NCBI RefSeq assembly: GCF_030812675.1 | Contig: NZ_JAUSTE010000008.1 | Location: 62,001 to 126,000 of the forward strand | DNA: 64,000 bases | Origin: Sinomonas atrocyanea | Lineage (GTDB): Bacteria > Actinomycetota > Actinomycetes > Actinomycetales > Micrococcaceae | Reading direction: 5' to 3' | Part shown: positions 1 through 64,000 of the stretch, in pieces | Numbering within the stretch: position 1 is the first letter of the stretch | Layout: the number at the start of each line of letters is the position of its first letter | Program-made: the position numbers and the translations under genes | Notes under the pieces: model-generated | What the model was told of the DNA's origin: nothing | Seen by the model: the letters and a program-made list of their open reading frames with translations, nothing else | The model's database searches: none

Positions 1-1
1 C

Positions 2-304
2 TCCCGCATGCTCGATCCGATCTTCGCGGCGCGGACCCTCGTCCTCGCCCACGCCTGCGCCTACGCGGGGGCTGTCCTCCTGGGCTGGCACGGGGGCGTC
101 ATCGCGGACCAGGTGCCGCAGCTCTCCGCCCGCGCGGGCACACCCGCGGTCGAGACCGCCCTCCTGCTGATCGGCGGGAGCGTCATCATGGTCGCGATCG
201 GCTTCATCGTGGAGCGCTTCTGCCGCATCCCCCCGGAGGAGGGCGACGACGAGGGCCTCTCCGAGGGGGGCCGCGCGCCGGACGCCGAGGGCGGCCTTGC
301 CTAG
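2..304 (+). CDS. DUF3180 family membrane protein, 5'-truncated by window edge
   Basis: The reading frame is open from base 2, so the gene almost certainly begins upstream and only its C-terminal about 100 residues are seen. Two hydrophobic segments are visible, one around the LVLAHACAYAGAVLLGW stretch and one around LLLIGGSVIMVAIGFIV, followed by an acidic, glycine-rich cytoplasmic tail. This layout and the position directly before the DUF2520 protein and panC match the DUF3180 family, small membrane proteins of unknown function in the folate/pantothenate neighbourhood of Actinobacteria. The stop overlaps the next gene by 8 bases, suggesting translational coupling. Family assignment is from context and topology; function is unknown. 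Confidence 0.6.
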   Translation, partial: SRMLDPIFAARTLVLAHACAYAGAVLLGWHGGVIADQVPQLSARAGTPAVETALLLIGGSVIMVAIGFIVERFCRIPPEEGDDEGLSEGGRAPDAEGGLA

Positions 305-1268
305 CTCCGCGCCTCAGCCCTCCGCGCCCCGGCAGCCCTCCCGCCCCGGGCGGCTCGGCGTGGGCGTCATCGGCGCCGGCAAGGTGGGCGCCGTCCTCGG
401 GGCGGCGCTGCGTGCGGCCCAGCACGCCCTCGTCGGCGTCTCCGCGGTGTCGGAGGAGAGTCGGGAGCGCGCCGAGCTGCTCCTGCCGGGCGTCCCCGTC
501 CTCGAGGTCCCCGACATCGTCGAGCGCTCGGAGCTCGTGCTGCTGGCCGTGCCGGACGACGCACTGGGGCCTCTCGTCGAGGGCCTCGCCAAGCTCGGCG
601 CCTGGCAGCCCGGCCAGCTCGTGGCCCACACCTCCGGCCGCCACGGCGTGGGCGTCCTCGCCCCGGTGCGCGCCGCCGGGGCGATCCCGCTCGCGATCCA
701 CCCCGCCATGACGTTCACCGGGATGTCCCTGGACCTCGCACGCCTGACGGACTGCTGCTTCGGCGTCACCGCGGATCCGGCAATGCTGCCGATCGCGCAG
801 GCGCTCGTGGTCGAGATGGGCGCCGAGCCGGTCGTGGTCGCCGAAGGGGACCGGGCCGCCTACCACGCCGCGCTCGCGCACGGATCGAACCACCTCGTCA
901 CCCTCGCCTCCCAGGCGGCGGAGATCCTCGGCAGGATCGGCGTGCCCGACCCGGGAGCCGTGCTCGGCCCCCTCCTGCGCGCCTCCCTCGACAACGCGCT
1001 CTCTGCGGGCGAGTCCGCACTGACGGGGCCCGTGGCCCGCGGGGACGTCGGCACCGTCGCCGCGCACGTCGCCGCCCTCAACGAGCTCGCCGCCGACCCG
1101 GACGGCCGGGGCGGGGCCGCCGATATCCTTGACGCGTACCGGGCCATGGCCCATGCGACCGCGGTCCGCGCCGAGCGCCGGGGACGCCTCACCGCCTCGG
1201 CCCGCGAGGCGATCGAGGAGGCGCTGGAGGGCATGGAGCCCGGCGACGAGACACGAGAGGACCTGTAA
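297..1268 (+). CDS. Rossmann-fold DUF2520 domain oxidoreductase-like protein
   Basis: A 323-residue protein with an N-terminal Rossmann fold (GVIGAGKVG at about residues 23-31) and a C-terminal helical domain typical of the Rossmann-like/DUF2520 family, which resembles ketopantoate and pyrroline-5-carboxylate reductases. The motif HPAMTF near residue 139 is characteristic of this family. The TTG start at 297 overlaps the preceding gene; a GTG at 360 immediately before the Rossmann strand is an alternative that would remove a proline/serine-rich 21-residue leader. The stop codon overlaps the panC ATG (TAATG), so the two are probably co-translated. Coupling to panC suggests a role near pantothenate synthesis, but no reaction is established from the sequence. 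Confidence 0.8.
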
Positions 1269-2197
1269 TGCCTGCTGAGCCCGTTCTGGCCATCGAGGTG
1301 GTGCGCACGCGCGCCGAGCTCCAGCCGGCCATCGCCCGCCGGCTGGCGGCGAAGCGCCGCGGCCCGGGCCTGCCGTCCCTCGGGCTCGTCCCGACCATGG
1401 GCGCCCTGCACGCGGGGCACCGTGCCCTCGCCGAGGCCGCGGCCGCCCAGAACGACGTCGTGGTCGCGAGCGTGTTCGTCAACCCCCTCCAGTTCGGGGA
1501 CGCCACGGACCTCGAGCGCTATCCCCGCACCCTCGACGCGGATGCCGCCCTGCTGGCGGACGCCGGCGTCGACCTGGTCTTCGCCCCGGACGCCGACGAG
1601 ATGTACCCGGGCGGCGAGCCCGAGGTGCGGGTCACCGCGGGGCCGCTGGCCCAGAAGTGGGAGGGCGCCTCCCGCCCGGGCCACTTCGACGGGGTGTGCA
1701 CGGTCGTGTCGAAGCTCCTCCACCTCGCGATGCCCGGCGGGTTCGACGGCGCACGGGCCGCCTACCGCGCCTACTTCGGGCAGAAGGACGCCCAGCAGGT
1801 CGCCGTCGTCCGCCGGATGGTGCGGGACCTGGACTTCCCCGTGGAGATCGTCGCCGTCCCGATCGTGCGCGACCCGGACGGCCTGGCCCTCTCGAGCCGG
1901 AACCGCTTCCTGTCCGAGGCTGAGCGCGATGCGGCGCTCGTCCTCTCCCGGGCCCTGGGACTCCTCGAGGACCGCGCAAGCGCCCACGAGCCCCTCAACC
2001 CGGACGACGCCGAGGCCCTCGTGCGGTCCCAGCCGCTCGTGGAGCTGGACTATCTGGACGTCGTGGACCCGGACACGCTCGAGCCGCTCGCGTTCGCCTG
2101 CCGCGAGACCCCGTTCACGGGGGAGGCGCTCGCGATCGTCGCCGCGAAGGTCGGCCCCGTGCGCCTCATCGACAACATGCCGCTCCGGGCCCGCTGA
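1268..2197 (+). CDS. panC: Pantothenate synthetase
   Basis: PanC joins D-pantoate and beta-alanine in an ATP-dependent reaction through a pantoyl-adenylate, the last step of pantothenate synthesis in the cytoplasm. The 309-residue product has the nucleotidyltransferase signature [10 protein letters not shown] (about residues 42-51), the pantoate-binding VFVNPLQFG, the FGQKDAQQ motif and the SSRN loop, all characteristic of the family. The length is normal. The ATG shares a base with the stop of the DUF2520 gene (TAATG), so translation is likely coupled. No panB or panD is visible in the window. Confidence 0.95.
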
Positions 2198-2231
2198 CCC
2201 TCCGGGGCCCGCTCAGCTTCTGGGGGGGGGC

Positions 2232-3080
2232 TCAGCTCGCGAAGAAAGCCGCGAGGCGGTCGATGAGCGGCTTCGCGGGACGGGTCGGGGCGTCGTGCGC
2301 GAGCTTGGGCAGGATCGCGATGTCGGAGGCCGGCAGCACCCCGTCGAGCTTCTGGGCCGCCTCGGCGAAGTACTCGGGGCTCGCGCCGCCCACGAGGAAC
2401 AGCGTCTCGAGGGGCAGCTCGTCGAAGCCCTTGGCCTCGGCGTCGGCCGCGACCACGGCGCGGATCTCGGCGGGACCGGTCGGAAGGAGCCGCGAGAGCT
2501 CCTTCCCGAGCGGGGTCCGGCTGCCAATGCGGTTGAGCACGGTCAGCACGGGCAGCGGGAGCTTGGAGATCGGGCCGGCCGTCTGCAGTCCGCGCAGGAG
2601 CACGGCGAGGGCCTTCTCCTCGTCCTTGGCCCGGAGGGCCTCCTCGAACTCCGGCATCCACCCGGCCTTGATGCTGCCCTCGAAGGAGATGATGGGGTCG
2701 TAGACGGCGATCTGCCCGATCTGCAGCTCGCGGCCGGCGTGCAGCGCGATGCACCCGCCGTAGTTGTGGCCGAACACGGCGTCGCTGCCGGTGTGGGCGA
2801 GCACGTCGCCGAGGTCCGAGACCTCGGTGGCGAGCGAGTAGTCCGCCGGCTGGGGGGAGGTGGCCCCGCGGCCCCGCCTGTTGTACACGTGCACGGGCAC
2901 GTGGAGCTCCTCGGCCAGCCGGACCGCGAGGTCCTTGTACAGCTCGGCGGTCACCATCGACCCGTGGACGACGACGATGCCTCCCCGCGCGGTCAACCCG
3001 CCTTCGGGGGCGGTGAAGAGCTCGAGGGACGCGCCGTCCTTGGTGGCCACGGTGGACGAGGTCAGCTGCAGTACACCCAT
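2232..3080 (-). CDS. Alpha/beta hydrolase-fold protein with Asn in place of the nucleophile Ser
   Basis: A 282-residue protein with alpha/beta hydrolase features: an oxyanion HG at residues 39-40 (VVVHGS), a Y/N-RRGRG loop, and a nucleophile elbow. The elbow reads GHNYGG (residues 104-109), so the expected catalytic serine is asparagine (codon AAC), and the usual acidic residue after strand 7 is also not evident (VGGASPEYF). It may therefore be a non-catalytic fold member or use other chemistry. It is convergent with panC and divergent from lysS. A minus-strand -10 box TAGGCT at 3087-3092 lies 6 nt before the ATG, with no ribosome-binding site, pointing to a leaderless mRNA. Confidence 0.8.
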   Translation of the reverse strand: MGVLQLTSSTVATKDGASLELFTAPEGGLTARGGIVVVHGSMVTAELYKDLAVRLAEELHVPVHVYNRRGRGATSPQPADYSLATEVSDLGDVLAHTGSDAVFGHNYGGCIALHAGRELQIGQIAVYDPIISFEGSIKAGWMPEFEEALRAKDEEKALAVLLRGLQTAGPISKLPLPVLTVLNRIGSRTPLGKELSRLLPTGPAEIRAVVAADAEAKGFDELPLETLFLVGGASPEYFAEAAQKLDGVLPASDIAILPKLAHDAPTRPAKPLIDRLAAFFAS

Positions 3081-3190
3081 GCACAGAGCCTAGCCGCAAT
3101 CGCCGCAGCAGCCCCATCCAGCACAGGGCGTCCGGACGTGCGCGGGCACCCCTCGGAAGCTCACAGCCGGCTGGCCTAGAATTGAATGCT
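3081..3190. promoter_or_regulatory. Divergent promoter region, hydrolase / lysS
   Basis: Two face-to-face -10 boxes are visible. On the minus strand TAGGCT (3087-3092) ends 6 nt before the hydrolase ATG. On the plus strand TAGAAT (3177-3182) ends 8 nt before the GTG at 3191. Neither gene has a Shine-Dalgarno sequence, so both transcripts are probably leaderless. The -35 elements are weak. Confidence 0.55.
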
Positions 3191-4699
3191 GTGACTGCAC
3201 AGAACCCCGCACCCGAGGCCCGGCCCGCCGACACGAGCGAGCAGATGCACATCCGCCGGGACAAGCGGGAGAAGCTCCTCGCGAACGGCGAGGCGCCGTA
3301 CCCAGTCAAGCTGCCGCGCACGCACTCCCTCTCCGAGGTCCGCGCGAAGTACCCCGAGCTGGAGCCGGACACGGCTACCGGGGAGACCGTCGGCGTCGCC
3401 GGCCGCGTCGTGTTCATCCGCAACACCGGCAAGCTGTGCTTCGCCACCCTGCAGGAGGGCGACGGCACGCGTCTGCAGGCCATGCTCAGTCTCGCGAACG
3501 TGGGCGAGCAGCGCCTCGCGGACTGGAAGGCCCTCGTGGACCTCGGCGACCACGTCTTCGTCCGCGGCGAGGTCATCTCCTCCCGCCGCGGCGAGCTCTC
3601 CGTCATGGTCGAGTCCTGGCAGATGGCCTCGAAGGCCCTGCGCCCCCTGCCCACCCTCCACGCAGGACTGAACGAGGAGACGCGCGTCCGCCAGCGCTAC
3701 GTGGACCTCCTGGTGCGGGAGGAGGCGCGCCAGATGGTCTACACGCGCTCCAAGATCACCAAGAGCGTCCGCGACACCCTCGACTCCCACGGCTACGTCG
3801 AGGTCGAGACGCCGATGCTCAACCTCGTCCACGGCGGTGCGACGGCCCGTCCGTTCGCGACTCACCTGAACGCCTTCGACCAGGACATGACCCTGCGCAT
3901 CGCCACCGAGCTCTACCTCAAGCGGGCCGTTGTCGGCGGGATCGAGCGGGTCTACGAGATCGGGCGTGTGTTCCGCAACGAGGGCGTCGACTCGACCCAC
4001 AGCCCCGAGTTCACCACGCTCGAGTGCTACGAGGCCTACGCCGACCAGTTCACCATGGCGGAGCGGATGAAGGAGATCATCCTCAACGTGGCTGACGTCA
4101 TGGGCACGCGCCGCATCGAGACGCCCGAGGGCACGATCGACCTCGACGGCGAGTGGGCGTGGATCGGTGTGTACCCGGGCCTGTCCGAGGCGGCCGGCGA
4201 GGAGATCACCCCCGACACCCCGCTCGAGCGCCTCCTGGCCATCGGCGATGCGCACGGGGTCAAGACGGACCCGCTGTGGACCCAGGAGAAGGCCGTCATC
4301 GAGCTCTTCGGGGAGATCGTCGAGCCCACCCTGCTCAACCCGACCTTCGTCTACGACTACCCGCCCTCCGCGCAGCCCCTCGCCCGGCCCCACCGGGACG
4401 ACCCCCGGCTCATCGAGGCGTGGGACCTCATCATCGGCGGGATGGAGCGCGGCACCGCCTTCTCCGAGCTGATCGACCCCGTGGTCCAGCGCGAGCGGCT
4501 CACCGAGCAGTCGCGGCTGGCCGCCGAGGGCGACGACGAGGCCATGGCGCTCGACGAGGACTTCCTCCGCGCGCTCGAATACGGCGCCCCGCCCATGGGC
4601 GGGATCGGCCTGGGAATCGACCGCCTGGTGATGCTGTTCACGCAGGCCGGTATTCGCGAAACAATCCTCTTCCCCCTTCTGAAGCCCGAGGCCAACTGA
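3191..4699 (+). CDS. lysS: Lysyl-tRNA synthetase, class II
   Basis: Charges tRNA-Lys with lysine using ATP in the cytoplasm. The protein (502 residues from this start) has an N-terminal OB-fold anticodon-binding domain and a class II catalytic core with motif 2 (RNEGVDSTHSPEFT) and motif 3 (GIGLGIDRLVMLF) near the C-terminus. The GTG at 3191 is preferred over an upstream TTG at 3182 because a TAGAAT -10 box covers 3177-3182, placing transcription start at or next to the GTG. The stop overlaps the ATG of a 48-residue membrane protein. A tRNA-Lys(UUU) gene lies elsewhere in the window at about 28.3 kb. Confidence 0.95.
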   Translation: MTAQNPAPEARPADTSEQMHIRRDKREKLLANGEAPYPVKLPRTHSLSEVRAKYPELEPDTATGETVGVAGRVVFIRNTGKLCFATLQEGDGTRLQAMLSLANVGEQRLADWKALVDLGDHVFVRGEVISSRRGELSVMVESWQMASKALRPLPTLHAGLNEETRVRQRYVDLLVREEARQMVYTRSKITKSVRDTLDSHGYVEVETPMLNLVHGGATARPFATHLNAFDQDMTLRIATELYLKRAVVGGIERVYEIGRVFRNEGVDSTHSPEFTTLECYEAYADQFTMAERMKEIILNVADVMGTRRIETPEGTIDLDGEWAWIGVYPGLSEAAGEEITPDTPLERLLAIGDAHGVKTDPLWTQEKAVIELFGEIVEPTLLNPTFVYDYPPSAQPLARPHRDDPRLIEAWDLIIGGMERGTAFSELIDPVVQRERLTEQSRLAAEGDDEAMALDEDFLRALEYGAPPMGGIGLGIDRLVMLFTQAGIRETILFPLLKPEAN

Positions 4700-4845
4700 T
4701 GGATTACGTCCTTGCCCTGCTCCCGCCGGTGGTGGTCGGGCTCATTTTCTGGTTCGCCATGCGCGCAATCTTCAATGCGGACAAGTCCGAGCGGGAGGCG
4801 CTCGCCCGCGCTGAACGCGAATCGCAGGAGCGCGCCGAGAATTGA
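4699..4845 (+). CDS. Small single-pass membrane protein downstream of lysS
   Basis: A 48-residue product starting at the ATG that overlaps the lysS stop codon (TGATG). Residues 3-24 form one hydrophobic segment (YVLALLPPVVVGLIFWFAMR) followed by a highly charged cytoplasmic tail rich in Glu, Arg and Lys that could form a short helix. Overlap with lysS, high-GC codon use and a terminator immediately after it support a real co-transcribed gene. I do not recognise a named family and assign no function. Confidence 0.65.
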   Translation: MDYVLALLPPVVVGLIFWFAMRAIFNADKSEREALARAERESQERAEN

Positions 4846-4849
4846 TCCG

Positions 4850-4877
4850 CGCGAGTCCTTTTGACTCGCGGGCTTTT
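4850..4877 (+). terminator. Rho-independent terminator after lysS operon
   Basis: An 8-bp stem (CGCGAGTC at 4850-4857 with GACTCGCG at 4863-4870) with a CTTTT loop is followed by GGCTTTT. It lies 5 bases after the small membrane protein stop. Confidence 0.75.
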
Positions 4878-4992
4878 GTGCCTTCATACTGTAATTGCTC
4901 AGCCGCTCCGGCGCCTCACGGGCCCCGATGCTGATTGCTTGAACTCACATTTGCTGAGTCCCCCCGGCGATGACAGAGAAGAGAGCCCAGAT

Positions 4993-5334
4993 ATGGCACA
5001 GAAGGTCCAGATCATCCTCGAGGATGACATCGACGGCGGCAAGGCTGACGAGACTGTCCGCTTCAGCCTCGATGGATCGAATTACGAAATTGACCTGTCC
5101 TCGGCCAATGCCGAGAAGCTGCGCAGTGCGCTGGCCCAGTTCATTTCCGCTGGCCGCAAGGCCGCCGCACGTACCGGCGCCGCTGCCCCGAAGGCCCGGG
5201 CGGCGTCCTCCGGGTCCCGGAATTCCGACTCTGCCAAGATCCGGCAGTGGGCCCGCGACAACGGGTACAACGTGAATGCCCGCGGGCGGATTCAGCAGGA
5301 GATCCAGGAGGCCTACCGCCAGGCCAACGCCTGA
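4993..5334 (+). CDS. lsr2: Lsr2-family nucleoid-associated protein
   Basis: Lsr2 is the actinobacterial H-NS analogue: it oligomerises, bridges DNA and silences AT-rich, often horizontally acquired genes. The 113-residue product has the N-terminal dimerisation domain (KVQIILEDDIDGG, VRFSLDGSNYEIDLS) and a C-terminal DNA-binding domain with the minor-groove RGR hook at about residues 96-98 (NARGRI). The ATG at 4993 is chosen because it begins the conserved MAQKVQI; a longer frame upstream from 4861 runs through the lysS terminator and is not credible. The 115 bases before the gene have locally low GC, unusual for this window and compatible with Lsr2 autoregulation, which is inference. Confidence 0.95.
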   Translation: MAQKVQIILEDDIDGGKADETVRFSLDGSNYEIDLSSANAEKLRSALAQFISAGRKAAARTGAAAPKARAASSGSRNSDSAKIRQWARDNGYNVNARGRIQQEIQEAYRQANA

Positions 5335-5356
5335 CCGCCCCCGAATAGTCGGATAA

Positions 5357-5404
5357 GGCCCCAAAGGGGCCAGCAGGAATTCCCGGTGCGCCGCACCGGG
5401 AATT
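5357..5404 (+). terminator. Terminator after lsr2 (two hairpins)
   Basis: A 12-bp perfect stem (AATTCCCGGTGC at 5378-5389 with GCACCGGGAATT at 5393-5404, loop GCC) is followed by TGTGCTTT. A smaller GGCCCC/GGGGCC hairpin (5357-5371) precedes it. Confidence 0.75.
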
Positions 5405-5555
5405 TGTGCTTTCGGGACCGATTTAATGCCGACCCGTGAATGCCGATTTTTCCGATCGGCGCTCCCCGGCCATCACGCCGCCGCGTCCTCAGCGCGGGGC
5501 CGTCCGCGCCCGGGGCGGGCGGCCGGCGTCGTCCGCGTGCCAGCCGGGCAGGGCG

Positions 5556-5606
5556 GTTCACCCTGTGGCGAACACCCCTACCGGCCGCGCCCCCGGCACG
5601 TAGCAT
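5556..5606 (+). promoter_or_regulatory. Candidate clpC promoter with ClgR-like box
   Basis: A -10-like TAGCAT is at 5601-5606. About 45 bases upstream of the expected start is an interrupted inverted repeat GTTC...GGCGAAC (5556-5573) whose right half matches the GCGAAC half-site of ClgR, the known activator of clp genes in Actinobacteria. The left half is poor, so this is tentative. The rest of the 315-base lsr2-clpC gap shows no gene. Confidence 0.35.
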
Positions 5607-5649
5607 CGAACTACGCAGTGCACCCAAGCTAAACCGGGGAGTCCGAGCA

Positions 5650-8169
5650 ATGTTCGAGAGATTTACAGACCGCGCCCGCCGCGTGGTGGTGCTGGCCCAA
5701 GAAGAGGCCCGCATGCTCAACCACAACTACATCGGGACCGAGCACATCCTCCTGGGGCTGATCCACGAGGGCGAAGGGGTCGCGGCCAAGGCTCTCGAGT
5801 CCCTGAGCATCTCGCTCGACGGCGTCCGCGAGCAGGTGCAGGAGATCATCGGCCAGGGCCAGCAGGCGCCGAGCGGGCACATCCCGTTCACGCCCCGCGC
5901 CAAGAAGGTCCTCGAGCTGTCGCTGCGCGAGGCGCTCCAGCTCGGCCACAACTACATCGGCACCGAGCACATCCTCCTCGGCCTCATCCGCGAGGGCGAG
6001 GGCGTGGCCGCCCAGGTGCTCGTCAAGCTCGGCGCCGACCTCAACCGGGTCCGCCAGCAGGTGATCCAGCTCCTGTCCGGCTACCAGGGCAAGGAGACGG
6101 CCGCGACCGGCTCCGGCTCCGGCCAGCCCGAGGGCACTCCCGCCGGCTCGGTGGTCCTGGACCAGTTCGGCCGCAACCTGACCCAGGCTGCGCGCGAGAA
6201 CAAGCTGGATCCCGTGATCGGGCGCGAGCACGAGATGGAACGCGTCATGCAGGTCCTCTCGCGCCGCACCAAGAACAACCCCGTCCTCATCGGCGAGCCC
6301 GGCGTCGGCAAGACCGCCGTCGTCGAGGGCCTCGCCCAGGCGATCGTGCGCGGCGACGTGCCCGAGACGATCAAGGACAAGCAGCTCTACACGCTCGACC
6401 TCGGCTCCCTCGTGGCCGGCTCCCGCTACCGCGGCGACTTCGAGGAGCGCCTGAAGAAGGTCCTCAAGGAGATCCGCACCCGCGGCGACATCATCCTGTT
6501 CATCGACGAGATCCACACCCTCGTCGGGGCGGGTGCCGCCGAGGGCGCGATCGACGCGGCCAGCATCCTCAAGCCGATGCTCGCCCGCGGCGAGCTGCAG
6601 ACCATCGGTGCGACCACGCTCGACGAGTACCGCAAGCACATCGAGAAGGATGCCGCGCTCGAGCGCCGCTTCCAGCCGATCCAGGTCTCCGAGCCGTCCG
6701 TGGCCCTCGCCATCGAGATCCTCAAGGGCCTGCGGGACCGCTACGAGGCGCACCACCGGGTGACCATCACCGACGGCGCGCTCGCCGCGGCGGCCAATCT
6801 CGCCGAGCGCTACATCTCCGACCGGTTCCTGCCGGACAAGGCGATCGACCTGATCGACGAGGCAGGAGCGCGCCTGCGCATCCGTCGGATGACCGCGCCG
6901 CCGGAGCTGAAGGCCCTCGACGAGCGCATCGCCGGGCTCAAGCTCGAGAAGGAGTCCGCGATCGACGCGCAGGACTTCGAGGGAGCCGCCTCGCTGCGCG
7001 ACAAGGAGCAGAAGCTCATCGCCGAGCGGGCCGAGCGCGAGCGCGCCTGGAAGTCCGGCGACATGGACGGCGTGGCCGAGGTGGACGAGGACCTGATCGC
7101 CGAGGTGCTCGCGAACTCGACCGGCATCCCGGTGTTCAAGCTCACCGAGGAGGAGTCGACCCGCCTGCTCCACATGGAGGAGGAGCTGCACCGCCGCGTG
7201 GTGGGCCAGGACGACGCCATCAAGGCGCTCTCCCGCTCGATCCGCCGCACCCGTGCGGGCCTGAAGGATCCGAAGCGTCCCGGCGGGTCGTTCATCTTCG
7301 CCGGCCCCACCGGCGTGGGCAAGACCGAGCTCGCCAAGGCCCTCGCCGAGTTCCTCTTCGGCGAGGAGGACGCGCTCATCACGCTGGACATGTCCGAGTT
7401 CTCCGAGAAGCACACCGTCTCACGGCTCTTCGGTGCCCCTCCGGGCTACGTGGGCTACGAGGAGGGCGGCCAGCTCACGGAGAAGGTCCGCCGCCGCCCG
7501 TTCTCCGTGGTGCTGTTCGACGAGGTGGAGAAGGCCCACGCGGACCTGTTCAACTCGCTCCTGCAGATCCTCGAGGACGGCCGCCTCACGGACTCCCAGG
7601 GCCGCGTGGTGGACTTCAAGAACACCGTGATCATCATGACCACGAACCTCGGCTCGCGGGACATCTCCAAGGGCGTCATGACGGGCTTCCAGTCGGGGAC
7701 GGACACGAAGACCGGGTACGAGCGGATGAAGGCCCGCGTGACGGAGGAGCTCAAGCAGCACTTCCGGCCCGAGTTCCTCAACCGCGTCGACGACGTCGTC
7801 GTCTTCCCGCAGCTGACGCAGGAGGAGATCATCGAGATCGTGGACCTCATGGTCGTCCGCCTCGAGAAGCGCCTCAAGGACAAGGACATGGGCATCGAGC
7901 TCACCCAGGCCGCCAAGGTCCTGCTCGCCACGCGCGGCTACGACCCGGCCATGGGTGCCCGCCCGCTGCGCCGCACGATCCAGTCCGAGATCGAGGACCA
8001 GCTCTCCGAGAAGATCCTCTTCGGCGACCTCTCAGCCGGAGACATCGTGGTGGTCGACGTCGAGGGCGAGGGCGACACGGCCAAGTTCACCTTCACCGGC
8101 ACCCCGCGCCCGGAGGTCCCCGAGGTCGTCTCGCTGACCAAGGGCGGCGGCAAGGAGCTCGGCGCCTAG
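5650..8169 (+). CDS. clpC: ATP-dependent Clp protease ATPase subunit ClpC
   Basis: ClpC is a Hsp100 unfoldase that feeds substrates to ClpP in protein quality control. The 839-residue product has two N-terminal Clp-N repeats ([14 protein letters not shown] occurs near residues 24 and 99), the first AAA+ module with Walker A GEPGVGKT at about 215, a UVR motif around the linker ([17 protein letters not shown]), and a second AAA+ module with Walker A GPTGVGKT at about 552, followed by the C-terminal D2 small domain. The ATG at 5650 follows a GGGGAG ribosome-binding site; a longer frame starting at 5440 is rejected because the extra residues have no family counterpart. Confidence 0.96.
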
Positions 8170-8179
8170 CAGCAAGCCC

Positions 8180-8219
8180 GAACGGCGGCCCCCCACCTCC
8201 TCGAGGTGGGGGGCCGTTC
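8180..8219 (+). terminator. Terminator after clpC
   Basis: A long hairpin: CCCCCCACCTC pairs with GAGGTGGGGGG around 8203, extended by GAACGGC/CCGTTC with a 3-base bulge. It lies 10 bases after the clpC stop. Confidence 0.7.
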
Positions 8220-8278
8220 CGCGTCTCCGGTGGCACCCGTCCGCGAGGATAGTCGCGCGATCGAATAAATCCAATCGC

Positions 8279-8343
8279 TAGACAAACTCCGGTCCCGCAC
8301 GTAACGTCTTTCCTGGTCTCGGAAACCATCGCTGACGATTTCC
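8279..8343 (+). promoter_or_regulatory. Promoter and leader repeat for FAD oxidase gene
   Basis: A -35 TAGACA (8279-8284) and -10 TAACGT (8302-8307) are separated by exactly 17 bases in a locally AT-richer stretch. The leader contains an inverted repeat, GGAAA-cc-ATCG / CGAT-TTCC (8321-8343), between the expected start site and the ATG. It may be an operator or a leader hairpin. Confidence 0.5.
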
Positions 8344-8357
8344 ACCAGAGAGACATC

Positions 8358-9689
8358 ATGACCATCCAGCTCGAATTCATCACCCTGCAGGACCTCGTGC
8401 GCGGCGAGGTGCTCGACCCGCGCGATCCGCGCTACGCCGAGGAGGCCTCCGCCTTCAACACGGCGGTGGCGCACCGGCCGGACGTCGTGGTCGCGGCCGC
8501 CGACGCCGCGGACGTGGTCGCCGCCGTGCGGTGGGCCTCGCTGAACTCGGTGAAGCTGGCCGTCCAGGCCACAGGCCATGGGGCAGAGCGCGGGATTGCC
8601 GGCGGCGTGCTCGTGAGCACCAAGCGCCTGCGCTCGGTCTCGGTCGACCCCGCGGCACGGACCGCCACCGTCGGGGCCGGCGCCCGCTGGCGCGAGGTCA
8701 TCGACGCCGCAGCCGAGCACGGCCTCGCCCCTCTCAACGGTTCAAGCTCGGACGTGGGCGTCGTCGGCTACACCCTGGGCGGCGGCCTCCCCGTCCTGGG
8801 CCGCACGTACGGCTTCGCTGCGGACTCGGTCCTCAGCCTCGACATCGTCACCCTCGACGGCGATGCGCGCACCGTGAGCCCGGTGCGCGAACCAGAGCTC
8901 TTCGGGCTCCTGTGCGGCGGCGGCCAGGGACTCGCCGTCGTCACCGGCATGACCTTCCGCCTCTACCCCGTGGCCCTCGTCCACGGCGGGGAGCTCGTCT
9001 TCGAAGGCCGGCACGCGGAGGCCGTGCTGCGGGCCTTCGCGGCCTGGGCACCCAGGCTCACCGATGCCTCCAACGCTGCCCTCCGCTTCCTCCGGGCCCC
9101 GGACGCGCCGGGCGTGCCGCCGGAGCTCGCGGGCAGGCTCACGGTGCACGTCGCCTTCGCCCACGTGGGCCGCGGCGGCGAGCGTGCCCTCGCTCCCCTG
9201 CGTGCCGCCGCCCCGGTGCTGCTCGACTTCGTCGCGGACCTGCCCTACACGGAGGTGGACCGCGTCTACTCCGACCCCGACCAGCCGATGCCGTTCCTCA
9301 CGGGCGGGGCGGGCCTCGTGGACCTCGACGACCGGACCATCCGGGCCGTCCTCGCCCTCGCGGGGCCCGACGCCGGGTGCCTCCTCCCGCTCGTCGACAT
9401 CCGGCTCCTCGGCGGTGCGATGGCGTCCGACGACGCGCGCACGGCGTCGGCGCACGGCCTCGCCTACGCGATGCACGCAGTGGGAGTCCTCGCGCCGCCG
9501 GTCGCCGATGCGGTTCCTGGTGCCATCGCCGAGGTCCTCGCCGGCGTTGCGCCCTTCGGCAACGGCCACTGCCCGAGGAACTTCCTCGGCGACCGCAGCG
9601 ACCTCGCGCCGGCCTGGTCCGCCGAGGTCGCGGACCGGCTCGCGGCCGCCCGCGAGGAGCTCGACCCGGCGTGCCTGTTCGCCCGCTGA
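8358..9689 (+). CDS. FAD-dependent oxidoreductase, berberine-bridge / VAO family
   Basis: A 443-residue flavoprotein of the PCMH-type (VAO) fold. The FAD-binding half (residues about 40-210) contains QATGHG, whose His74 is the usual 8-alpha-histidyl FAD attachment residue, and GGGLPVLGRTYGFAADSVLS. The position of the second covalent cysteine of bicovalent members is occupied by serine (NGSSSDVG), so attachment is probably monocovalent. A C-terminal berberine-bridge motif (CPRNFLGD) is present. Members oxidise alcohols, sugars or alkaloids with O2. No signal peptide is visible, so it is likely cytoplasmic. It stands alone behind its own promoter, and the substrate cannot be deduced. Confidence 0.85.
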   Translation: MTIQLEFITLQDLVRGEVLDPRDPRYAEEASAFNTAVAHRPDVVVAAADAADVVAAVRWASLNSVKLAVQATGHGAERGIAGGVLVSTKRLRSVSVDPAARTATVGAGARWREVIDAAAEHGLAPLNGSSSDVGVVGYTLGGGLPVLGRTYGFAADSVLSLDIVTLDGDARTVSPVREPELFGLLCGGGQGLAVVTGMTFRLYPVALVHGGELVFEGRHAEAVLRAFAAWAPRLTDASNAALRFLRAPDAPGVPPELAGRLTVHVAFAHVGRGGERALAPLRAAAPVLLDFVADLPYTEVDRVYSDPDQPMPFLTGGAGLVDLDDRTIRAVLALAGPDAGCLLPLVDIRLLGGAMASDDARTASAHGLAYAMHAVGVLAPPVADAVPGAIAEVLAGVAPFGNGHCPRNFLGDRSDLAPAWSAEVADRLAAAREELDPACLFAR

Positions 9690-9789
9690 ACTCGCGGCGG
9701 CCGACTCCCTCCGGTGTGTTTGGCCCACGCCGCGAGGGGGCACTGTCCGGGCGTCCGGAAGTCATGCGCGAGGGCCAGAGGAGGACTCG

Positions 9790-10038
9790 ATGAGCAGCCA
9801 GAACCCGGAGAACCCGGAGACCACGGAGACCGGCGAGGGCGGCGGATACGGCGAGCCGACGCCCGAGCAGGAGCTGGGGCAGCGGGCCGGCGGGCAGGAG
9901 AAGCCCAGTCAGCAGGGCAGTCCGACCCAGGAGGGCGGTCAGGGGCGCGAGGCCCCCGCCGAGGAACGGGCCGGAGAGCAGCAGGATCCGGTCACCGGCG
10001 AGAGCCTCCGCCCGGGCCAGGCCGAGAGCCCGGGCTGA
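9790..10038 (+). CDS. Hypothetical hydrophilic low-complexity protein
   Basis: An 82-residue, highly polar protein dominated by Gly, Glu, Gln, Pro and Ser, with no hydrophobic segment and no recognisable domain, so probably intrinsically disordered. A strong ribosome-binding site (AGAGGAGG) precedes the ATG at 9790 by about 6 bases, and a strong hairpin follows it, which together support a real monocistronic gene. I do not recognise a family. The composition resembles small stress-associated hydrophilic proteins, but that is only an impression. Confidence 0.5.
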
Positions 10039-10072
10039 TCCTTCCCTCGCCCGAGCGGCACGCACGGGCGGT

Positions 10073-10097
10073 GCCCCCGCACCCAAGGTGCGGGGGC
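10073..10097 (+). terminator. Hairpin terminator before dhaK
   Basis: A perfect 11-bp stem, GCCCCCGCACC (10073-10083) with GGTGCGGGGGC (10087-10097), loop CAA. There is no clear T-tract, as is common in high-GC Actinobacteria. Confidence 0.55.
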
Positions 10098-10189
10098 GCC
10101 GTCGTGCGCCCTGTCCAAAGCACGCCGGGGGGCGGTACGCTCCGAAGCACACCCGGGACACCGTGCGAGACCGTGCGAAGGAGCGCGCC

Positions 10190-11191
10190 ATGAAGAAGCT
10201 CATCAACGATCCACAGAAGGTGGTCGACGAATCGGTGGAGGGCTTCGGCCTGGCCCACGCTGACCTCGTCGCCGTCCACGCCGACCCGATCTTCATCAGC
10301 CGGGCCGGCGGCGCGGTGCAGGGCAAGGTCGGGCTGGTCTCCGGCGGCGGCAGCGGCCACGAGCCGCTCCACGGCGGCTATGTGGGCCGCGGGATGCTCG
10401 ACGCCGCCGTCCCCGGCGCCGTCTTCACCTCGCCCACCCCGGATGCGATCATCCCGGCGACCCAGGCCGCGGACGGCGGGGCCGGCGTCGTGCACATCGT
10501 GAAGAACTACACCGGCGACGTCCTCAACTTCGAGACCGCGGGCGAGATGTGCGCGGCAGAGGGCATCGAGGTCCGCACCGTGCTCGTCAACGACGACGTG
10601 GCGGTCGAGGACTCCCTCTACACCGCGGGGCGGCGCGGCGTGGCCGGCACGGTCCTCGTGGAGAAGATCGCCGGCGCCGCGGCCGAGCGCGGGGACTCGC
10701 TCGACGCCGTCGAGGCCGTGGGCAACCGGGTCGTGGCGAACGTGCGCTCGATGGGGCTCGCGCTCACCCCGTGCACCGTCCCCCACGCGGGCAAGCCGAG
10801 CTTCGAGCTGGCCGAGGACGAGATCGAGATCGGGATCGGCATCCACGGCGAGCCGGGACGCCACCGCGTGGGCCTCGAGCCCGCGGACGCGCTCACGGAG
10901 CACCTGCTGACCCCCGTCGTCGAGGACCTCGGGATCGGCTCGGGCGAGAAGGCGCTGCTGTTCGTCAACGGCATGGGCGGGACGCCGCTGTCCGAGCTGT
11001 ACATCGTGTACCGCCGGGCCGCGCAGCTGCTCGCCGACCGCGGCATCACGGTCGAGCGGAGCCTCGTGGGCAACTACATCACCTCGCTCGAGATGCAGGG
11101 CTGCTCCGTGACCGTCCTGCGGCTCGACGACGAGCTCACCGAGCTGTGGGACGCGCCCGTGCACACGCCCGCCCTCCGGTGGGGGGCCTGA
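10190..11191 (+). CDS. dhaK: Dihydroxyacetone kinase, DhaK substrate-binding subunit
   Basis: DhaK binds dihydroxyacetone covalently through a histidine and receives phosphate from ADP held on DhaL, giving dihydroxyacetone phosphate for glycolysis. The 333-residue product has the [16 protein letters not shown] loop (about residues 47-62) and the catalytic histidine in GIGIHGEPG (about residue 217). The ATG at 10190 follows AAGGAG and begins MKKLIND, the usual DhaK start, so upstream in-frame residues from 10088 are excluded. It overlaps dhaL by one base (TGATG). The three genes dhaK-dhaL-dhaM form a tight operon. No dehydrogenase or uptake facilitator for glycerol is adjacent. Confidence 0.95.
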
Positions 11192-11826
11192 TGCCGGCAC
11201 TGGACGCGGCCTGGGCCGAGCGGTGGCTGCGCGAGAGCGCCCGGGTCGTCGCCGAGCACCGCGAGGAACTGATCGACCTGGACCGCGCGATCGGGGACGG
11301 GGACCACGGAGAGAACATGGACCGGGGCTTCAGGGCCATCGTGGCCAAGCTCGACGGGGAGACGCCCGACTCGGTCAGCGCCGCGCTCAAGCTGGCCGCG
11401 ATGATGCTCATGAGCAAGGTCGGCGGCGCCGCCGGTCCGCTCTACGGCACCGCGTACCTGCGCGCCTCGACGGCCGTCAGCGGCGCGGACGCCCTCGACG
11501 GGGCGGCCGTCGCGGCGATGCTCACCGCCGGCAGGGACGGGATCGTGGCCCGCGGCAAGGCCGAGTCGGGGGACAAGACCATGGTTGACGCCTGGACCCC
11601 GGCCGCCGAGGCCGCCCGCGACGCCGGCGACGGCCTGGCCGCCCTGTCCGCCGCCGCGGACGCCGCCGAGGCCGGCGCGCAGGCCACCAAGCCCCTCGTG
11701 GCCCGCAAGGGCCGGGCCAGCTATCTGGGCGAGCGCAGCGCCGGCCACCTCGACCCCGGGGCCGTCTCGAGCGCGTACATCCTGCGCGCCGCGGTCACCG
11801 CCGCCACGAGCGGGGACATGGCGTGA
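11191..11826 (+). CDS. dhaL: Dihydroxyacetone kinase, DhaL ADP-binding subunit
   Basis: DhaL keeps ADP permanently bound as a coenzyme, is re-phosphorylated by DhaM, and passes the phosphate to dihydroxyacetone on DhaK. The 211-residue product shows the magnesium/nucleotide motif IGDGDHGENMDRG at residues 34-46, the MSKVGGAAGPLYG loop (about residues 74-86) and the SAGHLDPGAVS tail typical of the family. It overlaps dhaK by one base and dhaM by four (GTGA). Confidence 0.94.
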   Translation: MPALDAAWAERWLRESARVVAEHREELIDLDRAIGDGDHGENMDRGFRAIVAKLDGETPDSVSAALKLAAMMLMSKVGGAAGPLYGTAYLRASTAVSGADALDGAAVAAMLTAGRDGIVARGKAESGDKTMVDAWTPAAEAARDAGDGLAALSAAADAAEAGAQATKPLVARKGRASYLGERSAGHLDPGAVSSAYILRAAVTAATSGDMA

Positions 11827-12497
11827 CGCCGGTCGGACTGCTCATCGTCTCGCACAGCGCGCGCCTCGCCGAGGGCGTGGTCGAGGTCGCCGCCCAGATG
11901 GCCGCCGGGGTGCCCCTCGTCGCGGCGGGCGGGACGGACGACGGCGGGGTGGGCACCTCGTTCGAGAAGGTCATGGACGGCATCGGGGCCGCCGACACGG
12001 GGGAGGGGGTCGTGGTCCTGACGGACCTCGGCTCCGCAGTGATGACGGCCGAGTCGGTGCTCGAATTCCTCGAGCCGGACCAGCGCTCGAAGGTCCGGAT
12101 CGCCGACGCGGCCCTCGTGGAGGGCGCGGTCGCGGCCGCCGTGGCGTCGAAGGCCGGCGCGGGCCTGGACGGCGTGGCCCGCGCCGCGGAGGAGGCCGTC
12201 CGCGGCGCCGAGGCCGAGGAGGCCCCCGAGCTCGCGGAGCCCACCGAGTCCGCCGTCCTGACCCTGAAGAACCCGCTGGGCCTCCACGCCCGCCCCGCAG
12301 CGGTCCTGGCCGGCCGGCTCTCGGCCTTCGACGCGGCGGTGACCGTCAACGGCGTCGACGGCCAGTCCGTCATGGCGCTCATGGCGCTCGGCGCGGGCCA
12401 GGGTGAGCAGCTCGTGGTCGAGACGTCCGGGCCAGAGGCCGCGGAGGCGCTCGCCTTCGTGCGGGAGCAGGTCGAGGCCGGCTTCGGCGAGCACTGA
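11823..12497 (+). CDS. dhaM: PTS-dependent dihydroxyacetone kinase phosphotransferase subunit DhaM
   Basis: DhaM carries phosphate from the general PTS to DhaL. The 224-residue product has an N-terminal EIIA domain of the mannose type (active His11 in LLIVSHSARLAEG) and a C-terminal HPr domain (NPLGLHARPAA, active His155). It lacks the partial EI domain found at the C-terminus of E. coli DhaM, so it needs a separate EI. One is encoded in this window (ptsI, about 52 kb). The GTG start at 11823 overlaps the dhaL stop. The presence of DhaM means the kinase is PEP-driven rather than ATP-driven. Confidence 0.93.
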   Translation: MTPVGLLIVSHSARLAEGVVEVAAQMAAGVPLVAAGGTDDGGVGTSFEKVMDGIGAADTGEGVVVLTDLGSAVMTAESVLEFLEPDQRSKVRIADAALVEGAVAAAVASKAGAGLDGVARAAEEAVRGAEAEEAPELAEPTESAVLTLKNPLGLHARPAAVLAGRLSAFDAAVTVNGVDGQSVMALMALGAGQGEQLVVETSGPEAAEALAFVREQVEAGFGEH

Positions 12498-12511
12498 GGC
12501 CCCCACGGGTT

Positions 12512-12540
12512 GTGAAAGGACTGTTTCACCAAGAGTGAAC
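12512..12540 (+). promoter_or_regulatory. Inverted repeats upstream of S9 peptidase gene
   Basis: Three related half-sites occur in 29 bases: GTGAAA (12512-12517), TTTCAC (12524-12529) and GTGAAC (12535-12540). They form two alternative inverted repeats. They stand out as AT-rich in their surroundings and lie about 40 bases before the ATG at 12582. A regulator site is likely; its identity is unknown. Confidence 0.35.
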
Positions 12541-12581
12541 GCCCCTGTGCTTCACGCCACATCGCGGGTTGAATCGGAGTC

Positions 12582-14708
12582 ATGACTGCCGAGACCGCCG
12601 CCACCATGGCCGGCACCACGCCCGCGTCCGCAGAGCCCGCCACCCGGCCCGAGACGCCGTTCCACGACCTGGACCACTACGTGGCCATGCCCCGCCTCTC
12701 CGGGCTCGCCCTGAACCCCGACGGCACGCGGCTCGTCACCGCCGTCGCGACGCTGAACGGCAAGGGCACCGAGTACGGCTCCGCGCTGTGGGAGATCGAC
12801 CCCGCCGGCGAGGCCCCCGCACGCCGCATCACCCGCAGCGCCAAGGGCGAGGCCGGGGCCGCCTTCGCGGCGAACGGCGACCTCTACTTCACCTCGGCCC
12901 GTCCCGACCCGGACAAGCCCGACGACGAGCCCGTCAACGCGCTCTGGCTCCTGCCGCACGCCGGCGGGGAGGCGAGGGTCGTGCTCAGCCGCGCGGGCGG
13001 CGTCGAACGCGTCATCACGGCCCAGAAGGCCGACGCGACGTTCCTCCAGGCCTCCGTGCTGGCCGGGAGCACCGACGAGGCCGACGACGAGGCGCGCCGC
13101 AAGGGCCGCAAGGAGGCCAAGGTCGCGGCCATCCTGCATTCCTCCTACCCGGTGCGCTTCTGGGACTCCGACCTCGGCCCCGCCCAGCCGCGGCTGTTCG
13201 CCGTCGAGCGCTCGACGGCCGAGCCCGAGCCCGGCAAGCCGGCCACGGTGGACGCCGAGCCCGCGCTCGAGCTCCGCAACCTCACGGCGGACATCGGCCC
13301 CGCCCTCCGCTTCGGCGAGGCGCACGCGAGCCCCGACGGCCGCACCATCTACGCCTCCGTCGCCAAGCCCCTCGCGAAGGGCGACCTCCGCAGCGAGCTC
13401 ATCGCGATCGACGTCGCCTCCGGCGCCCGCCGCACGCTCCTGTCCGAGGACCGCATGGACTACATCGCCGGCCCGGTGAGCCCCGACGGTCGCACCGTCG
13501 CCGTGGTCGTCGAGCCGCATACGACGCCGACCAGCGCCTACCGCAGCGAGCTGCACCTCCTCGACGTCGAGACGGGGCAGCTGCGCCGGCTCGCGCCGGA
13601 GTGGGACCGCATGCCTCACCCCGAGGCGTGGCTGCCGGACGGCTCCGCGCTGCTCGTCACCGCGGACGACTCCGGCCGCTCACCCGTGTTCCGCCTCGAC
13701 CCCGCCATCGGTGAGGCGACCGCCGTGACGCGCGACGACGCCGCCTACACCGACGTCCTCGTCTCCCCGGACGGGGCGACCGCGTACGCCCTGCGCAGCT
13801 CCTACCTCTTCCCGCCCGAGGCCGTCCGGATCGACCTCGCCACCGGCGAGACCACGCGCCTGGGCAACCCCGTCGACCGGCCCCAGCTCCCCGGCCGCCT
13901 CGAGGAGGTCACCGCAACGGCCGAGGACGGGACCCCCCTGCGCGCCTGGCTCGCCCTCCCCGCCAAGTCCCGCGAGGGTGGGAAGCACCCCCTCCTCCTG
14001 TGGATCCACGGGGGCCCGATCGGCTCCTGGAATGCCTGGACCTGGCGCTGGAACCCCTGGCTCCTCGCGGCACAGGGCTACGCCGTGCTGCTGCCCGACC
14101 CGGCCCTGTCCACCGGCTACGGCCAGCACTTCATCGACCGCGGCTGGGGCCGGTGGGGCGCGGAGCCGTTCACGGACCTCATGGCCGTCACCGACGCCGC
14201 CCTGGAGCGCGGCGACCTCGACCCCGACCGCACGGCGGCGATGGGCGGCTCCTTCGGCGGGTACATGGCCAACTGGGTCGCCGGCCACACGGACCGCTTC
14301 CGCGCGATCGTGACGCATGCGAGCCTGTGGGCCCTCGACGCCTTCGGCCCGACGACCGACATGGCCCTGTACTGGGCCAAGGAGATGGACGAGGCGATGA
14401 TGCAGGCCCACTCTCCGCACCACTCGGTCTGCGAGATCCGCACGCCCATGCTCGTCATCCACGGCGACAAGGACTACCGCGTGCCGATCGGCGAGGGCCT
14501 GCGCCTGTGGTGGGAACTCCTCTCGGCCTCGCAGCTCGCCGCCGACGACGAGGGCAGGACCCCACACCGGTTCCTGTACTTCCCCGACGAGAACCACTGG
14601 ATCCTGCAGCCCCAGCACGCGAAGGTCTGGTACGGCGTGGTCTCCGCCTTCCTCGCCGAGCACGTGCTCGGCGAGTCCCGGGACCTGCCGAAGGAGCTCG
14701 GGCTCTAG
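12582..14708 (+). CDS. S9 family prolyl-oligopeptidase-type serine peptidase
   Basis: A 708-residue enzyme with an N-terminal beta-propeller-like region (repeated SPDGRT/SPDGAT strands at about residues 250-410) and a C-terminal alpha/beta hydrolase domain. The catalytic triad is visible: Ser in GGSFGGYM (about residue 559), Asp in HGDKDYRVP (about 630) and His in DENHW (about 670). Such enzymes are acyl-aminoacyl or dipeptidyl peptidases that trim short peptides. No signal peptide is seen, so it is probably cytoplasmic. It follows dhaM by 84 bases that contain inverted repeats and so is probably separately regulated. Confidence 0.92.
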   Translation: MTAETAATMAGTTPASAEPATRPETPFHDLDHYVAMPRLSGLALNPDGTRLVTAVATLNGKGTEYGSALWEIDPAGEAPARRITRSAKGEAGAAFAANGDLYFTSARPDPDKPDDEPVNALWLLPHAGGEARVVLSRAGGVERVITAQKADATFLQASVLAGSTDEADDEARRKGRKEAKVAAILHSSYPVRFWDSDLGPAQPRLFAVERSTAEPEPGKPATVDAEPALELRNLTADIGPALRFGEAHASPDGRTIYASVAKPLAKGDLRSELIAIDVASGARRTLLSEDRMDYIAGPVSPDGRTVAVVVEPHTTPTSAYRSELHLLDVETGQLRRLAPEWDRMPHPEAWLPDGSALLVTADDSGRSPVFRLDPAIGEATAVTRDDAAYTDVLVSPDGATAYALRSSYLFPPEAVRIDLATGETTRLGNPVDRPQLPGRLEEVTATAEDGTPLRAWLALPAKSREGGKHPLLLWIHGGPIGSWNAWTWRWNPWLLAAQGYAVLLPDPALSTGYGQHFIDRGWGRWGAEPFTDLMAVTDAALERGDLDPDRTAAMGGSFGGYMANWVAGHTDRFRAIVTHASLWALDAFGPTTDMALYWAKEMDEAMMQAHSPHHSVCEIRTPMLVIHGDKDYRVPIGEGLRLWWELLSASQLAADDEGRTPHRFLYFPDENHWILQPQHAKVWYGVVSAFLAEHVLGESRDLPKELGL

Positions 14709-14715
14709 GGGTGCG

Positions 14716-14758
14716 GCCGCCCGGCGGGCGTGGGGCCACCCCGCGCGCGCCGGGCGGC
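14716..14758 (+). terminator. GC-rich hairpin after S9 peptidase
   Basis: GCCGCCCGGCG (14716-14726) pairs with CGCCGGGCGGC (14748-14758), and an inner TGGGG/CCCC pairing sits in the loop. It lies 8 bases after the stop and ends before the argA promoter. No T-tract is present. Confidence 0.45.
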
Positions 14759-14773
14759 GCCGGGCGCCCGAAC

Positions 14774-14779
14774 TAGGAT
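14774..14779 (+). promoter_or_regulatory. -10 box of leaderless argA
   Basis: TAGGAT ends 7 bases before the ATG at 14787, so transcription probably starts at or next to the A of that codon. No ribosome-binding site is present. Confidence 0.5.
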
Positions 14780-14786
14780 GGAATCC

Positions 14787-15335
14787 ATGACCGAGACCGC
14801 CGCCGCCCCTGCCCAACCGTTCACCCTGAGGCGGGCGCGAACGGGAGACGTCGCGGCGATCAAGCGACTTGTTGCCCCGCTGGCCGAGCGGCGGATCCTC
14901 ATCTCCAAGGAGTCCGTGGCGTACTACGAGGCCATCCAGGAGTTCCGGGTCGCGGAGGCGCCGGACGGCGAGCTGGTGGGCTGCGGCGCCCTCCACGTCA
15001 TGTGGGAGGACCTCGCCGAGATCCGCACCCTCGCCGCCGCAGACACATGGCGGGGCCGGGGTGTGGGGCACGCCCTCGTGGAGCAGCTGCTGCAGGAGGC
15101 GCACGACGTCGGGGTGCAGCGGGTCTTCTGCCTCACCTTCGAAGTGGGCTTCTTCGAGCGGCACGGCTTCGAGGTCATGGCCGACCAGTCCGGCGTGGAC
15201 CCCGAGGTGTACTCCGAGCTGCTCCGCTCGCACGACGAGGGCGTCGCCGAGTTCCTCGACCTCGCCCGGGTCAAGCCCAACACCCTCGGGAACACGCGCA
15301 TGATCCGCTGGCTGCACGGGCGCGCCCGCGAGTAG
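14787..15335 (+). CDS. argA: Amino-acid N-acetyltransferase (GNAT, ArgA-type)
   Basis: A 182-residue GNAT-fold protein resembling the short actinobacterial ArgA, which acetylates glutamate with acetyl-CoA as the first step of arginine synthesis. Visible features are LRRARTGDVAAIKRLV at the N-terminus, the acetyl-CoA loop RGRGVGHALVEQLL (about residues 87-100), and FFERHGFEV near residue 124. The C-terminal CxN/NTRM end (LGNTRMIRWL) is usual for this group. Two in-frame ATGs exist (14778, 14787); the second is chosen because a TAGGAT -10 box overlaps the first. It converges on mutY with 8 bases between the stops. Confidence 0.82.
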   Translation: MTETAAAPAQPFTLRRARTGDVAAIKRLVAPLAERRILISKESVAYYEAIQEFRVAEAPDGELVGCGALHVMWEDLAEIRTLAAADTWRGRGVGHALVEQLLQEAHDVGVQRVFCLTFEVGFFERHGFEVMADQSGVDPEVYSELLRSHDEGVAEFLDLARVKPNTLGNTRMIRWLHGRARE

Positions 15336-15343
15336 TCCTCCGG

Positions 15344-16360
15344 TCAGGGCAGGCGCAGCCGCCCGTGCTCCTCGACTGCGAGCCCGTCGGCGAGCAGCCC
15401 CGCCAGGGCCCGCTCGAGCTGGTCCGGCCCCGTCCCCAGGGAGTGCAGCCTGCCCAGCGCGGCCGTGACTGCCCCGCCCCCGGAGGCCCCTGCAGCAGCC
15501 CCTGCGGGAGGGCCCGGCACGGGCGGCTCGAACAGGGCGCGGGGCACCGGATGCTCGGCGGCGCGGAGCACCGCCATGACCGCCCCGCGCACCTGCCGGT
15601 CTGTGCCGTGCCAGGCCTGCCCGCGGGGTGTGTAGGTGGGCGGCGGCTCGCCTGCGGCGCGCCAGGCGCACTCGGCGGCGACGGGGCAGGCGGAGCATCG
15701 GGGCGAGCGGGCCGTGCACACCACTGCGCCGAGCTCCATGGCCGCCGCGTTCCAGACGACGGAGAGGGCCGTGTCCTCGGGCAGCAGCGCGGCGGCCCGG
15801 CGCTGCTCGGCCGCCGTGAGCGCCGGGGCGGGCAGCGCCTCGCCGCCCAGGAGCCGGGCGTGCACCCGCCGGATGTTCGTGTCCACCACCGTGGCCCGGC
15901 GCCCGAAGGCGAACGCAGCGACCGCCGCCGCGGTGTAGGAACCCACCCCGGGCAGGGTGCGCAGCGCCTCCTCGGTGTCGGGCAGCTCCCCGCCGTGCTC
16001 GGCCACGATCACCGCCGCTGCCGCGTGCAGCCTCAGCGCGCGGCGGGGATACCCCAGGCGCCCCCAGGCGCGGACCGCCTCGCCGGCGGGCTCGGCCGCG
16101 AGGTCCGCCGGGTCCGGCCACCGCTCCATCCACTCGCGCCAGACGGGCAGGACCCGGACCACGGGGGTCTGCTGGAGCATGACCTCGCTCACGAGCACCC
16201 CCCAGGGGCTGCGGTCGGCTGCGCGCCACGGCAGGTCGCGCGCCTCGCGCGAGAACCAGTCGGCGAGCTCGGTGTGCAGGCGCTCGAGCGCCCCGGTCTT
16301 GGCGGATGCGGTCTCGGCGGATCCGGGCGCACGACGGCGGGTCGCGGCTGGAGCGGTCAC
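15344..16360 (-). CDS. mutY: A/G-specific adenine glycosylase
   Basis: MutY removes adenine mispaired with 8-oxoguanine. The 338-residue product carries the catalytic Glu59 (VSEVMLQQT), the helix-hairpin-helix LPGVGSYTAAAV (about residues 136-147), the catalytic Asp160 (VVDTNIRRVH) and a [4Fe-4S] loop with C215-x6-C222-x2-C225-x5-C231. The C-terminal NUDIX-like 8-oxoG recognition domain is short. The GTG at 16360 is chosen because AAAGG lies 6-10 bases upstream and no conserved sequence is seen further out; the open frame itself continues to 17263 without support. Confidence 0.93.
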   Translation of the reverse strand: MTAPAATRRRAPGSAETASAKTGALERLHTELADWFSREARDLPWRAADRSPWGVLVSEVMLQQTPVVRVLPVWREWMERWPDPADLAAEPAGEAVRAWGRLGYPRRALRLHAAAAVIVAEHGGELPDTEEALRTLPGVGSYTAAAVAAFAFGRRATVVDTNIRRVHARLLGGEALPAPALTAAEQRRAAALLPEDTALSVVWNAAAMELGAVVCTARSPRCSACPVAAECAWRAAGEPPPTYTPRGQAWHGTDRQVRGAVMAVLRAAEHPVPRALFEPPVPGPPAGAAAGASGGGAVTAALGRLHSLGTGPDQLERALAGLLADGLAVEEHGRLRLP

Positions 16361-16480
16361 GGGGGCCTTTCGGGACGCGGACGCCTCGTGGCGGTCCGGG
16401 CGGTGAGGGGTGCGTCCCACTGTAGCGGCCCGCGGCGCGCCGGGCGGAGCTGGCCGCCGATTGCTCCGTAGCCTAGGAGC

Positions 16481-17191
16481 ATGGCAGGGCAGGGCAATGA
16501 CAGGGCACGCATGCGCACACAACGGGGGTCGCGGCGCCAGAGCCCCGAGGTGTACCGGCGCCGGCGCATCGCCGTGGGTGTCCTCATGGCCCTCATCCTG
16601 ATCGTCCTCGGCGGGGGCATCTGGGCGGCCGTGGCCGCCGTGAGCTCGAGCGCGGGGGGACCCGGGCCCGACGCGGCGCAGCCCGCGGCCAGCGCGAGTG
16701 CTCCCGCGACGGACGCAGCCGGAGCCAGCCAGACGGCGTCGGCCACGGCCAGCCCCTCCGCGTCCGCCTCCCAGAGTTCCGCGACCCCGAGCCCGAGCGC
16801 CACACCGGCTTGCGACCCGCACCTCATCACCGTCTCGGCGGCCACGGACAAGGCGAGCTACGCCCCCGCCGACAAGCCGGTCTTCACCCTCAAGGTGACC
16901 AACGGGAACACCGTCCCGTGCGGCGTCAACGTGGGCACTACCCAGATGGAGTTCCTCGTGGTCAGCGGCGCGGACCGCATCTTCTCGTCGAAGGACTGCC
17001 AGGCGGACGTGCAGGACCTGATCAAGACGATCCCCGCCGGCGGCTCCGAGACGGCCAACTTCCCCTGGCAGCGGGTGCGGAGCACGGAGGGCTGCAAGGC
17101 CGTGACCGGGGAGCCGAAGCCGGGCGTCTACGTGCTGACGGCCTCGCTCGGCCCTGTCACGAGCTCCAAGGCCGTGTTCGAGCTCAAGTAG
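16481..17191 (+). CDS. Membrane-anchored extracytoplasmic protein, mutY-disA neighbour
   Basis: A 236-residue protein with a basic N-terminus (RRRRIA), one transmembrane segment (about residues 30-55, VGVLMALILIVLGGGIWAAVAAV), a 50-residue linker of Ala/Ser/Thr/Pro, and a compact C-terminal domain of about 125 residues with three cysteines that could form disulfides outside the cell. The domain resembles a small beta-sandwich in layout, but no function is known. A -10-like TAGCCT (16469-16474) ends 6 bases before the ATG, so the message may be leaderless. It is convergent with disA (4-base gap). Confidence 0.75.
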   Translation: MAGQGNDRARMRTQRGSRRQSPEVYRRRRIAVGVLMALILIVLGGGIWAAVAAVSSSAGGPGPDAAQPAASASAPATDAAGASQTASATASPSASASQSSATPSPSATPACDPHLITVSAATDKASYAPADKPVFTLKVTNGNTVPCGVNVGTTQMEFLVVSGADRIFSSKDCQADVQDLIKTIPAGGSETANFPWQRVRSTEGCKAVTGEPKPGVYVLTASLGPVTSSKAVFELK

Positions 17192-17195
17192 CCGC

Positions 17196-18272
17196 TCAGA
17201 GGAAGCGGTCGAGAAGGCTGGCCTCCGCCATCCGCGAGAGGCCCTCCCGGACGGTGCGGGCACGCTGCTCGCCGATGCCGTCCACCGTCATGAGGTCCTC
17301 GATGGTGGCCGCCATGAGGTTCTGCAGGCCGCCGAAGTGGTCCACGAGGCGGTCCGAGACCGCGCGAGGCACGGACTTCAGCCCGGAGATGAGGCGGTAG
17401 CCGCGCGGCTGGACCACGGCATCGAGGGTCTCGGTGCCGCCCGCATAGCCGAGGATGCCCGCGATCTTGTTGAGGTCGATCAGGTCCACGCTCGTCAGCT
17501 GGGTCAGGGCCGCGGCGGCGGCGTCGATCGTCTCGAGCGGCACACCGTCCCCGGCGTAGTCGCGGATCACGACGTCGGCGCCGGGCCCTAGCCCCGTGGT
17601 CAGCTCCTCGAGCTGGAGCGCCAGGAGGCGGCCGTCATCGCCGAGCTCGAGGACGTACTGGGCGATCTCCTCCGAGATGCGCTGGACCATGACCTGGCGC
17701 TGGAGCGTCTGGGCGACGTCCCGCACCGTGACCATGGCCTCGATCTCGAGCGCAGACAGCGAGTGGGTGACCTGGTCGAGGCGCGCCCGGTAGCGCTCGA
17801 GGGTTGCGAGGGCCTGGTTCGCCCGTGCGAGGACCCGCTCGGAGTTCTCGATCACGTGCCGGATGCCCTGCACGTACAGGGCGATGATCTGCATGGACTG
17901 GCTCACCGAGATGACCGGCAGGCCCGTCTGCTTCGCGACGCGCTCGGCGGTGCGGTGGCGGGTGCCCGATTCGTGGGTCTCGATCGAGGAGTCGGGGACG
18001 AGGTGCACGGCGGCCTTGACGATGGTGCGGGCGTCCCGGTCGCAGACGATCGCGCCGTCCATCTTGGCCAGCTCGCGCAGCCTCGTGGGCGAGAACTCGA
18101 TGCCGATCTCGAAGCCGCCCGAGCACAGCGACTCGACCGTCCGGTCATAGCCGAGGACGATCAGCGCACCCGTGCGGCCCCGCAGGATGCGCTCGAGGCC
18201 GTCGCGGAGGCCGGTTCCGGGTGCGACCCGGGCCAAGGTGGCTTTGAGCACGTCCTCGGGGGTCCGAGCCAT
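17196..18272 (-). CDS. disA: DNA integrity scanning diadenylate cyclase DisA
   Basis: DisA makes cyclic di-AMP from two ATP and pauses when it meets branched DNA. The 358-residue product has the DAC domain with the catalytic DGA (residues 72-74) and RHRTAER (about 105-111), a central helical linker, and a C-terminal HhH domain (IEDLMTVDGIGEQRARTVREGL, here noted by its VDGIGEQRA core). The length is typical. The ATG is preceded by AGGAAAGGG at 18280-18288. RadA, a known partner of DisA in other bacteria, is encoded just upstream in the same direction. Confidence 0.96.
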   Translation of the reverse strand: MARTPEDVLKATLARVAPGTGLRDGLERILRGRTGALIVLGYDRTVESLCSGGFEIGIEFSPTRLRELAKMDGAIVCDRDARTIVKAAVHLVPDSSIETHESGTRHRTAERVAKQTGLPVISVSQSMQIIALYVQGIRHVIENSERVLARANQALATLERYRARLDQVTHSLSALEIEAMVTVRDVAQTLQRQVMVQRISEEIAQYVLELGDDGRLLALQLEELTTGLGPGADVVIRDYAGDGVPLETIDAAAAALTQLTSVDLIDLNKIAGILGYAGGTETLDAVVQPRGYRLISGLKSVPRAVSDRLVDHFGGLQNLMAATIEDLMTVDGIGEQRARTVREGLSRMAEASLLDRFL

Positions 18273-18288
18273 GAGTGTTTCCCTTTCC

Positions 18289-18325
18289 TGCGCCGCGCGT
18301 GGCGCGGCGCACGGTTCCCATGGTA
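18289..18325 (-). promoter_or_regulatory. disA -10 box and leader hairpin
   Basis: On the minus strand a -10-like TACCAT (18320-18325) is followed by a perfect 9-bp hairpin, TGCGCCGCG / CGCGGCGCA (18289-18297 and 18303-18311). The hairpin would form near the 5' end of the disA message, directly before its ribosome-binding site. Confidence 0.4.
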
Positions 18326-18434
18326 TCCGCGCGTGTCGCGGGCCGAGCCGGTTGTCCGGGCACGGAAGGCAACGATTCGGGCACGACCCGGGCCCCTACG
18401 CCGGCCCGGCTGCTCCTCGGTGGCTGCTGGGCGG

Positions 18435-19832
18435 CTACTCGGCGCCGGGGATGAGGAGCTCGAGGGCCTCGGCGACGTGGCTGACCTCCTTCACCCGGAA
18501 GCCGGGCGGCACCTCGCCGGGCCCGTTCGGGCTCGCCGGCACCACGGCGTGGGTGAATCCGAGGCGATGCGCCTCCTGGATGCGCCGTCCGATCCCCGGG
18601 ACCGGGCGGACCTCGCCCGCGAGGCCCACCTCGCCGAACGCGATGAGCCGCTGGGGGAGCGCCGTGCGGGTCTTCGCGGACGCGACAGCGAGCGCGACGG
18701 CGAGGTCAGTGGCCGGCTCGCTCAGCCGCACGCCGCCCACGGTGGCCACGTAGGTGTCGTCCTTGTGCAGGAGGCAGCCCGCGCGCTGCTGCAGCACCGC
18801 CAGGAGCATGGAGACGCGGGAGGAGTCCAGTCCGCTCGTGGCGCGCCGCGGCTGGGACGTGGCCGATTCGGCGAGCAGCGACTGCACCTCCGCGAGCAGC
18901 GGCCGCCGGCCCTCGAGGGTGACGGTGATGCACGTGCCGGAGACGGGGTCCTTGGTGCGGGAGACGAACAGCCCGGAGGGGTCTGAGACGCTCATGATCC
19001 CGTTCTCGGCGAGGTCGAAGCAGCCCACCTCGTCCGTGGGGCCGTACCGGTTCTTGACCGCGCGCAGCAGCCTGAGGCGCGAATGGCGCTCGCCCTCGAA
19101 CTGGCAGACCACGTCGACGAGGTGCTCGAGCAGCCGCGGGCCGGCAATCGATCCGTCCTTCGTGACGTGCCCGACGAGGAGGGTGGTCATGTTGCGGCGC
19201 TTCGCCGCGGCGATGATCGAGGCGGTGACCTCGCGTACCTGCGAGACTCCGCCCGCGCTTCCGTCCACCTCGGGGCTCGAGAGCGTCTGCACCGAGTCCA
19301 CGACGAGCAGCTGGGGCGAGACCTTCTCCACGTGCCCGAGGGCCTGGGAGAGGTCGGTCTCGGCGGCGAGGAACAGCCGGGGCGCCACCGCGTCGATCCG
19401 CTCGGCCCGCAGCTTGACCTGGGCGGCGGACTCCTCGCCGGTGACGTAGAGGACGTCCTTTCCGCCGCCGGCCACCTTGGCCGCGACGTCGAGCAGGAGC
19501 GTGGACTTGCCGACCCCGGGCTCGCCGGCGAGCAGGATCACCGCGCCCGGGACGAGGCCCCCGCCGAGCACGCGGTCCAGCTCTCCGACCCCGGTAGGCA
19601 GGAAGGCAGCGTCCGTCGCGTCGACCTCGGCGATCGGCCGCGCCGCCTCGAGGACGGTCGCCGCCGCCGTCGTGCGCGCCACGACCCCGCCGACCTCCTC
19701 CACGGTGCCCCACGCCTGGCACTCGCCGCACCGGCCTACCCATTTGGCGGTGGTCCATCCGCACTCGGCGCAGCGGTAGCCAGGTGCCTTCCCGGAGCGT
19801 GCCGCCGTGCGCGTAGAGGTCTTGGTCGCCAT
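18435..19832 (-). CDS. radA: DNA repair protein RadA
   Basis: RadA is a hexameric branch-migration helicase working with RecA. The 465-residue product has an N-terminal zinc finger (C21, C24, C35, C38), a RecA-like core with Walker A GEPGVGKS (103-110), the KNRYG motif at 260-264 (usually KNRFG), and a C-terminal Lon-protease-like domain without an obvious catalytic serine-lysine pair. A TAGCCT box at 19839-19844 ends 6 bases before the ATG, so the gene is probably leaderless. It lies 162 bases upstream of disA in the same orientation. Confidence 0.95.
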   Translation of the reverse strand: MATKTSTRTAARSGKAPGYRCAECGWTTAKWVGRCGECQAWGTVEEVGGVVARTTAAATVLEAARPIAEVDATDAAFLPTGVGELDRVLGGGLVPGAVILLAGEPGVGKSTLLLDVAAKVAGGGKDVLYVTGEESAAQVKLRAERIDAVAPRLFLAAETDLSQALGHVEKVSPQLLVVDSVQTLSSPEVDGSAGGVSQVREVTASIIAAAKRRNMTTLLVGHVTKDGSIAGPRLLEHLVDVVCQFEGERHSRLRLLRAVKNRYGPTDEVGCFDLAENGIMSVSDPSGLFVSRTKDPVSGTCITVTLEGRRPLLAEVQSLLAESATSQPRRATSGLDSSRVSMLLAVLQQRAGCLLHKDDTYVATVGGVRLSEPATDLAVALAVASAKTRTALPQRLIAFGEVGLAGEVRPVPGIGRRIQEAHRLGFTHAVVPASPNGPGEVPPGFRVKEVSHVAEALELLIPGAE

Positions 19833-19884
19833 GGGCCAAGGCTATTCCAGGGTGCCGACACTTCTCGCGCCGGGGTCGCCCGAG

Positions 19885-21036
19885 CTAGCCCTCGAGCCTC
19901 GGCAGGAGCGCGACCGCCTCCTGGCGGTCGTAGCCGGTGGCCTCGAGGAGGTCGATGATCATGGGCCGCAGCAGGATCACGAGGGCCTCGCCCTCGAGCC
20001 GCTCGACCCGCAGCTCGCGGGGGTGCGTGCGGGCCGCGATCTCGGTCAGCGCCAGCCGGGCCGAGCGCATCTGCGCACTGCGCTCCTCGTGGCGCTCGGC
20101 GATGAGGCCCCGGGCCATGTCCTCGAGGGCGTCGGCGGTGTTCTCGAGGAGCTGGGCGATGCTCTCGGCCGCTCCCTGGGCGAGCGCCGCGTTGTTGATG
20201 ACCGAGGCGAGGCGGCGTGCCACCACCCGTCCGTTGCGCAGGGCGAGGTCGAGGTACTCGACCGCCGTCTCGATCTCCTCCAGCTCTGCCCGGTGGCGGC
20301 GGTAGGCGGGGGCGAGCCTCGTGACCTCCGAGGACGTCACGAGGCTCGCACGGATCGCATCGACCTTGCCTTGGGAGCCCCGGCCCCGGACGAGGGCGTG
20401 CCAGGCCTGGGTCGAGTCGGCCTCGGCAAGGGCTCCGGCGCACTCGCGCAGCATGGTGGAGAACGTGTCCACGAGCTCGCGCAGGTCCCGTCGGGGCTGC
20501 ACCCTGGGGTCCCGGGGGAAGAGGGCGGTGATGGCCAGCGCCATGAGGCCGCCGACGATCGCGTCGAGGCTGCGCGTGAACGGGCCGCCGCTCGCCGGGG
20601 GCAGCAGCACGACGAAGAGCGACTGGACGCCGAGCTGGGTGGCCAGGATGACCCCGCGGTCGATGAACCGGGCGAGGAGGATCGAGATGAACAGGATGAT
20701 CCCGGCCTGCCAGAGCCCCGCGCCCAGCAGGTGCATGAGCAGGTCGCCCACCGCGATGCCGAGCGTGCAGCCTACCGCCACCTCGAGCACCTTCCGCACC
20801 GTGAGGTCACGGCCGAAGCCGAGCGAGACGAGCGCGGACGTCGCAGCGAAGATCGGGGCAGTGTGCCCGAGCCCGTACTCGGCGATGAAGTAGGCCAGCA
20901 CCGCCCCGAGCGTCATGGCGATCGCGGGCATGAGGGACCGGCGCACCCGCACGACGCCCGAGGACTGCAGGTCCTTGAGGTAGTCGCGCGCGGTCGACCA
21001 CGCTCCCGCCACCGCCGGGGAGGCCTTCGTCTCCAT
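19885..21036 (-). CDS. FUSC/aromatic acid exporter-like membrane protein
   Basis: A 383-residue protein with about six N-terminal membrane segments (residues about 30-175, including IAMTLGAVLAYFIAEYGLG and WQAGIILFISILLARFI) and a long cytoplasmic helical domain rich in Arg and Glu. This is the arrangement of FUSC/ArAE-type putative exporters of aromatic acids. The ATG at 21036 is preferred over upstream starts because a minus-strand TAGACT (21045-21050) sits 8 bases before it. Nothing in the neighbourhood indicates a substrate. Confidence 0.75.
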   Translation of the reverse strand: METKASPAVAGAWSTARDYLKDLQSSGVVRVRRSLMPAIAMTLGAVLAYFIAEYGLGHTAPIFAATSALVSLGFGRDLTVRKVLEVAVGCTLGIAVGDLLMHLLGAGLWQAGIILFISILLARFIDRGVILATQLGVQSLFVVLLPPASGGPFTRSLDAIVGGLMALAITALFPRDPRVQPRRDLRELVDTFSTMLRECAGALAEADSTQAWHALVRGRGSQGKVDAIRASLVTSSEVTRLAPAYRRHRAELEEIETAVEYLDLALRNGRVVARRLASVINNAALAQGAAESIAQLLENTADALEDMARGLIAERHEERSAQMRSARLALTEIAARTHPRELRVERLEGEALVILLRPMIIDLLEATGYDRQEAVALLPRLEG

Positions 21037-21151
21037 AGTCGCCCAGTCTAGGGAGCGCCCGGTCCGGAGGGGCCGCGGGGGAGGCTGCATTAGTGCGGTG
21101 TGATGAAGATGGCAAGCCCGCGGCGCCCCCGTCACGCGGAATCCGCGCGCA

Positions 21152-21206
21152 GTTCATCTTTCGTTAACCATGCGCGAGCAGACTCGTTACCTGTCGGCCC
21201 TAGCTT
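21152..21206 (+). promoter_or_regulatory. PHO box and promoter of pstSCAB
   Basis: Two adjacent 11-bp direct-repeat units, GTTCATCTTTC (21152-21162) and GTTAACCATGC (21163-21173), match the actinobacterial PhoP box pattern GTTCAYYNNNN twice. A -10-like TAGCTT is at 21201-21206, placing the box around -60 to -40. Induction by phosphate starvation through PhoP is expected from this arrangement in related genomes. Confidence 0.65.
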
Positions 21207-21259
21207 CGACAACAGTACGGCTCGTACGCACCCAAACCACCCAAGAAGGGGCATCATTC

Positions 21260-22375
21260 GTGAAGGCACTCCGTTTCGGCCGCCTCTCGGCCGTCGCTGT
21301 CGTCGCTGCGGGCGTGCTCGCGCTCTCCGCCTGCGGCTCTGACAACGCGACCGGCACCCAGAACTCCGCCGCCGCTTCCGGCTCCAAGGTCACCGGCACG
21401 CTCACCGGCACCGGCTCGAGCGCCCAGGCTTCCGCCATCGACGCCTGGAAGCAGGGTTTCACCCAGGCCAACCCCGGCGTGACCGTCCAGTACTCGCCGG
21501 ACGGCTCCGGCGCCGGCCGCAAGACCTTCATCTCCGGTGCGAGCCAGTTCGCAGGCTCCGACGCGGCGATGAAGCCGGAGGAGCTCACCTCCGCCAAGCA
21601 GGTCTGCGGGCCCGACGGCGCCATGGACATCCCGGTCTACATCTCCCCGATCGCCGTGACGTTCAACGTCCCGGGCGTGAAGGAGCTCAACCTCAGCCCG
21701 GACACGATCGCCAAGATCTTCCGCGGCGCGGTCACCAAGTGGAACGACCCGGCGATCGCCGCGGACAACTCGGGCGTCAGCCTCCCCGACCTCAAGATCA
21801 CCCCCGTGCACCGCTCCGACGACTCGGGCACCACCCAGAACTTCACGGAGTACCTGGCGGCGGCCGCCCCGTCCGTCTGGACCGACAAGGGCGCCCAGAC
21901 CTGGCCGTCCTCGCTCCCGGGTGAGAACGCCAAGGGCACCTCGGGCGTCGTCAAGACCGTCACCGACACCCCCGGTGCGTTCGCCTACGCCGACGACTCG
22001 GCCGTGACGAGCAGCCTGGGCAAGGCCAAGGTCAAGGTCGGCGACACGTTCGTGGCCCTCTCCGCCGAGGGCGCTGCGAAGGCCGTGGCGCTGTCCAAGC
22101 CTGCTGCGGGCCGCGCCGCGAACGACCTGGCCCTGAACCTGGACCGCACGCCCACGGACTCCTCGGCCTACCCGATCGTGCTCGTCTCGTACCACGTGGT
22201 CTGCACGTCCTACAAGGACCAGGCCACCGCCGACCTCGTGAAGGCCTGGGAGACCTACGTGGTCTCCGACGCCGGCCAGAAGGCCGCCGCGTCTGCCGCG
22301 AAGAGCGCCCCGCTCTCCTCGGACCTCGCCGCCAAGGCCAAGACTGCGATCGAGTCGATCAAGGTCAAGTCCTGA
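21260..22375 (+). CDS. pstS: Phosphate ABC transporter substrate-binding lipoprotein
   Basis: PstS captures phosphate outside the membrane for PstCAB. The 371-residue precursor has a lipoprotein signal peptide with the lipobox LSAC (Cys at about residue 25), an Ala/Ser/Thr linker and the binding fold with TGTGSSAQ, PDGSGAGRKTF and SDDSGTTQNF, the last two being phosphate-contact loops. The GTG start at 21260 follows AAGAAGGGG. It is the first gene of pstSCAB. A hairpin after it may lower expression of the downstream genes relative to PstS. Confidence 0.95.
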   Translation: MKALRFGRLSAVAVVAAGVLALSACGSDNATGTQNSAAASGSKVTGTLTGTGSSAQASAIDAWKQGFTQANPGVTVQYSPDGSGAGRKTFISGASQFAGSDAAMKPEELTSAKQVCGPDGAMDIPVYISPIAVTFNVPGVKELNLSPDTIAKIFRGAVTKWNDPAIAADNSGVSLPDLKITPVHRSDDSGTTQNFTEYLAAAAPSVWTDKGAQTWPSSLPGENAKGTSGVVKTVTDTPGAFAYADDSAVTSSLGKAKVKVGDTFVALSAEGAAKAVALSKPAAGRAANDLALNLDRTPTDSSAYPIVLVSYHVVCTSYKDQATADLVKAWETYVVSDAGQKAAASAAKSAPLSSDLAAKAKTAIESIKVKS

Positions 22376-22388
22376 CCTTCCGCACCGT

Positions 22389-22423
22389 GCCCGCCCGTCC
22401 CGGCCATTCCGGCCGGGGCGGGC
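22389..22423 (+). terminator. Attenuator-like hairpin between pstS and pstC
   Basis: GCCCGCC...CCCGGCC (22389-22405) pairs with GGCCGGGGCGGGC (22411-22423) with a small bulge. Partial termination here is a usual way to make more binding protein than permease. Confidence 0.5.
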
Positions 22424-22453
22424 ATTGCACTGGGTACCAGAGGACGTGACAAG

Positions 22454-23470
22454 ATGACCAGAACTGACGGCGGGCATCTCGATGCCGCACTCGAGGGACC
22501 GGACGTGACAACCACCCAGACCGATACGAACTCCGAGCAGTCCGAAGGCCGCAGCCGCTTCGGATCCGGCGGCGGGGCCTCCGGCGACAGGATCTTCTCC
22601 GGCGCAGCCCTCGCAGCGGGCGTGGTCATCCTCGTCGTCCTGTTCGCCGTCGCCGCGTTCCTCGTCGCCCAGGCCGTGCCCGCGCTCGTCGCGCCGCAGG
22701 ACCAGGTCGCCGGCGGGCAGGGCTTCTGGGCGTACATCGTCCCGCTCGTCATCGGCACCGTGATCGCCGCAGCCATCGCGCTCGTCATCGCGACGCCGAT
22801 CTCGATCGGCGTGGCCCTCTTCATCTCGCACTACGCCCCGCGGAAGCTCGCGCAGGTCCTCGGCTACGTCATCGACCTCCTCGCGGCCATCCCGTCGGTC
22901 ATCTTCGGCGCCTGGGGCATCCTCTTCCTCGCGCCCGCCGTCGTCCCCGGCTACACGTGGCTGGCCTCCACCCTCGGGTGGATCCCGATCTTCGCCGGCC
23001 CCGCGTCGGCTACCGGCAAGACCATCCTCACCGCGTCGATCGTCCTCGCGGTCATGGTCATCCCGATCATCACCTCGATCTCCCGCGAGATCTTCCTCCA
23101 GACGCCCAAGCTCCACGAGGAGGCCGCGCTCGCACTCGGTGCGACGCGCTGGGAGATGGTCCGCATGGCCGTCTTCCCGTTCGCCCGGCCCGGCGTCATC
23201 AGCGCGGTGATGCTCGGCCTCGGCCGCGCGCTCGGCGAGACCATGGCCGTGGCGCTCGTGCTCTCCTCCGGGCCGCTCATCGCAAGCCTCATCCGGTCCG
23301 GCAACCAGACGATCGCCGCCGAGATCGCCCTGAACTTCCCGGAGGCCTCGGGCCTCAGCCTCAGCACGCTCATCGCGGCGGGCCTCGTGCTGTTCGTGAT
23401 CACCCTGCTGGTCAACGTCATCGCGCGCTGGGTCATCAGCCGCCACAAGGAATTCTCGGGAGCCAACTGA
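22454..23470 (+). CDS. pstC: Phosphate ABC transporter permease PstC
   Basis: One of the two membrane subunits of the high-affinity phosphate importer. The 338-residue product has a polar 45-residue N-terminal tail and about six membrane segments, with the ABC permease EAA loop EEAALALGATRWEMVRMAVFP in the second half (first residues EEAALALGAT). A GTG at 22505 is an alternative start that would shorten the polar tail. It is separated from pstA by one base, so the two are translated together. Confidence 0.94.
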   Translation: MTRTDGGHLDAALEGPDVTTTQTDTNSEQSEGRSRFGSGGGASGDRIFSGAALAAGVVILVVLFAVAAFLVAQAVPALVAPQDQVAGGQGFWAYIVPLVIGTVIAAAIALVIATPISIGVALFISHYAPRKLAQVLGYVIDLLAAIPSVIFGAWGILFLAPAVVPGYTWLASTLGWIPIFAGPASATGKTILTASIVLAVMVIPIITSISREIFLQTPKLHEEAALALGATRWEMVRMAVFPFARPGVISAVMLGLGRALGETMAVALVLSSGPLIASLIRSGNQTIAAEIALNFPEASGLSLSTLIAAGLVLFVITLLVNVIARWVISRHKEFSGAN

Positions 23471-23471
23471 C

Positions 23472-24578
23472 ATGGCCACCAACGTCCTGCAGCGGCGCAG
23501 CTCCGCGCTGACCCGCAACCGCCTGCCCCGCTTCGCGCCCTGGGCCTCCCTCGCCGTCGCCCTCGTGCTCGGCGCCGCCGCCTCCTCCCTCGTCGGCTTC
23601 ACCCTCTTCGGATGGGGCATCTTCGCCGCGATCGCCTTCACCGTGGTCTACGCCGGCTGGAGCGCCGCCGTGGAGGGCCCGCGCAAGGCCAAGGACAAGC
23701 TCGCCACCTGCCTCGTGGTCGGCGCGTTCCTCATCGCCCTGCTGCCGCTCGTCTCCGTCCTGTGGACCGTCGTGGTGGAGGGCCTCAAGGGCCTCACGAC
23801 GCCGGGCTTCCTGGGCACCTCCATGAACGGCGTGAGCGGCATCCAGGACAACGAGTCCGTCAACAACGGCACCCACGTCGTCGGCGGCATCTACCACGCC
23901 CTCATGGGCACGCTGCTCATCACCCTCTGGGCGACGATCATCTCGGTGCCGATCGGCCTGCTCACCTCGGTCTACCTCGTCGAGTACGGCAACGGACGCC
24001 CCCTCTCGCGGGCGATCACGTTCTTCGTCGACGTCATGACCGGCATCCCGTCGATCGTCGCGGGCCTGTTCGCCGCGGCCTTCTTCGCCACGCTCCTGGG
24101 CCCCGGCACCAAGACCGGCTTCGTGGCGGCCGTCGCGCTGTCCGTGCTCATGATCCCCGTGGTGGTCCGCTCGAGCGAGGAGATGCTGCGCATCGTCCCC
24201 AACGAGCTGCGCGAGGCCTCCTACGCCCTGGGCGTGCGGAAGTGGCGCACCATCCTCAAGGTGGTGATCCCGACGGCGATCTCCGGCATCGCCTCCGGCG
24301 TCACCCTCGCGATCGCCCGCGTCATCGGCGAGACGGCGCCGATCCTCGTCACCGCGGGCTTCGCGACGAAGATCAACCTCAACGTGTTCTCCGACTGGAT
24401 GTCCTCGCTGCCGACGTTCATCTACACGCAGATCCTGAACCCGACCTCGCCGTCCAACCCGGATCCGAGCACGCAGCGCGCCTGGGGCGCGGCCCTCGTG
24501 CTCATCATCTTCGTGATGCTCCTGAACCTCATCGCCCGGCTGATCGCCCGCGTCTTCGCCCCGAAGACCGGCCGCTGA
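23472..24578 (+). CDS. pstA: Phosphate ABC transporter permease PstA
   Basis: Second membrane subunit of the Pst importer. The 368-residue product has extra N-terminal membrane segments (about residues 18-60) before the conserved permease core, then the EAA loop [20 protein letters not shown]. Charged linkers between hydrophobic stretches follow the typical PstA pattern. The ATG lies one base after the pstC stop, and pstB follows after 28 bases with AAGGAAACC in front. Confidence 0.94.
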
Positions 24579-24606
24579 CGGCACGCACCGAACTACGAAG
24601 GAAACC

Positions 24607-25386
24607 ATGTCCAAGCGAATCGACGTCAAGGACCTGAACGTCTACTACGGCGACTTCCGCGCCGTCGAGGGCGTCACGATGAACATCGAGCCCAAGTCGG
24701 TGACCGCCTTCATCGGGCCCTCCGGCTGCGGCAAGTCGACGTTCCTGCGGACGCTCAACCGCATGCACGAGGTCATCCCCGGCGCCCGCGTGGAGGGCGA
24801 GGTCCTCCTCGACGGCGACGACCTCTACGGCCCGGGCGTGGACCCGGTCGCCGTGCGGACCCACGTGGGCATGGTCTTCCAGCGCCCCAACCCGTTCCCC
24901 ACGATGTCTATCCGGGACAACGTGCTCGCCGGAGTCAGGCTCAACGGGCGCAAGCTCTCGAAGGCGGACTCGGACTCCCTCGTGGAGCAGTCGCTGCAGG
25001 GCGCGAACCTGTGGAACGAGGTCAAGGACCGCCTGGGCAAGCCCGGCTCCGGCCTCTCGGGCGGCCAGCAGCAGCGCCTCTGCATCGCCCGCGCCATCGC
25101 CGTGAAGCCGGACGTCATCCTCATGGACGAGCCGTGCTCGGCCCTCGACCCCATCTCCACGCTCGCGATCGAGGACCTCATCGAGGAGCTCAAGGAGAAC
25201 TACACGGTCGTCATCGTCACGCACAACATGCAGCAGGCCGCCCGCGTCTCGGACAAGACCGCGTTCTTCAACATCGCCGGCACCGGCAAGCCGGGCAAGC
25301 TCATCGAGTACGCGGACACGACCACGATCTTCAACAACCCGGGCCAGAAGTCCACCGAGGACTACGTCTCCGGCCGCTTCGGCTGA
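24607..25386 (+). CDS. pstB: Phosphate ABC transporter ATP-binding protein
   Basis: ATPase of the phosphate importer, acting at the inner face of the membrane. The 259-residue product contains Walker [10 protein letters not shown] (about residues 38-46), the Q-loop region VFQRPNPFP, the signature LSGGQQQR (about 151-158) and Walker [14 protein letters not shown], all exactly as in PstB. It ends the pst operon and is followed by a strong hairpin. No phoU gene follows, unlike in many bacteria. Confidence 0.96.
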
Positions 25387-25410
25387 TCCGCACTCCCGCA
25401 GCGGACGACG

Positions 25411-25443
25411 GCGGGCTGCCGCGCCTCGGGCGCGGCGGCCCGC
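25411..25443 (+). terminator. Terminator after pstB
   Basis: A 15-bp stem with one G-T pair, GCGGGCTGCCGCGCC (25411-25425) with GGCGCGGCGGCCCGC (25429-25443), loop TCG, followed by CGTTCCGTTC. It also lies downstream of the convergent pit gene and may serve both. Confidence 0.65.
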
Positions 25444-25498
25444 CGTTCCGTTCGGTGCCGGTGGCCCCGTTCGGGCCTGTCATTCGGTTCGGGGGCTG

Positions 25499-26515
25499 CT
25501 ACCCCAGGCCGGCGAGCGGCGCGAAGGCGAGGGCGAAGACCAGGCCGAGGGCCGCCGTCGTCAGCGGGGTCACGAGCCAGAAGCGGATGAGGCGCACCAC
25601 GAGCGGGCCGTTCACGGACGCGTAGTCCTGGTTCACGCCGGCGCCCAGGACGGAGGCGACCACGGTGTGCGTGGTCGAGAGCGGCATGTGCAGCCCGAGG
25701 GAGCCGATGACGAGCATCGTGCTCGTGACGAGCTGGGACACGAAGGCCCGCAGCGGGTCCATGCGGATGAGCCGGTGGCTGAGGGTGTAGGTGATGCGCC
25801 AGCCGCCGGCGAGCGTGCCCGCTCCCAGCACGAGCGAGCCCAGCACCGCGGCCCACAGGGGGACGTGGTCGAAGCTCGCGCCGGAGCCGAGCGCCGAGAT
25901 GACCAGGAGGGCCACGATCCGCTGTCCGTCCTGGAGCCCGTGCCCGAAGGCCACGACGGCGGCGCCGACCGACTGCGCCGCGCGCAGGCCCGCGTGCGCC
26001 TGGCTCGGCTGGGTGTAGCGGACCATCCACGTCACCATCGGCGTCAGGACGAACGCGGCGCCGAAGGCGAGCAGCGGCGAGAGGATGAGCGGCAGCCCGA
26101 TGGCGAGCCAGAACACATGGTCGAGCTCGCCCGGGACGCGGCCGCCGAGGACCGCCGAGGCGATGCTCGCCCCGATGAGCCCGCCCACGAGCGCGTGGGT
26201 GGACGAGGACGGGTAGCCCTTCCACCAGCCCCAGACGCCCCACAGGATCGCTGCGACGAGCGTGGCCGCCAGGACGGTCAGGCCACCGCTTCCGGCCGGG
26301 ACGGTCACGAACACGGTGCCGAGCGCCCTGTGCAGCCAGGCCCCGGCGAGGGTGCCGAGCACGTTGAACGCCGCCGTGAGGACGACGGCGATGCCGGGCG
26401 TCAGCGCGCGGGTGCGGACCGTGAGGGCCACGGCGTTGGAGGCATCGCGGAAGCCGTTGAGGAAGCCGAAGGCGCAGACCAGCACGATCGACGCGCCGAC
26501 GAGCGCAGCGGCCAC
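25499..26515 (-). CDS. pit: Inorganic phosphate transporter, PiT family
   Basis: Low-affinity phosphate permease driven by ions. The 338-residue product has about ten membrane segments and the two duplicated PiT signatures: GFLNGFRDASNAVA near the N-terminus and the second copy AFGHGLQDGQRIVALLV in the middle (usually GxNDxxNA), plus PSSSTHALVGG and PLSTTHTVVA. The second repeat has Q-D-G-Q-R where others have N-D-A-Q. The GTG at 26515 lies one base after the stop of the DUF47 gene, indicating translational coupling with that accessory protein. Confidence 0.9.
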   Translation of the reverse strand: MAAALVGASIVLVCAFGFLNGFRDASNAVALTVRTRALTPGIAVVLTAAFNVLGTLAGAWLHRALGTVFVTVPAGSGGLTVLAATLVAAILWGVWGWWKGYPSSSTHALVGGLIGASIASAVLGGRVPGELDHVFWLAIGLPLILSPLLAFGAAFVLTPMVTWMVRYTQPSQAHAGLRAAQSVGAAVVAFGHGLQDGQRIVALLVISALGSGASFDHVPLWAAVLGSLVLGAGTLAGGWRITYTLSHRLIRMDPLRAFVSQLVTSTMLVIGSLGLHMPLSTTHTVVASVLGAGVNQDYASVNGPLVVRLIRFWLVTPLTTAALGLVFALAFAPLAGLG

Positions 26516-26516
26516 G

Positions 26517-27134
26517 TCAGGACTCCCTGACGATGATGCGTCCCACCTGGATGGCCACGGACTGGAACGCGTGGACCGCCTCGAGCAGCGACCGGGCCAC
26601 CTCGACGGTGCGGGCGTACTGGGTGATCGAGAGCTCGCGGAGGGCCTTCGCGCTCCACACACGGTGCGTGTGCTCGGCGCGCTTGGAGAGCCGGACCGTG
26701 TCCGCCCAGTAGTCCTCGAGGTCCTCGAGCCGGGTGAGGCCGCGCATGGCCGCGGTCGCGAGCTCGGCCTGACGGTTGACGATGTCGAGCATGTCGGCGG
26801 CCTCGGACGGGAGCCGGTCGATCGCGTGCAGCTGGATGAGCTCGCCGACGGCCACGAGGTGCCCCACCGCCTGGGAGAGCCATTCGGAGAGGATGAGCAG
26901 GTCCTCGCGGGGGAGCGGGTTGACGAAGCTCGTGCGCAGGCGGGTGAGGAGCGTGCGGCGGAACTCGGTGGTGCGGGCATCGTTCGCGATGAGGGTGTCC
27001 ACGAGCTGGTCGTAGTCGGCGCGGTCGGCGCCGAACATCTCCGAGAGCGTCTGCACTGCGAGCATGGACTGCTGCGCCATGGAGGCGAGCAGCTCGAGGC
27101 CTGCCGTCTCCTGGGGGAACAGCCTGAACTTCAT
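26517..27134 (-). CDS. DUF47 / PhoU-like Pit accessory protein
   Basis: A 205-residue all-helical protein of the DUF47 (YkaA, Pit accessory) family, related to PhoU. It begins MKFRLFPQE, typical for the group, and contains the conserved stretch FVNPLPREDLLILSEWL (about residues 70-86) and acidic metal-contact residues in helices. Members are always paired with PiT transporters and are thought to tune their activity. It is first in a two-gene operon with pit. A -10-like TAAGAT and a GTTCACC half-site lie about 90-110 bases upstream. Confidence 0.85.
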   Translation of the reverse strand: MKFRLFPQETAGLELLASMAQQSMLAVQTLSEMFGADRADYDQLVDTLIANDARTTEFRRTLLTRLRTSFVNPLPREDLLILSEWLSQAVGHLVAVGELIQLHAIDRLPSEAADMLDIVNRQAELATAAMRGLTRLEDLEDYWADTVRLSKRAEHTHRVWSAKALRELSITQYARTVEVARSLLEAVHAFQSVAIQVGRIIVRES

Positions 27135-27492
27135 GGGTCTCCGAGCGGGGGCGGTGCGGCCTTCCGGCCGCCGCAGTCCCCGGCGCGATGGCCTCGTGCC
27201 GGCGGGATGCCGGCCCCTCGCATCTTACGTGACCGGGGTGAACGCCCTGCCGCGGGCTGGATCCTCGAGGCCTGGATCCTCGCCGGGCCCGCTCCTGTGC
27301 GGGCTCCCCGGCGAGGGAAGCAAGGGCGCCGAACCGGGACCGCCTCTCGGCGGAAGGCCGCTCGAAGCGGCTGAGAGTTGGAGCCCGGGGGTGCCGCGGT
27401 CCGACGCCACCACCAGTGTTCTACGGCCGTTGGGGGAGAGTCAACCCGGGTGAAAGCTTTGGGTGTCTCGGCCGGGTCATGGCCGGGCGGGC
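27135..27492. other. Intergenic region upstream of the pit operon
   Basis: No gene is seen. On the minus strand TAAGAT (27222-27227) and GTTCACC (27237-27243), a PHO-box half-site, could drive the pit operon. A second possible minus-strand promoter has TTGACT (27439-27444) and TAGAAC (27418-27423) with a short 15-base spacer. A nested hairpin at 27278-27316 (10-bp outer stem CCTCGCCGGG/CCCGGCGAGG, 5-bp inner stem) may terminate the upstream gene. A short direct repeat CTGGATCCTCG occurs twice near 27257-27281. Confidence 0.4.
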
Positions 27493-28149
27493 TCAGTCCA
27501 GCTGCCCGCGCCGCCACGCCTTGGCGGACGCCTCCAGGTCCTCGGCCGTCTTCACGAGCTGGTTGGCGCTGCGCGTGAGCTTGCTGGCATGCTGCGAATT
27601 CGCCCACTCGGCGCTGTCCGCAACCGTGGCCTGGCCCAGCGCCACGACGCGGCAGAACGCCGCCGAGCGCTCGAGCGCTACGTCGAACTCGCCGTCGAAC
27701 GCACCGGAGAGGATGGCGTCCGCCATGGCGGTGAGCTCCTCGGCCCCCGGCGGCTCGGCCACGCCGGCCACAGCGTGCGAGACCTGAGCGGTGTCCTTGC
27801 CCGCCCGGAAGTACACCGAGATGCGCTCCGGGTCCTGCTTGGTCGCCGCCCGCAGGGCATACAGGCGCCACAGGGCCCCAGGGAGGGACCGTGCCGGGCT
27901 CTCCGACCACATCTCGGCGATGGCCTCGAGGCCCTGCTCGTCGGCCAGCCGGACGAGCCTGCGCGTCACCTCCGGGTCCTCGCTCTCGCGGCCGCGGCGC
28001 ACGAGCGCCTGCGCGGCGAGGTGCGCAGCCTCGGATACCCGGGCGGGGTCGGCACCGCCGGCGAAGGGCTCGAAGTCGATCGGCGCGAACGGCTTCGGCT
28101 TGTGGTGCCTGACCGGTCCCGACCCGCTGGATGCTGGGTTCTCGCTCAT
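27493..28149 (-). CDS. Conserved actinobacterial hypothetical protein
   Basis: A 218-residue soluble, mostly helical protein. It starts with a polar region (HHKPKPFAPIDFEPFAGG) and continues with Ala-rich helices carrying many charged residues; there is no membrane segment or known catalytic motif. Similar proteins in Arthrobacter-type genomes carry unhelpful names, and I cannot assign a function. The ATG at 28149 follows a weak GAGG; an upstream in-frame start at 28203 would overlap likely promoter bases TACCGT near 28179. It stands alone between the pit operon and tRNA-Lys. Confidence 0.65.
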   Translation of the reverse strand: MSENPASSGSGPVRHHKPKPFAPIDFEPFAGGADPARVSEAAHLAAQALVRRGRESEDPEVTRRLVRLADEQGLEAIAEMWSESPARSLPGALWRLYALRAATKQDPERISVYFRAGKDTAQVSHAVAGVAEPPGAEELTAMADAILSGAFDGEFDVALERSAAFCRVVALGQATVADSAEWANSQHASKLTRSANQLVKTAEDLEASAKAWRRGQLD

Positions 28150-28288
28150 GCGGCTGCCTCGTCCATGCCCAGTACGGTACTCCTCTCGGACAGGCGTGCC
28201 CATGCAGGGTCCGAGCCCCGCCCCGGGCGCACGACGGCGCGTGGTTGCCCTGCGCTAGAGTTGTGCCGTCCGGCGCATGCCGGGCACC

Positions 28289-28361
28289 GGGCCTCTAGCT
28301 CAGTTGGTAGAGCAGCGGACTTTTAATCCGCGGGTCGTGGGTTCGAAACCCACGGGGCCCA
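28289..28361 (+). tRNA. tRNA-Lys (anticodon UUU)
   Basis: A full cloverleaf of 73 bases is visible: acceptor GGGCCTC/GGGGCCC with a T-G pair, D-arm AGCTCAGTTGGTAGAGC, anticodon stem GCGGA/TCCGC with loop CTTTTAA (anticodon TTT at 28322-28324), and T-arm with GGTTCGAAACC. The discriminator is A, followed by CCC, so the full CCA is not encoded. A -10-like TAGAGT lies at 28256-28261. Confidence 0.96.
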
Positions 28362-28408
28362 CCCATCACCGCAGGCAGCCGCCTGCTGCGGCATCCCTAC
28401 GACCGAGA

Positions 28409-28440
28409 CGCCCGGGCCCGTTGATCACGGGGCCCGGGCG
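28409..28440 (+). terminator. Hairpin downstream of tRNA-Lys
   Basis: A perfect 11-bp stem, CGCCCGGGCCC (28409-28419) with GGGCCCGGGCG (28430-28440), loop GTTGATCACG. It is the only strong structure in the 355-base gap before the next gene; the rest of that gap shows no gene. Confidence 0.55.
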
Positions 28441-28608
28441 CCTTGGCGCGACAACGACTTCCGCACCACTCCCCAGCAGTGGCGGCATGCCGCGCGGGGA
28501 CGAGGCTATCAGCGAGCTATGCCCCGAGTGAAGGCTGTGAACGGGTGGGACGTGCGTGAAACCCGGCGCCCCCTGTGAGAGCGGTCACCCCGGCCTCCCG
28601 GGTCCGTC

Positions 28609-28614
28609 TATGAT
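28609..28614 (+). promoter_or_regulatory. -10 box upstream of the SBP-VWA gene
   Basis: TATGAT is the best -10 match in the region and would start a leader of about 95 bases before the ATG at 28717, which has its own GGAGGAG ribosome-binding site. No good -35 is seen. Confidence 0.4.
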
Positions 28615-28716
28615 GGACGGGATCATTTGGCGTGCGGACGGCGGGGCAGCACCCCCGCGGGGCTCCCGTGTGCCCGAACAACCGAAGCGGACCAGGGGGG
28701 TGGGAGGAGTGCAGGG

Positions 28717-30369
28717 ATGGGACGCAGGGTCGCAGGCCGGGCCAGGACAGAGGGCAGCCGGAGGGCGAGGCGCCGGAGGAACCGGTTCGCCCTGCTGGGC
28801 ATCGTTGCCGCCTCCGCGCTCGTGGTCGTGGGTCTGGCAGCCTGGGCGCTCGTTCCCCGCCTGACCCAGGCGACGGCGGCGAACTGCGCCACCACCCAGA
28901 CCTACACGCTCCTTGCCGACTCCACGACGCTGCCCGCGGTCAACGACGCCCTCGGCCGGGTCAGCCCGTCGGCGTGCGCGGCGTTCAGGGTCGACGTCGC
29001 CGACCAGGCCGCCATCGCCGCCAAGGTCGCCGCCGGCACGCAGGCACCCGACCTCTGGCTGGCGGACACCTCCGCACGTGTCTCGGCGGTCAGCGCCAGC
29101 CCGAAGCCCGAGATCGCGGTGCCGTCCGTCGCGTCCTCGCCCGCCGTGGTCGTCCAGAGCAAGGGCGCCCAGGCGCCCGCGACGTGGTCCGGCGTGCTGG
29201 CGGCCCCCGGGGTGCTCCTGGGTGACCCGCTCTCGAGCGCGAGCGCGGCCACGGCGCTCGCGGGCGCGGTGGCGGAGGGCCAGTCCGGCGCATCCGACCC
29301 GAAGGCGCTCGCGGGCTCGCTGGGACAGCTCGCGCAGACCGCCGCCCAGAGGCCCTCCGGGACGCAGTCGGACTCGGCGCTCCTGGACAGTGCGGAGCGC
29401 TCCGACTCGTCGGCGGTGGTGACCGAGAGCTCGTGGATCGACTACGCCTCGTCCCGCCCGTCCACCAAGCTCGCCGCGTCCCCGCCCGCCAGCGGATCTG
29501 CCCTCGCGGACTACCCGATCGCGGTCACGTCGCCCGACCCTGCCCGCAGGGCCGGGGCAGCGGACGCCGCGAAGGCGCTGGCGGCGGCCCTGACGGACGG
29601 CACCGGCCGCGCGGCCCTCGCCGCCCGCGGGCTGCGGGGTCCCGGCGGCAGCATCCCGGACCACGCCGCCGGCTTCGTCGGCACCGTCAAGACCCTCACG
29701 CCGTCCGCCGACGCCCTGACCCGCGCCACCAAGATGTGGGCGCTCCAGGCGGTGCCGTTCCGCTCGCTCGTGGTCATGGACGTCTCGGGCTCGATGGGGC
29801 TCGACGCCGGCGGGAAGAGCCGCATGCAGCTCACCCAGGAGGCAGCGCTGAAGGGGGCCGACCTGTTCCCGGACACGGCGCAGCTCGGGATGTGGGCGTT
29901 CTCGGTGGGGCTCGGCGGACCCGGCCAGGACTACCAGGAGCTCGACCCGATCCGCAGGATGGACGCCGTGACCGACGGCAGGACCCAGCGCGAGCGGATC
30001 CAGGGGGACATCGCCTCGCTCGGCGGCCTCGTGGGCGGGGGCACCGGGCTCTACGACACCGCGCTCGCCGCGTTCCGCACGGTCAAGGCCAACTACGACC
30101 CCCGGGCCGTGAACTCGGTGATCCTGTTCACGGACGGGTCCAACGAGAAGCCCAACTCGATGACCCTCGACCAGCTCCTCGCGGCCTTCGCGCGGGAGAA
30201 GGACCCGGCCAAGCCCGTCATCTTCGTGACCATCGGCATCACCGCGGACGCGGACGAGCCCGTGCTCAAGCAGATCGCCGCCGCCACCGGCGGGTCGAGT
30301 TACGTGGCGAAGGACCCCGCCGACATCTCGAAGGTGTTCAGCGAGGCCCTCCTGGCCAGGACGCAGTAG
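28717..30369 (+). CDS. Membrane-anchored substrate-binding-like / VWA domain fusion protein
   Basis: A 550-residue protein with a basic N-terminus, one membrane anchor (about residues 22-47) and two extracytoplasmic modules. The first (about 60-330) resembles a bacterial extracellular solute-binding domain (ADSTTLPAVNDAL, PDLWLADTSA, and repeated Ala-rich helices). The second is a von Willebrand A domain with an intact MIDAS motif DVSGSMG at Asp355 and ILFTDGSNEKPN later. It could bind ligand and protein partners outside the membrane. The ATG at 28717 follows GGAGGAG; an upstream frame from 28627 lacks support. It is monocistronic and converges on dodecin with 6 bases between. Confidence 0.8.
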   Translation: MGRRVAGRARTEGSRRARRRRNRFALLGIVAASALVVVGLAAWALVPRLTQATAANCATTQTYTLLADSTTLPAVNDALGRVSPSACAAFRVDVADQAAIAAKVAAGTQAPDLWLADTSARVSAVSASPKPEIAVPSVASSPAVVVQSKGAQAPATWSGVLAAPGVLLGDPLSSASAATALAGAVAEGQSGASDPKALAGSLGQLAQTAAQRPSGTQSDSALLDSAERSDSSAVVTESSWIDYASSRPSTKLAASPPASGSALADYPIAVTSPDPARRAGAADAAKALAAALTDGTGRAALAARGLRGPGGSIPDHAAGFVGTVKTLTPSADALTRATKMWALQAVPFRSLVVMDVSGSMGLDAGGKSRMQLTQEAALKGADLFPDTAQLGMWAFSVGLGGPGQDYQELDPIRRMDAVTDGRTQRERIQGDIASLGGLVGGGTGLYDTALAAFRTVKANYDPRAVNSVILFTDGSNEKPNSMTLDQLLAAFAREKDPAKPVIFVTIGITADADEPVLKQIAAATGGSSYVAKDPADISKVFSEALLARTQ

Positions 30370-30375
30370 TGGAGG

Positions 30376-30585
30376 TCAGCGCTCGAGGCGGAATCCGATC
30401 TTCAGGGTGACCTGCCAGTCCTTGATCTCGCCCTCCTCGAGGTGGCCGCGTACGGACTGGACCTCGAACCAGTCGAGGTTCCGCACCGTCTGCGACGCCG
30501 CGGTCACGCCGTTGCGGATGGCCGCATCGATCCCGTCCGGGCTCGTACCGACGATCTCCGAGATGCTGTAGGTGTTGCCTGCCAT
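30376..30585 (-). CDS. Dodecin
   Basis: Dodecins are dodecameric flavin-storage proteins that bind pairs of FMN, FAD or riboflavin and protect free flavins. The 69-residue product matches the family throughout: SISEIVGTSPDGIDAAIRNG, the flavin-stacking Trp in RNLDWFEVQSVRGHLE (about residue 39) and VTLKIGFRLE at the end. The ribosome-binding site AGGAG lies just upstream. It may buffer the flavins needed by the several flavoenzymes in this window, which is inference. Confidence 0.93.
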   Translation of the reverse strand: MAGNTYSISEIVGTSPDGIDAAIRNGVTAASQTVRNLDWFEVQSVRGHLEEGEIKDWQVTLKIGFRLER

Positions 30586-30632
30586 GGCTCCTCCTCGGCT
30601 GGGGGTGGGATCAGTGCTGGCAGACTAACCCC

Positions 30633-31466
30633 GTGACCAGTGCTTGGCCAGAGTCGGCGCCGCCGCTCCTCGCCCACGTGGCGGGGCGGCTGCGGGCCGC
30701 CGGCTGCGTGTTCGCCGAGGAGGAGGCCGCCCTCCTGATCGAGGCCGCCGAGGACCGCGGGCACCTCGACCGGCTCGTAGCGCTGCGCGCCGCCGGAGAG
30801 CCGCTCGAGCACCTCGTGGGCTGGGCCGAGTTCGCCGGGCTCCGCGTTGCGGTCGGACCCGGCGTCTTCGTCCCGCGGCGCCGCTCGGAGCTGCTCGTCC
30901 GGCTCGCCGCTGCGGCCCTGGCGAACGACGGCGGCGCGCCGCCGGCCGTCGTCGTCGACCTCTGCTGCGGGTCGGCGGCCCTCGGGGCCGGCCTCGCCGC
31001 GGCGCTCGGCGCGCGCGGCTGGGCGCCCGGGGGGCTCGAGCTGCACGCCGCAGACCTCGACCCGGCGGCGGCACCGTACGCCCGCCGGAACCTCGCTCCT
31101 TGGGGCGGCCAGGTGCACACGGGGGATCTCTTCGCGGCACTCCCCGGGGCACTGCGCGGCCGTGTCGACGTCATCATCGGGAACGCCCCGTACGTGCCGA
31201 CCGCGGCGATCGCGCTCATGCCCCCGGAGGCCCGGGACCACGAGCCCCGCGCCTCCCTCGACGGCGGCGCCGACGGGCTGGCCCTGCACCGCCGCATTGC
31301 CGCCGAGGCCGGCGGGTGGCTGGCCCCCGGCGGCACCCTGGTGATCGAGGTCGGCCGGACGCAGGCCGCCGCGGCGCTCCGGATCCTGGCCGAGGCGGGC
31401 CTCGTGGCGCGTGCGGAGGAGGACGAGGACCTCGGCGGCACCGCGGTCGTGGCAGTCAGCGGCTGA
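30633..31466 (+). CDS. PrmC-related putative glutamine-N5 methyltransferase
   Basis: A 277-residue SAM-dependent methyltransferase of the HemK/PrmC group. It has a helical N-terminal domain, the SAM-binding VVDLCCGSAALGAGLA (about residues 107-122) and the substrate motif NAPYVPT (about 189-195) instead of the canonical NPPY. This is typical of the PrmC-related paralogue of unknown target rather than true release-factor PrmC. The GTG start follows a degenerate -10 CAGACT with a 6-base spacer, so the message may be leaderless. Confidence 0.8.
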   Translation: MTSAWPESAPPLLAHVAGRLRAAGCVFAEEEAALLIEAAEDRGHLDRLVALRAAGEPLEHLVGWAEFAGLRVAVGPGVFVPRRRSELLVRLAAAALANDGGAPPAVVVDLCCGSAALGAGLAAALGARGWAPGGLELHAADLDPAAAPYARRNLAPWGGQVHTGDLFAALPGALRGRVDVIIGNAPYVPTAAIALMPPEARDHEPRASLDGGADGLALHRRIAAEAGGWLAPGGTLVIEVGRTQAAAALRILAEAGLVARAEEDEDLGGTAVVAVSG

Positions 31467-31473
31467 GGAGCGG

Positions 31474-32175
31474 TCAGCGGTCCAGGATGTAGGTCCTCAG
31501 GTCATCGAGGGTCTGCTGCATGTGCGCGTCCATGGCCGCCCGGGCCGCGACGGGGTCGTGGCGGCGCAGAGCCTCGCTCACGGCCACGTGCATCGCGATG
31601 GCGTGCTCCTGGATCTCGGGCACGGCTGAGGTCTCGGAGCGGCGCTCGGCGAGGATCCGGCTGAGCGGCTCGAACAGCACCGCGACGAACGGGTTCCCGG
31701 AGGCGTGCAGGATCACGTCGTGGAAGGCGAGGTCGGCCTCGACGAACCGCTCGAGGTCCTGGGCCCGGCGCGCCTCGCGCATCTGGTCCACGAGGGCATC
31801 GAGCGCCGCGAGGTCCTGGTCCGAGATCCGCTCGGCGGCGAGCTCGCAGGCGCCCGCCTCGAGCATCCGGCGCAGCTCGATGAGCTGGACGGCGGCATCG
31901 GAGGCGTCCGTGCCCTCGCTCGTCGCGCGGAGCACGGCGTGCAGCGAGCTCCACCGGTTGACCTGGTTGACGAACGTGCCCCGTCCGCGCTCGATCCGCA
32001 GGATGTTCTGGGCCGTGAGGGTCCGGATGGCCTCGCGCACGGTCATCCGGCTCACGTCATACCGCGAGCTCAGCTCGAGTTCGCCGGGCACGGCCGAGCC
32101 CGGAGGGAACTCGCCGGCCACGATCCGGTCCAGCAACCCGTCGGCGACCTCGCCCACGAGGGATTTGCGCGCCAC
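31474..32175 (-). CDS. FadR/GntR-family transcriptional regulator (FCD domain)
   Basis: A 233-residue regulator with an N-terminal winged helix (SSRYDVSRMTVREAIRTL, residues about 35-52, and IERGRGTFV) and a C-terminal FCD ligand domain with metal-binding candidates Asp/His (DLAFHDVI, HAIAMHVAV, MDAHMQQT). FCD regulators usually sense small carboxylic or sugar acids. It is divergent from the otnK-like gene, and a 15-bp perfect palindrome in the shared region is the probable operator. It most likely controls the four-carbon sugar-acid genes. Confidence 0.88.
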   Translation of the reverse strand: MARKSLVGEVADGLLDRIVAGEFPPGSAVPGELELSSRYDVSRMTVREAIRTLTAQNILRIERGRGTFVNQVNRWSSLHAVLRATSEGTDASDAAVQLIELRRMLEAGACELAAERISDQDLAALDALVDQMREARRAQDLERFVEADLAFHDVILHASGNPFVAVLFEPLSRILAERRSETSAVPEIQEHAIAMHVAVSEALRRHDPVAARAAMDAHMQQTLDDLRTYILDR

Positions 32176-32249
32176 TGGTCCTCTTCCTCTGGGCTGCGCC
32201 GGGCGGCCTTGCGCCGCCGCGGAGTGTGTGCCACTCTAGCAGCGACATT

Positions 32250-32264
32250 AGATGTCAGACATCT
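32250..32264. promoter_or_regulatory. Palindromic operator AGATGTC-A-GACATCT
   Basis: A perfect 15-bp palindrome (7-bp arms, 1-base centre) in the gntR-otnK divergent region. It contains the first possible otnK start codon (ATG at 32252) and overlaps a -10-like TTAGAT/TAGATG, so a bound repressor would block transcription start. Confidence 0.65.
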
Positions 32265-33769
32265 TACAGATGCCCGATCTTGCCCCGCACAAGGAAGTGT
32301 TCGCCGTGCTCCTCGAAGCCGAAGCCCTCGCCGACTACCCCGCCGAGTGCGAGATCGCCGCGCGGGAGGTCGCAGACGCCGTGGCCCGCTCCGGCCGGGT
32401 CCTCGTGGTCCTCGACGACGACCCCACTGGCACGCAGTCGGTGGCGGACCTGCCCGTCCTGACCCGGTGGGATGTCGAGGACTTCCGCTGGGCCTTCGCG
32501 GCCCGTCCCGGCGGAAGCCGTCCGGCGGCCGTCTACGTCCTCACCAACACCCGCAGCCTGGGCCCCGCCGAGGCCGCGGAGCGCAACCGCCAAGTGGTTG
32601 CCTCGGCCACCGAAGCGGCCGAGGAGGCGGGGGTCCCGCTCGCCTTCGTCAGCCGCAGCGACTCCACCCTCCGCGGCCACTTCCCGCTCGAGACGGACGT
32701 GCTCGCCGAGGCCATCGCGGCGCAGGGCGGGAAGCCCGTGGACGGCGTCGTCATGGTCCCCGCCTTCCCCGACGCCGGACGCGTCACGATCGGCGGCGAA
32801 CACTACGTCCGCAGCGGCGACGGCGCGCTCACGCCCGTAAGCGAGACCGAGTTCGCGAGGGACGCCACGTTCGGCTTCTCCACCTCCTACCTCCCCGCCT
32901 ACGTCGAGGAGAAGACCGCCGGCCGCGTGCGCGCCGCCGACGTGGTCGTGCTCGACCTCGGCACCATCCGCGCGGGAGCGGCGGCCATCGCCGACGCGAT
33001 CGCCCGCGCCCACCACGGGACCCCCATCGTCGCCGACGTCACCGGCGAGAACGACCTGCGCGCCCTCGCCCTGGGCCTCGACGAGGCCGAGCGCCGCGGC
33101 GCCTCGCTCCTGTACCGCGTGGGGCCCCCATTCGTGCGCGGACGCATCGGGCAGGAGGTCCGCGCGCCCCTCACCGCTGAGGACGTGTACGGGGACCCAG
33201 CCTCGGGCGGCCAGCGAGAGGACCTCGCTGCGGGCGGCCTCATCGTGGTCGGCTCGCATGTGGGGCTCACCACCCGGCAGCTCGAGCGGCTGACGGCCCA
33301 GCACTCCTCCGCGCGCACCATCGAGATCGACGTCAACGAGCTCCTCGACCCGCAGAGGGCCACAGGGCACCTCGAGGCGACCGTCGGCGCCGTCGTCCGC
33401 GCCCTCGCCGACGGCGACGTCATCCTCCACACCTCCCGGGTCCTCGTGAAGGACGAGGACCCGGCGAAGAGCCTCGAGATCGCCCGGACGGTGAGCGCCG
33501 CCGTCGTCAGCGTCGTGAACCGCGTCCTGGCGGCCGCGCCGCCGCGGTTCGTCATCGCCAAGGGCGGCATCACTTCCTCCGACGTGGCCGCGCACGGCCT
33601 CGAGATCCGCCGCGCCGTGGTGCGCGGGCCCATGCTCCCGGGCATCGTCTCGCTGTGGGAGCCGGTCGACGGGCCCGCCCGCGGCATCCCGTACATCGTG
33701 TTCGCCGGCAACGTGGGCGACGACGAGTCCCTCGCCCAGGTCACCCGGACCCTCAGCACGACGTTCTGA
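32252..33769 (+). CDS. Four-carbon acid sugar kinase family (DUF1537, OtnK-like)
   Basis: OtnK-type kinases phosphorylate 3-dehydro-tetronates (from threonate or erythronate) with ATP. The 505-residue product has the N-terminal substrate domain with VVLDDDPTGTQSVADL (about residues 51-66), SRSDSTLRGHFPLET (about 131-145) and the C-terminal nucleotide domain with AKGGITSSDVA and PGIVSLWE. The ATG at 32252 lies inside the palindrome; an in-frame ATG at 32270 (MPDLAPHK) may be the true start. It is followed after 12 bases by an LtnD-like dehydrogenase, the expected pathway partner. Confidence 0.87.
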   Translation: MSDILQMPDLAPHKEVFAVLLEAEALADYPAECEIAAREVADAVARSGRVLVVLDDDPTGTQSVADLPVLTRWDVEDFRWAFAARPGGSRPAAVYVLTNTRSLGPAEAAERNRQVVASATEAAEEAGVPLAFVSRSDSTLRGHFPLETDVLAEAIAAQGGKPVDGVVMVPAFPDAGRVTIGGEHYVRSGDGALTPVSETEFARDATFGFSTSYLPAYVEEKTAGRVRAADVVVLDLGTIRAGAAAIADAIARAHHGTPIVADVTGENDLRALALGLDEAERRGASLLYRVGPPFVRGRIGQEVRAPLTAEDVYGDPASGGQREDLAAGGLIVVGSHVGLTTRQLERLTAQHSSARTIEIDVNELLDPQRATGHLEATVGAVVRALADGDVILHTSRVLVKDEDPAKSLEIARTVSAAVVSVVNRVLAAAPPRFVIAKGGITSSDVAAHGLEIRRAVVRGPMLPGIVSLWEPVDGPARGIPYIVFAGNVGDDESLAQVTRTLSTTF

Positions 33770-33781
33770 CAGGAGAGACCC

Positions 33782-34705
33782 ATGACTGAGACTTCCCCGG
33801 CCGCCACCACCGTCGCCGTCCTCGGGCTCGGCGCCATGGGCCTGCCCATGGCCACCCGGCTCGCGACCGGCCTCACCGTCCATGGCTTCGACATCGCCCA
33901 GCCCCGCCTCGACCTCGCCGCAGCGGCCGGCATCAGGACCTTCGGCTCCGCGGCAGACGCCGTCGTGGGAGCCGACGCCCTGCTGCTCGCCGTCCGCAAC
34001 GGCGACCAGCTCGATGAGGTCCTGTTCGGCGAAGGCGGAGTCGCCGCCTCGCTCCGCCCCGGCGCCGTCGTGATCCTCACGAGCACGGTCGGGACCGAGG
34101 CCATTCCCGGCACCGCCGCCCGCCTCGCGGTGCTGGGCATCGGCCTCGTCGACGCCCCGCTCTCCGGGGGCCCCGTGCGCGCCGGTGAGGGCGACCTCCT
34201 CATCGTGGTGGGGGCCGCGCCATCCGACCTCGAGAAGGCGCGCCCGATCCTCGACCTCCTGGCCTCCACCCTCACCGTGGTGGGCGACAGGCCCGGCGAC
34301 GGGCAGGCGCTCAAGACGGTGAACCAGCTTCTGTGCGGCGTGCACATCGCCGCCGCTGCCGAGGCGCTCGCGCTCGCCGACGCGCTCGGCCTCGACACCG
34401 CGAAGACGCTCGAGGCCCTGGGCGCCGGGGCGGCGGGATCGTTCATGCTCTCCAATCGCGGCCCCCGCATGCTCGAGGCCTACTCCGAGGAGGGGGCCGA
34501 GGTCCTCTCGCGGCTGGACATCTTCGTCAAGGACATGGGGATCGTCGGGAAGGCCGCCCGCTCCGTGGGGCTCCCGGCCCCCGTCGCCGCGGCGGCGGAG
34601 CAGCTCTACCTGCTCGGTGCGGCCCAAGGCCTGGCGGCCGCGGACGACTCCGCCGTCATCAAGGTCGTCGCACCCGCCCCGCGGACCGCTGGACAGGCAG
34701 GCTGA
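33782..34705 (+). CDS. NAD(P)-dependent beta-hydroxyacid dehydrogenase (LtnD-like)
   Basis: A 307-residue member of the 3-hydroxyisobutyrate dehydrogenase group. It shows the Rossmann GLGAMG (15-20), the substrate-binding SGGP (128-131), catalytic Lys178 with Asn181 (LKTVNQLL) and the KDMGIV segment near the C-terminus. Next to an OtnK-like kinase the best fit is L-threonate or D-erythronate 2-dehydrogenase (LtnD), making the kinase's substrate. AGGAGAG precedes the ATG. The usual third enzyme, a class II aldolase (OtnC), is not in the window. Confidence 0.85.
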   Translation: MTETSPAATTVAVLGLGAMGLPMATRLATGLTVHGFDIAQPRLDLAAAAGIRTFGSAADAVVGADALLLAVRNGDQLDEVLFGEGGVAASLRPGAVVILTSTVGTEAIPGTAARLAVLGIGLVDAPLSGGPVRAGEGDLLIVVGAAPSDLEKARPILDLLASTLTVVGDRPGDGQALKTVNQLLCGVHIAAAAEALALADALGLDTAKTLEALGAGAAGSFMLSNRGPRMLEAYSEEGAEVLSRLDIFVKDMGIVGKAARSVGLPAPVAAAAEQLYLLGAAQGLAAADDSAVIKVVAPAPRTAGQAG

Positions 34706-34741
34706 GCGGGCATCCTGAGCCGGGTCGGTAGGCTGGTGCGC

Positions 34742-35500
34742 ATGACGACGGCGCTCATCACCGGCGCGAGCAGTGGCCTCGGGGCCGAGTTCGCGCGTCA
34801 GCTCGCGGCCCAGGGGCACGATCTCGTCCTCGTGGCGCGGGGCCAGGACCGCCTTGATGCCCTGGCGAAGGAGCTCGGGGGGCGCCATGGCGTCGCGACC
34901 GAGGTCCTCGCCGCGGACCTCACCGACCCCGTGGACCTCGGCACCGTGACCACGCGGCTCGCGGACCCCTCACGGCCCGTCGGCATCCTCGTCAACAACG
35001 CGGGGCTGGGGCTCCTCCACGACTTCCACCACACCCCGGCCGAGGAAGAGGTGCACCACCTCCGGCTCCACGTCGAGGCCGCGCTCAGGACCACCAGGGC
35101 CGTTCTCCCGGGCATGCTCGCCCGCGGGGAGGGCCGGATCGTCAACGTGGCGAGCGTCGCGGCCTTCTTGCCGCGCGGGACCTACTCGGCGGCCAAGGCC
35201 TGGCTGCTCGCCTTCAGCCGCTGGGCCAACGTGCACTACCGGCGCTCCGGGGTGCTCGTCACGGCGCTGTGCCCGGGGTTGGTGCGGACCGAGTTCCATG
35301 CGCGGATGGGCATGGAGACACGATGGATTCCCGGCTGGGCCTGGCTCCGCGCCGAGCGGGTGGTCCGCGACGGGCTCCGCGACAACCTGGCCGGCAGGTC
35401 GGTGTCCGTCCCGTCGATGCGGTACAAGGCAGTCCGCGCGGCCGCGGCCGTGCTGCCGGACCGCGTCCTCGGCGGCCCGGCGCGGCGCCCCGAGCGCTAG
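34742..35500 (+). CDS. Short-chain dehydrogenase/reductase
   Basis: A 252-residue classical SDR with the cofactor loop TGASSGLG (7-14), NNAG (85-88) and the catalytic Ser138, Tyr148 and Lys152 (YSAAK). The C-terminal basic helices suggest loose membrane association, as in related lipid-acting SDRs. A TAGGCT box (34729-34734) ends 7 bases before the ATG at 34742, so the gene is likely leaderless and separate from the upstream pair. Substrate unknown. Confidence 0.85.
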   Translation: MTTALITGASSGLGAEFARQLAAQGHDLVLVARGQDRLDALAKELGGRHGVATEVLAADLTDPVDLGTVTTRLADPSRPVGILVNNAGLGLLHDFHHTPAEEEVHHLRLHVEAALRTTRAVLPGMLARGEGRIVNVASVAAFLPRGTYSAAKAWLLAFSRWANVHYRRSGVLVTALCPGLVRTEFHARMGMETRWIPGWAWLRAERVVRDGLRDNLAGRSVSVPSMRYKAVRAAAAVLPDRVLGGPARRPER

Positions 35501-35520
35501 GCGGCGCCGGGCCGCCGGCC

Positions 35521-35555
35521 GGTGAGGGGCCGGCAGGATCTGCCGGCCCCTCACC
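35521..35555. terminator. Bidirectional terminator, SDR / tautomerase
   Basis: A perfect 15-bp stem, GGTGAGGGGCCGGCA (35521-35535) with TGCCGGCCCCTCACC (35541-35555), loop GGATC, between two convergent genes. Confidence 0.7.
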
Positions 35556-35579
35556 ATGCCCGGTGGGCAAGTGCCCTAA

Positions 35580-35777
35580 TCAGCGGCTGCCGTTCCGCTC
35601 CGCGATGGTCTGGTCTGCCTTGGACCAGAGCTCGGTGCTCACCTCCCGGATGATCACTGTGGTGTTCTCGGGAAGCGCGCCCACGCTCTCCTCGGCTGCT
35701 CTGTGGAGCGCGGAGATGAGCGAGCGCAGCTGCTCGGGGGTCCGGCCTTGGGCGATCGAGACGTCGATCAGGGGCAT
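35580..35777 (-). CDS. 4-oxalocrotonate tautomerase family protein
   Basis: A 65-residue protein with Pro directly after the initiator Met (MPLIDVSI), the catalytic base of this superfamily, and the Arg-containing stretches GRTPEQLRSLI and IIREV that bind carboxylates. Family members interconvert enol and keto acids. It is the last gene of the leftward catabolic operon, 66 bases after the monooxygenase gene, with AGGAG 7 bases before the ATG. A tautomerisation step in the same pathway is a reasonable inference. Confidence 0.88.
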   Translation of the reverse strand: MPLIDVSIAQGRTPEQLRSLISALHRAAEESVGALPENTTVIIREVSTELWSKADQTIAERNGSR

Positions 35778-35788
35778 GGGGTGCTCCT

Positions 35789-35812
35789 CATGGTCATGGT
35801 CATGGTCATGGT
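35789..35812. repeat. Tandem hexamer (CATGGT)x4
   Basis: Four perfect copies of CATGGT between the tautomerase and monooxygenase genes. Read leftward it is ATG ACC repeated, ending just before the tautomerase ribosome-binding site. Such repeats change length by slippage. Confidence 0.85.
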
Positions 35813-35843
35813 CGGGAAGCCCGACCGATGCGGATGGTCTTGG

Positions 35844-36938
35844 TCAGCGCGCCGATGCCCCCAGAGACTCCTGGGACTGCTCGTGAGCGGCCTGCTCCGT
35901 GAACGCGGGGACCACGTGCTCGATGAAGAGCTGCAGCGACTCGCGCTTGGCCTCGTGGCTCATGCTGTTGTCGATCCAGAAGCTGTACTCGTCGACGCCG
36001 AGCGCCTCGTAGTCGCGCAGGCGGGCGATGACCTCGTCAGGCGTGCCGATCATGGCGGTCGTGTGCAGGGACTCCGGCTGGAACTCCAGACGTCCCTCGA
36101 ACTTCGACTCGGGGCTGGGCTCGAGGAAGCCGTTCACCGGGGTGGACTTGTTGCCGAACCACGCGTCGAAGGTGCGGTAGAAGCGGTTGATCGCCTCCGC
36201 GGCGGGACGCCAGCCGTCCGGGTCCTCGGGGGAGTGGACGTGGGTGTGGCGCAGGACCATGAGATCGGGGCGGGGAACCTCGGGGTTGTTGGCGCAGGCG
36301 TCGTCGAACTTCCGCTTGAGGTCGGCGACCTCCTCGTCACCCTTCATCAGTGGGGTCACCATGACGTTGCAGCCCTGGGAGACGGCGAAGTTGTGCGAGT
36401 CGGGGTCACGGGCCGCGACCCACATCGGCGGGTTCGGCTGCTGGACCGGCTTGGGAACGCTGGTCGAGGTGGGGAACTGCCAGATCTCGCCGTTGTGCGC
36501 ATAGTCGCCGCGCCACAGCTCGCGCACGGCCGGCACGAGCTCGCGCAGGTGCTTCCCGCCGTCGGTCGCGGGAAGGCCCCCGGCGATCCGGTCGAACTCG
36601 ATCTGGTACGCCCCGCGCGCGAGGCCGACCTCCATGCGCCCGTTGCTGATCACGTCCAAGAGGGCGCACTCACCGGCGACACGGATCGGGTTCCAGAACG
36701 GCGCGATGATCGTGCCGGCCCCGAGTCGGATCGTCGAGGTCTGGCCGGCAAGATAGGCCAGCAGCGGGATCGGGCTGGGCGAGATGGTGTATTCCATGGC
36801 GTGGTGCTCGCCGATCCAGACCGTGCTGAATCCGCCGGCCTCCGCCATCAGCGTGAGTTCGGTGAGGTTCTCGAACAGCTCACGGTGGGTGACTGACTCA
36901 TCCCAGCGCTCCATGTGGACGAATAGGGAAAATCGCAT
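35844..36938 (-). CDS. LLM-class (luciferase-like) flavin-dependent monooxygenase
   Basis: A 364-residue protein with the bacterial-luciferase TIM-barrel pattern: MRFSLFVHMERWDES at the start, VWIGEHHAMEYTISPSP (about residues 40-56), RLGAGTIIAPFWNPIRVAGE, and DVISNGRMEVGLARG. These enzymes use reduced FMN supplied by a separate reductase to insert oxygen or open rings. The SnoaL-flavin reductase fusion at 41.3 kb is the obvious partner. The ATG at 36938 has AGGAG upstream; the longer frame to 37508 is not credible. It lies between an aldehyde dehydrogenase and a tautomerase in a seven-gene leftward set. Confidence 0.9.
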   Translation of the reverse strand: MRFSLFVHMERWDESVTHRELFENLTELTLMAEAGGFSTVWIGEHHAMEYTISPSPIPLLAYLAGQTSTIRLGAGTIIAPFWNPIRVAGECALLDVISNGRMEVGLARGAYQIEFDRIAGGLPATDGGKHLRELVPAVRELWRGDYAHNGEIWQFPTSTSVPKPVQQPNPPMWVAARDPDSHNFAVSQGCNVMVTPLMKGDEEVADLKRKFDDACANNPEVPRPDLMVLRHTHVHSPEDPDGWRPAAEAINRFYRTFDAWFGNKSTPVNGFLEPSPESKFEGRLEFQPESLHTTAMIGTPDEVIARLRDYEALGVDEYSFWIDNSMSHEAKRESLQLFIEHVVPAFTEQAAHEQSQESLGASAR

Positions 36939-37053
36939 GAGTGCTCCTGACTGCGCTCGGTCCGCTCGCGGCGGAGATTGGTGCGGGAGGGCCGATGCCG
37001 GCCCATGGCGGGGGCGGAGGAGTGCCTGCTCTGCGTATGCAGCAGGCCGGAGG

Positions 37054-38535
37054 TCAGCTCCGCATGATGAAGGGGTCGGCGACAGGCTCCTCGCTGGTGT
37101 TGATCCACACGCTCTTGAGCCGCGTGTACTCGTGCATCGACTCGAGGCCGTGCTCGATGCCGACGCCGCTGGACTTGAAGCCCTCGCGGGGGGACATGGG
37201 GGACATGGCGCGGTAGGTGTTGACCCACACGGTCCCGGCCTCAAGGTGCCTGGCCATGCGGTGCGCCCGCGCGAGGCTCTTGGTCCAGACGCCGGCGGCG
37301 AGCCCATACTCGGTGTCGTTCGCGAGTGGGAGGACTTCCTCCTCGGTGTCGAACGGCATGATGGCGGCGACGGGCCCGAAGATCTCCTCGCGGACCACCC
37401 GCATGCGGTTGTCCACATCGGTGAGGACGGTGGGGGAGTAGAAGTAGCCCGGAAGCCCGGTGTCCGGGCGCTGGCCGCCATACGAGACCGTTGCGCCTTC
37501 CTCGACACCGAGGTTCACGTAGGATTCCACCTTGCTCAGCTGGTCGCCGAAGGCGAGCGGCCCGAGTTCGGTGGCGTCCTCGAGCGGGTTGCCGATGACG
37601 ATCCGCTTCGCCCGCTCGGCGACGCGCTCGACGAGCTCGTCGTAGACGGACCGGTGGGCGAACACACGGCTGCCGGCGATGCAGGTCTGGCCTGCCGCGG
37701 CGAAGATCCCGGCGACGACGCCCAGGGAGGCACTGGCGACGTCGGCATCCTCGAAGACGATGTTCGGGCTCTTGCCGCCGAGCTCCAGGGTGCAGCCGAT
37801 GAAGCGGGACGCCGCTGAGGAGGCGATCGCCCGACCGGTCGCGGTGGAGCCAGTGAAGCTGATCTTGGCGATCCGCCGGTCCTCCACGAGCGCTGCCCCG
37901 GCCTCGCGGCCGAGGCCCGTGACGACGTTGACGACGCCGTCGGGGAAGCCCGCCTCCGAGGCGAGCTCGGCGAGGCGCAGGACCGTGCGGGACGTGTACT
38001 CGGACGGCTTGATGACCAGGGTGTTCCCGGCGGCCAGGGCGGGGGCGAGCTTGGAGACGGTCAGCGTCAGCGGCGAGTTCCACGGGGTGATGGCGCCGAC
38101 GACGCCGAGCGGCTCACGGACGGTGTAGTTCAGGATGGCCGGGTCCATCCCGGGGATCTGGCTTCCCTGGACCTTGTCGGCGAGACCGGCGTAGTAGTAG
38201 AGGTACTCCGGCAGCGTGCGCAGCTGCACCCTCATCTCCCGCAGGAGCTTGCCGTTGTCCTCGGTCTCGAGCCGGGCGAGCTCGTCGCCGTGCTCTCCGA
38301 CGAGGTCGGCGAGGCGGCGGAGGAGGTGTCCGCGCCGGGTGGGGGTGAGGTTGGACCAGTCTGGGCCGTCGAAGGCCTTCGAGGCCGCATCGATCGCTGC
38401 CTCGATGTCGGCCTGAGTGCCTCGGGCGGCCTCGTAGAGCACCTCGAGGGTCGCGGGGTTGGTGCTTTCGAGGTACTGTCCTTCGGCTGGCGGCGTCCAC
38501 CGGCCGCCGATGAAGTGGTCAATCCGTACTGGCAT
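37054..38535 (-). CDS. Aldehyde dehydrogenase family protein
   Basis: A 493-residue NAD(P)-dependent aldehyde dehydrogenase of the common class. It has the oxyanion Asn153 (PWNSP), cofactor motif FTGST (about residue 227), general base Glu251 (ELGGKSP) and nucleophile Cys285 (GQTCIAGSR), so it looks fully active. Its ATG lies within the end of the preceding alpha/beta hydrolase gene (17-base overlap), so they are co-translated. It probably oxidises the aldehyde left after monooxygenase ring opening. Confidence 0.92.
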   Translation of the reverse strand: MPVRIDHFIGGRWTPPAEGQYLESTNPATLEVLYEAARGTQADIEAAIDAASKAFDGPDWSNLTPTRRGHLLRRLADLVGEHGDELARLETEDNGKLLREMRVQLRTLPEYLYYYAGLADKVQGSQIPGMDPAILNYTVREPLGVVGAITPWNSPLTLTVSKLAPALAAGNTLVIKPSEYTSRTVLRLAELASEAGFPDGVVNVVTGLGREAGAALVEDRRIAKISFTGSTATGRAIASSAASRFIGCTLELGGKSPNIVFEDADVASASLGVVAGIFAAAGQTCIAGSRVFAHRSVYDELVERVAERAKRIVIGNPLEDATELGPLAFGDQLSKVESYVNLGVEEGATVSYGGQRPDTGLPGYFYSPTVLTDVDNRMRVVREEIFGPVAAIMPFDTEEEVLPLANDTEYGLAAGVWTKSLARAHRMARHLEAGTVWVNTYRAMSPMSPREGFKSSGVGIEHGLESMHEYTRLKSVWINTSEEPVADPFIMRS

Positions 38536-39289
38536 GGTGCATCTTCCTTTCGGCCTCGTCCGCGAACTCGGCGATGAGGCGGGCGAGCTGCTCGGGCTGC
38601 TCGAGGGGGAGCATGTGGCGCGCGCCGTCGACGACGAGGGTGCGGGCTCCGGGCACGAGCCGGCCGAGGCGCAGGGTCATCTCGGGAGTGGAGCCCGGGT
38701 CATCGCTGCCGGTCACCGCCAGAGTCGGCGCGGTGATGAGCGGCAGGGCGTTGGCGGCGTCGCGGTCACCGGTGGCGAAGACCTGGTAGGCGTGGAGGTA
38801 GGACTCGCGGTCGTTGGACAGCAGGACTTCCCGCACCTGCTCGACGAGGTGGGGCGCGACCCGATCGGTCTCGGGGAACCAGCGTTCGACTGCGGCCTCC
38901 GCGCTCGCGGCGAAGTCGCCGCGGGCCGTCCTGAGCCGGCGGCCGACGGCATCGGCCTCGGCCTCGGTGCGGTCGCAGACGGAGCTGACGCAGACGAGCG
39001 AGAGGATCCGTTCCGGCGCCCGCGCAGCCAGCTCCTGGGCGATCAGGGCACCGAGGGAGAAACCGACGAGGTGCGCCCGCGGCGGGAGCCGCCGCGCGAC
39101 GTCGTCTGCCATCTTCGCCAGCGTGGTGGGCGTGCGCAGGTGAGGCTGGCCGCCGTGGCCGGGAAGGTCGAGGGCCATGACCTCCCGCCCGGCCAGCCAG
39201 AGCGCGCCGTCGGCGATGAGGGCGTCCCACATCGAGCGGTCCAGCCCCACTCCGTGGAGGAGGACGACCGGGGCCTGGGACTCCTCCAC
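38519..39289 (-). CDS. Alpha/beta hydrolase
   Basis: A 256-residue hydrolase with oxyanion HGVG (12-15), nucleophile Ser78 (GFSLG), acid Asp196/197 (TGSDDPG) and His225 (GARHMLP). It is closest in layout to 3-oxoadipate enol-lactonase or RutD-like enzymes that split C-C, C-O or amide bonds of ring-opened products. It sits one base after the DUF1185 gene and overlaps the aldehyde dehydrogenase gene, so it belongs to the same operon. Confidence 0.88.
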   Translation of the reverse strand: MEESQAPVVLLHGVGLDRSMWDALIADGALWLAGREVMALDLPGHGGQPHLRTPTTLAKMADDVARRLPPRAHLVGFSLGALIAQELAARAPERILSLVCVSSVCDRTEAEADAVGRRLRTARGDFAASAEAAVERWFPETDRVAPHLVEQVREVLLSNDRESYLHAYQVFATGDRDAANALPLITAPTLAVTGSDDPGSTPEMTLRLGRLVPGARTLVVDGARHMLPLEQPEQLARLIAEFADEAERKMHHASTD

Positions 39290-39290
39290 G

Positions 39291-39842
39291 CTACTGCTCG
39301 CTCGTCAGCGGGGCGAGGCGCTGCTGCGGGCGGCCCTGGGCCGCCGCAGCGAGGGCCACAATGATCTCCCCCGGGTGCGGCGCGTCGGCGATCCGCACCT
39401 CGATGCTCTGGTGGTGGGAGCGGACCGTTGCGTCGGTCTTGTGCTTGAGCGGGATGTCGAAGGTGACGCCTGCGCGGCCGCGCTTCTCAACGGCCGGCAG
39501 GAGGGTTGTGGCCTCCGCCGCCTTGCGGAAGTGGTCGCCGAACTGGAGGGTGTGGATCAGTGCGGAGCCGTGCTCGATCTCGCCGTCGAGGCCCACGATG
39601 GCCGCCTTGCCGTACGCCTCGACCGGAACGCCGAGCGCCTCGATCACCCGGGGCGCCAGAAGCGCGCCGATATCGGAGGCGTTCTCGCGGATGCCGTCGC
39701 TCAGGTCCTCGACGAAGGGCTGGCCGTCCCACGGGTTCTCGATCACCGCGGCGACCACGGCGACGCGGGCCGCGGGCTCCACGGCACGGCCGCCTTCGCG
39801 TGCCGTCTCGTCGATGAGGGTGACGATCTTCCTGACATTCAT
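39291..39842 (-). CDS. DUF1185 / 'amino acid synthesis' family protein, copy 1
   Basis: A 183-residue protein of the AA_synth (DUF1185) family, whose function is not established. Conserved features include VIENPW (about residue 35), GKAAIVGLDGEIEHGSALIHT (core AAIVGLDGEIEHG, about 77-89), LKHKTDATVRSHH and EVRIADAPHPGEI. The ATG at 39842 has AGGAG 7 bases upstream and overlaps the stop of the second copy (ATGA); an earlier in-frame start at 39869 is rejected. Its gene partners suggest a catabolic rather than biosynthetic role. Confidence 0.85.
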   Translation of the reverse strand: MNVRKIVTLIDETAREGGRAVEPAARVAVVAAVIENPWDGQPFVEDLSDGIRENASDIGALLAPRVIEALGVPVEAYGKAAIVGLDGEIEHGSALIHTLQFGDHFRKAAEATTLLPAVEKRGRAGVTFDIPLKHKTDATVRSHHQSIEVRIADAPHPGEIIVALAAAAQGRPQQRLAPLTSEQ

Positions 39843-40459
39843 CTGGTTGCTCCTACGAGTGTGCTCCATGAGACCTGGGCATCGGTGGTCCGGTCTCCGA
39901 TTCGGGCATGGGGGCGGGGGCCAGTCGACGCCGCCGCGACGACGACGATCTCATCCGGGCGCGGCGCGTCCGGGATACGGATGTCGACGGTCTGGTAGTG
40001 GGTCCGGGTGGCTGCCGCCGTCTTGTGCCACATGGGCACCACAAGGGCCTCTCCGGCGTCGCCCCGGGAGTCGGCGAAGCAGATGATCGAGGTGCCTTCG
40101 AGGGACTCGCGCAGCAGGTTCCCGAAGTAGGGCGTGTGGATGAGGGCGCCCCCGTGCTCGATCTCGCCGGCGGTCCCGACGATGGCGCCCTTGCCGAACG
40201 CCTCGACGGCATCCGCGCCGCCGAGCCCGGACAGGAGCCGGTCGATCAGCCTGGCGGCGATCGCCGGCGCGAGCCAGGCGGCCGCTTCCGAGAGGTCGGC
40301 GTCCGGGCCGAGGCGCGCCCAGGGATTGGCGACGACCGCGGCCGCGGCGGCTCGGGCGGCGGGGATGAGGGGAGCGGTCCCGTTTTCGAGCAGGACCTCC
40401 TCCCTGGAGAAGACGACCTTGCGGATCAGCTCCTCTGGCTGGTCTGGGAAGTTGCGCAC
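39839..40459 (-). CDS. DUF1185 / 'amino acid synthesis' family protein, copy 2
   Basis: A 206-residue paralogue of the next gene, sharing VVANPWARLG, GKGAIVGTAGEIEHGGALIHTPYFGN (core IVGTAGEIEHGGALIH), PMWHKTAAATRTHYQTVDIRIPDAPRPDEI. The two diverge strongly at the N-terminus and tail, so they probably form a heteromer or act on different steps rather than being a recent duplication. It is the first structural gene after the GntR regulator (47-base gap) and overlaps copy 1 by four bases. Confidence 0.85.
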   Translation of the reverse strand: MRNFPDQPEELIRKVVFSREEVLLENGTAPLIPAARAAAAAVVANPWARLGPDADLSEAAAWLAPAIAARLIDRLLSGLGGADAVEAFGKGAIVGTAGEIEHGGALIHTPYFGNLLRESLEGTSIICFADSRGDAGEALVVPMWHKTAAATRTHYQTVDIRIPDAPRPDEIVVVAAASTGPRPHARIGDRTTDAQVSWSTLVGATR

Positions 40460-40506
40460 TATGGGGCCATGACTTTCTGGTGAGGACAGCGAGAGGCTGT
40501 GGTGGT

Positions 40507-41196
40507 TCAGTTCCGGGCCGCGGAGCTCAAGGACGAGTCCGGCATCAGTGCCTCGCGGGAGGATGCATAGACGTGGTTCCTCATCGCGGATTCCGCGCCG
40601 AAGGGATCCTTGTGCTGGATCATCTCGAGCACGGAGCGGTGCTCCTGGGTGGAGGCAGCAATGCGCCCGGGGTGCTCGACCGTGCGCAGCACGAGCCGCT
40701 GGTAGGCGAGCTGGTTCATGAGCCGCTCGTAGTGTTCGACGAGCTTGTGGTTGTCCGACCCGTGCACGATCGCCCAGTGGAACTCGTGCACGAGGCGCGC
40801 GTAGCCGTCCGCGTCCCCGGCGAGGACCGCTTCCTCCGAGTCCGAGAGGTTGCGGCGCAGCACGGCGAGCTCGGGAACCTCGCCCCGGCGTGCCATGAGG
40901 GAGGCCGCGAGTCCCTCGAGGGACTCCTTGAGCTGGAACAGCTCGACGATCTCCCTGCGCGTTGGCTCCCGCACGAACGTTCCGACCTTGGGGCGGATCT
41001 CCACCAGGCCCTCATGCTGGAGCTGCTTGAGCGCTTCGCGGACGGGGGTGCGGCTGACGTCGAAGGCCTGCGCGAGGTAGGCCTCGGGCAGGAGGGCGCC
41101 CGGAGGGAAATCGCCGCCGAGGACGAGCTGGCGGATGCGGTCGAGGAGGCCAACCTGTTCGCCGTTGGCGGTGCTGAGGCCGAGAGCGTCTTGCAT
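40507..41196 (-). CDS. GntR-family regulator (FCD domain) of the catabolic cluster
   Basis: A 229-residue regulator with a winged helix (AQAFDVSRTPVREALKQLQ, residues about 44-62; RPKVGTFV) and an FCD domain (LVHEFHWAIVHGSDNHKLVEHY, core FHWAIVHGSDNHKL). It heads the leftward operon and faces the SnoaL-flavin reductase gene. Two TGCATGCA palindromes, one overlapping its own start codon, are the likely binding sites, so it probably represses itself and both arms until a pathway substrate binds. Confidence 0.87.
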   Translation of the reverse strand: MQDALGLSTANGEQVGLLDRIRQLVLGGDFPPGALLPEAYLAQAFDVSRTPVREALKQLQHEGLVEIRPKVGTFVREPTRREIVELFQLKESLEGLAASLMARRGEVPELAVLRRNLSDSEEAVLAGDADGYARLVHEFHWAIVHGSDNHKLVEHYERLMNQLAYQRLVLRTVEHPGRIAASTQEHRSVLEMIQHKDPFGAESAMRNHVYASSREALMPDSSLSSAARN

Positions 41197-41220
41197 GCAT
41201 CACAGCGTAGGTTGCATGCA
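41192..41220. promoter_or_regulatory. Twin TGCATGCA operators of the GntR regulator
   Basis: TTGCATGCAT occurs at 41191-41200 and again at 41212-41221. Each contains the palindrome TGCATGCA (41192-41199, 41213-41220). The spacing of 21 bases centre to centre puts both on the same DNA face. The first overlaps the regulator's ATG. Confidence 0.65.
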
Positions 41221-41300
41221 TGATGAGCGTCAAGAGGGTCTGCCGATTCCCTAGTGATCGACCGGTTTCCCGGGACTTTCCCCTAATTTCCGGCAAACCG

Positions 41301-41330
41301 TTGACCTGTCCATGTGAGCTGCCTTACCTT
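41301..41330 (+). promoter_or_regulatory. Promoter of the SnoaL-flavin reductase gene
   Basis: -35 TTGACC (41301-41306) and -10 TACCTT (41325-41330) are 18 bases apart, one of the best sigma-70-type promoters in the window. The -10 ends 7 bases before the ATG at 41338, so the transcript is leaderless. Confidence 0.65.
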
Positions 41331-41337
41331 CGTTGGT

Positions 41338-42282
41338 ATGCAACAGACGCTTGAACCGCTCATCACGTCCGCTTGGCTCGCCGCGTGGGACCAGGGTGAC
41401 CTGGGCGCGCTCGATGCGCTCATGGCCGAGGGCTACACCCGGACGAGCAAGGCCACCGGTGCGGCCATCGACCTCGCCGGCCTCAAGGCAGAGATCGCGG
41501 CCGTCCGGGAGGCGTTCCCGGACCTGCGCACCACCGTCGACGACGTGGTCGAAGGCGAGGGCACCGTCGCCGTGTTCTGGACCTCGACCGGTACGCATAC
41601 CCGCGAATACCTCGGTGTTCCGGCCACTGGCCTCACCGTCCAGACCCGGGGCTCGAACATCCTCGTGCTCGACGCCCAGGGCCGCGTCCTGAGGGAGACC
41701 GTGACCTGGGACGGCAGCGAGCTCCTGGCGGGCCTCGGCATCCGCCCCCTGCGGGGCATCGCCGCCCCTCCCGCCCCCGAACCGGAGGAGGAGGGCGCTG
41801 ACCCGGCCCTGGACGTCATGAAGGCCTTCAACCGCCAGTTCGTCACCGGGGTCACTGTGGTGACCACCAAGGAAGGAGACACGCCGAAAGGCCTCGCCGC
41901 CAACGCCTACTGCTCCATCTCACTCGAACCGCCGCTCGTGCTGGTCTGCGTCCAGAAGACCTCCAGCACCTATCCGGCGCTCTTCTCCTCCAGCCACCTC
42001 GGCATCAACATCCTCGGCGCGGACCAGCGCTCCACAGTAGGGGTCTTCGCGTCGAAGTCGCCCGACAAGTTCGCGGAGGTCGACTGGCACGAGGGGCCGC
42101 ACGGCAGCCCGCTCATCGACGGCTCGGCCGCCTCCATCGAGGCCGAGATCCAGGAGCGTTTCCAGGCGAAGACCCATACGGTCTTCATCTGCCGCGTCCG
42201 CCACGCCGAGGTCGACGGCGCCGCCCCCATGGTCTACAAGGCCGGGCACTTCTTCGACGGCGGCCAGCTCGTCGAACTCTGA
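41338..42282 (+). CDS. SnoaL-like domain fused to FMN-dependent flavin reductase
   Basis: A 314-residue two-domain protein. Residues about 1-125 form a SnoaL/NTF2-like cone (ITSAWLAAWDQGDLGALDALMAEGYTR, core WLAAWDQGDLGAL; VEGEGTVAVFWTSTGTHT). After an acidic linker (PEPEEEGADP), residues about 150-314 are a flavin reductase of the HpaC/RutF type (FVTGVTVVTT, GLAANAYCSISLEPPLVLVCVQ in part, HTVFICRV, GHFFDGG). The reductase would supply FMNH2 to the LLM monooxygenase in the opposite arm; the SnoaL part could bind or convert the unstable product. The ATG at 41338 is set by the promoter; an earlier in-frame start at 41314 lies inside it. Confidence 0.85.
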   Translation: MQQTLEPLITSAWLAAWDQGDLGALDALMAEGYTRTSKATGAAIDLAGLKAEIAAVREAFPDLRTTVDDVVEGEGTVAVFWTSTGTHTREYLGVPATGLTVQTRGSNILVLDAQGRVLRETVTWDGSELLAGLGIRPLRGIAAPPAPEPEEEGADPALDVMKAFNRQFVTGVTVVTTKEGDTPKGLAANAYCSISLEPPLVLVCVQKTSSTYPALFSSSHLGINILGADQRSTVGVFASKSPDKFAEVDWHEGPHGSPLIDGSAASIEAEIQERFQAKTHTVFICRVRHAEVDGAAPMVYKAGHFFDGGQLVEL

Positions 42283-42290
42283 AAGGCAGC

Positions 42291-42328
42291 GGCGCGGCTG
42301 AGACCTCGCACAGGACAGCAGCCGCGCC
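42291..42328 (+). terminator. Hairpin after the flavin reductase gene
   Basis: GGCGCGGCTG (42291-42300) pairs with CAGCCGCGCC (42319-42328) with an 18-base loop. It could limit read-through into the permease gene. Confidence 0.4.
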
Positions 42329-42351
42329 GAGCCCATCTGCTCAGACAAGCA

Positions 42352-42369
42352 GTGCACACAGGTGTGCAC
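42352..42369. promoter_or_regulatory. 18-bp palindrome upstream of the NCS1 permease
   Basis: GTGCACAC-AG-GTGTGCAC, perfect 8-bp arms with a 2-base centre, 19 bases before the permease ATG. It is not the TGCATGCA site of the cluster regulator, so a second regulator may act here. Confidence 0.6.
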
Positions 42370-42388
42370 CTCCACTTTAGGACTAACC

Positions 42389-43825
42389 ATGAGCCCAGAC
42401 ACCGTCCGCGCAGCAGCAAGCGAGGACAGCATCGCCGAGGACCGCGGATACCGCGACAGCCTCACCAAGATCGAGCCCTACGGCATTGAGCACATTCCCG
42501 ACGTCGAACGGCACGGGCGCCCCCGGTCCCAGTTCTTCCTCTGGTTCGCGGCCGGGATGAACTTCCCCATCGTCGTCCTCGGCTTCAGCGCCGCCTACTT
42601 CGGCCTGCCCTTCTGGGCCGCCGTGCTCGCCATCGTGCTCGCAGGCGTCATCTCGTCGGCCGGCATGGGGTACCTCTCCGCCATGGGCGTCCGATTGGGC
42701 GTCCCGCAGCAGATGCAGGGCAGGGGCCCGCTCGGCTTCATCGGCAACCTGTTCCCGGTCGCCTACGTCAACGTCTTTGCCGGGATCGGCTGGGCGGCCG
42801 TGACGGTCATCCTCGGCGGCAAGGCCATCGCCCTCCTCACTGGCATCCCGTTCTGGATCTCATCCCTGGTCCTCATGGGAATCCAGCTGGGCGTCGCGGT
42901 CATCGGCTACAACCTCATCCACTTCCTCCAGCGGGTGCTCTCGTTCGTCCTCGTGGTCGGCTTCGTCTTCATCACCGCCGTCAGCGCCGTCAACGGGCAC
43001 ATCGTCAACGAGGTCAACACCGCCGCCAAGGGCTTCGACGGCATCGGCGGCTGGATCGTCTTCTTCGGCTGGTTCTTCTCGTTCATCGTCGCCTGGATGC
43101 CCTTCGCCTCGGACTACTCCCGTTATCTGCCGAACACCCCCGGAAATCGCCGCGGCGCGGGGTGGGCCACGATGCTCGGCAACGCCGTCACGATGATCTG
43201 GATGGGCGTCCTCGGTACGATCCTCGGCTCTACGGCGACCGCCAGCGACAGCATCGGCGCCCTCAAGGAGATCATGGGACCCTGGGCTCCGATCGGCCTC
43301 GCCATCGTCGCCATCTCCTCGTTCACCCAGAACTTCCTCAACGTCTACGGTGGCGCGATCTCCATTCAGACCATGGGAATCCCGGTCAAGCGCCACACCG
43401 GCGTCATCTTCATCTGCGTGATCTCCTACGTGGTCGCTCTCTGGGGCCAGGACGGCTTCAATGAGGGCTTCACCGCCTTCCTCAACCTCACCGCCTACTG
43501 CATCGCCCCCTACGTCGCCGTCCTCGTCTGCGACTACCTCTTCGGCGGCCGCCGCAGCGAACGCGGGCTCCGCGAGCTCTTCGACAAGAAGCGGAAGTTC
43601 GAATGGGGCTTCGTCGCCTGGGCCGTCGGCGTCATTGCTTCCTCGCCCTTCTGGATGTCCTCGATTTACACCGGCCCGATCGCCAAGGCCCTGCCCGGCA
43701 TCGGGGACCTCTCCTACTACGTCGGCGCTCTCGTCGCTGCCCTCGTCTACTTCGCCACGTATCGCCTCAAGCGCCTCTCCGGACACGACATGCTCGACCG
43801 CACCGTCGCGGCGCGGCAGTTCTGA
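42389..43825 (+). CDS. NCS1-family nucleobase/hydantoin-type permease
   Basis: A 478-residue transporter with about 12 membrane segments and NCS1 hallmarks: an N-terminal polar tail ending in IEPYGIEHIPDVERHGRP, the GxxxGxG-rich third segment, WMPFASDYSRYLP, and FTQNFLNVYGGAISIQ. NCS1 proteins import cytosine, purines, uracil, allantoin, hydantoins, thiamine or pyridoxine. Its place in the cluster therefore suggests a small polar N-heterocycle or amide as substrate. The ATG at 42389 is preferred to 42362, which lies within the palindrome region. The next gene begins one base after its stop. Confidence 0.9.
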   Translation: MSPDTVRAAASEDSIAEDRGYRDSLTKIEPYGIEHIPDVERHGRPRSQFFLWFAAGMNFPIVVLGFSAAYFGLPFWAAVLAIVLAGVISSAGMGYLSAMGVRLGVPQQMQGRGPLGFIGNLFPVAYVNVFAGIGWAAVTVILGGKAIALLTGIPFWISSLVLMGIQLGVAVIGYNLIHFLQRVLSFVLVVGFVFITAVSAVNGHIVNEVNTAAKGFDGIGGWIVFFGWFFSFIVAWMPFASDYSRYLPNTPGNRRGAGWATMLGNAVTMIWMGVLGTILGSTATASDSIGALKEIMGPWAPIGLAIVAISSFTQNFLNVYGGAISIQTMGIPVKRHTGVIFICVISYVVALWGQDGFNEGFTAFLNLTAYCIAPYVAVLVCDYLFGGRRSERGLRELFDKKRKFEWGFVAWAVGVIASSPFWMSSIYTGPIAKALPGIGDLSYYVGALVAALVYFATYRLKRLSGHDMLDRTVAARQF

Positions 43826-43826
43826 G

Positions 43827-44372
43827 ATGGGGAGCCCGGACAGGGGCGGACGCCTGGTGGTCGTCGACATGCAGCGTGCCTTCCGGGGGAAGACCGCATG
43901 GCACGTACCACGCTTCGACGAGGCCGCCGCCGGAATCGCGAAGCTCAGTGAGGCCAGCTGGATCCCGCCCGTCTACACGCGCTTCGTCAGGGATGAGGCG
44001 GAGGCAGGCTCATGGTCCGCGTACTACGCGCGCTGGAGCGAGATGCGGCTGGCCTCCGGCTCAGAGGAGTGGGCACTCGCCGTGCCGCTTCCGCCCGGTG
44101 CGACGGTCCTCGACGCGCCGACGTTCAGCAAATGGGGTCCGGAGCTCGCCTCGGCCATCCCCGAAGGCGAGAGGATGCTCCTCGCGGGTGTGGCCACGGA
44201 CTGCTGCGTGCTCTCGACGGCGCTCGCGGCCGTCGACGCAGGCCGCTACGTCACCGTCGTCTCGGACGCCTGTGCCGGGGCGAGCGACGACGCCCATGAG
44301 CAGGCCCTGGCCCTGATGCAGATGCTCTCCCCGATGTGCGAGACGACAACGGTGGCGGACCTGCTCGCGTGA
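43827..44372 (+). CDS. Isochorismatase-like cysteine amidohydrolase
   Basis: A 181-residue cysteine hydrolase with the intact triad Asp14 (VVVDMQRAF), Lys102 (FSKWGP) and Cys127 (GVATDCCVLST) with the preceding cis-peptide region. Relatives include ureidoacrylate amidohydrolase (RutB), N-carbamoylsarcosine amidase, maleamate amidase and nicotinamidase. It is translationally coupled to the NCS1 permease. In this setting it most likely removes a formyl, carbamoyl or amide group from the ring-opened product. Confidence 0.88.
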   Translation: MGSPDRGGRLVVVDMQRAFRGKTAWHVPRFDEAAAGIAKLSEASWIPPVYTRFVRDEAEAGSWSAYYARWSEMRLASGSEEWALAVPLPPGATVLDAPTFSKWGPELASAIPEGERMLLAGVATDCCVLSTALAAVDAGRYVTVVSDACAGASDDAHEQALALMQMLSPMCETTTVADLLA

Positions 44373-44383
44373 GGCGAAGGGCC

Positions 44384-44411
44384 GGGGGCGCTCCCGCGAC
44401 GGAGCGTCCCC
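44384..44411 (+). terminator. Hairpin after the amidohydrolase gene
   Basis: GGGGGCGCTCC (44384-44394) pairs with GGAGCGTCCCC (44401-44411) with a bulge, loop CGCGAC. It separates the permease-amidohydrolase pair from the Nudix gene. Confidence 0.4.
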
Positions 44412-44459
44412 GACCCCGCCTGCCCCAAGCACCACCAGACCGAATCCCCCGGAGGACCG

Positions 44460-45008
44460 ATGACGATCACTGACGAGACGACAGTCTCCTCAGCTGAAGC
44501 CCCCAGAGCTGGGACAGCCGTCCGCGAAGTCGTGGCCATCGTCCTGGAACACCATGGCCGCATCGCCCTCCTCAGGCGGAGCAGCGCAGTCCACCACGAT
44601 CAGGGGCTCTGGCACTGCGTCACCGGTTACCTCGATCCCGGGACCACTCCACGGCAGCAGGCCTTCGTGGAACTCTATGAGGAGACCGGCCTCACCCAGG
44701 AGGACGTCGTGCTTGAACGCTGCCGTCCGCTCCTCCTGCCCGACAGGAGCGGCGCGCCCTGGCTTGTGCACACCTTCAGGGCCTCCACCAGCCGGCGTCG
44801 CCTCCGCATCAATGGGGAGCACGACGCGTACAGGTGGGCAAAGCTCGCCAAGGTTCGCCGCTTCAGCAACCGAGTCGCATGGCTGGGCACAGTGCTCGAG
44901 GCTACTCTGCGTTGCGATCAGGGCCGCTCGCCGGGCGCACCCGAGGAACCTCGGTCCTCACCGGGCGACCTCGTGGAGTTCCGCAGGGAAGGGGGCCGCT
45001 CCGTCTAG
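44460..45008 (+). CDS. Nudix-fold protein with degenerate Nudix box
   Basis: A 182-residue protein whose residues about 22-145 follow the Nudix fold (VVAIVLEHHGRIALLRRSS, then a box region TGYLDPGTTPRQQAFVELYEETGL). Compared with GX5EX7REUXEEXGU, the first glutamate is replaced (GTT for GES) and the conserved arginine is Val, while EETGL is kept; pyrophosphohydrolase activity is therefore uncertain. A GGAGG ribosome-binding site precedes the ATG. The C-terminal 35 residues are a disordered Pro/Arg-rich tail. The 140 bases after it show nothing convincing. Confidence 0.75.
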   Translation: MTITDETTVSSAEAPRAGTAVREVVAIVLEHHGRIALLRRSSAVHHDQGLWHCVTGYLDPGTTPRQQAFVELYEETGLTQEDVVLERCRPLLLPDRSGAPWLVHTFRASTSRRRLRINGEHDAYRWAKLAKVRRFSNRVAWLGTVLEATLRCDQGRSPGAPEEPRSSPGDLVEFRREGGRSV

Positions 45009-45148
45009 GGGTGATAGAGACGGTCTCGGCAGGTGGCAACGGGGTTCTGGTTCGCGGCCTACGACGCTGACAGCCGCGTCTGCATCTCGCGAGGCGAACC
45101 GGGCCTCGACATCCGAACCCTAGATGCGGCGGGGCAGGCGTCGTCGCC

Positions 45149-46156
45149 CTATTTGGGCGGGAGCTCCATGACCCGCACCGGCGACCCATCGGCCCAGGCC
45201 TCGATGTCCTCCACCGAGTCCTGGTAGAAGACCCCGTACTGCTCGCGCGTGACATAGCCGATGTGCGGCGTCAGGAAGGTCCGCGGCGCACGCCGGAGAG
45301 GGTGGTCTGCCGGGAGGGGCTCGACGTCGTACACGTCGAGGGCCGCACCGCCGATCCGCCCCGCCTCGAGGGCGTCCACGAGCGCCGCCTCGTCCACAAT
45401 CGGACCGCGCGAGGTGTTCACGAGCAGCGCATCCGGCTTCATGAGGGCCAGCTCCGGGGCGCCGACGAGCCCGCGCGTCCGCTTCGACAGGACCAGGTGG
45501 ACCGAGAGGATGTCCGCCTCGGCGAAGAGCTCCTCCTTCCCGACCCGGCGCACGCCGACCTCCGCCGCGCGCTCGTCGTCGAGGTTCTGGCTCCACGCGA
45601 TGACGTCCATCCCGAACGCGAGGCCCACCCGTGCCACGCGGCTGCCGAGGTTGCCCAGGCCCAGCAGGCCAAGCCGCGCGCCCTCGAGCCCGCGGCCCAC
45701 GGTGTGCTGCCAGCCGGTACCGCCCGTCCAGCCGGATCCGCCCGAGCCGAGCTCGGCGTCGAGCCGACGCGTGGCCGCATGGATGAGCGCCCACGTGTGC
45801 TCTGCGGCGGGGGAGGGGAGATAGCCGGTGCCGCACACCGTGATGCCACGCGCGGCGGTCGCCTTGAGGTCGATCGACGCGTTGCGCCGGCCCGTCGAGA
45901 CGATGAGCTTCACGTTTGGCAGCCGCTCGAGCCGCGCCGCGGTCAGGGGCGTGCGCTCGCGCATCGCCACGAGCACGTCGAAGGGCGCGAGCGCCGAGGC
46001 CACGGCGTCGTCGTCGTGCCCTAGATGCTCGCGGAACACGGTGACGTCGGCGCCCGCGTCCTCGAGCCGGGCGAACCCGCCCGCTTCCCGGGCCACGCCC
46101 TGGTAGTCGTCGAGGATCGCGATCTTCAGTCCCTGGATGCCTGTGGGGGAAGCCAT
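45149..46156 (-). CDS. D-2-hydroxyacid dehydrogenase family protein
   Basis: A 335-residue NAD-dependent dehydrogenase of the PGDH/formate dehydrogenase fold: GLLGLGNLGSRVA (cofactor loop, about residues 163-175), NTSRGPIVDE with the catalytic Arg, DVYDVEPLP with Glu, and LTPHIGYVT with the catalytic His. Substrates may be 2-oxo acids or phosphoglycerate-like compounds. A minus-strand TAGGCT (46163-46168) ends 6 bases before the ATG, so it is probably leaderless. It is convergent with the Nudix gene and divergent from the pentapeptide gene. Confidence 0.88.
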   Translation of the reverse strand: MASPTGIQGLKIAILDDYQGVAREAGGFARLEDAGADVTVFREHLGHDDDAVASALAPFDVLVAMRERTPLTAARLERLPNVKLIVSTGRRNASIDLKATAARGITVCGTGYLPSPAAEHTWALIHAATRRLDAELGSGGSGWTGGTGWQHTVGRGLEGARLGLLGLGNLGSRVARVGLAFGMDVIAWSQNLDDERAAEVGVRRVGKEELFAEADILSVHLVLSKRTRGLVGAPELALMKPDALLVNTSRGPIVDEAALVDALEAGRIGGAALDVYDVEPLPADHPLRRAPRTFLTPHIGYVTREQYGVFYQDSVEDIEAWADGSPVRVMELPPK

Positions 46157-46162
46157 GGGCCC

Positions 46163-46236
46163 AGCCTAGTTGCGGCGGGCCCACTTCAGGCGGGTGCGGA
46201 AGGGCCCTGCCGGGTTGGCGGCGGCGCCGCTACCCT
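46163..46236. promoter_or_regulatory. Divergent leaderless promoters
   Basis: Minus-strand -10 TAGGCT (46163-46168) serves the dehydrogenase gene, and plus-strand -10 TACCCT (46231-46236) the pentapeptide gene. Each ends exactly 6 bases before its ATG. Confidence 0.5.
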
Positions 46237-46242
46237 CAATCC

Positions 46243-46950
46243 ATGGCAGACTCGACCAGCTCCCCCCGCACCGCCCGGAACGCCGGCCCACGCGCCGCCC
46301 GGGCCCAGGGCGCCCCCCGCCTCGAAGCGCTCGTCCTCGACGGGCTCGAGCCCGGTCTCGCGGGCGACCCCGAGGCCGGGCACCGCACGGAGGGGCTCGC
46401 GTTCGACGGCGCCGACTTCACGGGCCTCGAGCTCGGCGCCGCCACCTTCTCGGAGTGCGCCTTCCGGGATGTCACGGCGCACGACGCCGACCTCGGCTCG
46501 GCCGCGTTCCTCGACTGCCGGTTCGAGCGGCTCAACGCCCCGAGCCTGCCTGCACCGCGGAGCCGCTGGCGCGGGGTGGAGATCGACGCCTCCCGGATCG
46601 GCTCGGCGGAGCTCTACGACGCCGAGCTCAACGGCGTCCTCGTGCGCGGCTGCAAGCTCGGCTACGTCAACCTGCGCGGCGCGCGCCTGCGGGATGTGAA
46701 GTTCGAGGACTGCGCGATCGAGGAGCTCGACCTCGGCCACGCCTCGGCCCTGCGCGTGGCCTTCGAGGGCACCCAGGTCGACGCGCTCGACGTCAGGGGC
46801 GCCTCCCTCGAGCACGTGGACATGCGAGGAGCCCGCCTCTCCCGGGTGACCGGGATCGACGGGCTCCGTGGGGCGACCCTGAGCAGCCTTCAGGCCGCCG
46901 AGCTCGCGGAGCTCATGGCCGAGCGGCTCGGGATCGCCATCGAGGGCTGA
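46243..46950 (+). CDS. Pentapeptide repeat protein
   Basis: A 235-residue protein containing runs of A(D/N)LXX-type pentapeptides from about residue 60 to 210 (for example FTGLELGAATFSECAF, and RGARLRDVKFEDCAIEEL in part), which fold into a right-handed quadrilateral beta-helix. Some relatives mimic DNA and protect gyrase; many have no known role. There is no signal peptide. A TACCCT box 6 bases before the ATG suggests a leaderless mRNA. It is convergent with the MHS transporter (6-base gap). Confidence 0.87.
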   Translation: MADSTSSPRTARNAGPRAARAQGAPRLEALVLDGLEPGLAGDPEAGHRTEGLAFDGADFTGLELGAATFSECAFRDVTAHDADLGSAAFLDCRFERLNAPSLPAPRSRWRGVEIDASRIGSAELYDAELNGVLVRGCKLGYVNLRGARLRDVKFEDCAIEELDLGHASALRVAFEGTQVDALDVRGASLEHVDMRGARLSRVTGIDGLRGATLSSLQAAELAELMAERLGIAIEG

Positions 46951-46956
46951 GGCCCC

Positions 46957-48657
46957 CTAGTTCTTCACCGCTGCGGGTGCCAGCGGGACCTCGGGCACCG
47001 GCCCGGAGATCGGGCCGGACGCCACAGGGGCCTCGCCGGAGACCTGCGCCTCGAGCGCGGTCGCCTCCAGGTCCACTCCGGCCTCCTCGGCGGCCTCGAC
47101 GGCAGCCGGGTGGTCGAGCGGGAGCTGCAGCGCCACGCCGTCGTCCGCCACCGCGACGGGAACCTCCGGCAGCGGCATGTGCGCGAGGTCGATGTTCGGG
47201 TCCTCCTCCTGGTGCGCGACCACCTCGCGCGCCTCGGCCTCGGTGTCCACACTGGGCAGCGAGCCCGGCAGCGGGCGCTGCGACGACTCGCGCAGGAACC
47301 AGATCGCGACCGCCCCGACCACCGAGGTCGCCATCAGGTAGTACGCCGGCATCATGTCGTTGCCGGTGGACTGGATCAGGGCGTCGATGATGAACGGCGT
47401 CGTGCCGCCGAAGATCGCCACCGCGAAGTTGTACGCGATGCCCATGGCGCCGTAGCGGCTCGCCGTGGGGAACTGCGCCGGCAGGGCCGAGGCGAGGTTG
47501 GCCACGTAGAACGTCACGGGGAACGCGATGAGCGCGAGGCCCGCGAGCGTCGCGGGCACGGAGCCCACGCCGATGAGCAGGAACGCCGGGATCGAGAGCA
47601 CGATCGTGCTCACGGCGCCGATCCACAGGACCGGGCGGCGCCCGATCTTGTCGGAGAGCTTGCCCGTCAGCGGGATGCACAGGCTCATGACCACGAGCAC
47701 CGGGATGGTGAGGATGGTGCCGTGGAGCTCGTCGTAGCCCTTGGACTCGGTCAGGTAGGTCGGCATGTACGAGGTGAGCGCGTAGCCGACCGTGTTGGCC
47801 GCGGCGACGAGGACCATGGCCACGACGATCTGGCGCCAGTAGCTGCGCACGATCTGCAGTGGGCCCTTGGTGGCGACCTCGTCATGCGAGGCGAGCTCGC
47901 GGCTCATGTTCTCCTGGGCGTCGAGGGCCGCCTGGAAGGCGGGGCTCTCCTCGATGCGGAGGCGGAACCAGATCGCGATGGCGCCGAGCGGGCCCGCGAT
48001 GAGGAACGGGATGCGCCAGCCGTACGCCACCATGGCGTCCTGGCCCAGGGTCAGCTGGAGCACCGAGACGATCGCGGCGCCGAGCGCGAACCCGATGTAG
48101 GAGCCCATGTCGAGGAAGCTCGCGAGGAAGCCGCGGCGCTTGTCCGCCGCGTACTCGCTCACGAACGTCGTGGCACCCGCGTACTCGCCGCCGGTGGAGA
48201 AGCCCTGGATGAGCTTGATGGCGACGAGGAGGATCGCGGCCCAGATGCCGATCTGCGCGTAGCCGGGCAGGAGGCCGAGGGCGAACGTCGCAGACGCCAT
48301 CGTGATCAGGGTCATCGCGAGCACGCGCTGGCGCCCGATCTTGTCGCCGAGCCAGCCGAAGAACACGCCGCCGGCCGGGCGGGCGATGAACGTCGCTGCG
48401 AACGTCCCGAGGAGGAAGAGGGTCTGGACGGTGCGGTCTGCCTCGGGCAGGAACACCGGTCCCATAGTGGTGATGAGGTATCCGAAGACGCCCACGTCGA
48501 ACCACTCCATCGTGTTGCCCACGATGGTCCCGCCGATGGCCCTCTTGAGCATCGGCTGATCAACGACGTTGACGTCGTCAACCCTCAGCTTTCGTTTGCG
48601 GAACACCACGCGCCGGGGGCGCTGTGGTTCGGTCATCTGACGCTGGTCTCGTGACAT
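46957..48657 (-). CDS. MFS transporter, metabolite:H+ symporter (MHS) family
   Basis: A 566-residue transporter with 12 membrane segments. The MHS signatures are present: NTMEWFDVGVFGYL in the first segment, WLGDKIGRQRVL in loop 2-3 and QGFSTGGEYAGATTFVSEYA in segment 5 (core GFSTGGEYAG). Relatives carry citrate, proline/betaine, ketoglutarate or shikimate with protons. A 100-residue acidic cytoplasmic C-terminal tail is unusual. The ATG at 48657 is chosen because TAAACT (48666-48671, minus strand) ends 8 bases before it; other in-frame starts lie at 48636 and 48750. It is divergent from the ars operon. Confidence 0.87.
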   Translation of the reverse strand: MSRDQRQMTEPQRPRRVVFRKRKLRVDDVNVVDQPMLKRAIGGTIVGNTMEWFDVGVFGYLITTMGPVFLPEADRTVQTLFLLGTFAATFIARPAGGVFFGWLGDKIGRQRVLAMTLITMASATFALGLLPGYAQIGIWAAILLVAIKLIQGFSTGGEYAGATTFVSEYAADKRRGFLASFLDMGSYIGFALGAAIVSVLQLTLGQDAMVAYGWRIPFLIAGPLGAIAIWFRLRIEESPAFQAALDAQENMSRELASHDEVATKGPLQIVRSYWRQIVVAMVLVAAANTVGYALTSYMPTYLTESKGYDELHGTILTIPVLVVMSLCIPLTGKLSDKIGRRPVLWIGAVSTIVLSIPAFLLIGVGSVPATLAGLALIAFPVTFYVANLASALPAQFPTASRYGAMGIAYNFAVAIFGGTTPFIIDALIQSTGNDMMPAYYLMATSVVGAVAIWFLRESSQRPLPGSLPSVDTEAEAREVVAHQEEDPNIDLAHMPLPEVPVAVADDGVALQLPLDHPAAVEAAEEAGVDLEATALEAQVSGEAPVASGPISGPVPEVPLAPAAVKN

Positions 48658-48944
48658 GGCATTCAAGTTTAGTCGAGGGTCCTTCGATCTGAGAGTTGAA
48701 GGTCGATTTCCGGCGTGGTCCGCCTCACGCCCGCGCGTGCGCCCGGACACTGCCGGGTCCTCGGCGTGAGAGTGCCGCGCACCGCCGGCAGCCGCATGGT
48801 TCCGGGGAATCGTGCGCGTACGACGCCGTCCTGCCGCCGCGCCCCGCCACCTCGCCCGATCGTGGCGGAGGTCACCGGCGGATGGTTATTGAGTTGTGAT
48901 CTTCGGTGGGGTAGAGGCACGCGCATGCGGTGCCCTTGCGCCCA
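48658..48944. other. Intergenic region between MHS transporter and arsR
   Basis: About 290 bases without a convincing gene. Near the transporter, besides its -10 box, CCTTC...GAAGG half-sites occur around 48679-48702. The centre is very GC-rich and carries only overlapping short frames without ribosome-binding sites. Confidence 0.45.
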
Positions 48945-48973
48945 GATATGTAAACATGCAAATATCTCGATAT
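48945..48973 (+). promoter_or_regulatory. ArsR operator overlapping arsR start
   Basis: GATAT and ATATC half-sites repeat: GATAT (48945-48949), then the perfect palindrome ATATC-TC-GATAT (48962-48973), whose last bases include the A of the arsR ATG. This 30-base AT-rich island in a high-GC background is the likely autoregulatory ArsR site and also contains the -10 region. Confidence 0.6.
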
Positions 48974-49325
48974 GTCGTTCCTCGATGTCGCCCCTACGGC
49001 CGCCCCGGTGTGCTGCTCGCCCGTCTCCGGCAAGCCGCTCTCCCACGACGAGGCCGAGAAGATCGCACCCGTGCTCAAGGCGCTGGGCGAGCCGGTACGC
49101 CTGCGGCTCATGTCCCTCATCGCTGCCCACGCGGGCGGGGAGGCCTGCGTGTGCGACCTCAACGAGAGCTTCGACCTCTCCCAGCCCACCATCAGCCGGC
49201 ATCTGAAGATCCTGCACGACGCGGGGCTGCTCGAGCGGGAGAAGCGGGGAGTCTGGGTGTACTACCGTGCCCGGACCGAGGCGCTGGGAAGCCTTGCGGC
49301 CCTCCTGAAGGGAGCGGGAGCATGA
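48972..49325 (+). CDS. arsR: ArsR/SmtB-family metalloregulator
   Basis: A 117-residue winged-helix repressor. The metalloid-binding box ACVCDL (Cys59, Cys61) lies in helix 3, and the recognition helix is LSQPTISRHLKIL (about residues 69-81). Two extra cysteines near the N-terminus (VCCSPVSG, 14-15) may complete an As(III)/Sb(III) site. It overlaps the arsenate reductase gene by four bases (ATGA), giving a tight operon. The start codon lies at the edge of its own operator and has no ribosome-binding site. Confidence 0.9.
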   Translation: MSFLDVAPTAAPVCCSPVSGKPLSHDEAEKIAPVLKALGEPVRLRLMSLIAAHAGGEACVCDLNESFDLSQPTISRHLKILHDAGLLEREKRGVWVYYRARTEALGSLAALLKGAGA

Positions 49326-49741
49326 GTGGCAAGCCCTCCGTCCTGTTCGTCTGCGTCCACAACGCCGGCCGGTCCCAGATGGCCGCCGCCTACCTCGACC
49401 ACCTCTCCGGCGGGCGGGTCGAGGTCCGATCCGCCGGCTCCGAGCCGGCAGCGACCGTCAACCCGGCCGCGGTCGAGGCGATGCTCGAGGAGGGCATCGA
49501 TATCCGCACGCAGAAGCCCAAGGTGCTCACGACGGAGGCCGTGAAGGACTCGGACGTGGTCATCACCATGGGCTGCGGGGACACCTGCCCCGTCTTCCCC
49601 GGCAAGCGCTACGAGGACTGGCAGCTCGAGGACCCGGCGGGCAAGGGCGTCGACTCGGTCCGGCCGATCCGCGACGAGATCAGGTCGCGGGTCGAGGCCC
49701 TGATCGCGGACCTGCTCCCGGCGGGAGGCTCGGGCCGATGA
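49322..49741 (+). CDS. arsC: Arsenate reductase (LMW-phosphatase fold)
   Basis: Reduces arsenate to arsenite. The 139-residue product has the phosphatase-like P-loop CVHNAGRS (Cys11-Arg17) and the later cysteines Cys85 and Cys89 in GCGDTCPVFPGKRYEDW, with the DP motif (LEDPAG) at about 107. Both thioredoxin- and mycothiol-coupled types share these features; in this actinobacterium either is possible. It is overlapped at both ends, by arsR upstream and the flavoprotein gene downstream. Confidence 0.92.
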   Translation: MSGKPSVLFVCVHNAGRSQMAAAYLDHLSGGRVEVRSAGSEPAATVNPAAVEAMLEEGIDIRTQKPKVLTTEAVKDSDVVITMGCGDTCPVFPGKRYEDWQLEDPAGKGVDSVRPIRDEIRSRVEALIADLLPAGGSGR

Positions 49742-51117
49742 CCGCCGTCCTCGCCGACCATCCGGTCGCGGTCATCGGCGCCGGGCCGGTGGGCCTGGCC
49801 GCAGCGGCGCACCTCCTCGAGCGCGGTCTCGAACCGCTCGTGCTCGAGGCCGGTCCCGCCGTCGGCGCCGCCATGCGCGAGTGGGGGCACGTGCGGGTCT
49901 TCTCGACGTGGCGCTACAACCTCGACCCGGCCTCGGTGCGCCTGCTCGAGCGACACGGGTGGGAGCCTCCCAGGCCGACCGCCCTCCCGTACGGCGCGCA
50001 GATCGTGGAGGGCTACCTCGAGCCCCTCGCCGCCACTCCCGAGCTCGCCGGCCGCGTCCGCACCGGCCACCGCGTCCTCGCCGTCACCCGGAAGGACCGG
50101 GACAAGGGCAGCAGCGTCGGCCGCGATCTGGCGCCCTTCCTCCTGCGGGTGCAGGGGCCCGACGGCACCGTGGCCGAGGTCCTCGCCCGGGCCGTCATCG
50201 ATGCCTCCGGCACGTGGGAACACCGCGCGCCGCTGGGATCCTCCGGCCTCCCGGCGCCGGGCGAGGAGGACGCCACGGCGGCGGGCCTCCTCACGGCGCC
50301 GCTGGTCGACGTCGCCGCGGGCGGCTTCGGCGGCCGCCGCACCCTCGTGGTGGGCGGCGGCCATTCGGCCGCGAACAGCGTCCTCGCGCTCACCCAGCTC
50401 GCCCGGACGGACTCCGGCACGGAGGTCGTCTGGGCGATCCGCGCAGCCACCCCGGCCCAGGCCTACGGCGGAGGGAATGCCGACGAGCTCCCTGCGCGGG
50501 GCCAGCTCGGCACCCGCCTGCAGGCCATGGTCGGTTCCGGCGCTGTCCAGCTCGTCACCGGCTTCAGCACCGCACGGCTCGAGGTCCTCGACGGGCGGCG
50601 CCTGCGGGTCCACGCCGCGGACGGGCGCACGCTCGAGGTCGACAGGCTCATCCCCGCCACTGGATTCCGGCCAGACCTCTCGGTCCTGTCCGAGGTCCGC
50701 CTCGACCTCGACCCCGCGGTGGACGCGCCGCGGCGCCTGGGACCGCGCATCGACCCGGACTTCCACTCGTGCGGGACGGTCGAGCCCCACGGCGCCGCGG
50801 TCCTCGCCCACCCCGAGAAGGACTTCTACATCGCCGGCATGAAGTCCTACGGCCGCGCCCCGACCTTCCTCATGGCCACCGGCTACGAGCAGGTCCGCTC
50901 GATTGCCGCCGCGCTCGCGGGCGACGCCGCGGCCGCCGAGGCAGTAGAACTTCAGCTCCCGGCGACGGGCGTGTGCTCGGGGGTCGGATCGGACGGCAGT
51001 GCCGACGAGGCCGCATTCGCCGGCTCGTGCTGCAGCGCACCCGACCGCTCGCCCGTCTCGGTCGGCTTCCCGACGGGGCTGCGCCACGGCCGCGCCGCCG
51101 AGGGCGCCGGCATCTGA
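49738..51117 (+). CDS. FAD/NAD(P)-binding flavoprotein of ars operons (ArsO-like)
   Basis: A 459-residue flavoprotein with an FAD Rossmann motif GAGPVGLAAAAHL (about residues 14-26), a second nucleotide motif VVGGGHSAANS (about 205-215) and ATGFRPDLS. It belongs to the putative monooxygenases often found beside arsR and arsC and sometimes called ArsO, whose reaction is unproven. A 51-residue C-terminal tail carries three cysteines (413, 431, 432; GVCSG and GSCCSAP) that could bind arsenite. The start overlaps arsC by four bases. No arsenite efflux gene follows. Confidence 0.82.
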   Translation: MTAVLADHPVAVIGAGPVGLAAAAHLLERGLEPLVLEAGPAVGAAMREWGHVRVFSTWRYNLDPASVRLLERHGWEPPRPTALPYGAQIVEGYLEPLAATPELAGRVRTGHRVLAVTRKDRDKGSSVGRDLAPFLLRVQGPDGTVAEVLARAVIDASGTWEHRAPLGSSGLPAPGEEDATAAGLLTAPLVDVAAGGFGGRRTLVVGGGHSAANSVLALTQLARTDSGTEVVWAIRAATPAQAYGGGNADELPARGQLGTRLQAMVGSGAVQLVTGFSTARLEVLDGRRLRVHAADGRTLEVDRLIPATGFRPDLSVLSEVRLDLDPAVDAPRRLGPRIDPDFHSCGTVEPHGAAVLAHPEKDFYIAGMKSYGRAPTFLMATGYEQVRSIAAALAGDAAAAEAVELQLPATGVCSGVGSDGSADEAAFAGSCCSAPDRSPVSVGFPTGLRHGRAAEGAGI

Positions 51118-51150
51118 ACCCCGGCATCTGTGCCCCAGCAGCTGGACGCC

Positions 51151-51196
51151 AGAGGAGCGCGGCCGGTCCCCGTCAGGGATCCGGCCGCGCTCCTCT
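51151..51196. terminator. Bidirectional terminator, ars operon / ptsH
   Basis: A perfect 16-bp stem, AGAGGAGCGCGGCCGG (51151-51166) with CCGGCCGCGCTCCTCT (51181-51196), with an inner TCCC/GGGA pairing in the loop, between convergent operons. Confidence 0.8.
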
Positions 51197-51226
51197 CTAG
51201 CCCGGTGGGCCAGAGGCCCCTAGGGC

Positions 51227-51505
51227 CTACTCGGCGTCGTGGTCCGTCTCGAGGACCGTCACGAGCTTCGCGAGGGCCTCGTCGGCACCCGGCCCCTCGG
51301 CGCGCAGCACAACCTGCTGGCCGTACTCGGCGCCCAGGCTCATGAGGGAGAGGATGCTCGAGGCATCCATGGCCTCGTCGGCGGGCTCCCCGACCTTGGC
51401 GATCGTGACGTCGAGGCCGGCCTCGCCGGCAGCCTCGGCGAAGATGGCCGCAGGGCGGGCGTGCAGGCCCACGCGCGAGCCGATCGTTGCGGTGCGTTCT
51501 GCCAT
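51227..51505 (-). CDS. ptsH: HPr phosphocarrier protein
   Basis: HPr passes phosphate from EI to sugar-specific EII components. The 92-residue product has active His15 (GLHARPAA) and the regulatory-serine region DASSILSLMSLGA (about residues 47-59). AAGGAG precedes the ATG. It is the last gene of the leftward fru-pts set, 77 bases after ptsI. It should also be able to phosphorylate the DhaM EIIA domain encoded at 11.8 kb. Confidence 0.95.
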   Translation of the reverse strand: MAERTATIGSRVGLHARPAAIFAEAAGEAGLDVTIAKVGEPADEAMDASSILSLMSLGAEYGQQVVLRAEGPGADEALAKLVTVLETDHDAE

Positions 51506-51582
51506 GTGGTGCTCCTTGTTCGTGGGGGGTCGGGCTGGTGGGGGAAGCGTACTGCGTCGGTGCCGGGGCCGGTACCGGCGGG

Positions 51583-53298
51583 CTAGAGCCCGAGCTCGTC
51601 GAGGATGGGCAGGCCGCCGCGGACGGCGTCCCGGGCTGCCTCGGCGGACGGGGCCGCGAGGGCCTGGGCGGCGAGCTGCCTTGCCTCGGCCACGGTGACG
51701 GTGGCCAGGACCCGGTTGACGGCGGTCAGGGCGCGCGGTGACATCGACAGGGTGGTGACGCCGAGGCCCACGAGCACCGCGGCGAGGGCGGGATCGGCGG
51801 CGGCCTCACCGCAGACGCCCACGGGCTTGGCGGTGCCGGTGGCCTCGGAGGCCGCCGCGGCGCCGTCGCACGTGGCCTTGATGAGGTGCAGCACCGCCGG
51901 CTGCCACGGGTCGTTGAGGTGCGCGAGCGGGCCGAGCATGCGGTCTGCCGCCATGGCGTACTGGGTGAGGTCGTTCGTGCCCAGCGACGCGAAGTCCGTG
52001 TTCTTCAGGATGTGCGAGGACGTGAGGGCCGCCGACGGGACCTCGACCATGACGCCCGCCGTCTTCAGCCCGGCGTCCTTCGCCAGCCCGGTGAAGTGGG
52101 CCGCCTCGTCCGCCGTGGCGATCATCGGGGCCATGACCCAGACCTCGGCCTCGTTCTCCCGCGCCGCCTGGGCGATGGCGGCGAGCTGGCGCGCCAGGAC
52201 GCCGGGGCTGGTCCAGTCCGTGCGGTAGCCGCGCACGCCGAGGGCGGGGTTGGGCTCGTCGGCGTTGGTCAGGAACGGCAGCGGCTTGTCGGCACCGGCG
52301 TCGAGGGTGCGGATCACGACCTTCTTGCCGCCGAACTCCTTGAACACGGCCGTGTAGGCGGCCACCTGCTCCTCGTGGGTGGGCTCGGTGTCCCGGTCGA
52401 GGAAGCAGAACTCGGTGCGCAGAAGGCCCACGCCCTCCGCGCCGGCGGCGGCGGCCTTGGCCGCGTCCTTGCCCGTGGCGACGTTGGCGAGCAGCGGCAC
52501 GGCGTGCCCGTCGGCGAGCCGGTTGCCTCCGGCGAACCCCGCGGCCAGGGCGGCGGCCTGGGTGGCCCAGGCCGCCGCCGCATCCCGCTCGTGCTGCCCG
52601 GGCTCGGTCTGGACCGTGCCCGCGGCCCCGTCGACGTAGACCTCGGAGCCGTCAGCGATGGCGTCGACGCCGGCCGCCGCCACCACGGCCGGCAGGCCGA
52701 GGGCCCTGGCCAGGATCGCGGTGTGGGACTGGGGGCCACCGCCGCTCGTGATGAGGGCGGTGACCTTCGCTGGGTCGAGGGTCGCGGTGTCCGCGGGGGC
52801 GAGGTCTTCGGCGGCGAGGACGAACGGCTCGTCCGACTCGGGGATGCCCGGAGCCGGGAGCCCGCGGAGCTCGGCGACGATCCGGGAGCGGACGTCCAGG
52901 ACGTCCGCGGCCCGTTCGGCCATGTAGCCGCCGAGCGACTTGAGCTTCTCCGCGACCGCGGCGCCGGATTCCCACACGGCCCGCTCGGCCGAGCGGGCCC
53001 CGCCGTCCGCGGACGGGTCGAGCAGCTTCACGGCGCCCTTGACGAGCATCGGGTCCGCGGCCATGAGGGCGGTCGCCTCGAGGACGCCCTTCGCGTCCCC
53101 CGAGGCCGACGCCGCACGGGCCTTCAGCGCCGCCTGGACCGCCTTGGACGCCGAGCGGATCCGCTCGCCCTCCGCGGCGGCGTCCGCGCCGCCGGGAACG
53201 GGCCCCGCCGGGGGCTCGCCGACCGGTGCCGGCATCTGCCGCACCCGCCCGATCACACGCCCCGGAGTGACACCGACACCGTGAAACTGCTCCATCAT
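51583..53298 (-). CDS. ptsI: PEP-protein phosphotransferase, Enzyme I
   Basis: EI takes phosphate from phosphoenolpyruvate and gives it to HPr. The 571-residue product has the HPr-binding N-terminal domain, active His192 in GGGPQSHTAILARALGLP, the PEP-binding region LLRTEFCFLDR and the C-terminal Cys in GVCGEAAADP. The two adjacent ATGs at 53298/53295 follow GAGG; the frame extending to 53370 is not part of the protein. It lies 22 bases after the fructose EII gene in one operon. Confidence 0.95.
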   Translation of the reverse strand: MMEQFHGVGVTPGRVIGRVRQMPAPVGEPPAGPVPGGADAAAEGERIRSASKAVQAALKARAASASGDAKGVLEATALMAADPMLVKGAVKLLDPSADGGARSAERAVWESGAAVAEKLKSLGGYMAERAADVLDVRSRIVAELRGLPAPGIPESDEPFVLAAEDLAPADTATLDPAKVTALITSGGGPQSHTAILARALGLPAVVAAAGVDAIADGSEVYVDGAAGTVQTEPGQHERDAAAAWATQAAALAAGFAGGNRLADGHAVPLLANVATGKDAAKAAAAGAEGVGLLRTEFCFLDRDTEPTHEEQVAAYTAVFKEFGGKKVVIRTLDAGADKPLPFLTNADEPNPALGVRGYRTDWTSPGVLARQLAAIAQAARENEAEVWVMAPMIATADEAAHFTGLAKDAGLKTAGVMVEVPSAALTSSHILKNTDFASLGTNDLTQYAMAADRMLGPLAHLNDPWQPAVLHLIKATCDGAAAASEATGTAKPVGVCGEAAADPALAAVLVGLGVTTLSMSPRALTAVNRVLATVTVAEARQLAAQALAAPSAEAARDAVRGGLPILDELGL

Positions 53299-53320
53299 CA
53301 AGACCTCGAACTCTCTCTCG

Positions 53321-55351
53321 CTAGGCGGCGACGGGGACGGGCTCCGCGGCCTCGGGCGCCTTCTTGCCAACGTATCGCTTGAGGGCGATGGTTGCCAGAG
53401 CGGTCACCACGACTCCGGCCGCGATCGAGACGACCCAGAGGAAGAAGTTGTCGATCGCGAAGAAGACGAAGATTCCGCCGTGGGGGGCCTTCGAGGAGAC
53501 GTTGAAGGCCATCGACAGCGCCCCGGTCAGCGCCCCGCCCAGCATCGACGCCGGGATGACCCGCAGCGGGTCCGCGGCGGCGAACGGGATCGCGCCTTCG
53601 GAGATGAACGAGGCCCCCAGGAGCCACGCCGCCTTGCCGTTCTCGTGCTCGGTCGCGTTGAAGTTCTTGTGGTCGAGCACGGTGGCGAGCGCCATCGCGA
53701 GCGGCGGGACCATGCCCGCAGCCATGACAGCGGCCATGATGTGGTACGGCGCGGCGTTGGTCGCGCTCGCCGCGCTGAGGCCGGCGACGGCGAACGAGTA
53801 CGCGACCTTGTTGACGGGACCGCCGAGGTCGAAGCACATCATGAGGCCGAGGATGACGCCGAGGATCACGGCGGCGGCGCCGCTCATGCCCGTGAGCCAG
53901 TCGTTGAGGGCCTTCGTGACCACCGCGATGGGGCCGCCGAGCACCACGAACATGAGGCCGGAGGCCACGATGGACGCGACGAGCGGGATGATCGCGACCG
54001 GCATGAGGCCGCGCAGCCAGCGGGGAGCCGGGAGGGACGCGAGCCAGTGCGCGGTGTAGCCGGCGAGCAGGCCGCCCACGATGCCGCCGAGGAAGCCGGC
54101 CCCCATGAAGCCCGCCACAGCGCCGGCGGTGAAGCCGGGGGCGATGCCCGGCCGGTCAGCCAGGGCGTAGCCGATGTACCCGGCGAGGGCCGGGACGAGG
54201 AAGCCGATCGACAGGCCGCCGATCTTGAACAGCACCGCACCGAGGTAGGCGCCGAGCGGGCCCCAGGCCTGCGGCCCGAACTCGGTCGGCAGGCTGAACA
54301 CGTTGTTCTTGAGGACGATCGTGTCCGCGTACTTCGTGATGTCGTAGCCGCCGAGGAGGAAGCCCAGCGCGATCAGGAGGCCGCCCGCGGCGACGAACGG
54401 GATCATGTAGCTCACGCCGGTGAGGAGCGCCCGCTTGAGCTTGGCGCCCCCGGACTCGCTCGTCTCGGCGCCGGAGGCGGACGACGCCGACCCGGCGGCC
54501 CCGCGGGCGATCCTCCGCCCGCTGGGGTCGGCGGCGACGGCCAGGGCCTCGTCGAGCATGACCCCGGGCTCGTCGATGCCGCGCTTGACCGGCGACTGCA
54601 CGTACGCCTTCCCCGCGAAGCGCTCCTTGCCGCGCACGTCCACGTCCACCGCGAAGACCACGGCATCGGCCGCGTCGATCACGGACTGGGGGAGCGGCGT
54701 CGAGCCCGCGGACCCCTGGGTCTCGACCTGCACGTCGATCCCCTTGTCCTTGCCGGCGGCGACGAGCGAGTCGGCCGCCATGTAGGTGTGGGCGATGCCG
54801 GTGGGGCAGGCGGTGACGGCGACGATGCGCTTCTGCCCTGCCGCGGCGGCCGGTGCGGCGGGTGCCGACGCCGCCGCGTCAGCGGCCGGTGCGGTGCCGG
54901 TGAGGCCGAGGGCCTCGTTCACGAGCGCGACCACCTCTTCGCGGGTTGCCGCCGCGCGCAGGGACGCCGTGAAGTCCTTCTTGATGAGGCTCCGGGCGAG
55001 CTTCGCGAGGAGCTTGAGGTGCTCCTGGTCGGCGCCCTCCGGGGCGGCGATGAAGAACACGAGGTCGGCGTCGCCGTCCTTCGCGCCGAACCCGACCTTC
55101 TGCGACAGGCGAGCCATCGCCAGCGAGGGCTCGGTCACGGCGGCGGAGCGGCAGTGGGGGATGGCGATGCCGCCGGGGACGCCGGTGGCGGTCTTCTGCT
55201 CGCGGGCCCAGGCGTCCGCGAAGAGCCCGTCCACCTCGGTGGCGCGGCCGGCGTCGGCAACGAGGCCGGCCAGGTGCCTGATCACGTCGGCGGGGGAAGA
55301 GCCCAGCGACGCATCGAGCACCACGAGCTCGGGGGCGATGAGTTCGGTCAT
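53321..55351 (-). CDS. fruA: Fructose-specific PTS Enzyme IIABC
   Basis: Imports fructose and phosphorylates it to fructose-1-phosphate. The 676-residue protein is a full A-B-C fusion: EIIA with His66 (IPHCRS), an Ala/Pro linker, EIIB with Cys182 (VTACPTGIAHTYMA), a second linker and the membrane EIIC domain (about residues 300-665, eight or more membrane segments, including GAFMG-type FMGAGFLGGIVGG). It follows fruK by 12 bases. With fruK, fruR, ptsI and ptsH in one block, it forms a self-sufficient fructose uptake system. Confidence 0.94.
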   Translation of the reverse strand: MTELIAPELVVLDASLGSSPADVIRHLAGLVADAGRATEVDGLFADAWAREQKTATGVPGGIAIPHCRSAAVTEPSLAMARLSQKVGFGAKDGDADLVFFIAAPEGADQEHLKLLAKLARSLIKKDFTASLRAAATREEVVALVNEALGLTGTAPAADAAASAPAAPAAAAGQKRIVAVTACPTGIAHTYMAADSLVAAGKDKGIDVQVETQGSAGSTPLPQSVIDAADAVVFAVDVDVRGKERFAGKAYVQSPVKRGIDEPGVMLDEALAVAADPSGRRIARGAAGSASSASGAETSESGGAKLKRALLTGVSYMIPFVAAGGLLIALGFLLGGYDITKYADTIVLKNNVFSLPTEFGPQAWGPLGAYLGAVLFKIGGLSIGFLVPALAGYIGYALADRPGIAPGFTAGAVAGFMGAGFLGGIVGGLLAGYTAHWLASLPAPRWLRGLMPVAIIPLVASIVASGLMFVVLGGPIAVVTKALNDWLTGMSGAAAVILGVILGLMMCFDLGGPVNKVAYSFAVAGLSAASATNAAPYHIMAAVMAAGMVPPLAMALATVLDHKNFNATEHENGKAAWLLGASFISEGAIPFAAADPLRVIPASMLGGALTGALSMAFNVSSKAPHGGIFVFFAIDNFFLWVVSIAAGVVVTALATIALKRYVGKKAPEAAEPVPVAA

Positions 55352-55363
55352 GATGAGTCCTTC

Positions 55364-56326
55364 TCAGAGGGCCGTGACGGTCACGGCAGAGGGGGTGGTC
55401 TGGTTCGCTGCCGGGACGGTAGACCCCGGCAGGGACGCGGCGGCGGCCCCGTGGGCCACTGCCTGGCGCAGGCGGCCCTCAGCGTCCGCCCCAGTCGAGT
55501 CGGCCAGGAGGTACCCGGCCAAGGAGGAGTCGCCGGCACCGACGGTGCTGACGGCCCTGATGGGCGGGTGCGTGGCGTGCCACGCACCGTCCCGTGTCAC
55601 GAGCACGGCACCCTTCGACCCCAGGGTCGCGAGCACCGCTCCGACCCCGGCGTCCACGAGTGCCCGTGCCGCCTTCGCGGCGAGCGCCGGGGAGGCCTCG
55701 AGCTCGGCCGGCGTACCCGTGTCCTGCAGGCCCACGAGTCCGGCGAGCTCCGCGAGCTCGTCGGCGTTGGGCTTGAGGAGCTCTGGCCTGCCCGCGAGGG
55801 AGGCCGCGAGCGGCGCGCCGGAGGAGTCGACGGCGATCTTCGGCGCGCTTCCGTCGGCGGACGAGCGCAGGCGCTCGGCTGCCGTGGCATAGAAATCCTC
55901 GGGGACCCCCGGGGGCAGTGATCCGGCGAGGACCACCCAGGACGCCCCGCGGGCGCGGTCGACGAGGAGGGCGAGCAGGGCTTCCTGGAGGGCCAGGGAG
56001 AGCTCGGGCCCGGGCTCGTTGACCTTGGTGGTGACCCCGTCTGGCTCCGTGAGGGCCACGTTCGAGCGCAGCGGCGCCCCGATGGGCAGCGCCGCATACG
56101 GCACCCCCGAGGCGGCGAGGCCGGCGACGACGGGATCGGAGGCGTCGCCCGGGAGGACGGCGAGGGTGTCGAGACCGGAGGCCCGCAGCGCGCGGGCCAC
56201 GTTCACGCCCTTGCCGCCGGACTCCTGACGCACCGAGACGGCACGCTGGACCTCGCCCCGCAGCAGGGGTGCGCCCAGCTCGACCGTGCGGTCCAGGCTC
56301 GGGTTCGCGGTGAGGGTGACGATCAT
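55364..56326 (-). CDS. fruK: 1-phosphofructokinase
   Basis: Converts fructose-1-phosphate and ATP to fructose-1,6-bisphosphate. The 320-residue PfkB-family protein begins MIVTLTANPSLDRTVEL, carries the substrate loop ESGGKGVNVARAL (about residues 35-47), and has the anion hole with catalytic Asp266 in TVGAGDSSLAGYL. Its ATG overlaps the fruR stop by four bases (ATGA), and it precedes the fructose EII gene. Confidence 0.95.
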   Translation of the reverse strand: MIVTLTANPSLDRTVELGAPLLRGEVQRAVSVRQESGGKGVNVARALRASGLDTLAVLPGDASDPVVAGLAASGVPYAALPIGAPLRSNVALTEPDGVTTKVNEPGPELSLALQEALLALLVDRARGASWVVLAGSLPPGVPEDFYATAAERLRSSADGSAPKIAVDSSGAPLAASLAGRPELLKPNADELAELAGLVGLQDTGTPAELEASPALAAKAARALVDAGVGAVLATLGSKGAVLVTRDGAWHATHPPIRAVSTVGAGDSSLAGYLLADSTGADAEGRLRQAVAHGAAAASLPGSTVPAANQTTPSAVTVTAL

Positions 56327-57120
56327 GGCTTCCCTGCCTCTACAACGTCGACTCCGGCCTCCTCGAGGGCGTCGGCGACGTCCCCCTCGGGTGCCCGGTC
56401 GGTCACGATGGTGTCCAGCTGGTCGAGGCGCGCGAACTGCACGAGCGTCTCGACCCCGAACTTGGTGTGGTCCACGAGGGCCACGACGCGGCGCGCGCAG
56501 CGCACGAAGGCGGCCTTGACGGCGGCCTCCTCGGCATCCGGCGTGCTGAGCCCGAACTGGGCGTGCAGGCCGTTCGCCCCCACGAAGGCGAGGTCCGGGC
56601 GGAGGCGCTCGACGGCGTCGACCGTCGCGGGCCCCACGGCCGCCCGGGTGAGCGGGCGGATCCGTCCGCCGAGCAGCTGGACGTTGAGGTTGGCGTCCGC
56701 CGCGAGCTTGTCCGCGATCGGCAGGGCGTTGGTCACGACCACGAGGGGCGGCCCGTCCAGAGGGGTGCCCATGAGGCGCTCCGCGAGGGCTTCGGTGGAG
56801 CTGCCGGCGTCCAGGAGGACGCTGCCGGCCCGGGAGGACTCGATCAGGTCCGCCGCGGCGTCCGCGATGGCCCGCTTCTCGAGGAGGTTCTGGATCTGCC
56901 GCTCGAGGAGGCTCGCCTCCGCGGTCGCCCCGCGCTCGGCGGGGACGGCGCCGCCGTGGACGCGGCGGAGCACGCCCGCGGACTCGAGCGCCGCGAGGTC
57001 GCGACGCACGGTCTCGGTGGTGACGGAGAAGCGCTCGGCGAGTTCGGTGACGCTGACCCGCCCGACCTCGGCGACGCGGTCTGCGACGAGCCGCTGACGC
57101 TCTTCGGCGAACATCGACAT
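56323..57120 (-). CDS. fruR: DeoR-family transcriptional regulator of the fru operon
   Basis: A 265-residue repressor with an N-terminal DeoR helix-turn-helix (VSVTELAERFSVTTETVRRDL, core TELAERFSVTTETVRRDL) followed by RVHGGAV and a C-terminal sugar-phosphate domain (DAGSSTEALAERL, VTNALPIADKL, GGRIRP). It is the first gene of the fructose operon and probably responds to fructose-1-phosphate. The ATG at 57120 is chosen because GGAGAGG lies 8 bases upstream; GTG at 57129 is too close to it. A repeat around the -35 box upstream is the likely autoregulatory operator. Confidence 0.92.
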   Translation of the reverse strand: MSMFAEERQRLVADRVAEVGRVSVTELAERFSVTTETVRRDLAALESAGVLRRVHGGAVPAERGATAEASLLERQIQNLLEKRAIADAAADLIESSRAGSVLLDAGSSTEALAERLMGTPLDGPPLVVVTNALPIADKLAADANLNVQLLGGRIRPLTRAAVGPATVDAVERLRPDLAFVGANGLHAQFGLSTPDAEEAAVKAAFVRCARRVVALVDHTKFGVETLVQFARLDQLDTIVTDRAPEGDVADALEEAGVDVVEAGKP

Positions 57121-57191
57121 GCCCGGCACCTCTCCTCTCTGAGCCCCTGATCCAGCCTGTGGTCTCCATCACACGAATGTGGGATTGATTG

Positions 57192-57242
57192 ACTGTATCT
57201 GCGTTTGTGTTGGAAAGTCAAGAGGTTCCACATAAACACAGA
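57192..57242 (-). promoter_or_regulatory. fru operon promoter with FruR-type inverted repeat
   Basis: On the minus strand -35 TTGACT (57216-57221) and -10 TACAGT (57192-57197) are 18 bases apart. Imperfect arms CTGTGTTTATGTGGAA (57226-57242 region) and its inverted counterpart (57199-57215, CTGCGTTTGTGTTGGAA on the plus strand) flank the -35, so a bound DeoR-type dimer would cover the promoter. Confidence 0.7.
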
Positions 57243-57244
57243 AG

Positions 57245-57274
57245 GGCCCGGCGGAGCGTGCGCTCCTCCGGGCC
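57245..57274 (-). terminator. Terminator of the DUF6458 gene
   Basis: GGCCCGGCGGAGC (57245-57257) pairs with GCTCCTCCGGGCC (57262-57274) with one mismatch, loop GTGC. Read leftward it is followed by CTTCTGTGTTT, a T-rich tail. Confidence 0.6.
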
Positions 57275-57294
57275 TCGGGGTTCTGGGACGGCCG

Positions 57295-57549
57295 CTAGAT
57301 CTCGCGGCTGTCGCGCCGGGTGACGGCCTCCCCGGTCTCGGGGTCCACCAGCTGCCGCGACTCCGTCACGCGCCGCCGCGGGCGCGAGCTGCCCATCATG
57401 ACGAGCGAGACGATCAGACCGAGCACGCCCACCCCGATCAGGATGTAGCCGACAAGCGTCTGGTCAATGAAGGGGATGAGGCCAGGCGTCACCGCGAATG
57501 CGAGGATCGCGCCGATGGCGATGAGGAAGATTGACGCACCGATGCCCAT
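57295..57549 (-). CDS. DUF6458-type small membrane protein
   Basis: An 84-residue protein with two membrane segments (GIGASIFLIAIGAILAFAV at residues 2-20, and VGYILIGVGVLGLIVSLVMM at about 33-52) and a basic cytoplasmic tail (RPRRRVTESRQLVDPETGEAV). This layout matches small actinobacterial DUF6458 proteins of unknown role. The ATG at 57549 is preceded by AAGGAG at 6 bases, so the frame's upstream extension to 57579 is rejected. It is monocistronic with its own terminator. Confidence 0.78.
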   Translation of the reverse strand: MGIGASIFLIAIGAILAFAVTPGLIPFIDQTLVGYILIGVGVLGLIVSLVMMGSSRPRRRVTESRQLVDPETGEAVTRRDSREI

Positions 57550-57726
57550 AATGAGCTCCTTCCGCCGCTGCCGGTGCACTGGCAGCGCTCCAAGCCCGCG
57601 GGGCGCGGGTCGCCGGTCCTTTTCCCCGCCGGCCGCCCTCCGAAACAGTGGGCTCCGCCTCGGCCGGCCGGGCGCCCTCGGCTACGCCGAGCGCGAAGGG
57701 CGGGGGACATGTCCGGCGCCCGGGTC

Positions 57727-57732
57727 TAGCCT
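57727..57732 (+). promoter_or_regulatory. -10 box of leaderless gene at 57739
   Basis: TAGCCT ends 6 bases before the ATG at 57739; no ribosome-binding site is present. Confidence 0.45.
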
Positions 57733-57738
57733 GTGCAG

Positions 57739-58569
57739 ATGGTGAAGAAGAACATTGCCCTGCGGATCGCGCAGGACACAGCGCACCAGACGATGTTCGA
57801 CGCCCGGGGCCAGGCGACTCCCCGCGTCCACCGGGCGCTCCTGGCGGCGGTGGACGTGCAGCGCCCGCTCGTGCTGGCCAACCTGCGCCGGCTGCGGCGC
57901 CAGCATCCGCACGATTCCCCCGCCCAGCTCGCGCGCCGCCTCGAGCGCCGGTACCTCACCGCGGTGGGCGGCACGGGCGCCGCCGTGGGCGGCACTGCGG
58001 CGATGCCGGGGCTGGGGACCATGACGTCGCTGGGCCTCTCCGCTGCCGCGACCGTGGGCTTCCTCGAGGCGACGGCCCTGTACGCGGCCTCGATCGCGGA
58101 GCTCCACGGCGTGCACCTCGAGGACCCGGACAGGGCCCGCACCACGATCATGGCGCTCATGCTGGGGGAGGAGGGCACGGCCCTGCTCTCCGCGCTGGGA
58201 GGCCAGGCCCTGGGCCGCGGCGGACACCCATCCAGCGCCTGGGGGGTGGCGCTGAACCGGTCCGTGCCGTCCTCGGCGGTCAAGGCCATCCAGGGCACCG
58301 TGCAGCGGCGTTTCCTCCGGTGGCTGCTCAAGCGGCAGGGCGGTGCGCTCGTGGGCCGCGCCCTCCCGTTCGGGGTCGGCGCGGTGGTCGGGGGTGCCGG
58401 CAACTTCCTGATGGGACGCGCCGTGGTGCGCGCGGCCCAGACGGCCTTCGGCCCGGCACCCGAGGTGCTGCCCGCGGAGACGCCCCAGCAGGCCGTCGAG
58501 CGGGAGATCGAAGAGCGCCGCACGAGGATGCTCGAGGGGCGGGCCGGCACCGAGCCGCTCGCGGACTGA
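57739..58569 (+). CDS. Hypothetical protein with glycine-rich hydrophobic centre (EcsC-like layout)
   Basis: A 276-residue protein with a basic N-terminal half (RRLRRQHPHDSPAQLARRLERR, core QLARRLERR), a glycine/alanine hydrophobic segment with AVGGTGAAVGGTAAMPGLG (about residues 74-92), further amphipathic helices, and a second Gly-rich segment VGRALPFGVGAVVGGAGN (about 209-226). The pattern resembles EcsC-family proteins, but I cannot confirm it, and no enzymatic motif is visible. Leaderless start as described for the -10 box at 57727. Confidence 0.6.
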   Translation: MVKKNIALRIAQDTAHQTMFDARGQATPRVHRALLAAVDVQRPLVLANLRRLRRQHPHDSPAQLARRLERRYLTAVGGTGAAVGGTAAMPGLGTMTSLGLSAAATVGFLEATALYAASIAELHGVHLEDPDRARTTIMALMLGEEGTALLSALGGQALGRGGHPSSAWGVALNRSVPSSAVKAIQGTVQRRFLRWLLKRQGGALVGRALPFGVGAVVGGAGNFLMGRAVVRAAQTAFGPAPEVLPAETPQQAVEREIEERRTRMLEGRAGTEPLAD

Positions 58570-58636
58570 GCCGCCGGCCGGACCCCGTGCGCGCCGGACG
58601 CCGCCGCGCCCGGGCCGGCCCCGCGCCGTCGTCCGC

Positions 58637-59938
58637 CTAGCCGCCGAACACGGCATGCGCCACGGCAAAGATCAGTAGCCCCGCGAGCGCGCCCACCACG
58701 GTGCCGTTGATGCGGATGAACTGGAGGTCCTTGCCGACCTGGAGCTCGATCTTCTCCGAGGTCTCCTGGGCGTCCCAGCGGGCAACGGTGTCCTCGATGA
58801 CGCCCGCGATGTCGTCGCGGTAGGTCGCCACGACGTACGACGCCGCATCCGCGACCCACGCGTTGACCTTCCCGGCCAGCTCCTCGTCCTCGACCAGCCG
58901 CGCGCCGAAGTCCCGCACCGCGGTCGTGAACCGCTGGTGCAGTTCGCTGCGGGGGTCCGAGACGGCCTCGAGCAGCACCCGCTTGAGGGTGGCCCAGGTC
59001 CGGCCCGCGAGGCTGCGCACCTGCGGGTCGCCGAGGACCTGCGCCTTGATGCCCTCGACCCGGGCGATCATGACCGGCTCGTGCTGGAGGTCCTGGGCCA
59101 GCTCCCGGAGGTAGGCGTCGATGGAGCGGCGCACCTGGTGGTCCGGATCTGACTGCACGGCCGCGACGAACTTGGACAGCTCGATGTAGATCTTGTCGCC
59201 CACGAGGTCGTTCGCGAAGCTCGGCACCCACGAGGGCGAGCGGTCCGAGACCACGCGTGTGACGGCCTCGTAGTTCGCCGCGACCCAGTCCGCCGCCCGG
59301 TCCACGAGCAGGTCCACGAGCTGGTGGTGGTGGCCGGCCGCGAGGACCTGGTCGGCCACCCGGCCGAGCGGCGGCCCCCACGGCGGCGCGAGCAGATGGC
59401 GCCGGACCATGCCCTCGATCACGGCCTGCACGTCGTCGTCGTTGAGCACGGTGAAGGCCCCGCGCACGACGGCGGCCCCTTCCTTCGCGACCCGCTCGGC
59501 GCCGGCGGGGCTCGCCAGCCAGGTGCCCGCCTTCCGTGCCACGTCGACGCTGTCGAGCTTGGCGCGCACCACCGCCGAGGAGAGGAAGTTGTCCCGCACG
59601 AACCCGCTCAGGGACGCCCCGATCGCATCCTTGCGCGTGGGGATGATCGCGGTGTGGGGGATGGGGAGTCCCATCGGGTGCTTGAACAGCGCGGTGACGG
59701 CGAACCAGTCCGCGAGCGCTCCCACCATGCCGCCCTCCGCGGCAGCCCGCACGTACTGGAGCCACGCGTACTGCTCCTGGAGCGCGAAGGAGACCGCGAA
59801 GACCACCGCCATCCCCATCAGGAGGGAGAGGGCGAGGGCCTTCATCCGGCTCAGGGCGGCGGCCCGCTCGAGATCGGTCGGGCCGGGGCCGGACTCCGCT
59901 CCCGGGCGCGGGCCGGGGGTGCGGTTCAGCGTCACCAT
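58637..59938 (-). CDS. DUF445 family membrane protein
   Basis: A 433-residue protein of the DUF445 family. Membrane segments lie at both ends (LALSLLMGMAVVFAVSFAL near residue 37 and VGALAGLLIFAVAHAVFGG at the C-terminus), with a long helical cytoplasmic part between. Conserved features include GGMVGALADWFAVTALFKHPMG (core ALADWFAVTALF) and IPHTAIIPTRKD. Function unknown; some relatives affect the envelope. A minus-strand TAGGGT (59945-59950) ends 6 bases before the ATG, so it is probably leaderless. It is convergent with the preceding gene. Confidence 0.88.
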   Translation of the reverse strand: MVTLNRTPGPRPGAESGPGPTDLERAAALSRMKALALSLLMGMAVVFAVSFALQEQYAWLQYVRAAAEGGMVGALADWFAVTALFKHPMGLPIPHTAIIPTRKDAIGASLSGFVRDNFLSSAVVRAKLDSVDVARKAGTWLASPAGAERVAKEGAAVVRGAFTVLNDDDVQAVIEGMVRRHLLAPPWGPPLGRVADQVLAAGHHHQLVDLLVDRAADWVAANYEAVTRVVSDRSPSWVPSFANDLVGDKIYIELSKFVAAVQSDPDHQVRRSIDAYLRELAQDLQHEPVMIARVEGIKAQVLGDPQVRSLAGRTWATLKRVLLEAVSDPRSELHQRFTTAVRDFGARLVEDEELAGKVNAWVADAASYVVATYRDDIAGVIEDTVARWDAQETSEKIELQVGKDLQFIRINGTVVGALAGLLIFAVAHAVFGG

Positions 59939-59973
59939 GACTCAACCCTACCGGCGGGGGCGGACAGCCGAAC

Positions 59974-60001
59974 GCCCCGCCTGCGGGGGGACAGGCGGGG
60001 C
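59974..60001 (-). terminator. Terminator of the persulfide dioxygenase gene
   Basis: A perfect 10-bp stem, GCCCCGCCTG (59974-59983) with CAGGCGGGGC (59992-60001), about 35 bases beyond the leftward gene's stop. Confidence 0.55.
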
Positions 60002-60035
60002 ATCCGGGGTCTGAGGGGGCTGGCCGGGGAGGGGC

Positions 60036-61445
60036 TCAGCGGGCGGCCACGGCCTCCTGGGCGTCCGCGAACGCCTTCCAGCCGAGGTAGCTGCCCTCGA
60101 GCTCGACGACGTCGTAGCCGGCGCGGCGCAGCGTGCTCGCCGCGACCGAGTTGCGGACGCCGCTCTGGCAGTAGCTCACGATCACGCCCTCGGACGGGAG
60201 CTGGTCCGTGTGCCACAGGACGCGGCCGGCGCTGAGCTGCTCGGAGCCCGGGATGTGGCCCGCGGCGTGCTCGGTCTTATTGCGGACGTCGAGCACGAGG
60301 GCGGCGTCGAAGCCCTCGAGCTCGGCGGGGTCGAGCGTGCGGGGGGTCGTCAGGGGCAGGCCCTCGAGGGTGGGCGTGAAACCCGCGACGTTGTCGATGC
60401 CCACGCGCACGAGCGAGTCCCACATGCGCCCGGCGGCTTCCTCGTTCTGGGCGAGGAGCACGAGCGGGCGGGAGTCGGTCTCGGGATCGTAGGCCCATCC
60501 GCCGTAGGTGGCCATCTTGCCGCCTGCGGGGATGTTGAGGGAGTGCGCCACGGTGCCCTGGTGGACATCGTTGTGGTTGCGGGTGTCCACGAAGGTGATC
60601 CGGTCCGCGGCCAGGTCTTCCGCGATGGCCTCGGGGGCGAGCTCGGGGAGTGCGCCGCGGCCGCCCATGACGGCGGGTCCGAGGCGGTTCTGGCGCTTCA
60701 TCCGTCCGAAGTAGGCGTGGGCGTCGGGCTGGCCGTCGAGGAGCTCGCGGACAAAGCCTTCCTCGTCGTTCGCGGCGAGGTAGGGGGCCCACCAGGCGAA
60801 CAGGCGCTCGTAGCCCACCGTGGTGGACGGGATGGCGCCGAGGGCCTTGCCGCAGGCGCTGCCGGAGCCGTGGCCGGGGTGGACCTGGAGGTGGTCCGGG
60901 AGGGTCAGGAACTTCTCCTTGAGGCTCGTGAAGAGCTGGCGCGCGCCCTCGAAGCGGGTGTTCACGCCGCCGGCGGCCTCGTCGAGCAGGTCGGGGCGGC
61001 CGAGGTCCCCCGAGAAGACGAAGTCGCCCGAGAGGAGGTAGCCGGGCTGGTCGCTGAAGGCGCCGTCCTTGACGAGGAACGAGAGGTGCTCCGGAGTGTG
61101 GCCCGGGGTGTGCACGGCGGTGACGGTGATGTTGCCCAGCGCGATGGTGCTGCCGTCCATGAGCCGCTCGGCCTCGAAGCCGTACTGCCAGTCCTCGCCG
61201 CCCTCGCCCGAGACATACAGCTCTGCGCCGGTGGCAGCGGCGAGCTCGCGGGACCCGGAGAGGTAGTCCGCGTGGATGTGGGTCTCGGTCACCGCGACGA
61301 TCTTCATGCCGTTCGCGGCGGCGAGCTCGAGGTACGGGGCGATGTCGCGGCGGGCGTCGACGACGAGCGCCTCGCCCTTGGCCTGGCAGCCGATCATGTA
61401 GCTGGCCTGTGCCAGGTCCTGGTCGTAGATTCGCTCGAGCAGCAT
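60036..61445 (-). CDS. Persulfide dioxygenase-type MBL-fold hydrolase with two rhodanese domains
   Basis: A 469-residue protein with an N-terminal metallo-beta-lactamase domain (THIHADYL with His56, His58, Asp60; HTPGHTPEHLSF; VHPGHGSGSACG) of the ETHE1/persulfide dioxygenase type, followed by two rhodanese domains. The first lacks a catalytic Cys loop (PLVLLAQNEEAAG), while the second has it (VSYCQSGVRNS). It should oxidise glutathione- or mycothiol-type persulfides and move sulfane sulfur. The ATG at 61445 has AAGGAG upstream. Two CsoR-type palindromes control its promoter, fitting induction by sulfide or persulfide. Confidence 0.88.
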   Translation of the reverse strand: MLLERIYDQDLAQASYMIGCQAKGEALVVDARRDIAPYLELAAANGMKIVAVTETHIHADYLSGSRELAAATGAELYVSGEGGEDWQYGFEAERLMDGSTIALGNITVTAVHTPGHTPEHLSFLVKDGAFSDQPGYLLSGDFVFSGDLGRPDLLDEAAGGVNTRFEGARQLFTSLKEKFLTLPDHLQVHPGHGSGSACGKALGAIPSTTVGYERLFAWWAPYLAANDEEGFVRELLDGQPDAHAYFGRMKRQNRLGPAVMGGRGALPELAPEAIAEDLAADRITFVDTRNHNDVHQGTVAHSLNIPAGGKMATYGGWAYDPETDSRPLVLLAQNEEAAGRMWDSLVRVGIDNVAGFTPTLEGLPLTTPRTLDPAELEGFDAALVLDVRNKTEHAAGHIPGSEQLSAGRVLWHTDQLPSEGVIVSYCQSGVRNSVAASTLRRAGYDVVELEGSYLGWKAFADAQEAVAAR

Positions 61446-61463
61446 GGCTCTCCTTCCATCGAG

Positions 61464-61519
61464 ATACCCCAGGGGGTATTGCTTCACTCAAGAATAGTAC
61501 CCCTAGGGGTATGACGCAA
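61464..61519 (-). promoter_or_regulatory. Promoter with twin CsoR/CstR-type operators
   Basis: Minus-strand -35 TTGCGT (61514-61519) and -10 TATTCT (61491-61496) have a 17-base spacer that contains the perfect palindrome TACCCCTAGGGGTA (61498-61511). A second site ATACCCC-AG-GGGGTAT (61464-61479) lies just past the start site, 33 bases away centre to centre, about three turns. These match the GTATACCCnnGGGTATAC-type sites of CsoR-family sensors. Confidence 0.8.
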
Positions 61520-61553
61520 TCTGGGCGTCGGATGGGTCCGATACCCTTGCGCC

Positions 61554-62426
61554 ATGACCACCCGCCCCCTTGTCTATGCCCATCGCGGCGCGAGCGCGCG
61601 CTTCGCGGAGCACACGCGTGCGGCCTACCTCCAGGCGCTCGCCGACGGCGCGGACGGCGTCGAATGCGATGTCCACCTCACCCGCGACCAGCACCTGGTC
61701 CTGCTGCATGACGCGAACCTGGACCGCACCTCGAGCGGCACCGGGCCCGTGGCAGAGCGGACCCTCGCCCAGCTCCGCGAGCTCGACTTCTCGTCGTGGA
61801 AGGGCGTCCGCGTCCCGGACGAATTCGGCGCCCAGAGCCAGCAGCTGCTGACGCTGCCCGAGCTCCTCGACCTGCTCACGGCCTCCGGGCGCGAGGTGGG
61901 GCTCGCGATCGAGCTCAAGCACCCGAGCCCGTACCGCCGGGCGCTCGAGGACCGTGTGCTCGAGGCGCTGCGCTCCCGCGGCTGGGAGCCCGAGGAGTCG
62001 CGGGTGGGCGGCATCCGGGTCAGCTTCATGAGCTTCGACGCCGAGGCCATCGAGTACCTCCTGGCCTCGGTCCCGGCGCGCCATGTCTGCATGCTCGTCG
62101 ACGACGTCTCAGTCGAGGAGCTGCGCCAGTCGGCCGCGCTCGGGGCCCTCACCGGCGGGGCGGTCGCCAACGTGCTCAAGGCAGCCCAGATGGACGCCGA
62201 GGCGATCCTCGACGAGGGCCGCGCCGGGATCGCCGGTCCCGGGATCCGCTACGTCCGGGACCACCCGAACCGCGTGCGCGCCTGGCTCGGGGCAGGGCTC
62301 ACCTTCCGTGTCTGGACGGTGGACGCGCCCGAGGACGTGGAGCACTGCCTCGCCGCCGGCATCCAGCAGATCACCACGAACCGCCCCGCCGAGGTGCTCG
62401 CCCAGCTGGGGACGGCCCTTGGCTGA
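61554..62426 (+). CDS. Glycerophosphodiester phosphodiesterase
   Basis: Hydrolyses glycerophosphodiesters to glycerol-3-phosphate and an alcohol. The 290-residue TIM-barrel protein has the GDPD signature: HRG (His10-Arg11), Glu37 and Asp39 in GVECDVHLT, and His52-Asp53 (LLHDANLDRTS). The usual PEN-T following HRG is AEHT here. There is no signal peptide, so it acts in the cytoplasm. A TACCCT box (61542-61547) ends 6 bases before the ATG. It is divergent from the persulfide gene and adjacent to azlC, with overlapping stop and start. Confidence 0.9.
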   Translation: MTTRPLVYAHRGASARFAEHTRAAYLQALADGADGVECDVHLTRDQHLVLLHDANLDRTSSGTGPVAERTLAQLRELDFSSWKGVRVPDEFGAQSQQLLTLPELLDLLTASGREVGLAIELKHPSPYRRALEDRVLEALRSRGWEPEESRVGGIRVSFMSFDAEAIEYLLASVPARHVCMLVDDVSVEELRQSAALGALTGGAVANVLKAAQMDAEAILDEGRAGIAGPGIRYVRDHPNRVRAWLGAGLTFRVWTVDAPEDVEHCLAAGIQQITTNRPAEVLAQLGTALG

Positions 62427-63279
62427 CGCGGATCCTCTCCCCGAACCCGAACCCGAGCCCGCGCACGAGCCCGAGCCTGCGCACGACGGCGCGGGGCCGG
62501 TGCCGCTGCGCCGCTCGCCTGCGGCGCGGATCGGCCTCTCGATCGCCGTCGCGACAGGCCTCTACGGCATCTCCTTCGGCGCACTCGGGGTCGCCTCGGG
62601 GCTCGACGTCCTCCAGACCGTGGCCCTGAGCCTGCTCATGTTCACCGGCGGCTCCCAGTTCGCCTTCATCGGCGTGCTCGCCGGCGGCGGCTCGGGGGCC
62701 GCGGCCACCGCCGCAGCCACGCTGCTCGGGGTGCGCAACGCGGTCTACGGCATGCAGCTCAACGCGATGTTCGCCCCGGCCGGCTGGCGCCGCTTCGTTG
62801 CCCCCCAGTTCACGATCGACGAGTCCACTGCGACCGCGGTGGGCCAGGAGTCGCCGACCGAGCAGCGCCGGGGATTCTGGGTGGCAGGGGTCGGGGTGTT
62901 CGTGCTCTGGAACGTCTTCACCGCGGTGGGCGCCCTGGCAGGCAACGCCCTCGGAGACCCCAAGCAGTGGGGGCTCGACGGCGCCGCCGTGGCCGCCTTC
63001 CTCGGGCTCCTGTGGCCGCGCCTCAGGGGCCGCGAGCCCTGGGCCATCGCCGTGGTCTGCGCGCTCGCGACCGTGCTCGCCGTGCCGTTCGTGCCTCCCG
63101 GGGTCCCGATCCTCATCGCGGCGCTCGTCGCCGCGGTCCTCGGATGGCTGAGCCACGAGCGGGCTGCCGCCGGCCGGCCCTCCGCGGGCGCCGGGGTGGA
63201 AGGGCTGGGGCCTGATCTGGATCCCTACTCCCGCCGCGACCCCCACGGGGACGAGGGCCAGGACGGGGAACGGGCATGA
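62419..63279 (+). CDS. azlC: AzlC-family branched-chain amino acid exporter, large subunit
   Basis: AzlC and AzlD together export branched-chain amino acids. From the TTG at 62419 the product has 286 residues: a polar N-terminal leader of PE/PAHEPEPAH repeats, then about six membrane segments with the family features ARIGLSIAVATGLYGISFGAL (core GLYGISFGAL), SLLMFTGGSQFAFIG and VRNAVYGMQLN. A GTG at 62500 just before the core is an alternative start that removes the repeats. It overlaps the GDPD stop and the azlD start (ATGA). Confidence 0.85.
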   Translation: MADADPLPEPEPEPAHEPEPAHDGAGPVPLRRSPAARIGLSIAVATGLYGISFGALGVASGLDVLQTVALSLLMFTGGSQFAFIGVLAGGGSGAAATAAATLLGVRNAVYGMQLNAMFAPAGWRRFVAPQFTIDESTATAVGQESPTEQRRGFWVAGVGVFVLWNVFTAVGALAGNALGDPKQWGLDGAAVAAFLGLLWPRLRGREPWAIAVVCALATVLAVPFVPPGVPILIAALVAAVLGWLSHERAAAGRPSAGAGVEGLGPDLDPYSRRDPHGDEGQDGERA

Positions 63280-63587
63280 GCCTGTGGGCCTGGATCGTCC
63301 TCGCGTGCGCTGCCGCGTACGCGCTCAAGCTGCTCGGCTACCTGCTGCCGCGCCGGTGGATGGACAACGAGCGCATGCTGCGGGTCGCGGGCACGGTCAC
63401 CATCGGGCTGCTGGCGTCCCTGACCGCCGTCAACACGTTCGCGAGCGGGCAGTCCCTCGTCCTCGACGCCCGCCTCGGCTCCCTCGCCGCAGCGGCCGTG
63501 GCACTGCTGCTGCGGGCCCCGTTCCTCGTGGTGGTCATCGCCGGCGCTGCAGCGGCGGCGCTCCTGCGCCTCCTCGGCTGGGGCTGA
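63276..63587 (+). CDS. azlD: AzlD-family amino acid exporter, small subunit
   Basis: A 103-residue protein with about four membrane segments (WIVLACAAAYALKLLGYLLP, core WIVLACAAAYALKL; VTIGLLASLTAVNTF; the C-terminal FLVVVIAGAAAAALLRLLGW) and the AzlD motif GYLLPRRWMDNERMLRVAG (core LPRRWMDNERMLR). It overlaps azlC by four bases, and the two form the exporter. A tandem-repeat region follows it. Confidence 0.87.
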   Translation: MSLWAWIVLACAAAYALKLLGYLLPRRWMDNERMLRVAGTVTIGLLASLTAVNTFASGQSLVLDARLGSLAAAAVALLLRAPFLVVVIAGAAAAALLRLLGWG

Positions 63588-63600
63588 CCGGCCCCCGCCC

Positions 63601-63670
63601 TTCTGGGGGTCACCTCCTGGGGGTCACCTTCTGGAAGTCACCTCCTGAGGGTCACCTCCCGGGAGTCACC
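63601..63670. repeat. 14-bp tandem repeat, 5 copies
   Basis: Five consecutive 14-base units of consensus TYCTGGGGGTCACC fill exactly 63601-63670, with up to three differences per unit; a partial sixth copy (CGGGGGGGTCAG) follows. It lies between the convergent azlD and TetR genes, and each unit ends in GTCACC. Confidence 0.85.
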
Positions 63671-63679
63671 CGGGGGGGG

Positions 63680-64000
63680 TCAGAGGGGGAGCTCGACGCC
63701 CGGGATCGGGCCGAGGGGCGGCAGCGGCCGGTTCTCGCGGTGGGTGCGGATGGCGTCCTCGACGAGCGCCACGTAGCGCTGCCACGCGAAGGACCCCGGC
63801 TCCAAGGTGTCGCCGGCGCCGATGAGCATCGCGACGAGCCGCACCATGTCGATCAGCTGGAGCTCCTCGCGCAGGGTCCCCTCCCGCTGGCCGCGCTGGA
63901 GCAGGACCCCGAGGGACTCGATGAGCTTGCCGGCAAGTCCCACGAGCAGGCTCCGCCGGCCCGCGACGGCGGAGAGCAGGTTGTGCTCGTCGTTCGCCAC
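63680..64000 (-). CDS. TetR-family regulator, C-terminal part (gene runs off the window)
   Basis: The frame is open to the right edge, so only the last about 106 residues are seen. They are helical with RRSLLVGLAGKLIESLGVLLQRGQREGTLR (core LGVLLQRGQREGTLR) and LIDMVRLVAMLIGAG, typical of the C-terminal ligand-binding domain of TetR/AcrR regulators. The DNA-binding domain lies beyond base 64000. Its target is unknown; the neighbouring azlCD genes are possible only by proximity. Confidence 0.65.
   Translation of the reverse strand: MANDEHNLLSAVAGRRSLLVGLAGKLIESLGVLLQRGQREGTLREELQLIDMVRLVAMLIGAGDTLEPGSFAWQRYVALVEDAIRTHRENRPLPPLGPIPGVELPL

Follow-up and report, generated by a model that had tools for sequence, protein, structure and literature searches.

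A Divergent Gene Cluster of Sinomonas atrocyanea, Probably an Actinobacterial Form of the tgn Cluster for Trigonelline Catabolism

Organization of the Locus

The window, i.e., the whole 64 kb stretch of DNA that was analyzed, contains a cluster of eleven genes arranged in two divergent arms, seven leftward and four rightward (Table 1). All eleven genes of an earlier, sequence-only reading were found at or near where it had placed them, and each has strong curated Pfam support. The LLM gene is likely to start at the ATG at position 36938, the longer ORF that reaches 37508 being mechanical, and the isochorismatase gene most likely starts directly after the permease stop codon (the ORF list has a longer frame from 43461). 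The left flank of the cluster (31520–35500) encodes an SBD_N/NBD_C protein (PF07005/PF17042), an NAD-binding 3-hydroxyisobutyrate dehydrogenase-like protein and an SDR, and resembles a cluster for acid-sugar catabolism unrelated to this one. A pentapeptide-repeat protein is encoded nearby at 46243–46950.

Table 1. Genes and candidate operator of the cluster, with positions in the window.
Feature	Position	Strand	Pfam support	Assignment or remark
4-Oxalocrotonate tautomerase-like protein (4-OT)	35580..35777	-	PF01361, E 3.7e-12	65 aa
LLM flavin monooxygenase	35844..36938	-	PF00296, E 7e-56	TgnB-type
Aldehyde dehydrogenase (ALDH)	37054..38535	-	PF00171	TgnC-type
α/β hydrolase	38519..39289	-	PF12697/PF00561	TgnD position
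DUF1185/AA_synth, copy a	39291..39869	-	PF06684, E 3e-60	
DUF1185/AA_synth, copy b	39839..40459	-	PF06684, E 7e-53	
GntR/FCD regulator	40507..41196	-	PF00392 + PF07729	
Candidate operator	41191..41220			Paired TGCATGCA palindromes, divergent promoter
SnoaL–flavin reductase fusion	41314..42282	+	PF07366 + PF01613 (Flavin_Reduct)	TgnA role
NCS1-family permease	42362..43825	+	PF02133	
Isochorismatase-like hydrolase	43827..44372	+	PF00857, E 2e-26	Scored on ORF 43461–44372
Nudix hydrolase	44460..45008	+	PF00293, E 1.8e-11	

Two TGCATGCA palindromes lie 21 bp apart between the arms, one of them overlapping the GntR start codon, and these are the only copies of the motif in the window. Six related loci have a similar pair in the corresponding position, with a spacing of 21 bp in L027, L082, L112, L113, and L129 and of 20 bp in L100; elsewhere among the 39 actinobacterial loci described below, no such palindrome pair was found. 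The position of the pair between the arms and its recurrence in related loci suggest that both arms share it as a likely operator.

Conservation in Actinobacteria

Homologous loci were drawn by similarity to the LLM or DUF1185 proteins, giving 39 actinobacterial loci with the window included. The LLM gene, the α/β hydrolase gene and both DUF1185 genes are present in 39/39, although the LLM and DUF1185 counts are partly set by construction. ALDH, flavin reductase and GntR genes are each found in 38 of the loci, a SnoaL domain in 37, 4-OT in 31, and the isochorismatase in 8. Given this recurrence, the arrangement is not due to chance. The proposal that both arms constitute a single catabolic system is thus borne out by co-occurrence and by the shared candidate operator. 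One LLM relative (76% identical to the window protein) lies at 9339–10577 of L056 in genome G005 with the rest of the cluster missing within the same 20 kb, and is possibly a remnant.

The accessory parts of the cluster are more variable. SnoaL and reductase are encoded by separate adjoining ORFs in many relatives. The transporter is a BCCT protein in 24 of the 39 loci and an NCS1 protein in 13. Nudix proteins that are 56–63% identical to that of the window are encoded beside the clusters of L027, L082, and L129, and a riboflavin kinase gene is also present in L027, L043, and L129. In the isochorismatase of the window and its seven relatives (L069, L074, L075, L077, L079, L082, L136), the lysine at the RutB position is replaced, and the subfamily keeps a lysine in an (F/L)xKWG motif together with a GVAT(D/E)CC motif.

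Relation to the tgn Trigonelline Pathway

A trigonelline (N-methylnicotinate) degradation pathway of Acinetobacter, tgn, with the proteins TgnA–TgnF, was reportedly described by Perchat and colleagues in 2018. A search of plasmids, for which the query was an LLM homologue from Pantoea, led to a plasmid of Acinetobacter sp. PK01, on which genes annotated as tgnA, tgnB, and tgnC stand beside genes for a GntR regulator, a DUF1185 protein, an α/β hydrolase, an NCS1 permease, and a succinate semialdehyde dehydrogenase (SSADH). The window thus resembles tgn in combining a two-component LLM monooxygenase, a TgnC-type dehydrogenase, an α/β hydrolase, DUF1185, GntR, and NCS1 in one cluster. The sequence-only reading had proposed an undescribed system and had taken the NCS1 permease and the DUF1185 proteins as signs of novelty; it overlooked tgn, the closest characterized system, in which DUF1185, NCS1, ALDH, and α/β hydrolase genes accompany the LLM gene, so that both supposed novelties are tgn features. 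The class of substrate that it chose, a small nitrogen heterocycle whose ring is opened by a flavin monooxygenase of the two-component type, appears to have been right. The locus is probably an actinobacterial variant of the tgn cluster (estimated probability about 0.75), and thus most likely a rearranged variant of a described pathway rather than a new kind of pathway.

TgnA and TgnB open the aromatic ring (PMC8269262). Over its full length, the window LLM shares 52% identity with the TgnB of Acinetobacter sp. PK01, a protein that bears this name by pipeline annotation, and an identity near 50% does not fix the substrate. When TgnB is compared with the window's genome, the cluster LLM is the best match (418 bits) and the next LLM protein reaches 48 bits at 25% identity. 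In a tree with partial support inside the LLM clade, the window protein falls in a separate clade, distinct from that of tgnB.

The ALDH is 46% identical to annotated TgnC and is the best match to TgnC in the genome (447 bits versus 347 for the next); it is slightly closer, at 52%, to the ALDH of an Agrobacterium cluster, which counts against the tgn reading. The hydrolase is only 28–30% identical to the one in the tgn position, for which it is nevertheless the best match in the genome (91 versus 39 bits), and Pseudomonas hydrolases bridge the two (38–40% identity to that of the window and 35–38% to that of tgn). SSADH (TgnE) is absent from the cluster; a 43% homologue is encoded elsewhere in the genome, and SSADH genes are linked to the cluster in some relatives' loci. 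A more distant cluster with LLM, ALDH, hydrolase, DUF1185, and flavin reductase genes lies near glycine betaine ABC genes on an Agrobacterium fabrum plasmid (L035, 2802–8591).

The two DUF1185 genes are the only PF06684 genes in the 4.12 Mb genome. Copies a and b are 41% and 43% identical to the tgn protein, respectively, and both keep the residues that are conserved in the cavity of the solved structure of BB2672. In a study of 7-hydroxycoumarin that cites the trigonelline pathway, the DUF1185-family protein under investigation is compared with its homologue TgnF from Acinetobacter baylyi (PMC7913881).

Several features set the window apart from tgn and are new relative to it. The window has two DUF1185 copies, whereas tgn has one, and it adds 4-OT, a Nudix gene, and an isochorismatase of the subfamily with a moved lysine, none of which occurs in the Acinetobacter cluster. 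In addition, the window cluster lacks SSADH and is split into two divergent arms. The reductase domains of the window protein and TgnA are 36–37% identical, but the architectures differ: the former carries an N-terminal SnoaL domain, whereas the tgn protein has a C-terminal domain of about 145 amino acids that belongs to no Pfam family and whose structure has been solved in 3RH7-like proteins. A Pfam search with this C-terminal domain returned nothing convincing, and its identification as SnoaL was rejected, as profile comparison gave nothing. A weak, register-correct likeness between it and the Nudix protein (probability 2%, P 0.024) serves as a lead only. The NCS1 permeases of the window and of Acinetobacter tgn are only 27% identical.

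Related Loci in Pseudomonas and S. meliloti

The Pseudomonas LLM proteins are 77–80% identical to that of the window, and their genes are accompanied by reductase and NCS1 genes only, with an isochorismatase gene and a second NCS1 gene also present at some of these loci. All eight tested Pseudomonas genomes that carry this LLM have a second locus with DUF1185 and a TgnC-type ALDH (52–53%). In the three second loci that were read (L153, L154, L155), DUF1185, hydrolase, ALDH, flavin reductase, and GntR genes are all present, and one of the three also has an SSADH gene whose product is 70% identical to tgn SSADH. As read from these sequences, a trigonelline-type pathway in Pseudomonas would be split over two loci.

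The S. meliloti homologue is located on pSymA, where nif genes lie on one side of it and noe/nod genes on the other. Wild-type S. meliloti grows on trigonelline and a pSymA-deleted strain does not (PMC4207669), and the title of an earlier report places trigonelline catabolism on pSym (Goldmann, 1991). The location of the homologue and pSymA-dependent growth together suggest that the homologue itself is the trigonelline locus. As in the window, DUF1185, α/β hydrolase, flavin reductase, LLM, ALDH, and GntR genes occur together at this locus, but it differs in having an ABC transporter, a NIPSNAP protein, and SSADH, and in its single direction of transcription.

Substrate and Alternative Pathways

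Clues to the substrate come from genes that accompany the cluster in other organisms. A GmaS-like glutamine synthetase and GATase/GXGXG/Glu_synthase proteins, the latter fitting N-methylglutamate synthase by their domains, are encoded in 4 of the 39 actinobacterial loci, and subunits of the sarcosine-oxidase type, which flank tgn in Acinetobacter, have matches near the LLM gene in several Pseudomonas loci. Such genes would be expected if methylamine is released. BCCT proteins are a family of betaine carriers. The BCCT carriers, the methylamine genes, and SSADH together fit a betaine degraded to methylamine and succinate semialdehyde; this favors trigonelline over homarine or pyridine, and trigonelline is therefore inferred as the substrate. 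Methylamine assimilation genes of the window's own genome were considered as candidates and rejected: this genome has no close GmaS, and, judging from ORF starts, the C21 match adjoins an apparent sarcosine oxidase operon.

A different betaine, homarine (N-methylpicolinate) or a related compound, might undergo the same ring opening between C5 and C6, but this is clearly unlikely. The separation of the window LLM from the tgnB clade would suit a different substrate, BCCT carriers suit any betaine, and homarine catabolism uses the N-methylglutamate enzyme Mgd (PMC13390433), subunits of which type match near the Pseudomonas LLM loci. However, linkage of SSADH in several loci, including the tgn-type enzyme of Pseudomonas, fits a succinate semialdehyde end product, and GmaS with N-methylglutamate synthase fits release of free methylamine. 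Moreover, TgnA/TgnB are argued to be sterically hindered on homarine (PMC8269262).

A non-methylated heterocycle handled by an Arthrobacter Pyr-type pyridine or nicotinate pathway is a very improbable substrate. Arthrobacter accounts for several carriers of the cluster, and the Pyr pathway of Arthrobacter sp. 68b shares the logic of flavin-dependent ring opening followed by aldehyde dehydrogenation and hydrolysis. That pathway, however, uses an amidohydrolase in place of an α/β hydrolase and is not known to have DUF1185 or a betaine carrier, whereas BCCT carriers and methylamine genes recur in the cluster loci, and no amidohydrolase-superfamily Pfam match was found among the eleven cluster genes.

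A new uracil-type pathway has a negligible likelihood, even though the LLM oxygenase, flavin reductase, isochorismatase-like, and α/β hydrolase types of E. coli Rut are all present in the window: RutA joins the LLM tree only via a very long branch, as a very distant outgroup; no RutA is among the solved structures that match the window LLM; the isochorismatase lacks the RutB-position lysine and is confined to a minority of the loci; and the E. coli rut operon has no counterpart of ALDH or DUF1185. A grouping of the LLM protein with RutA and of the isochorismatase with RutB, which the sequence-only reading had named as what would make the pathway a known one, was checked; neither the LLM nor the isochorismatase is RutA or RutB, respectively, or a close relative of it. 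The Rut reading was rejected on the LLM tree, the isochorismatase residues, and gene content, and the Pyr reading on gene content.

Proposed Pathway

The trigonelline pathway proposed here builds on the gene content, homology, and co-occurrence described above, and its substrate, each reaction, and the order of steps are modeled on tgn, the chemistry of the individual steps being general knowledge of that pathway. GntR would control both arms from the paired candidate operator between them. The NCS1 permease (BCCT in most relatives) would import the pyridinium betaine, the SnoaL–flavin reductase would make FMNH2, and the TgnB-type LLM would open the ring between C5 and C6 to give an N-methylformamido semialdehyde. 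The TgnC-type dehydrogenase would oxidize this aldehyde, and the TgnD-position hydrolase would act on the N-formyl intermediate, releasing formate and CO2 along with methylamine and succinate semialdehyde. The last of these is predicted to be converted to succinate by a dehydrogenase whose gene lies elsewhere in the genome. The DUF1185 proteins may have an assisting role. 4-OT and the isochorismatase would be accessories, with a possible role for 4-OT in isomerization of the ring-opened intermediate. A more elaborate version with extra steps is conceivable but doubtful: the isochorismatase with the displaced lysine would let N1-methylnicotinamide enter the pathway, and the ring-opened intermediate would be processed, in a manner unlike that of tgn, by SnoaL, 4-OT, and a possible hetero-oligomer of DUF1185.

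If the tgn reading is correct, a pathway known from Proteobacteria would extend to soil actinobacteria and, in two loci, to Pseudomonas. Trigonelline is a common plant betaine, and the exchange of BCCT and NCS1 carriers together with the methylamine genes could help to recognize, from their genomes, the soil bacteria that feed on plant betaines. The roughly 40 defined loci would also allow the role of DUF1185, a family with an already solved structure, to be tested. Two DUF1185 genes also occur in a different operon on a Sulfitobacter plasmid (L034, 7420–8585), with genes for UPF0280, xanthine-dehydrogenase-type subunits, a ring-hydroxylating dioxygenase, and an ABC transporter; this operon is possibly another N-heterocycle pathway that uses a DUF1185 pair.
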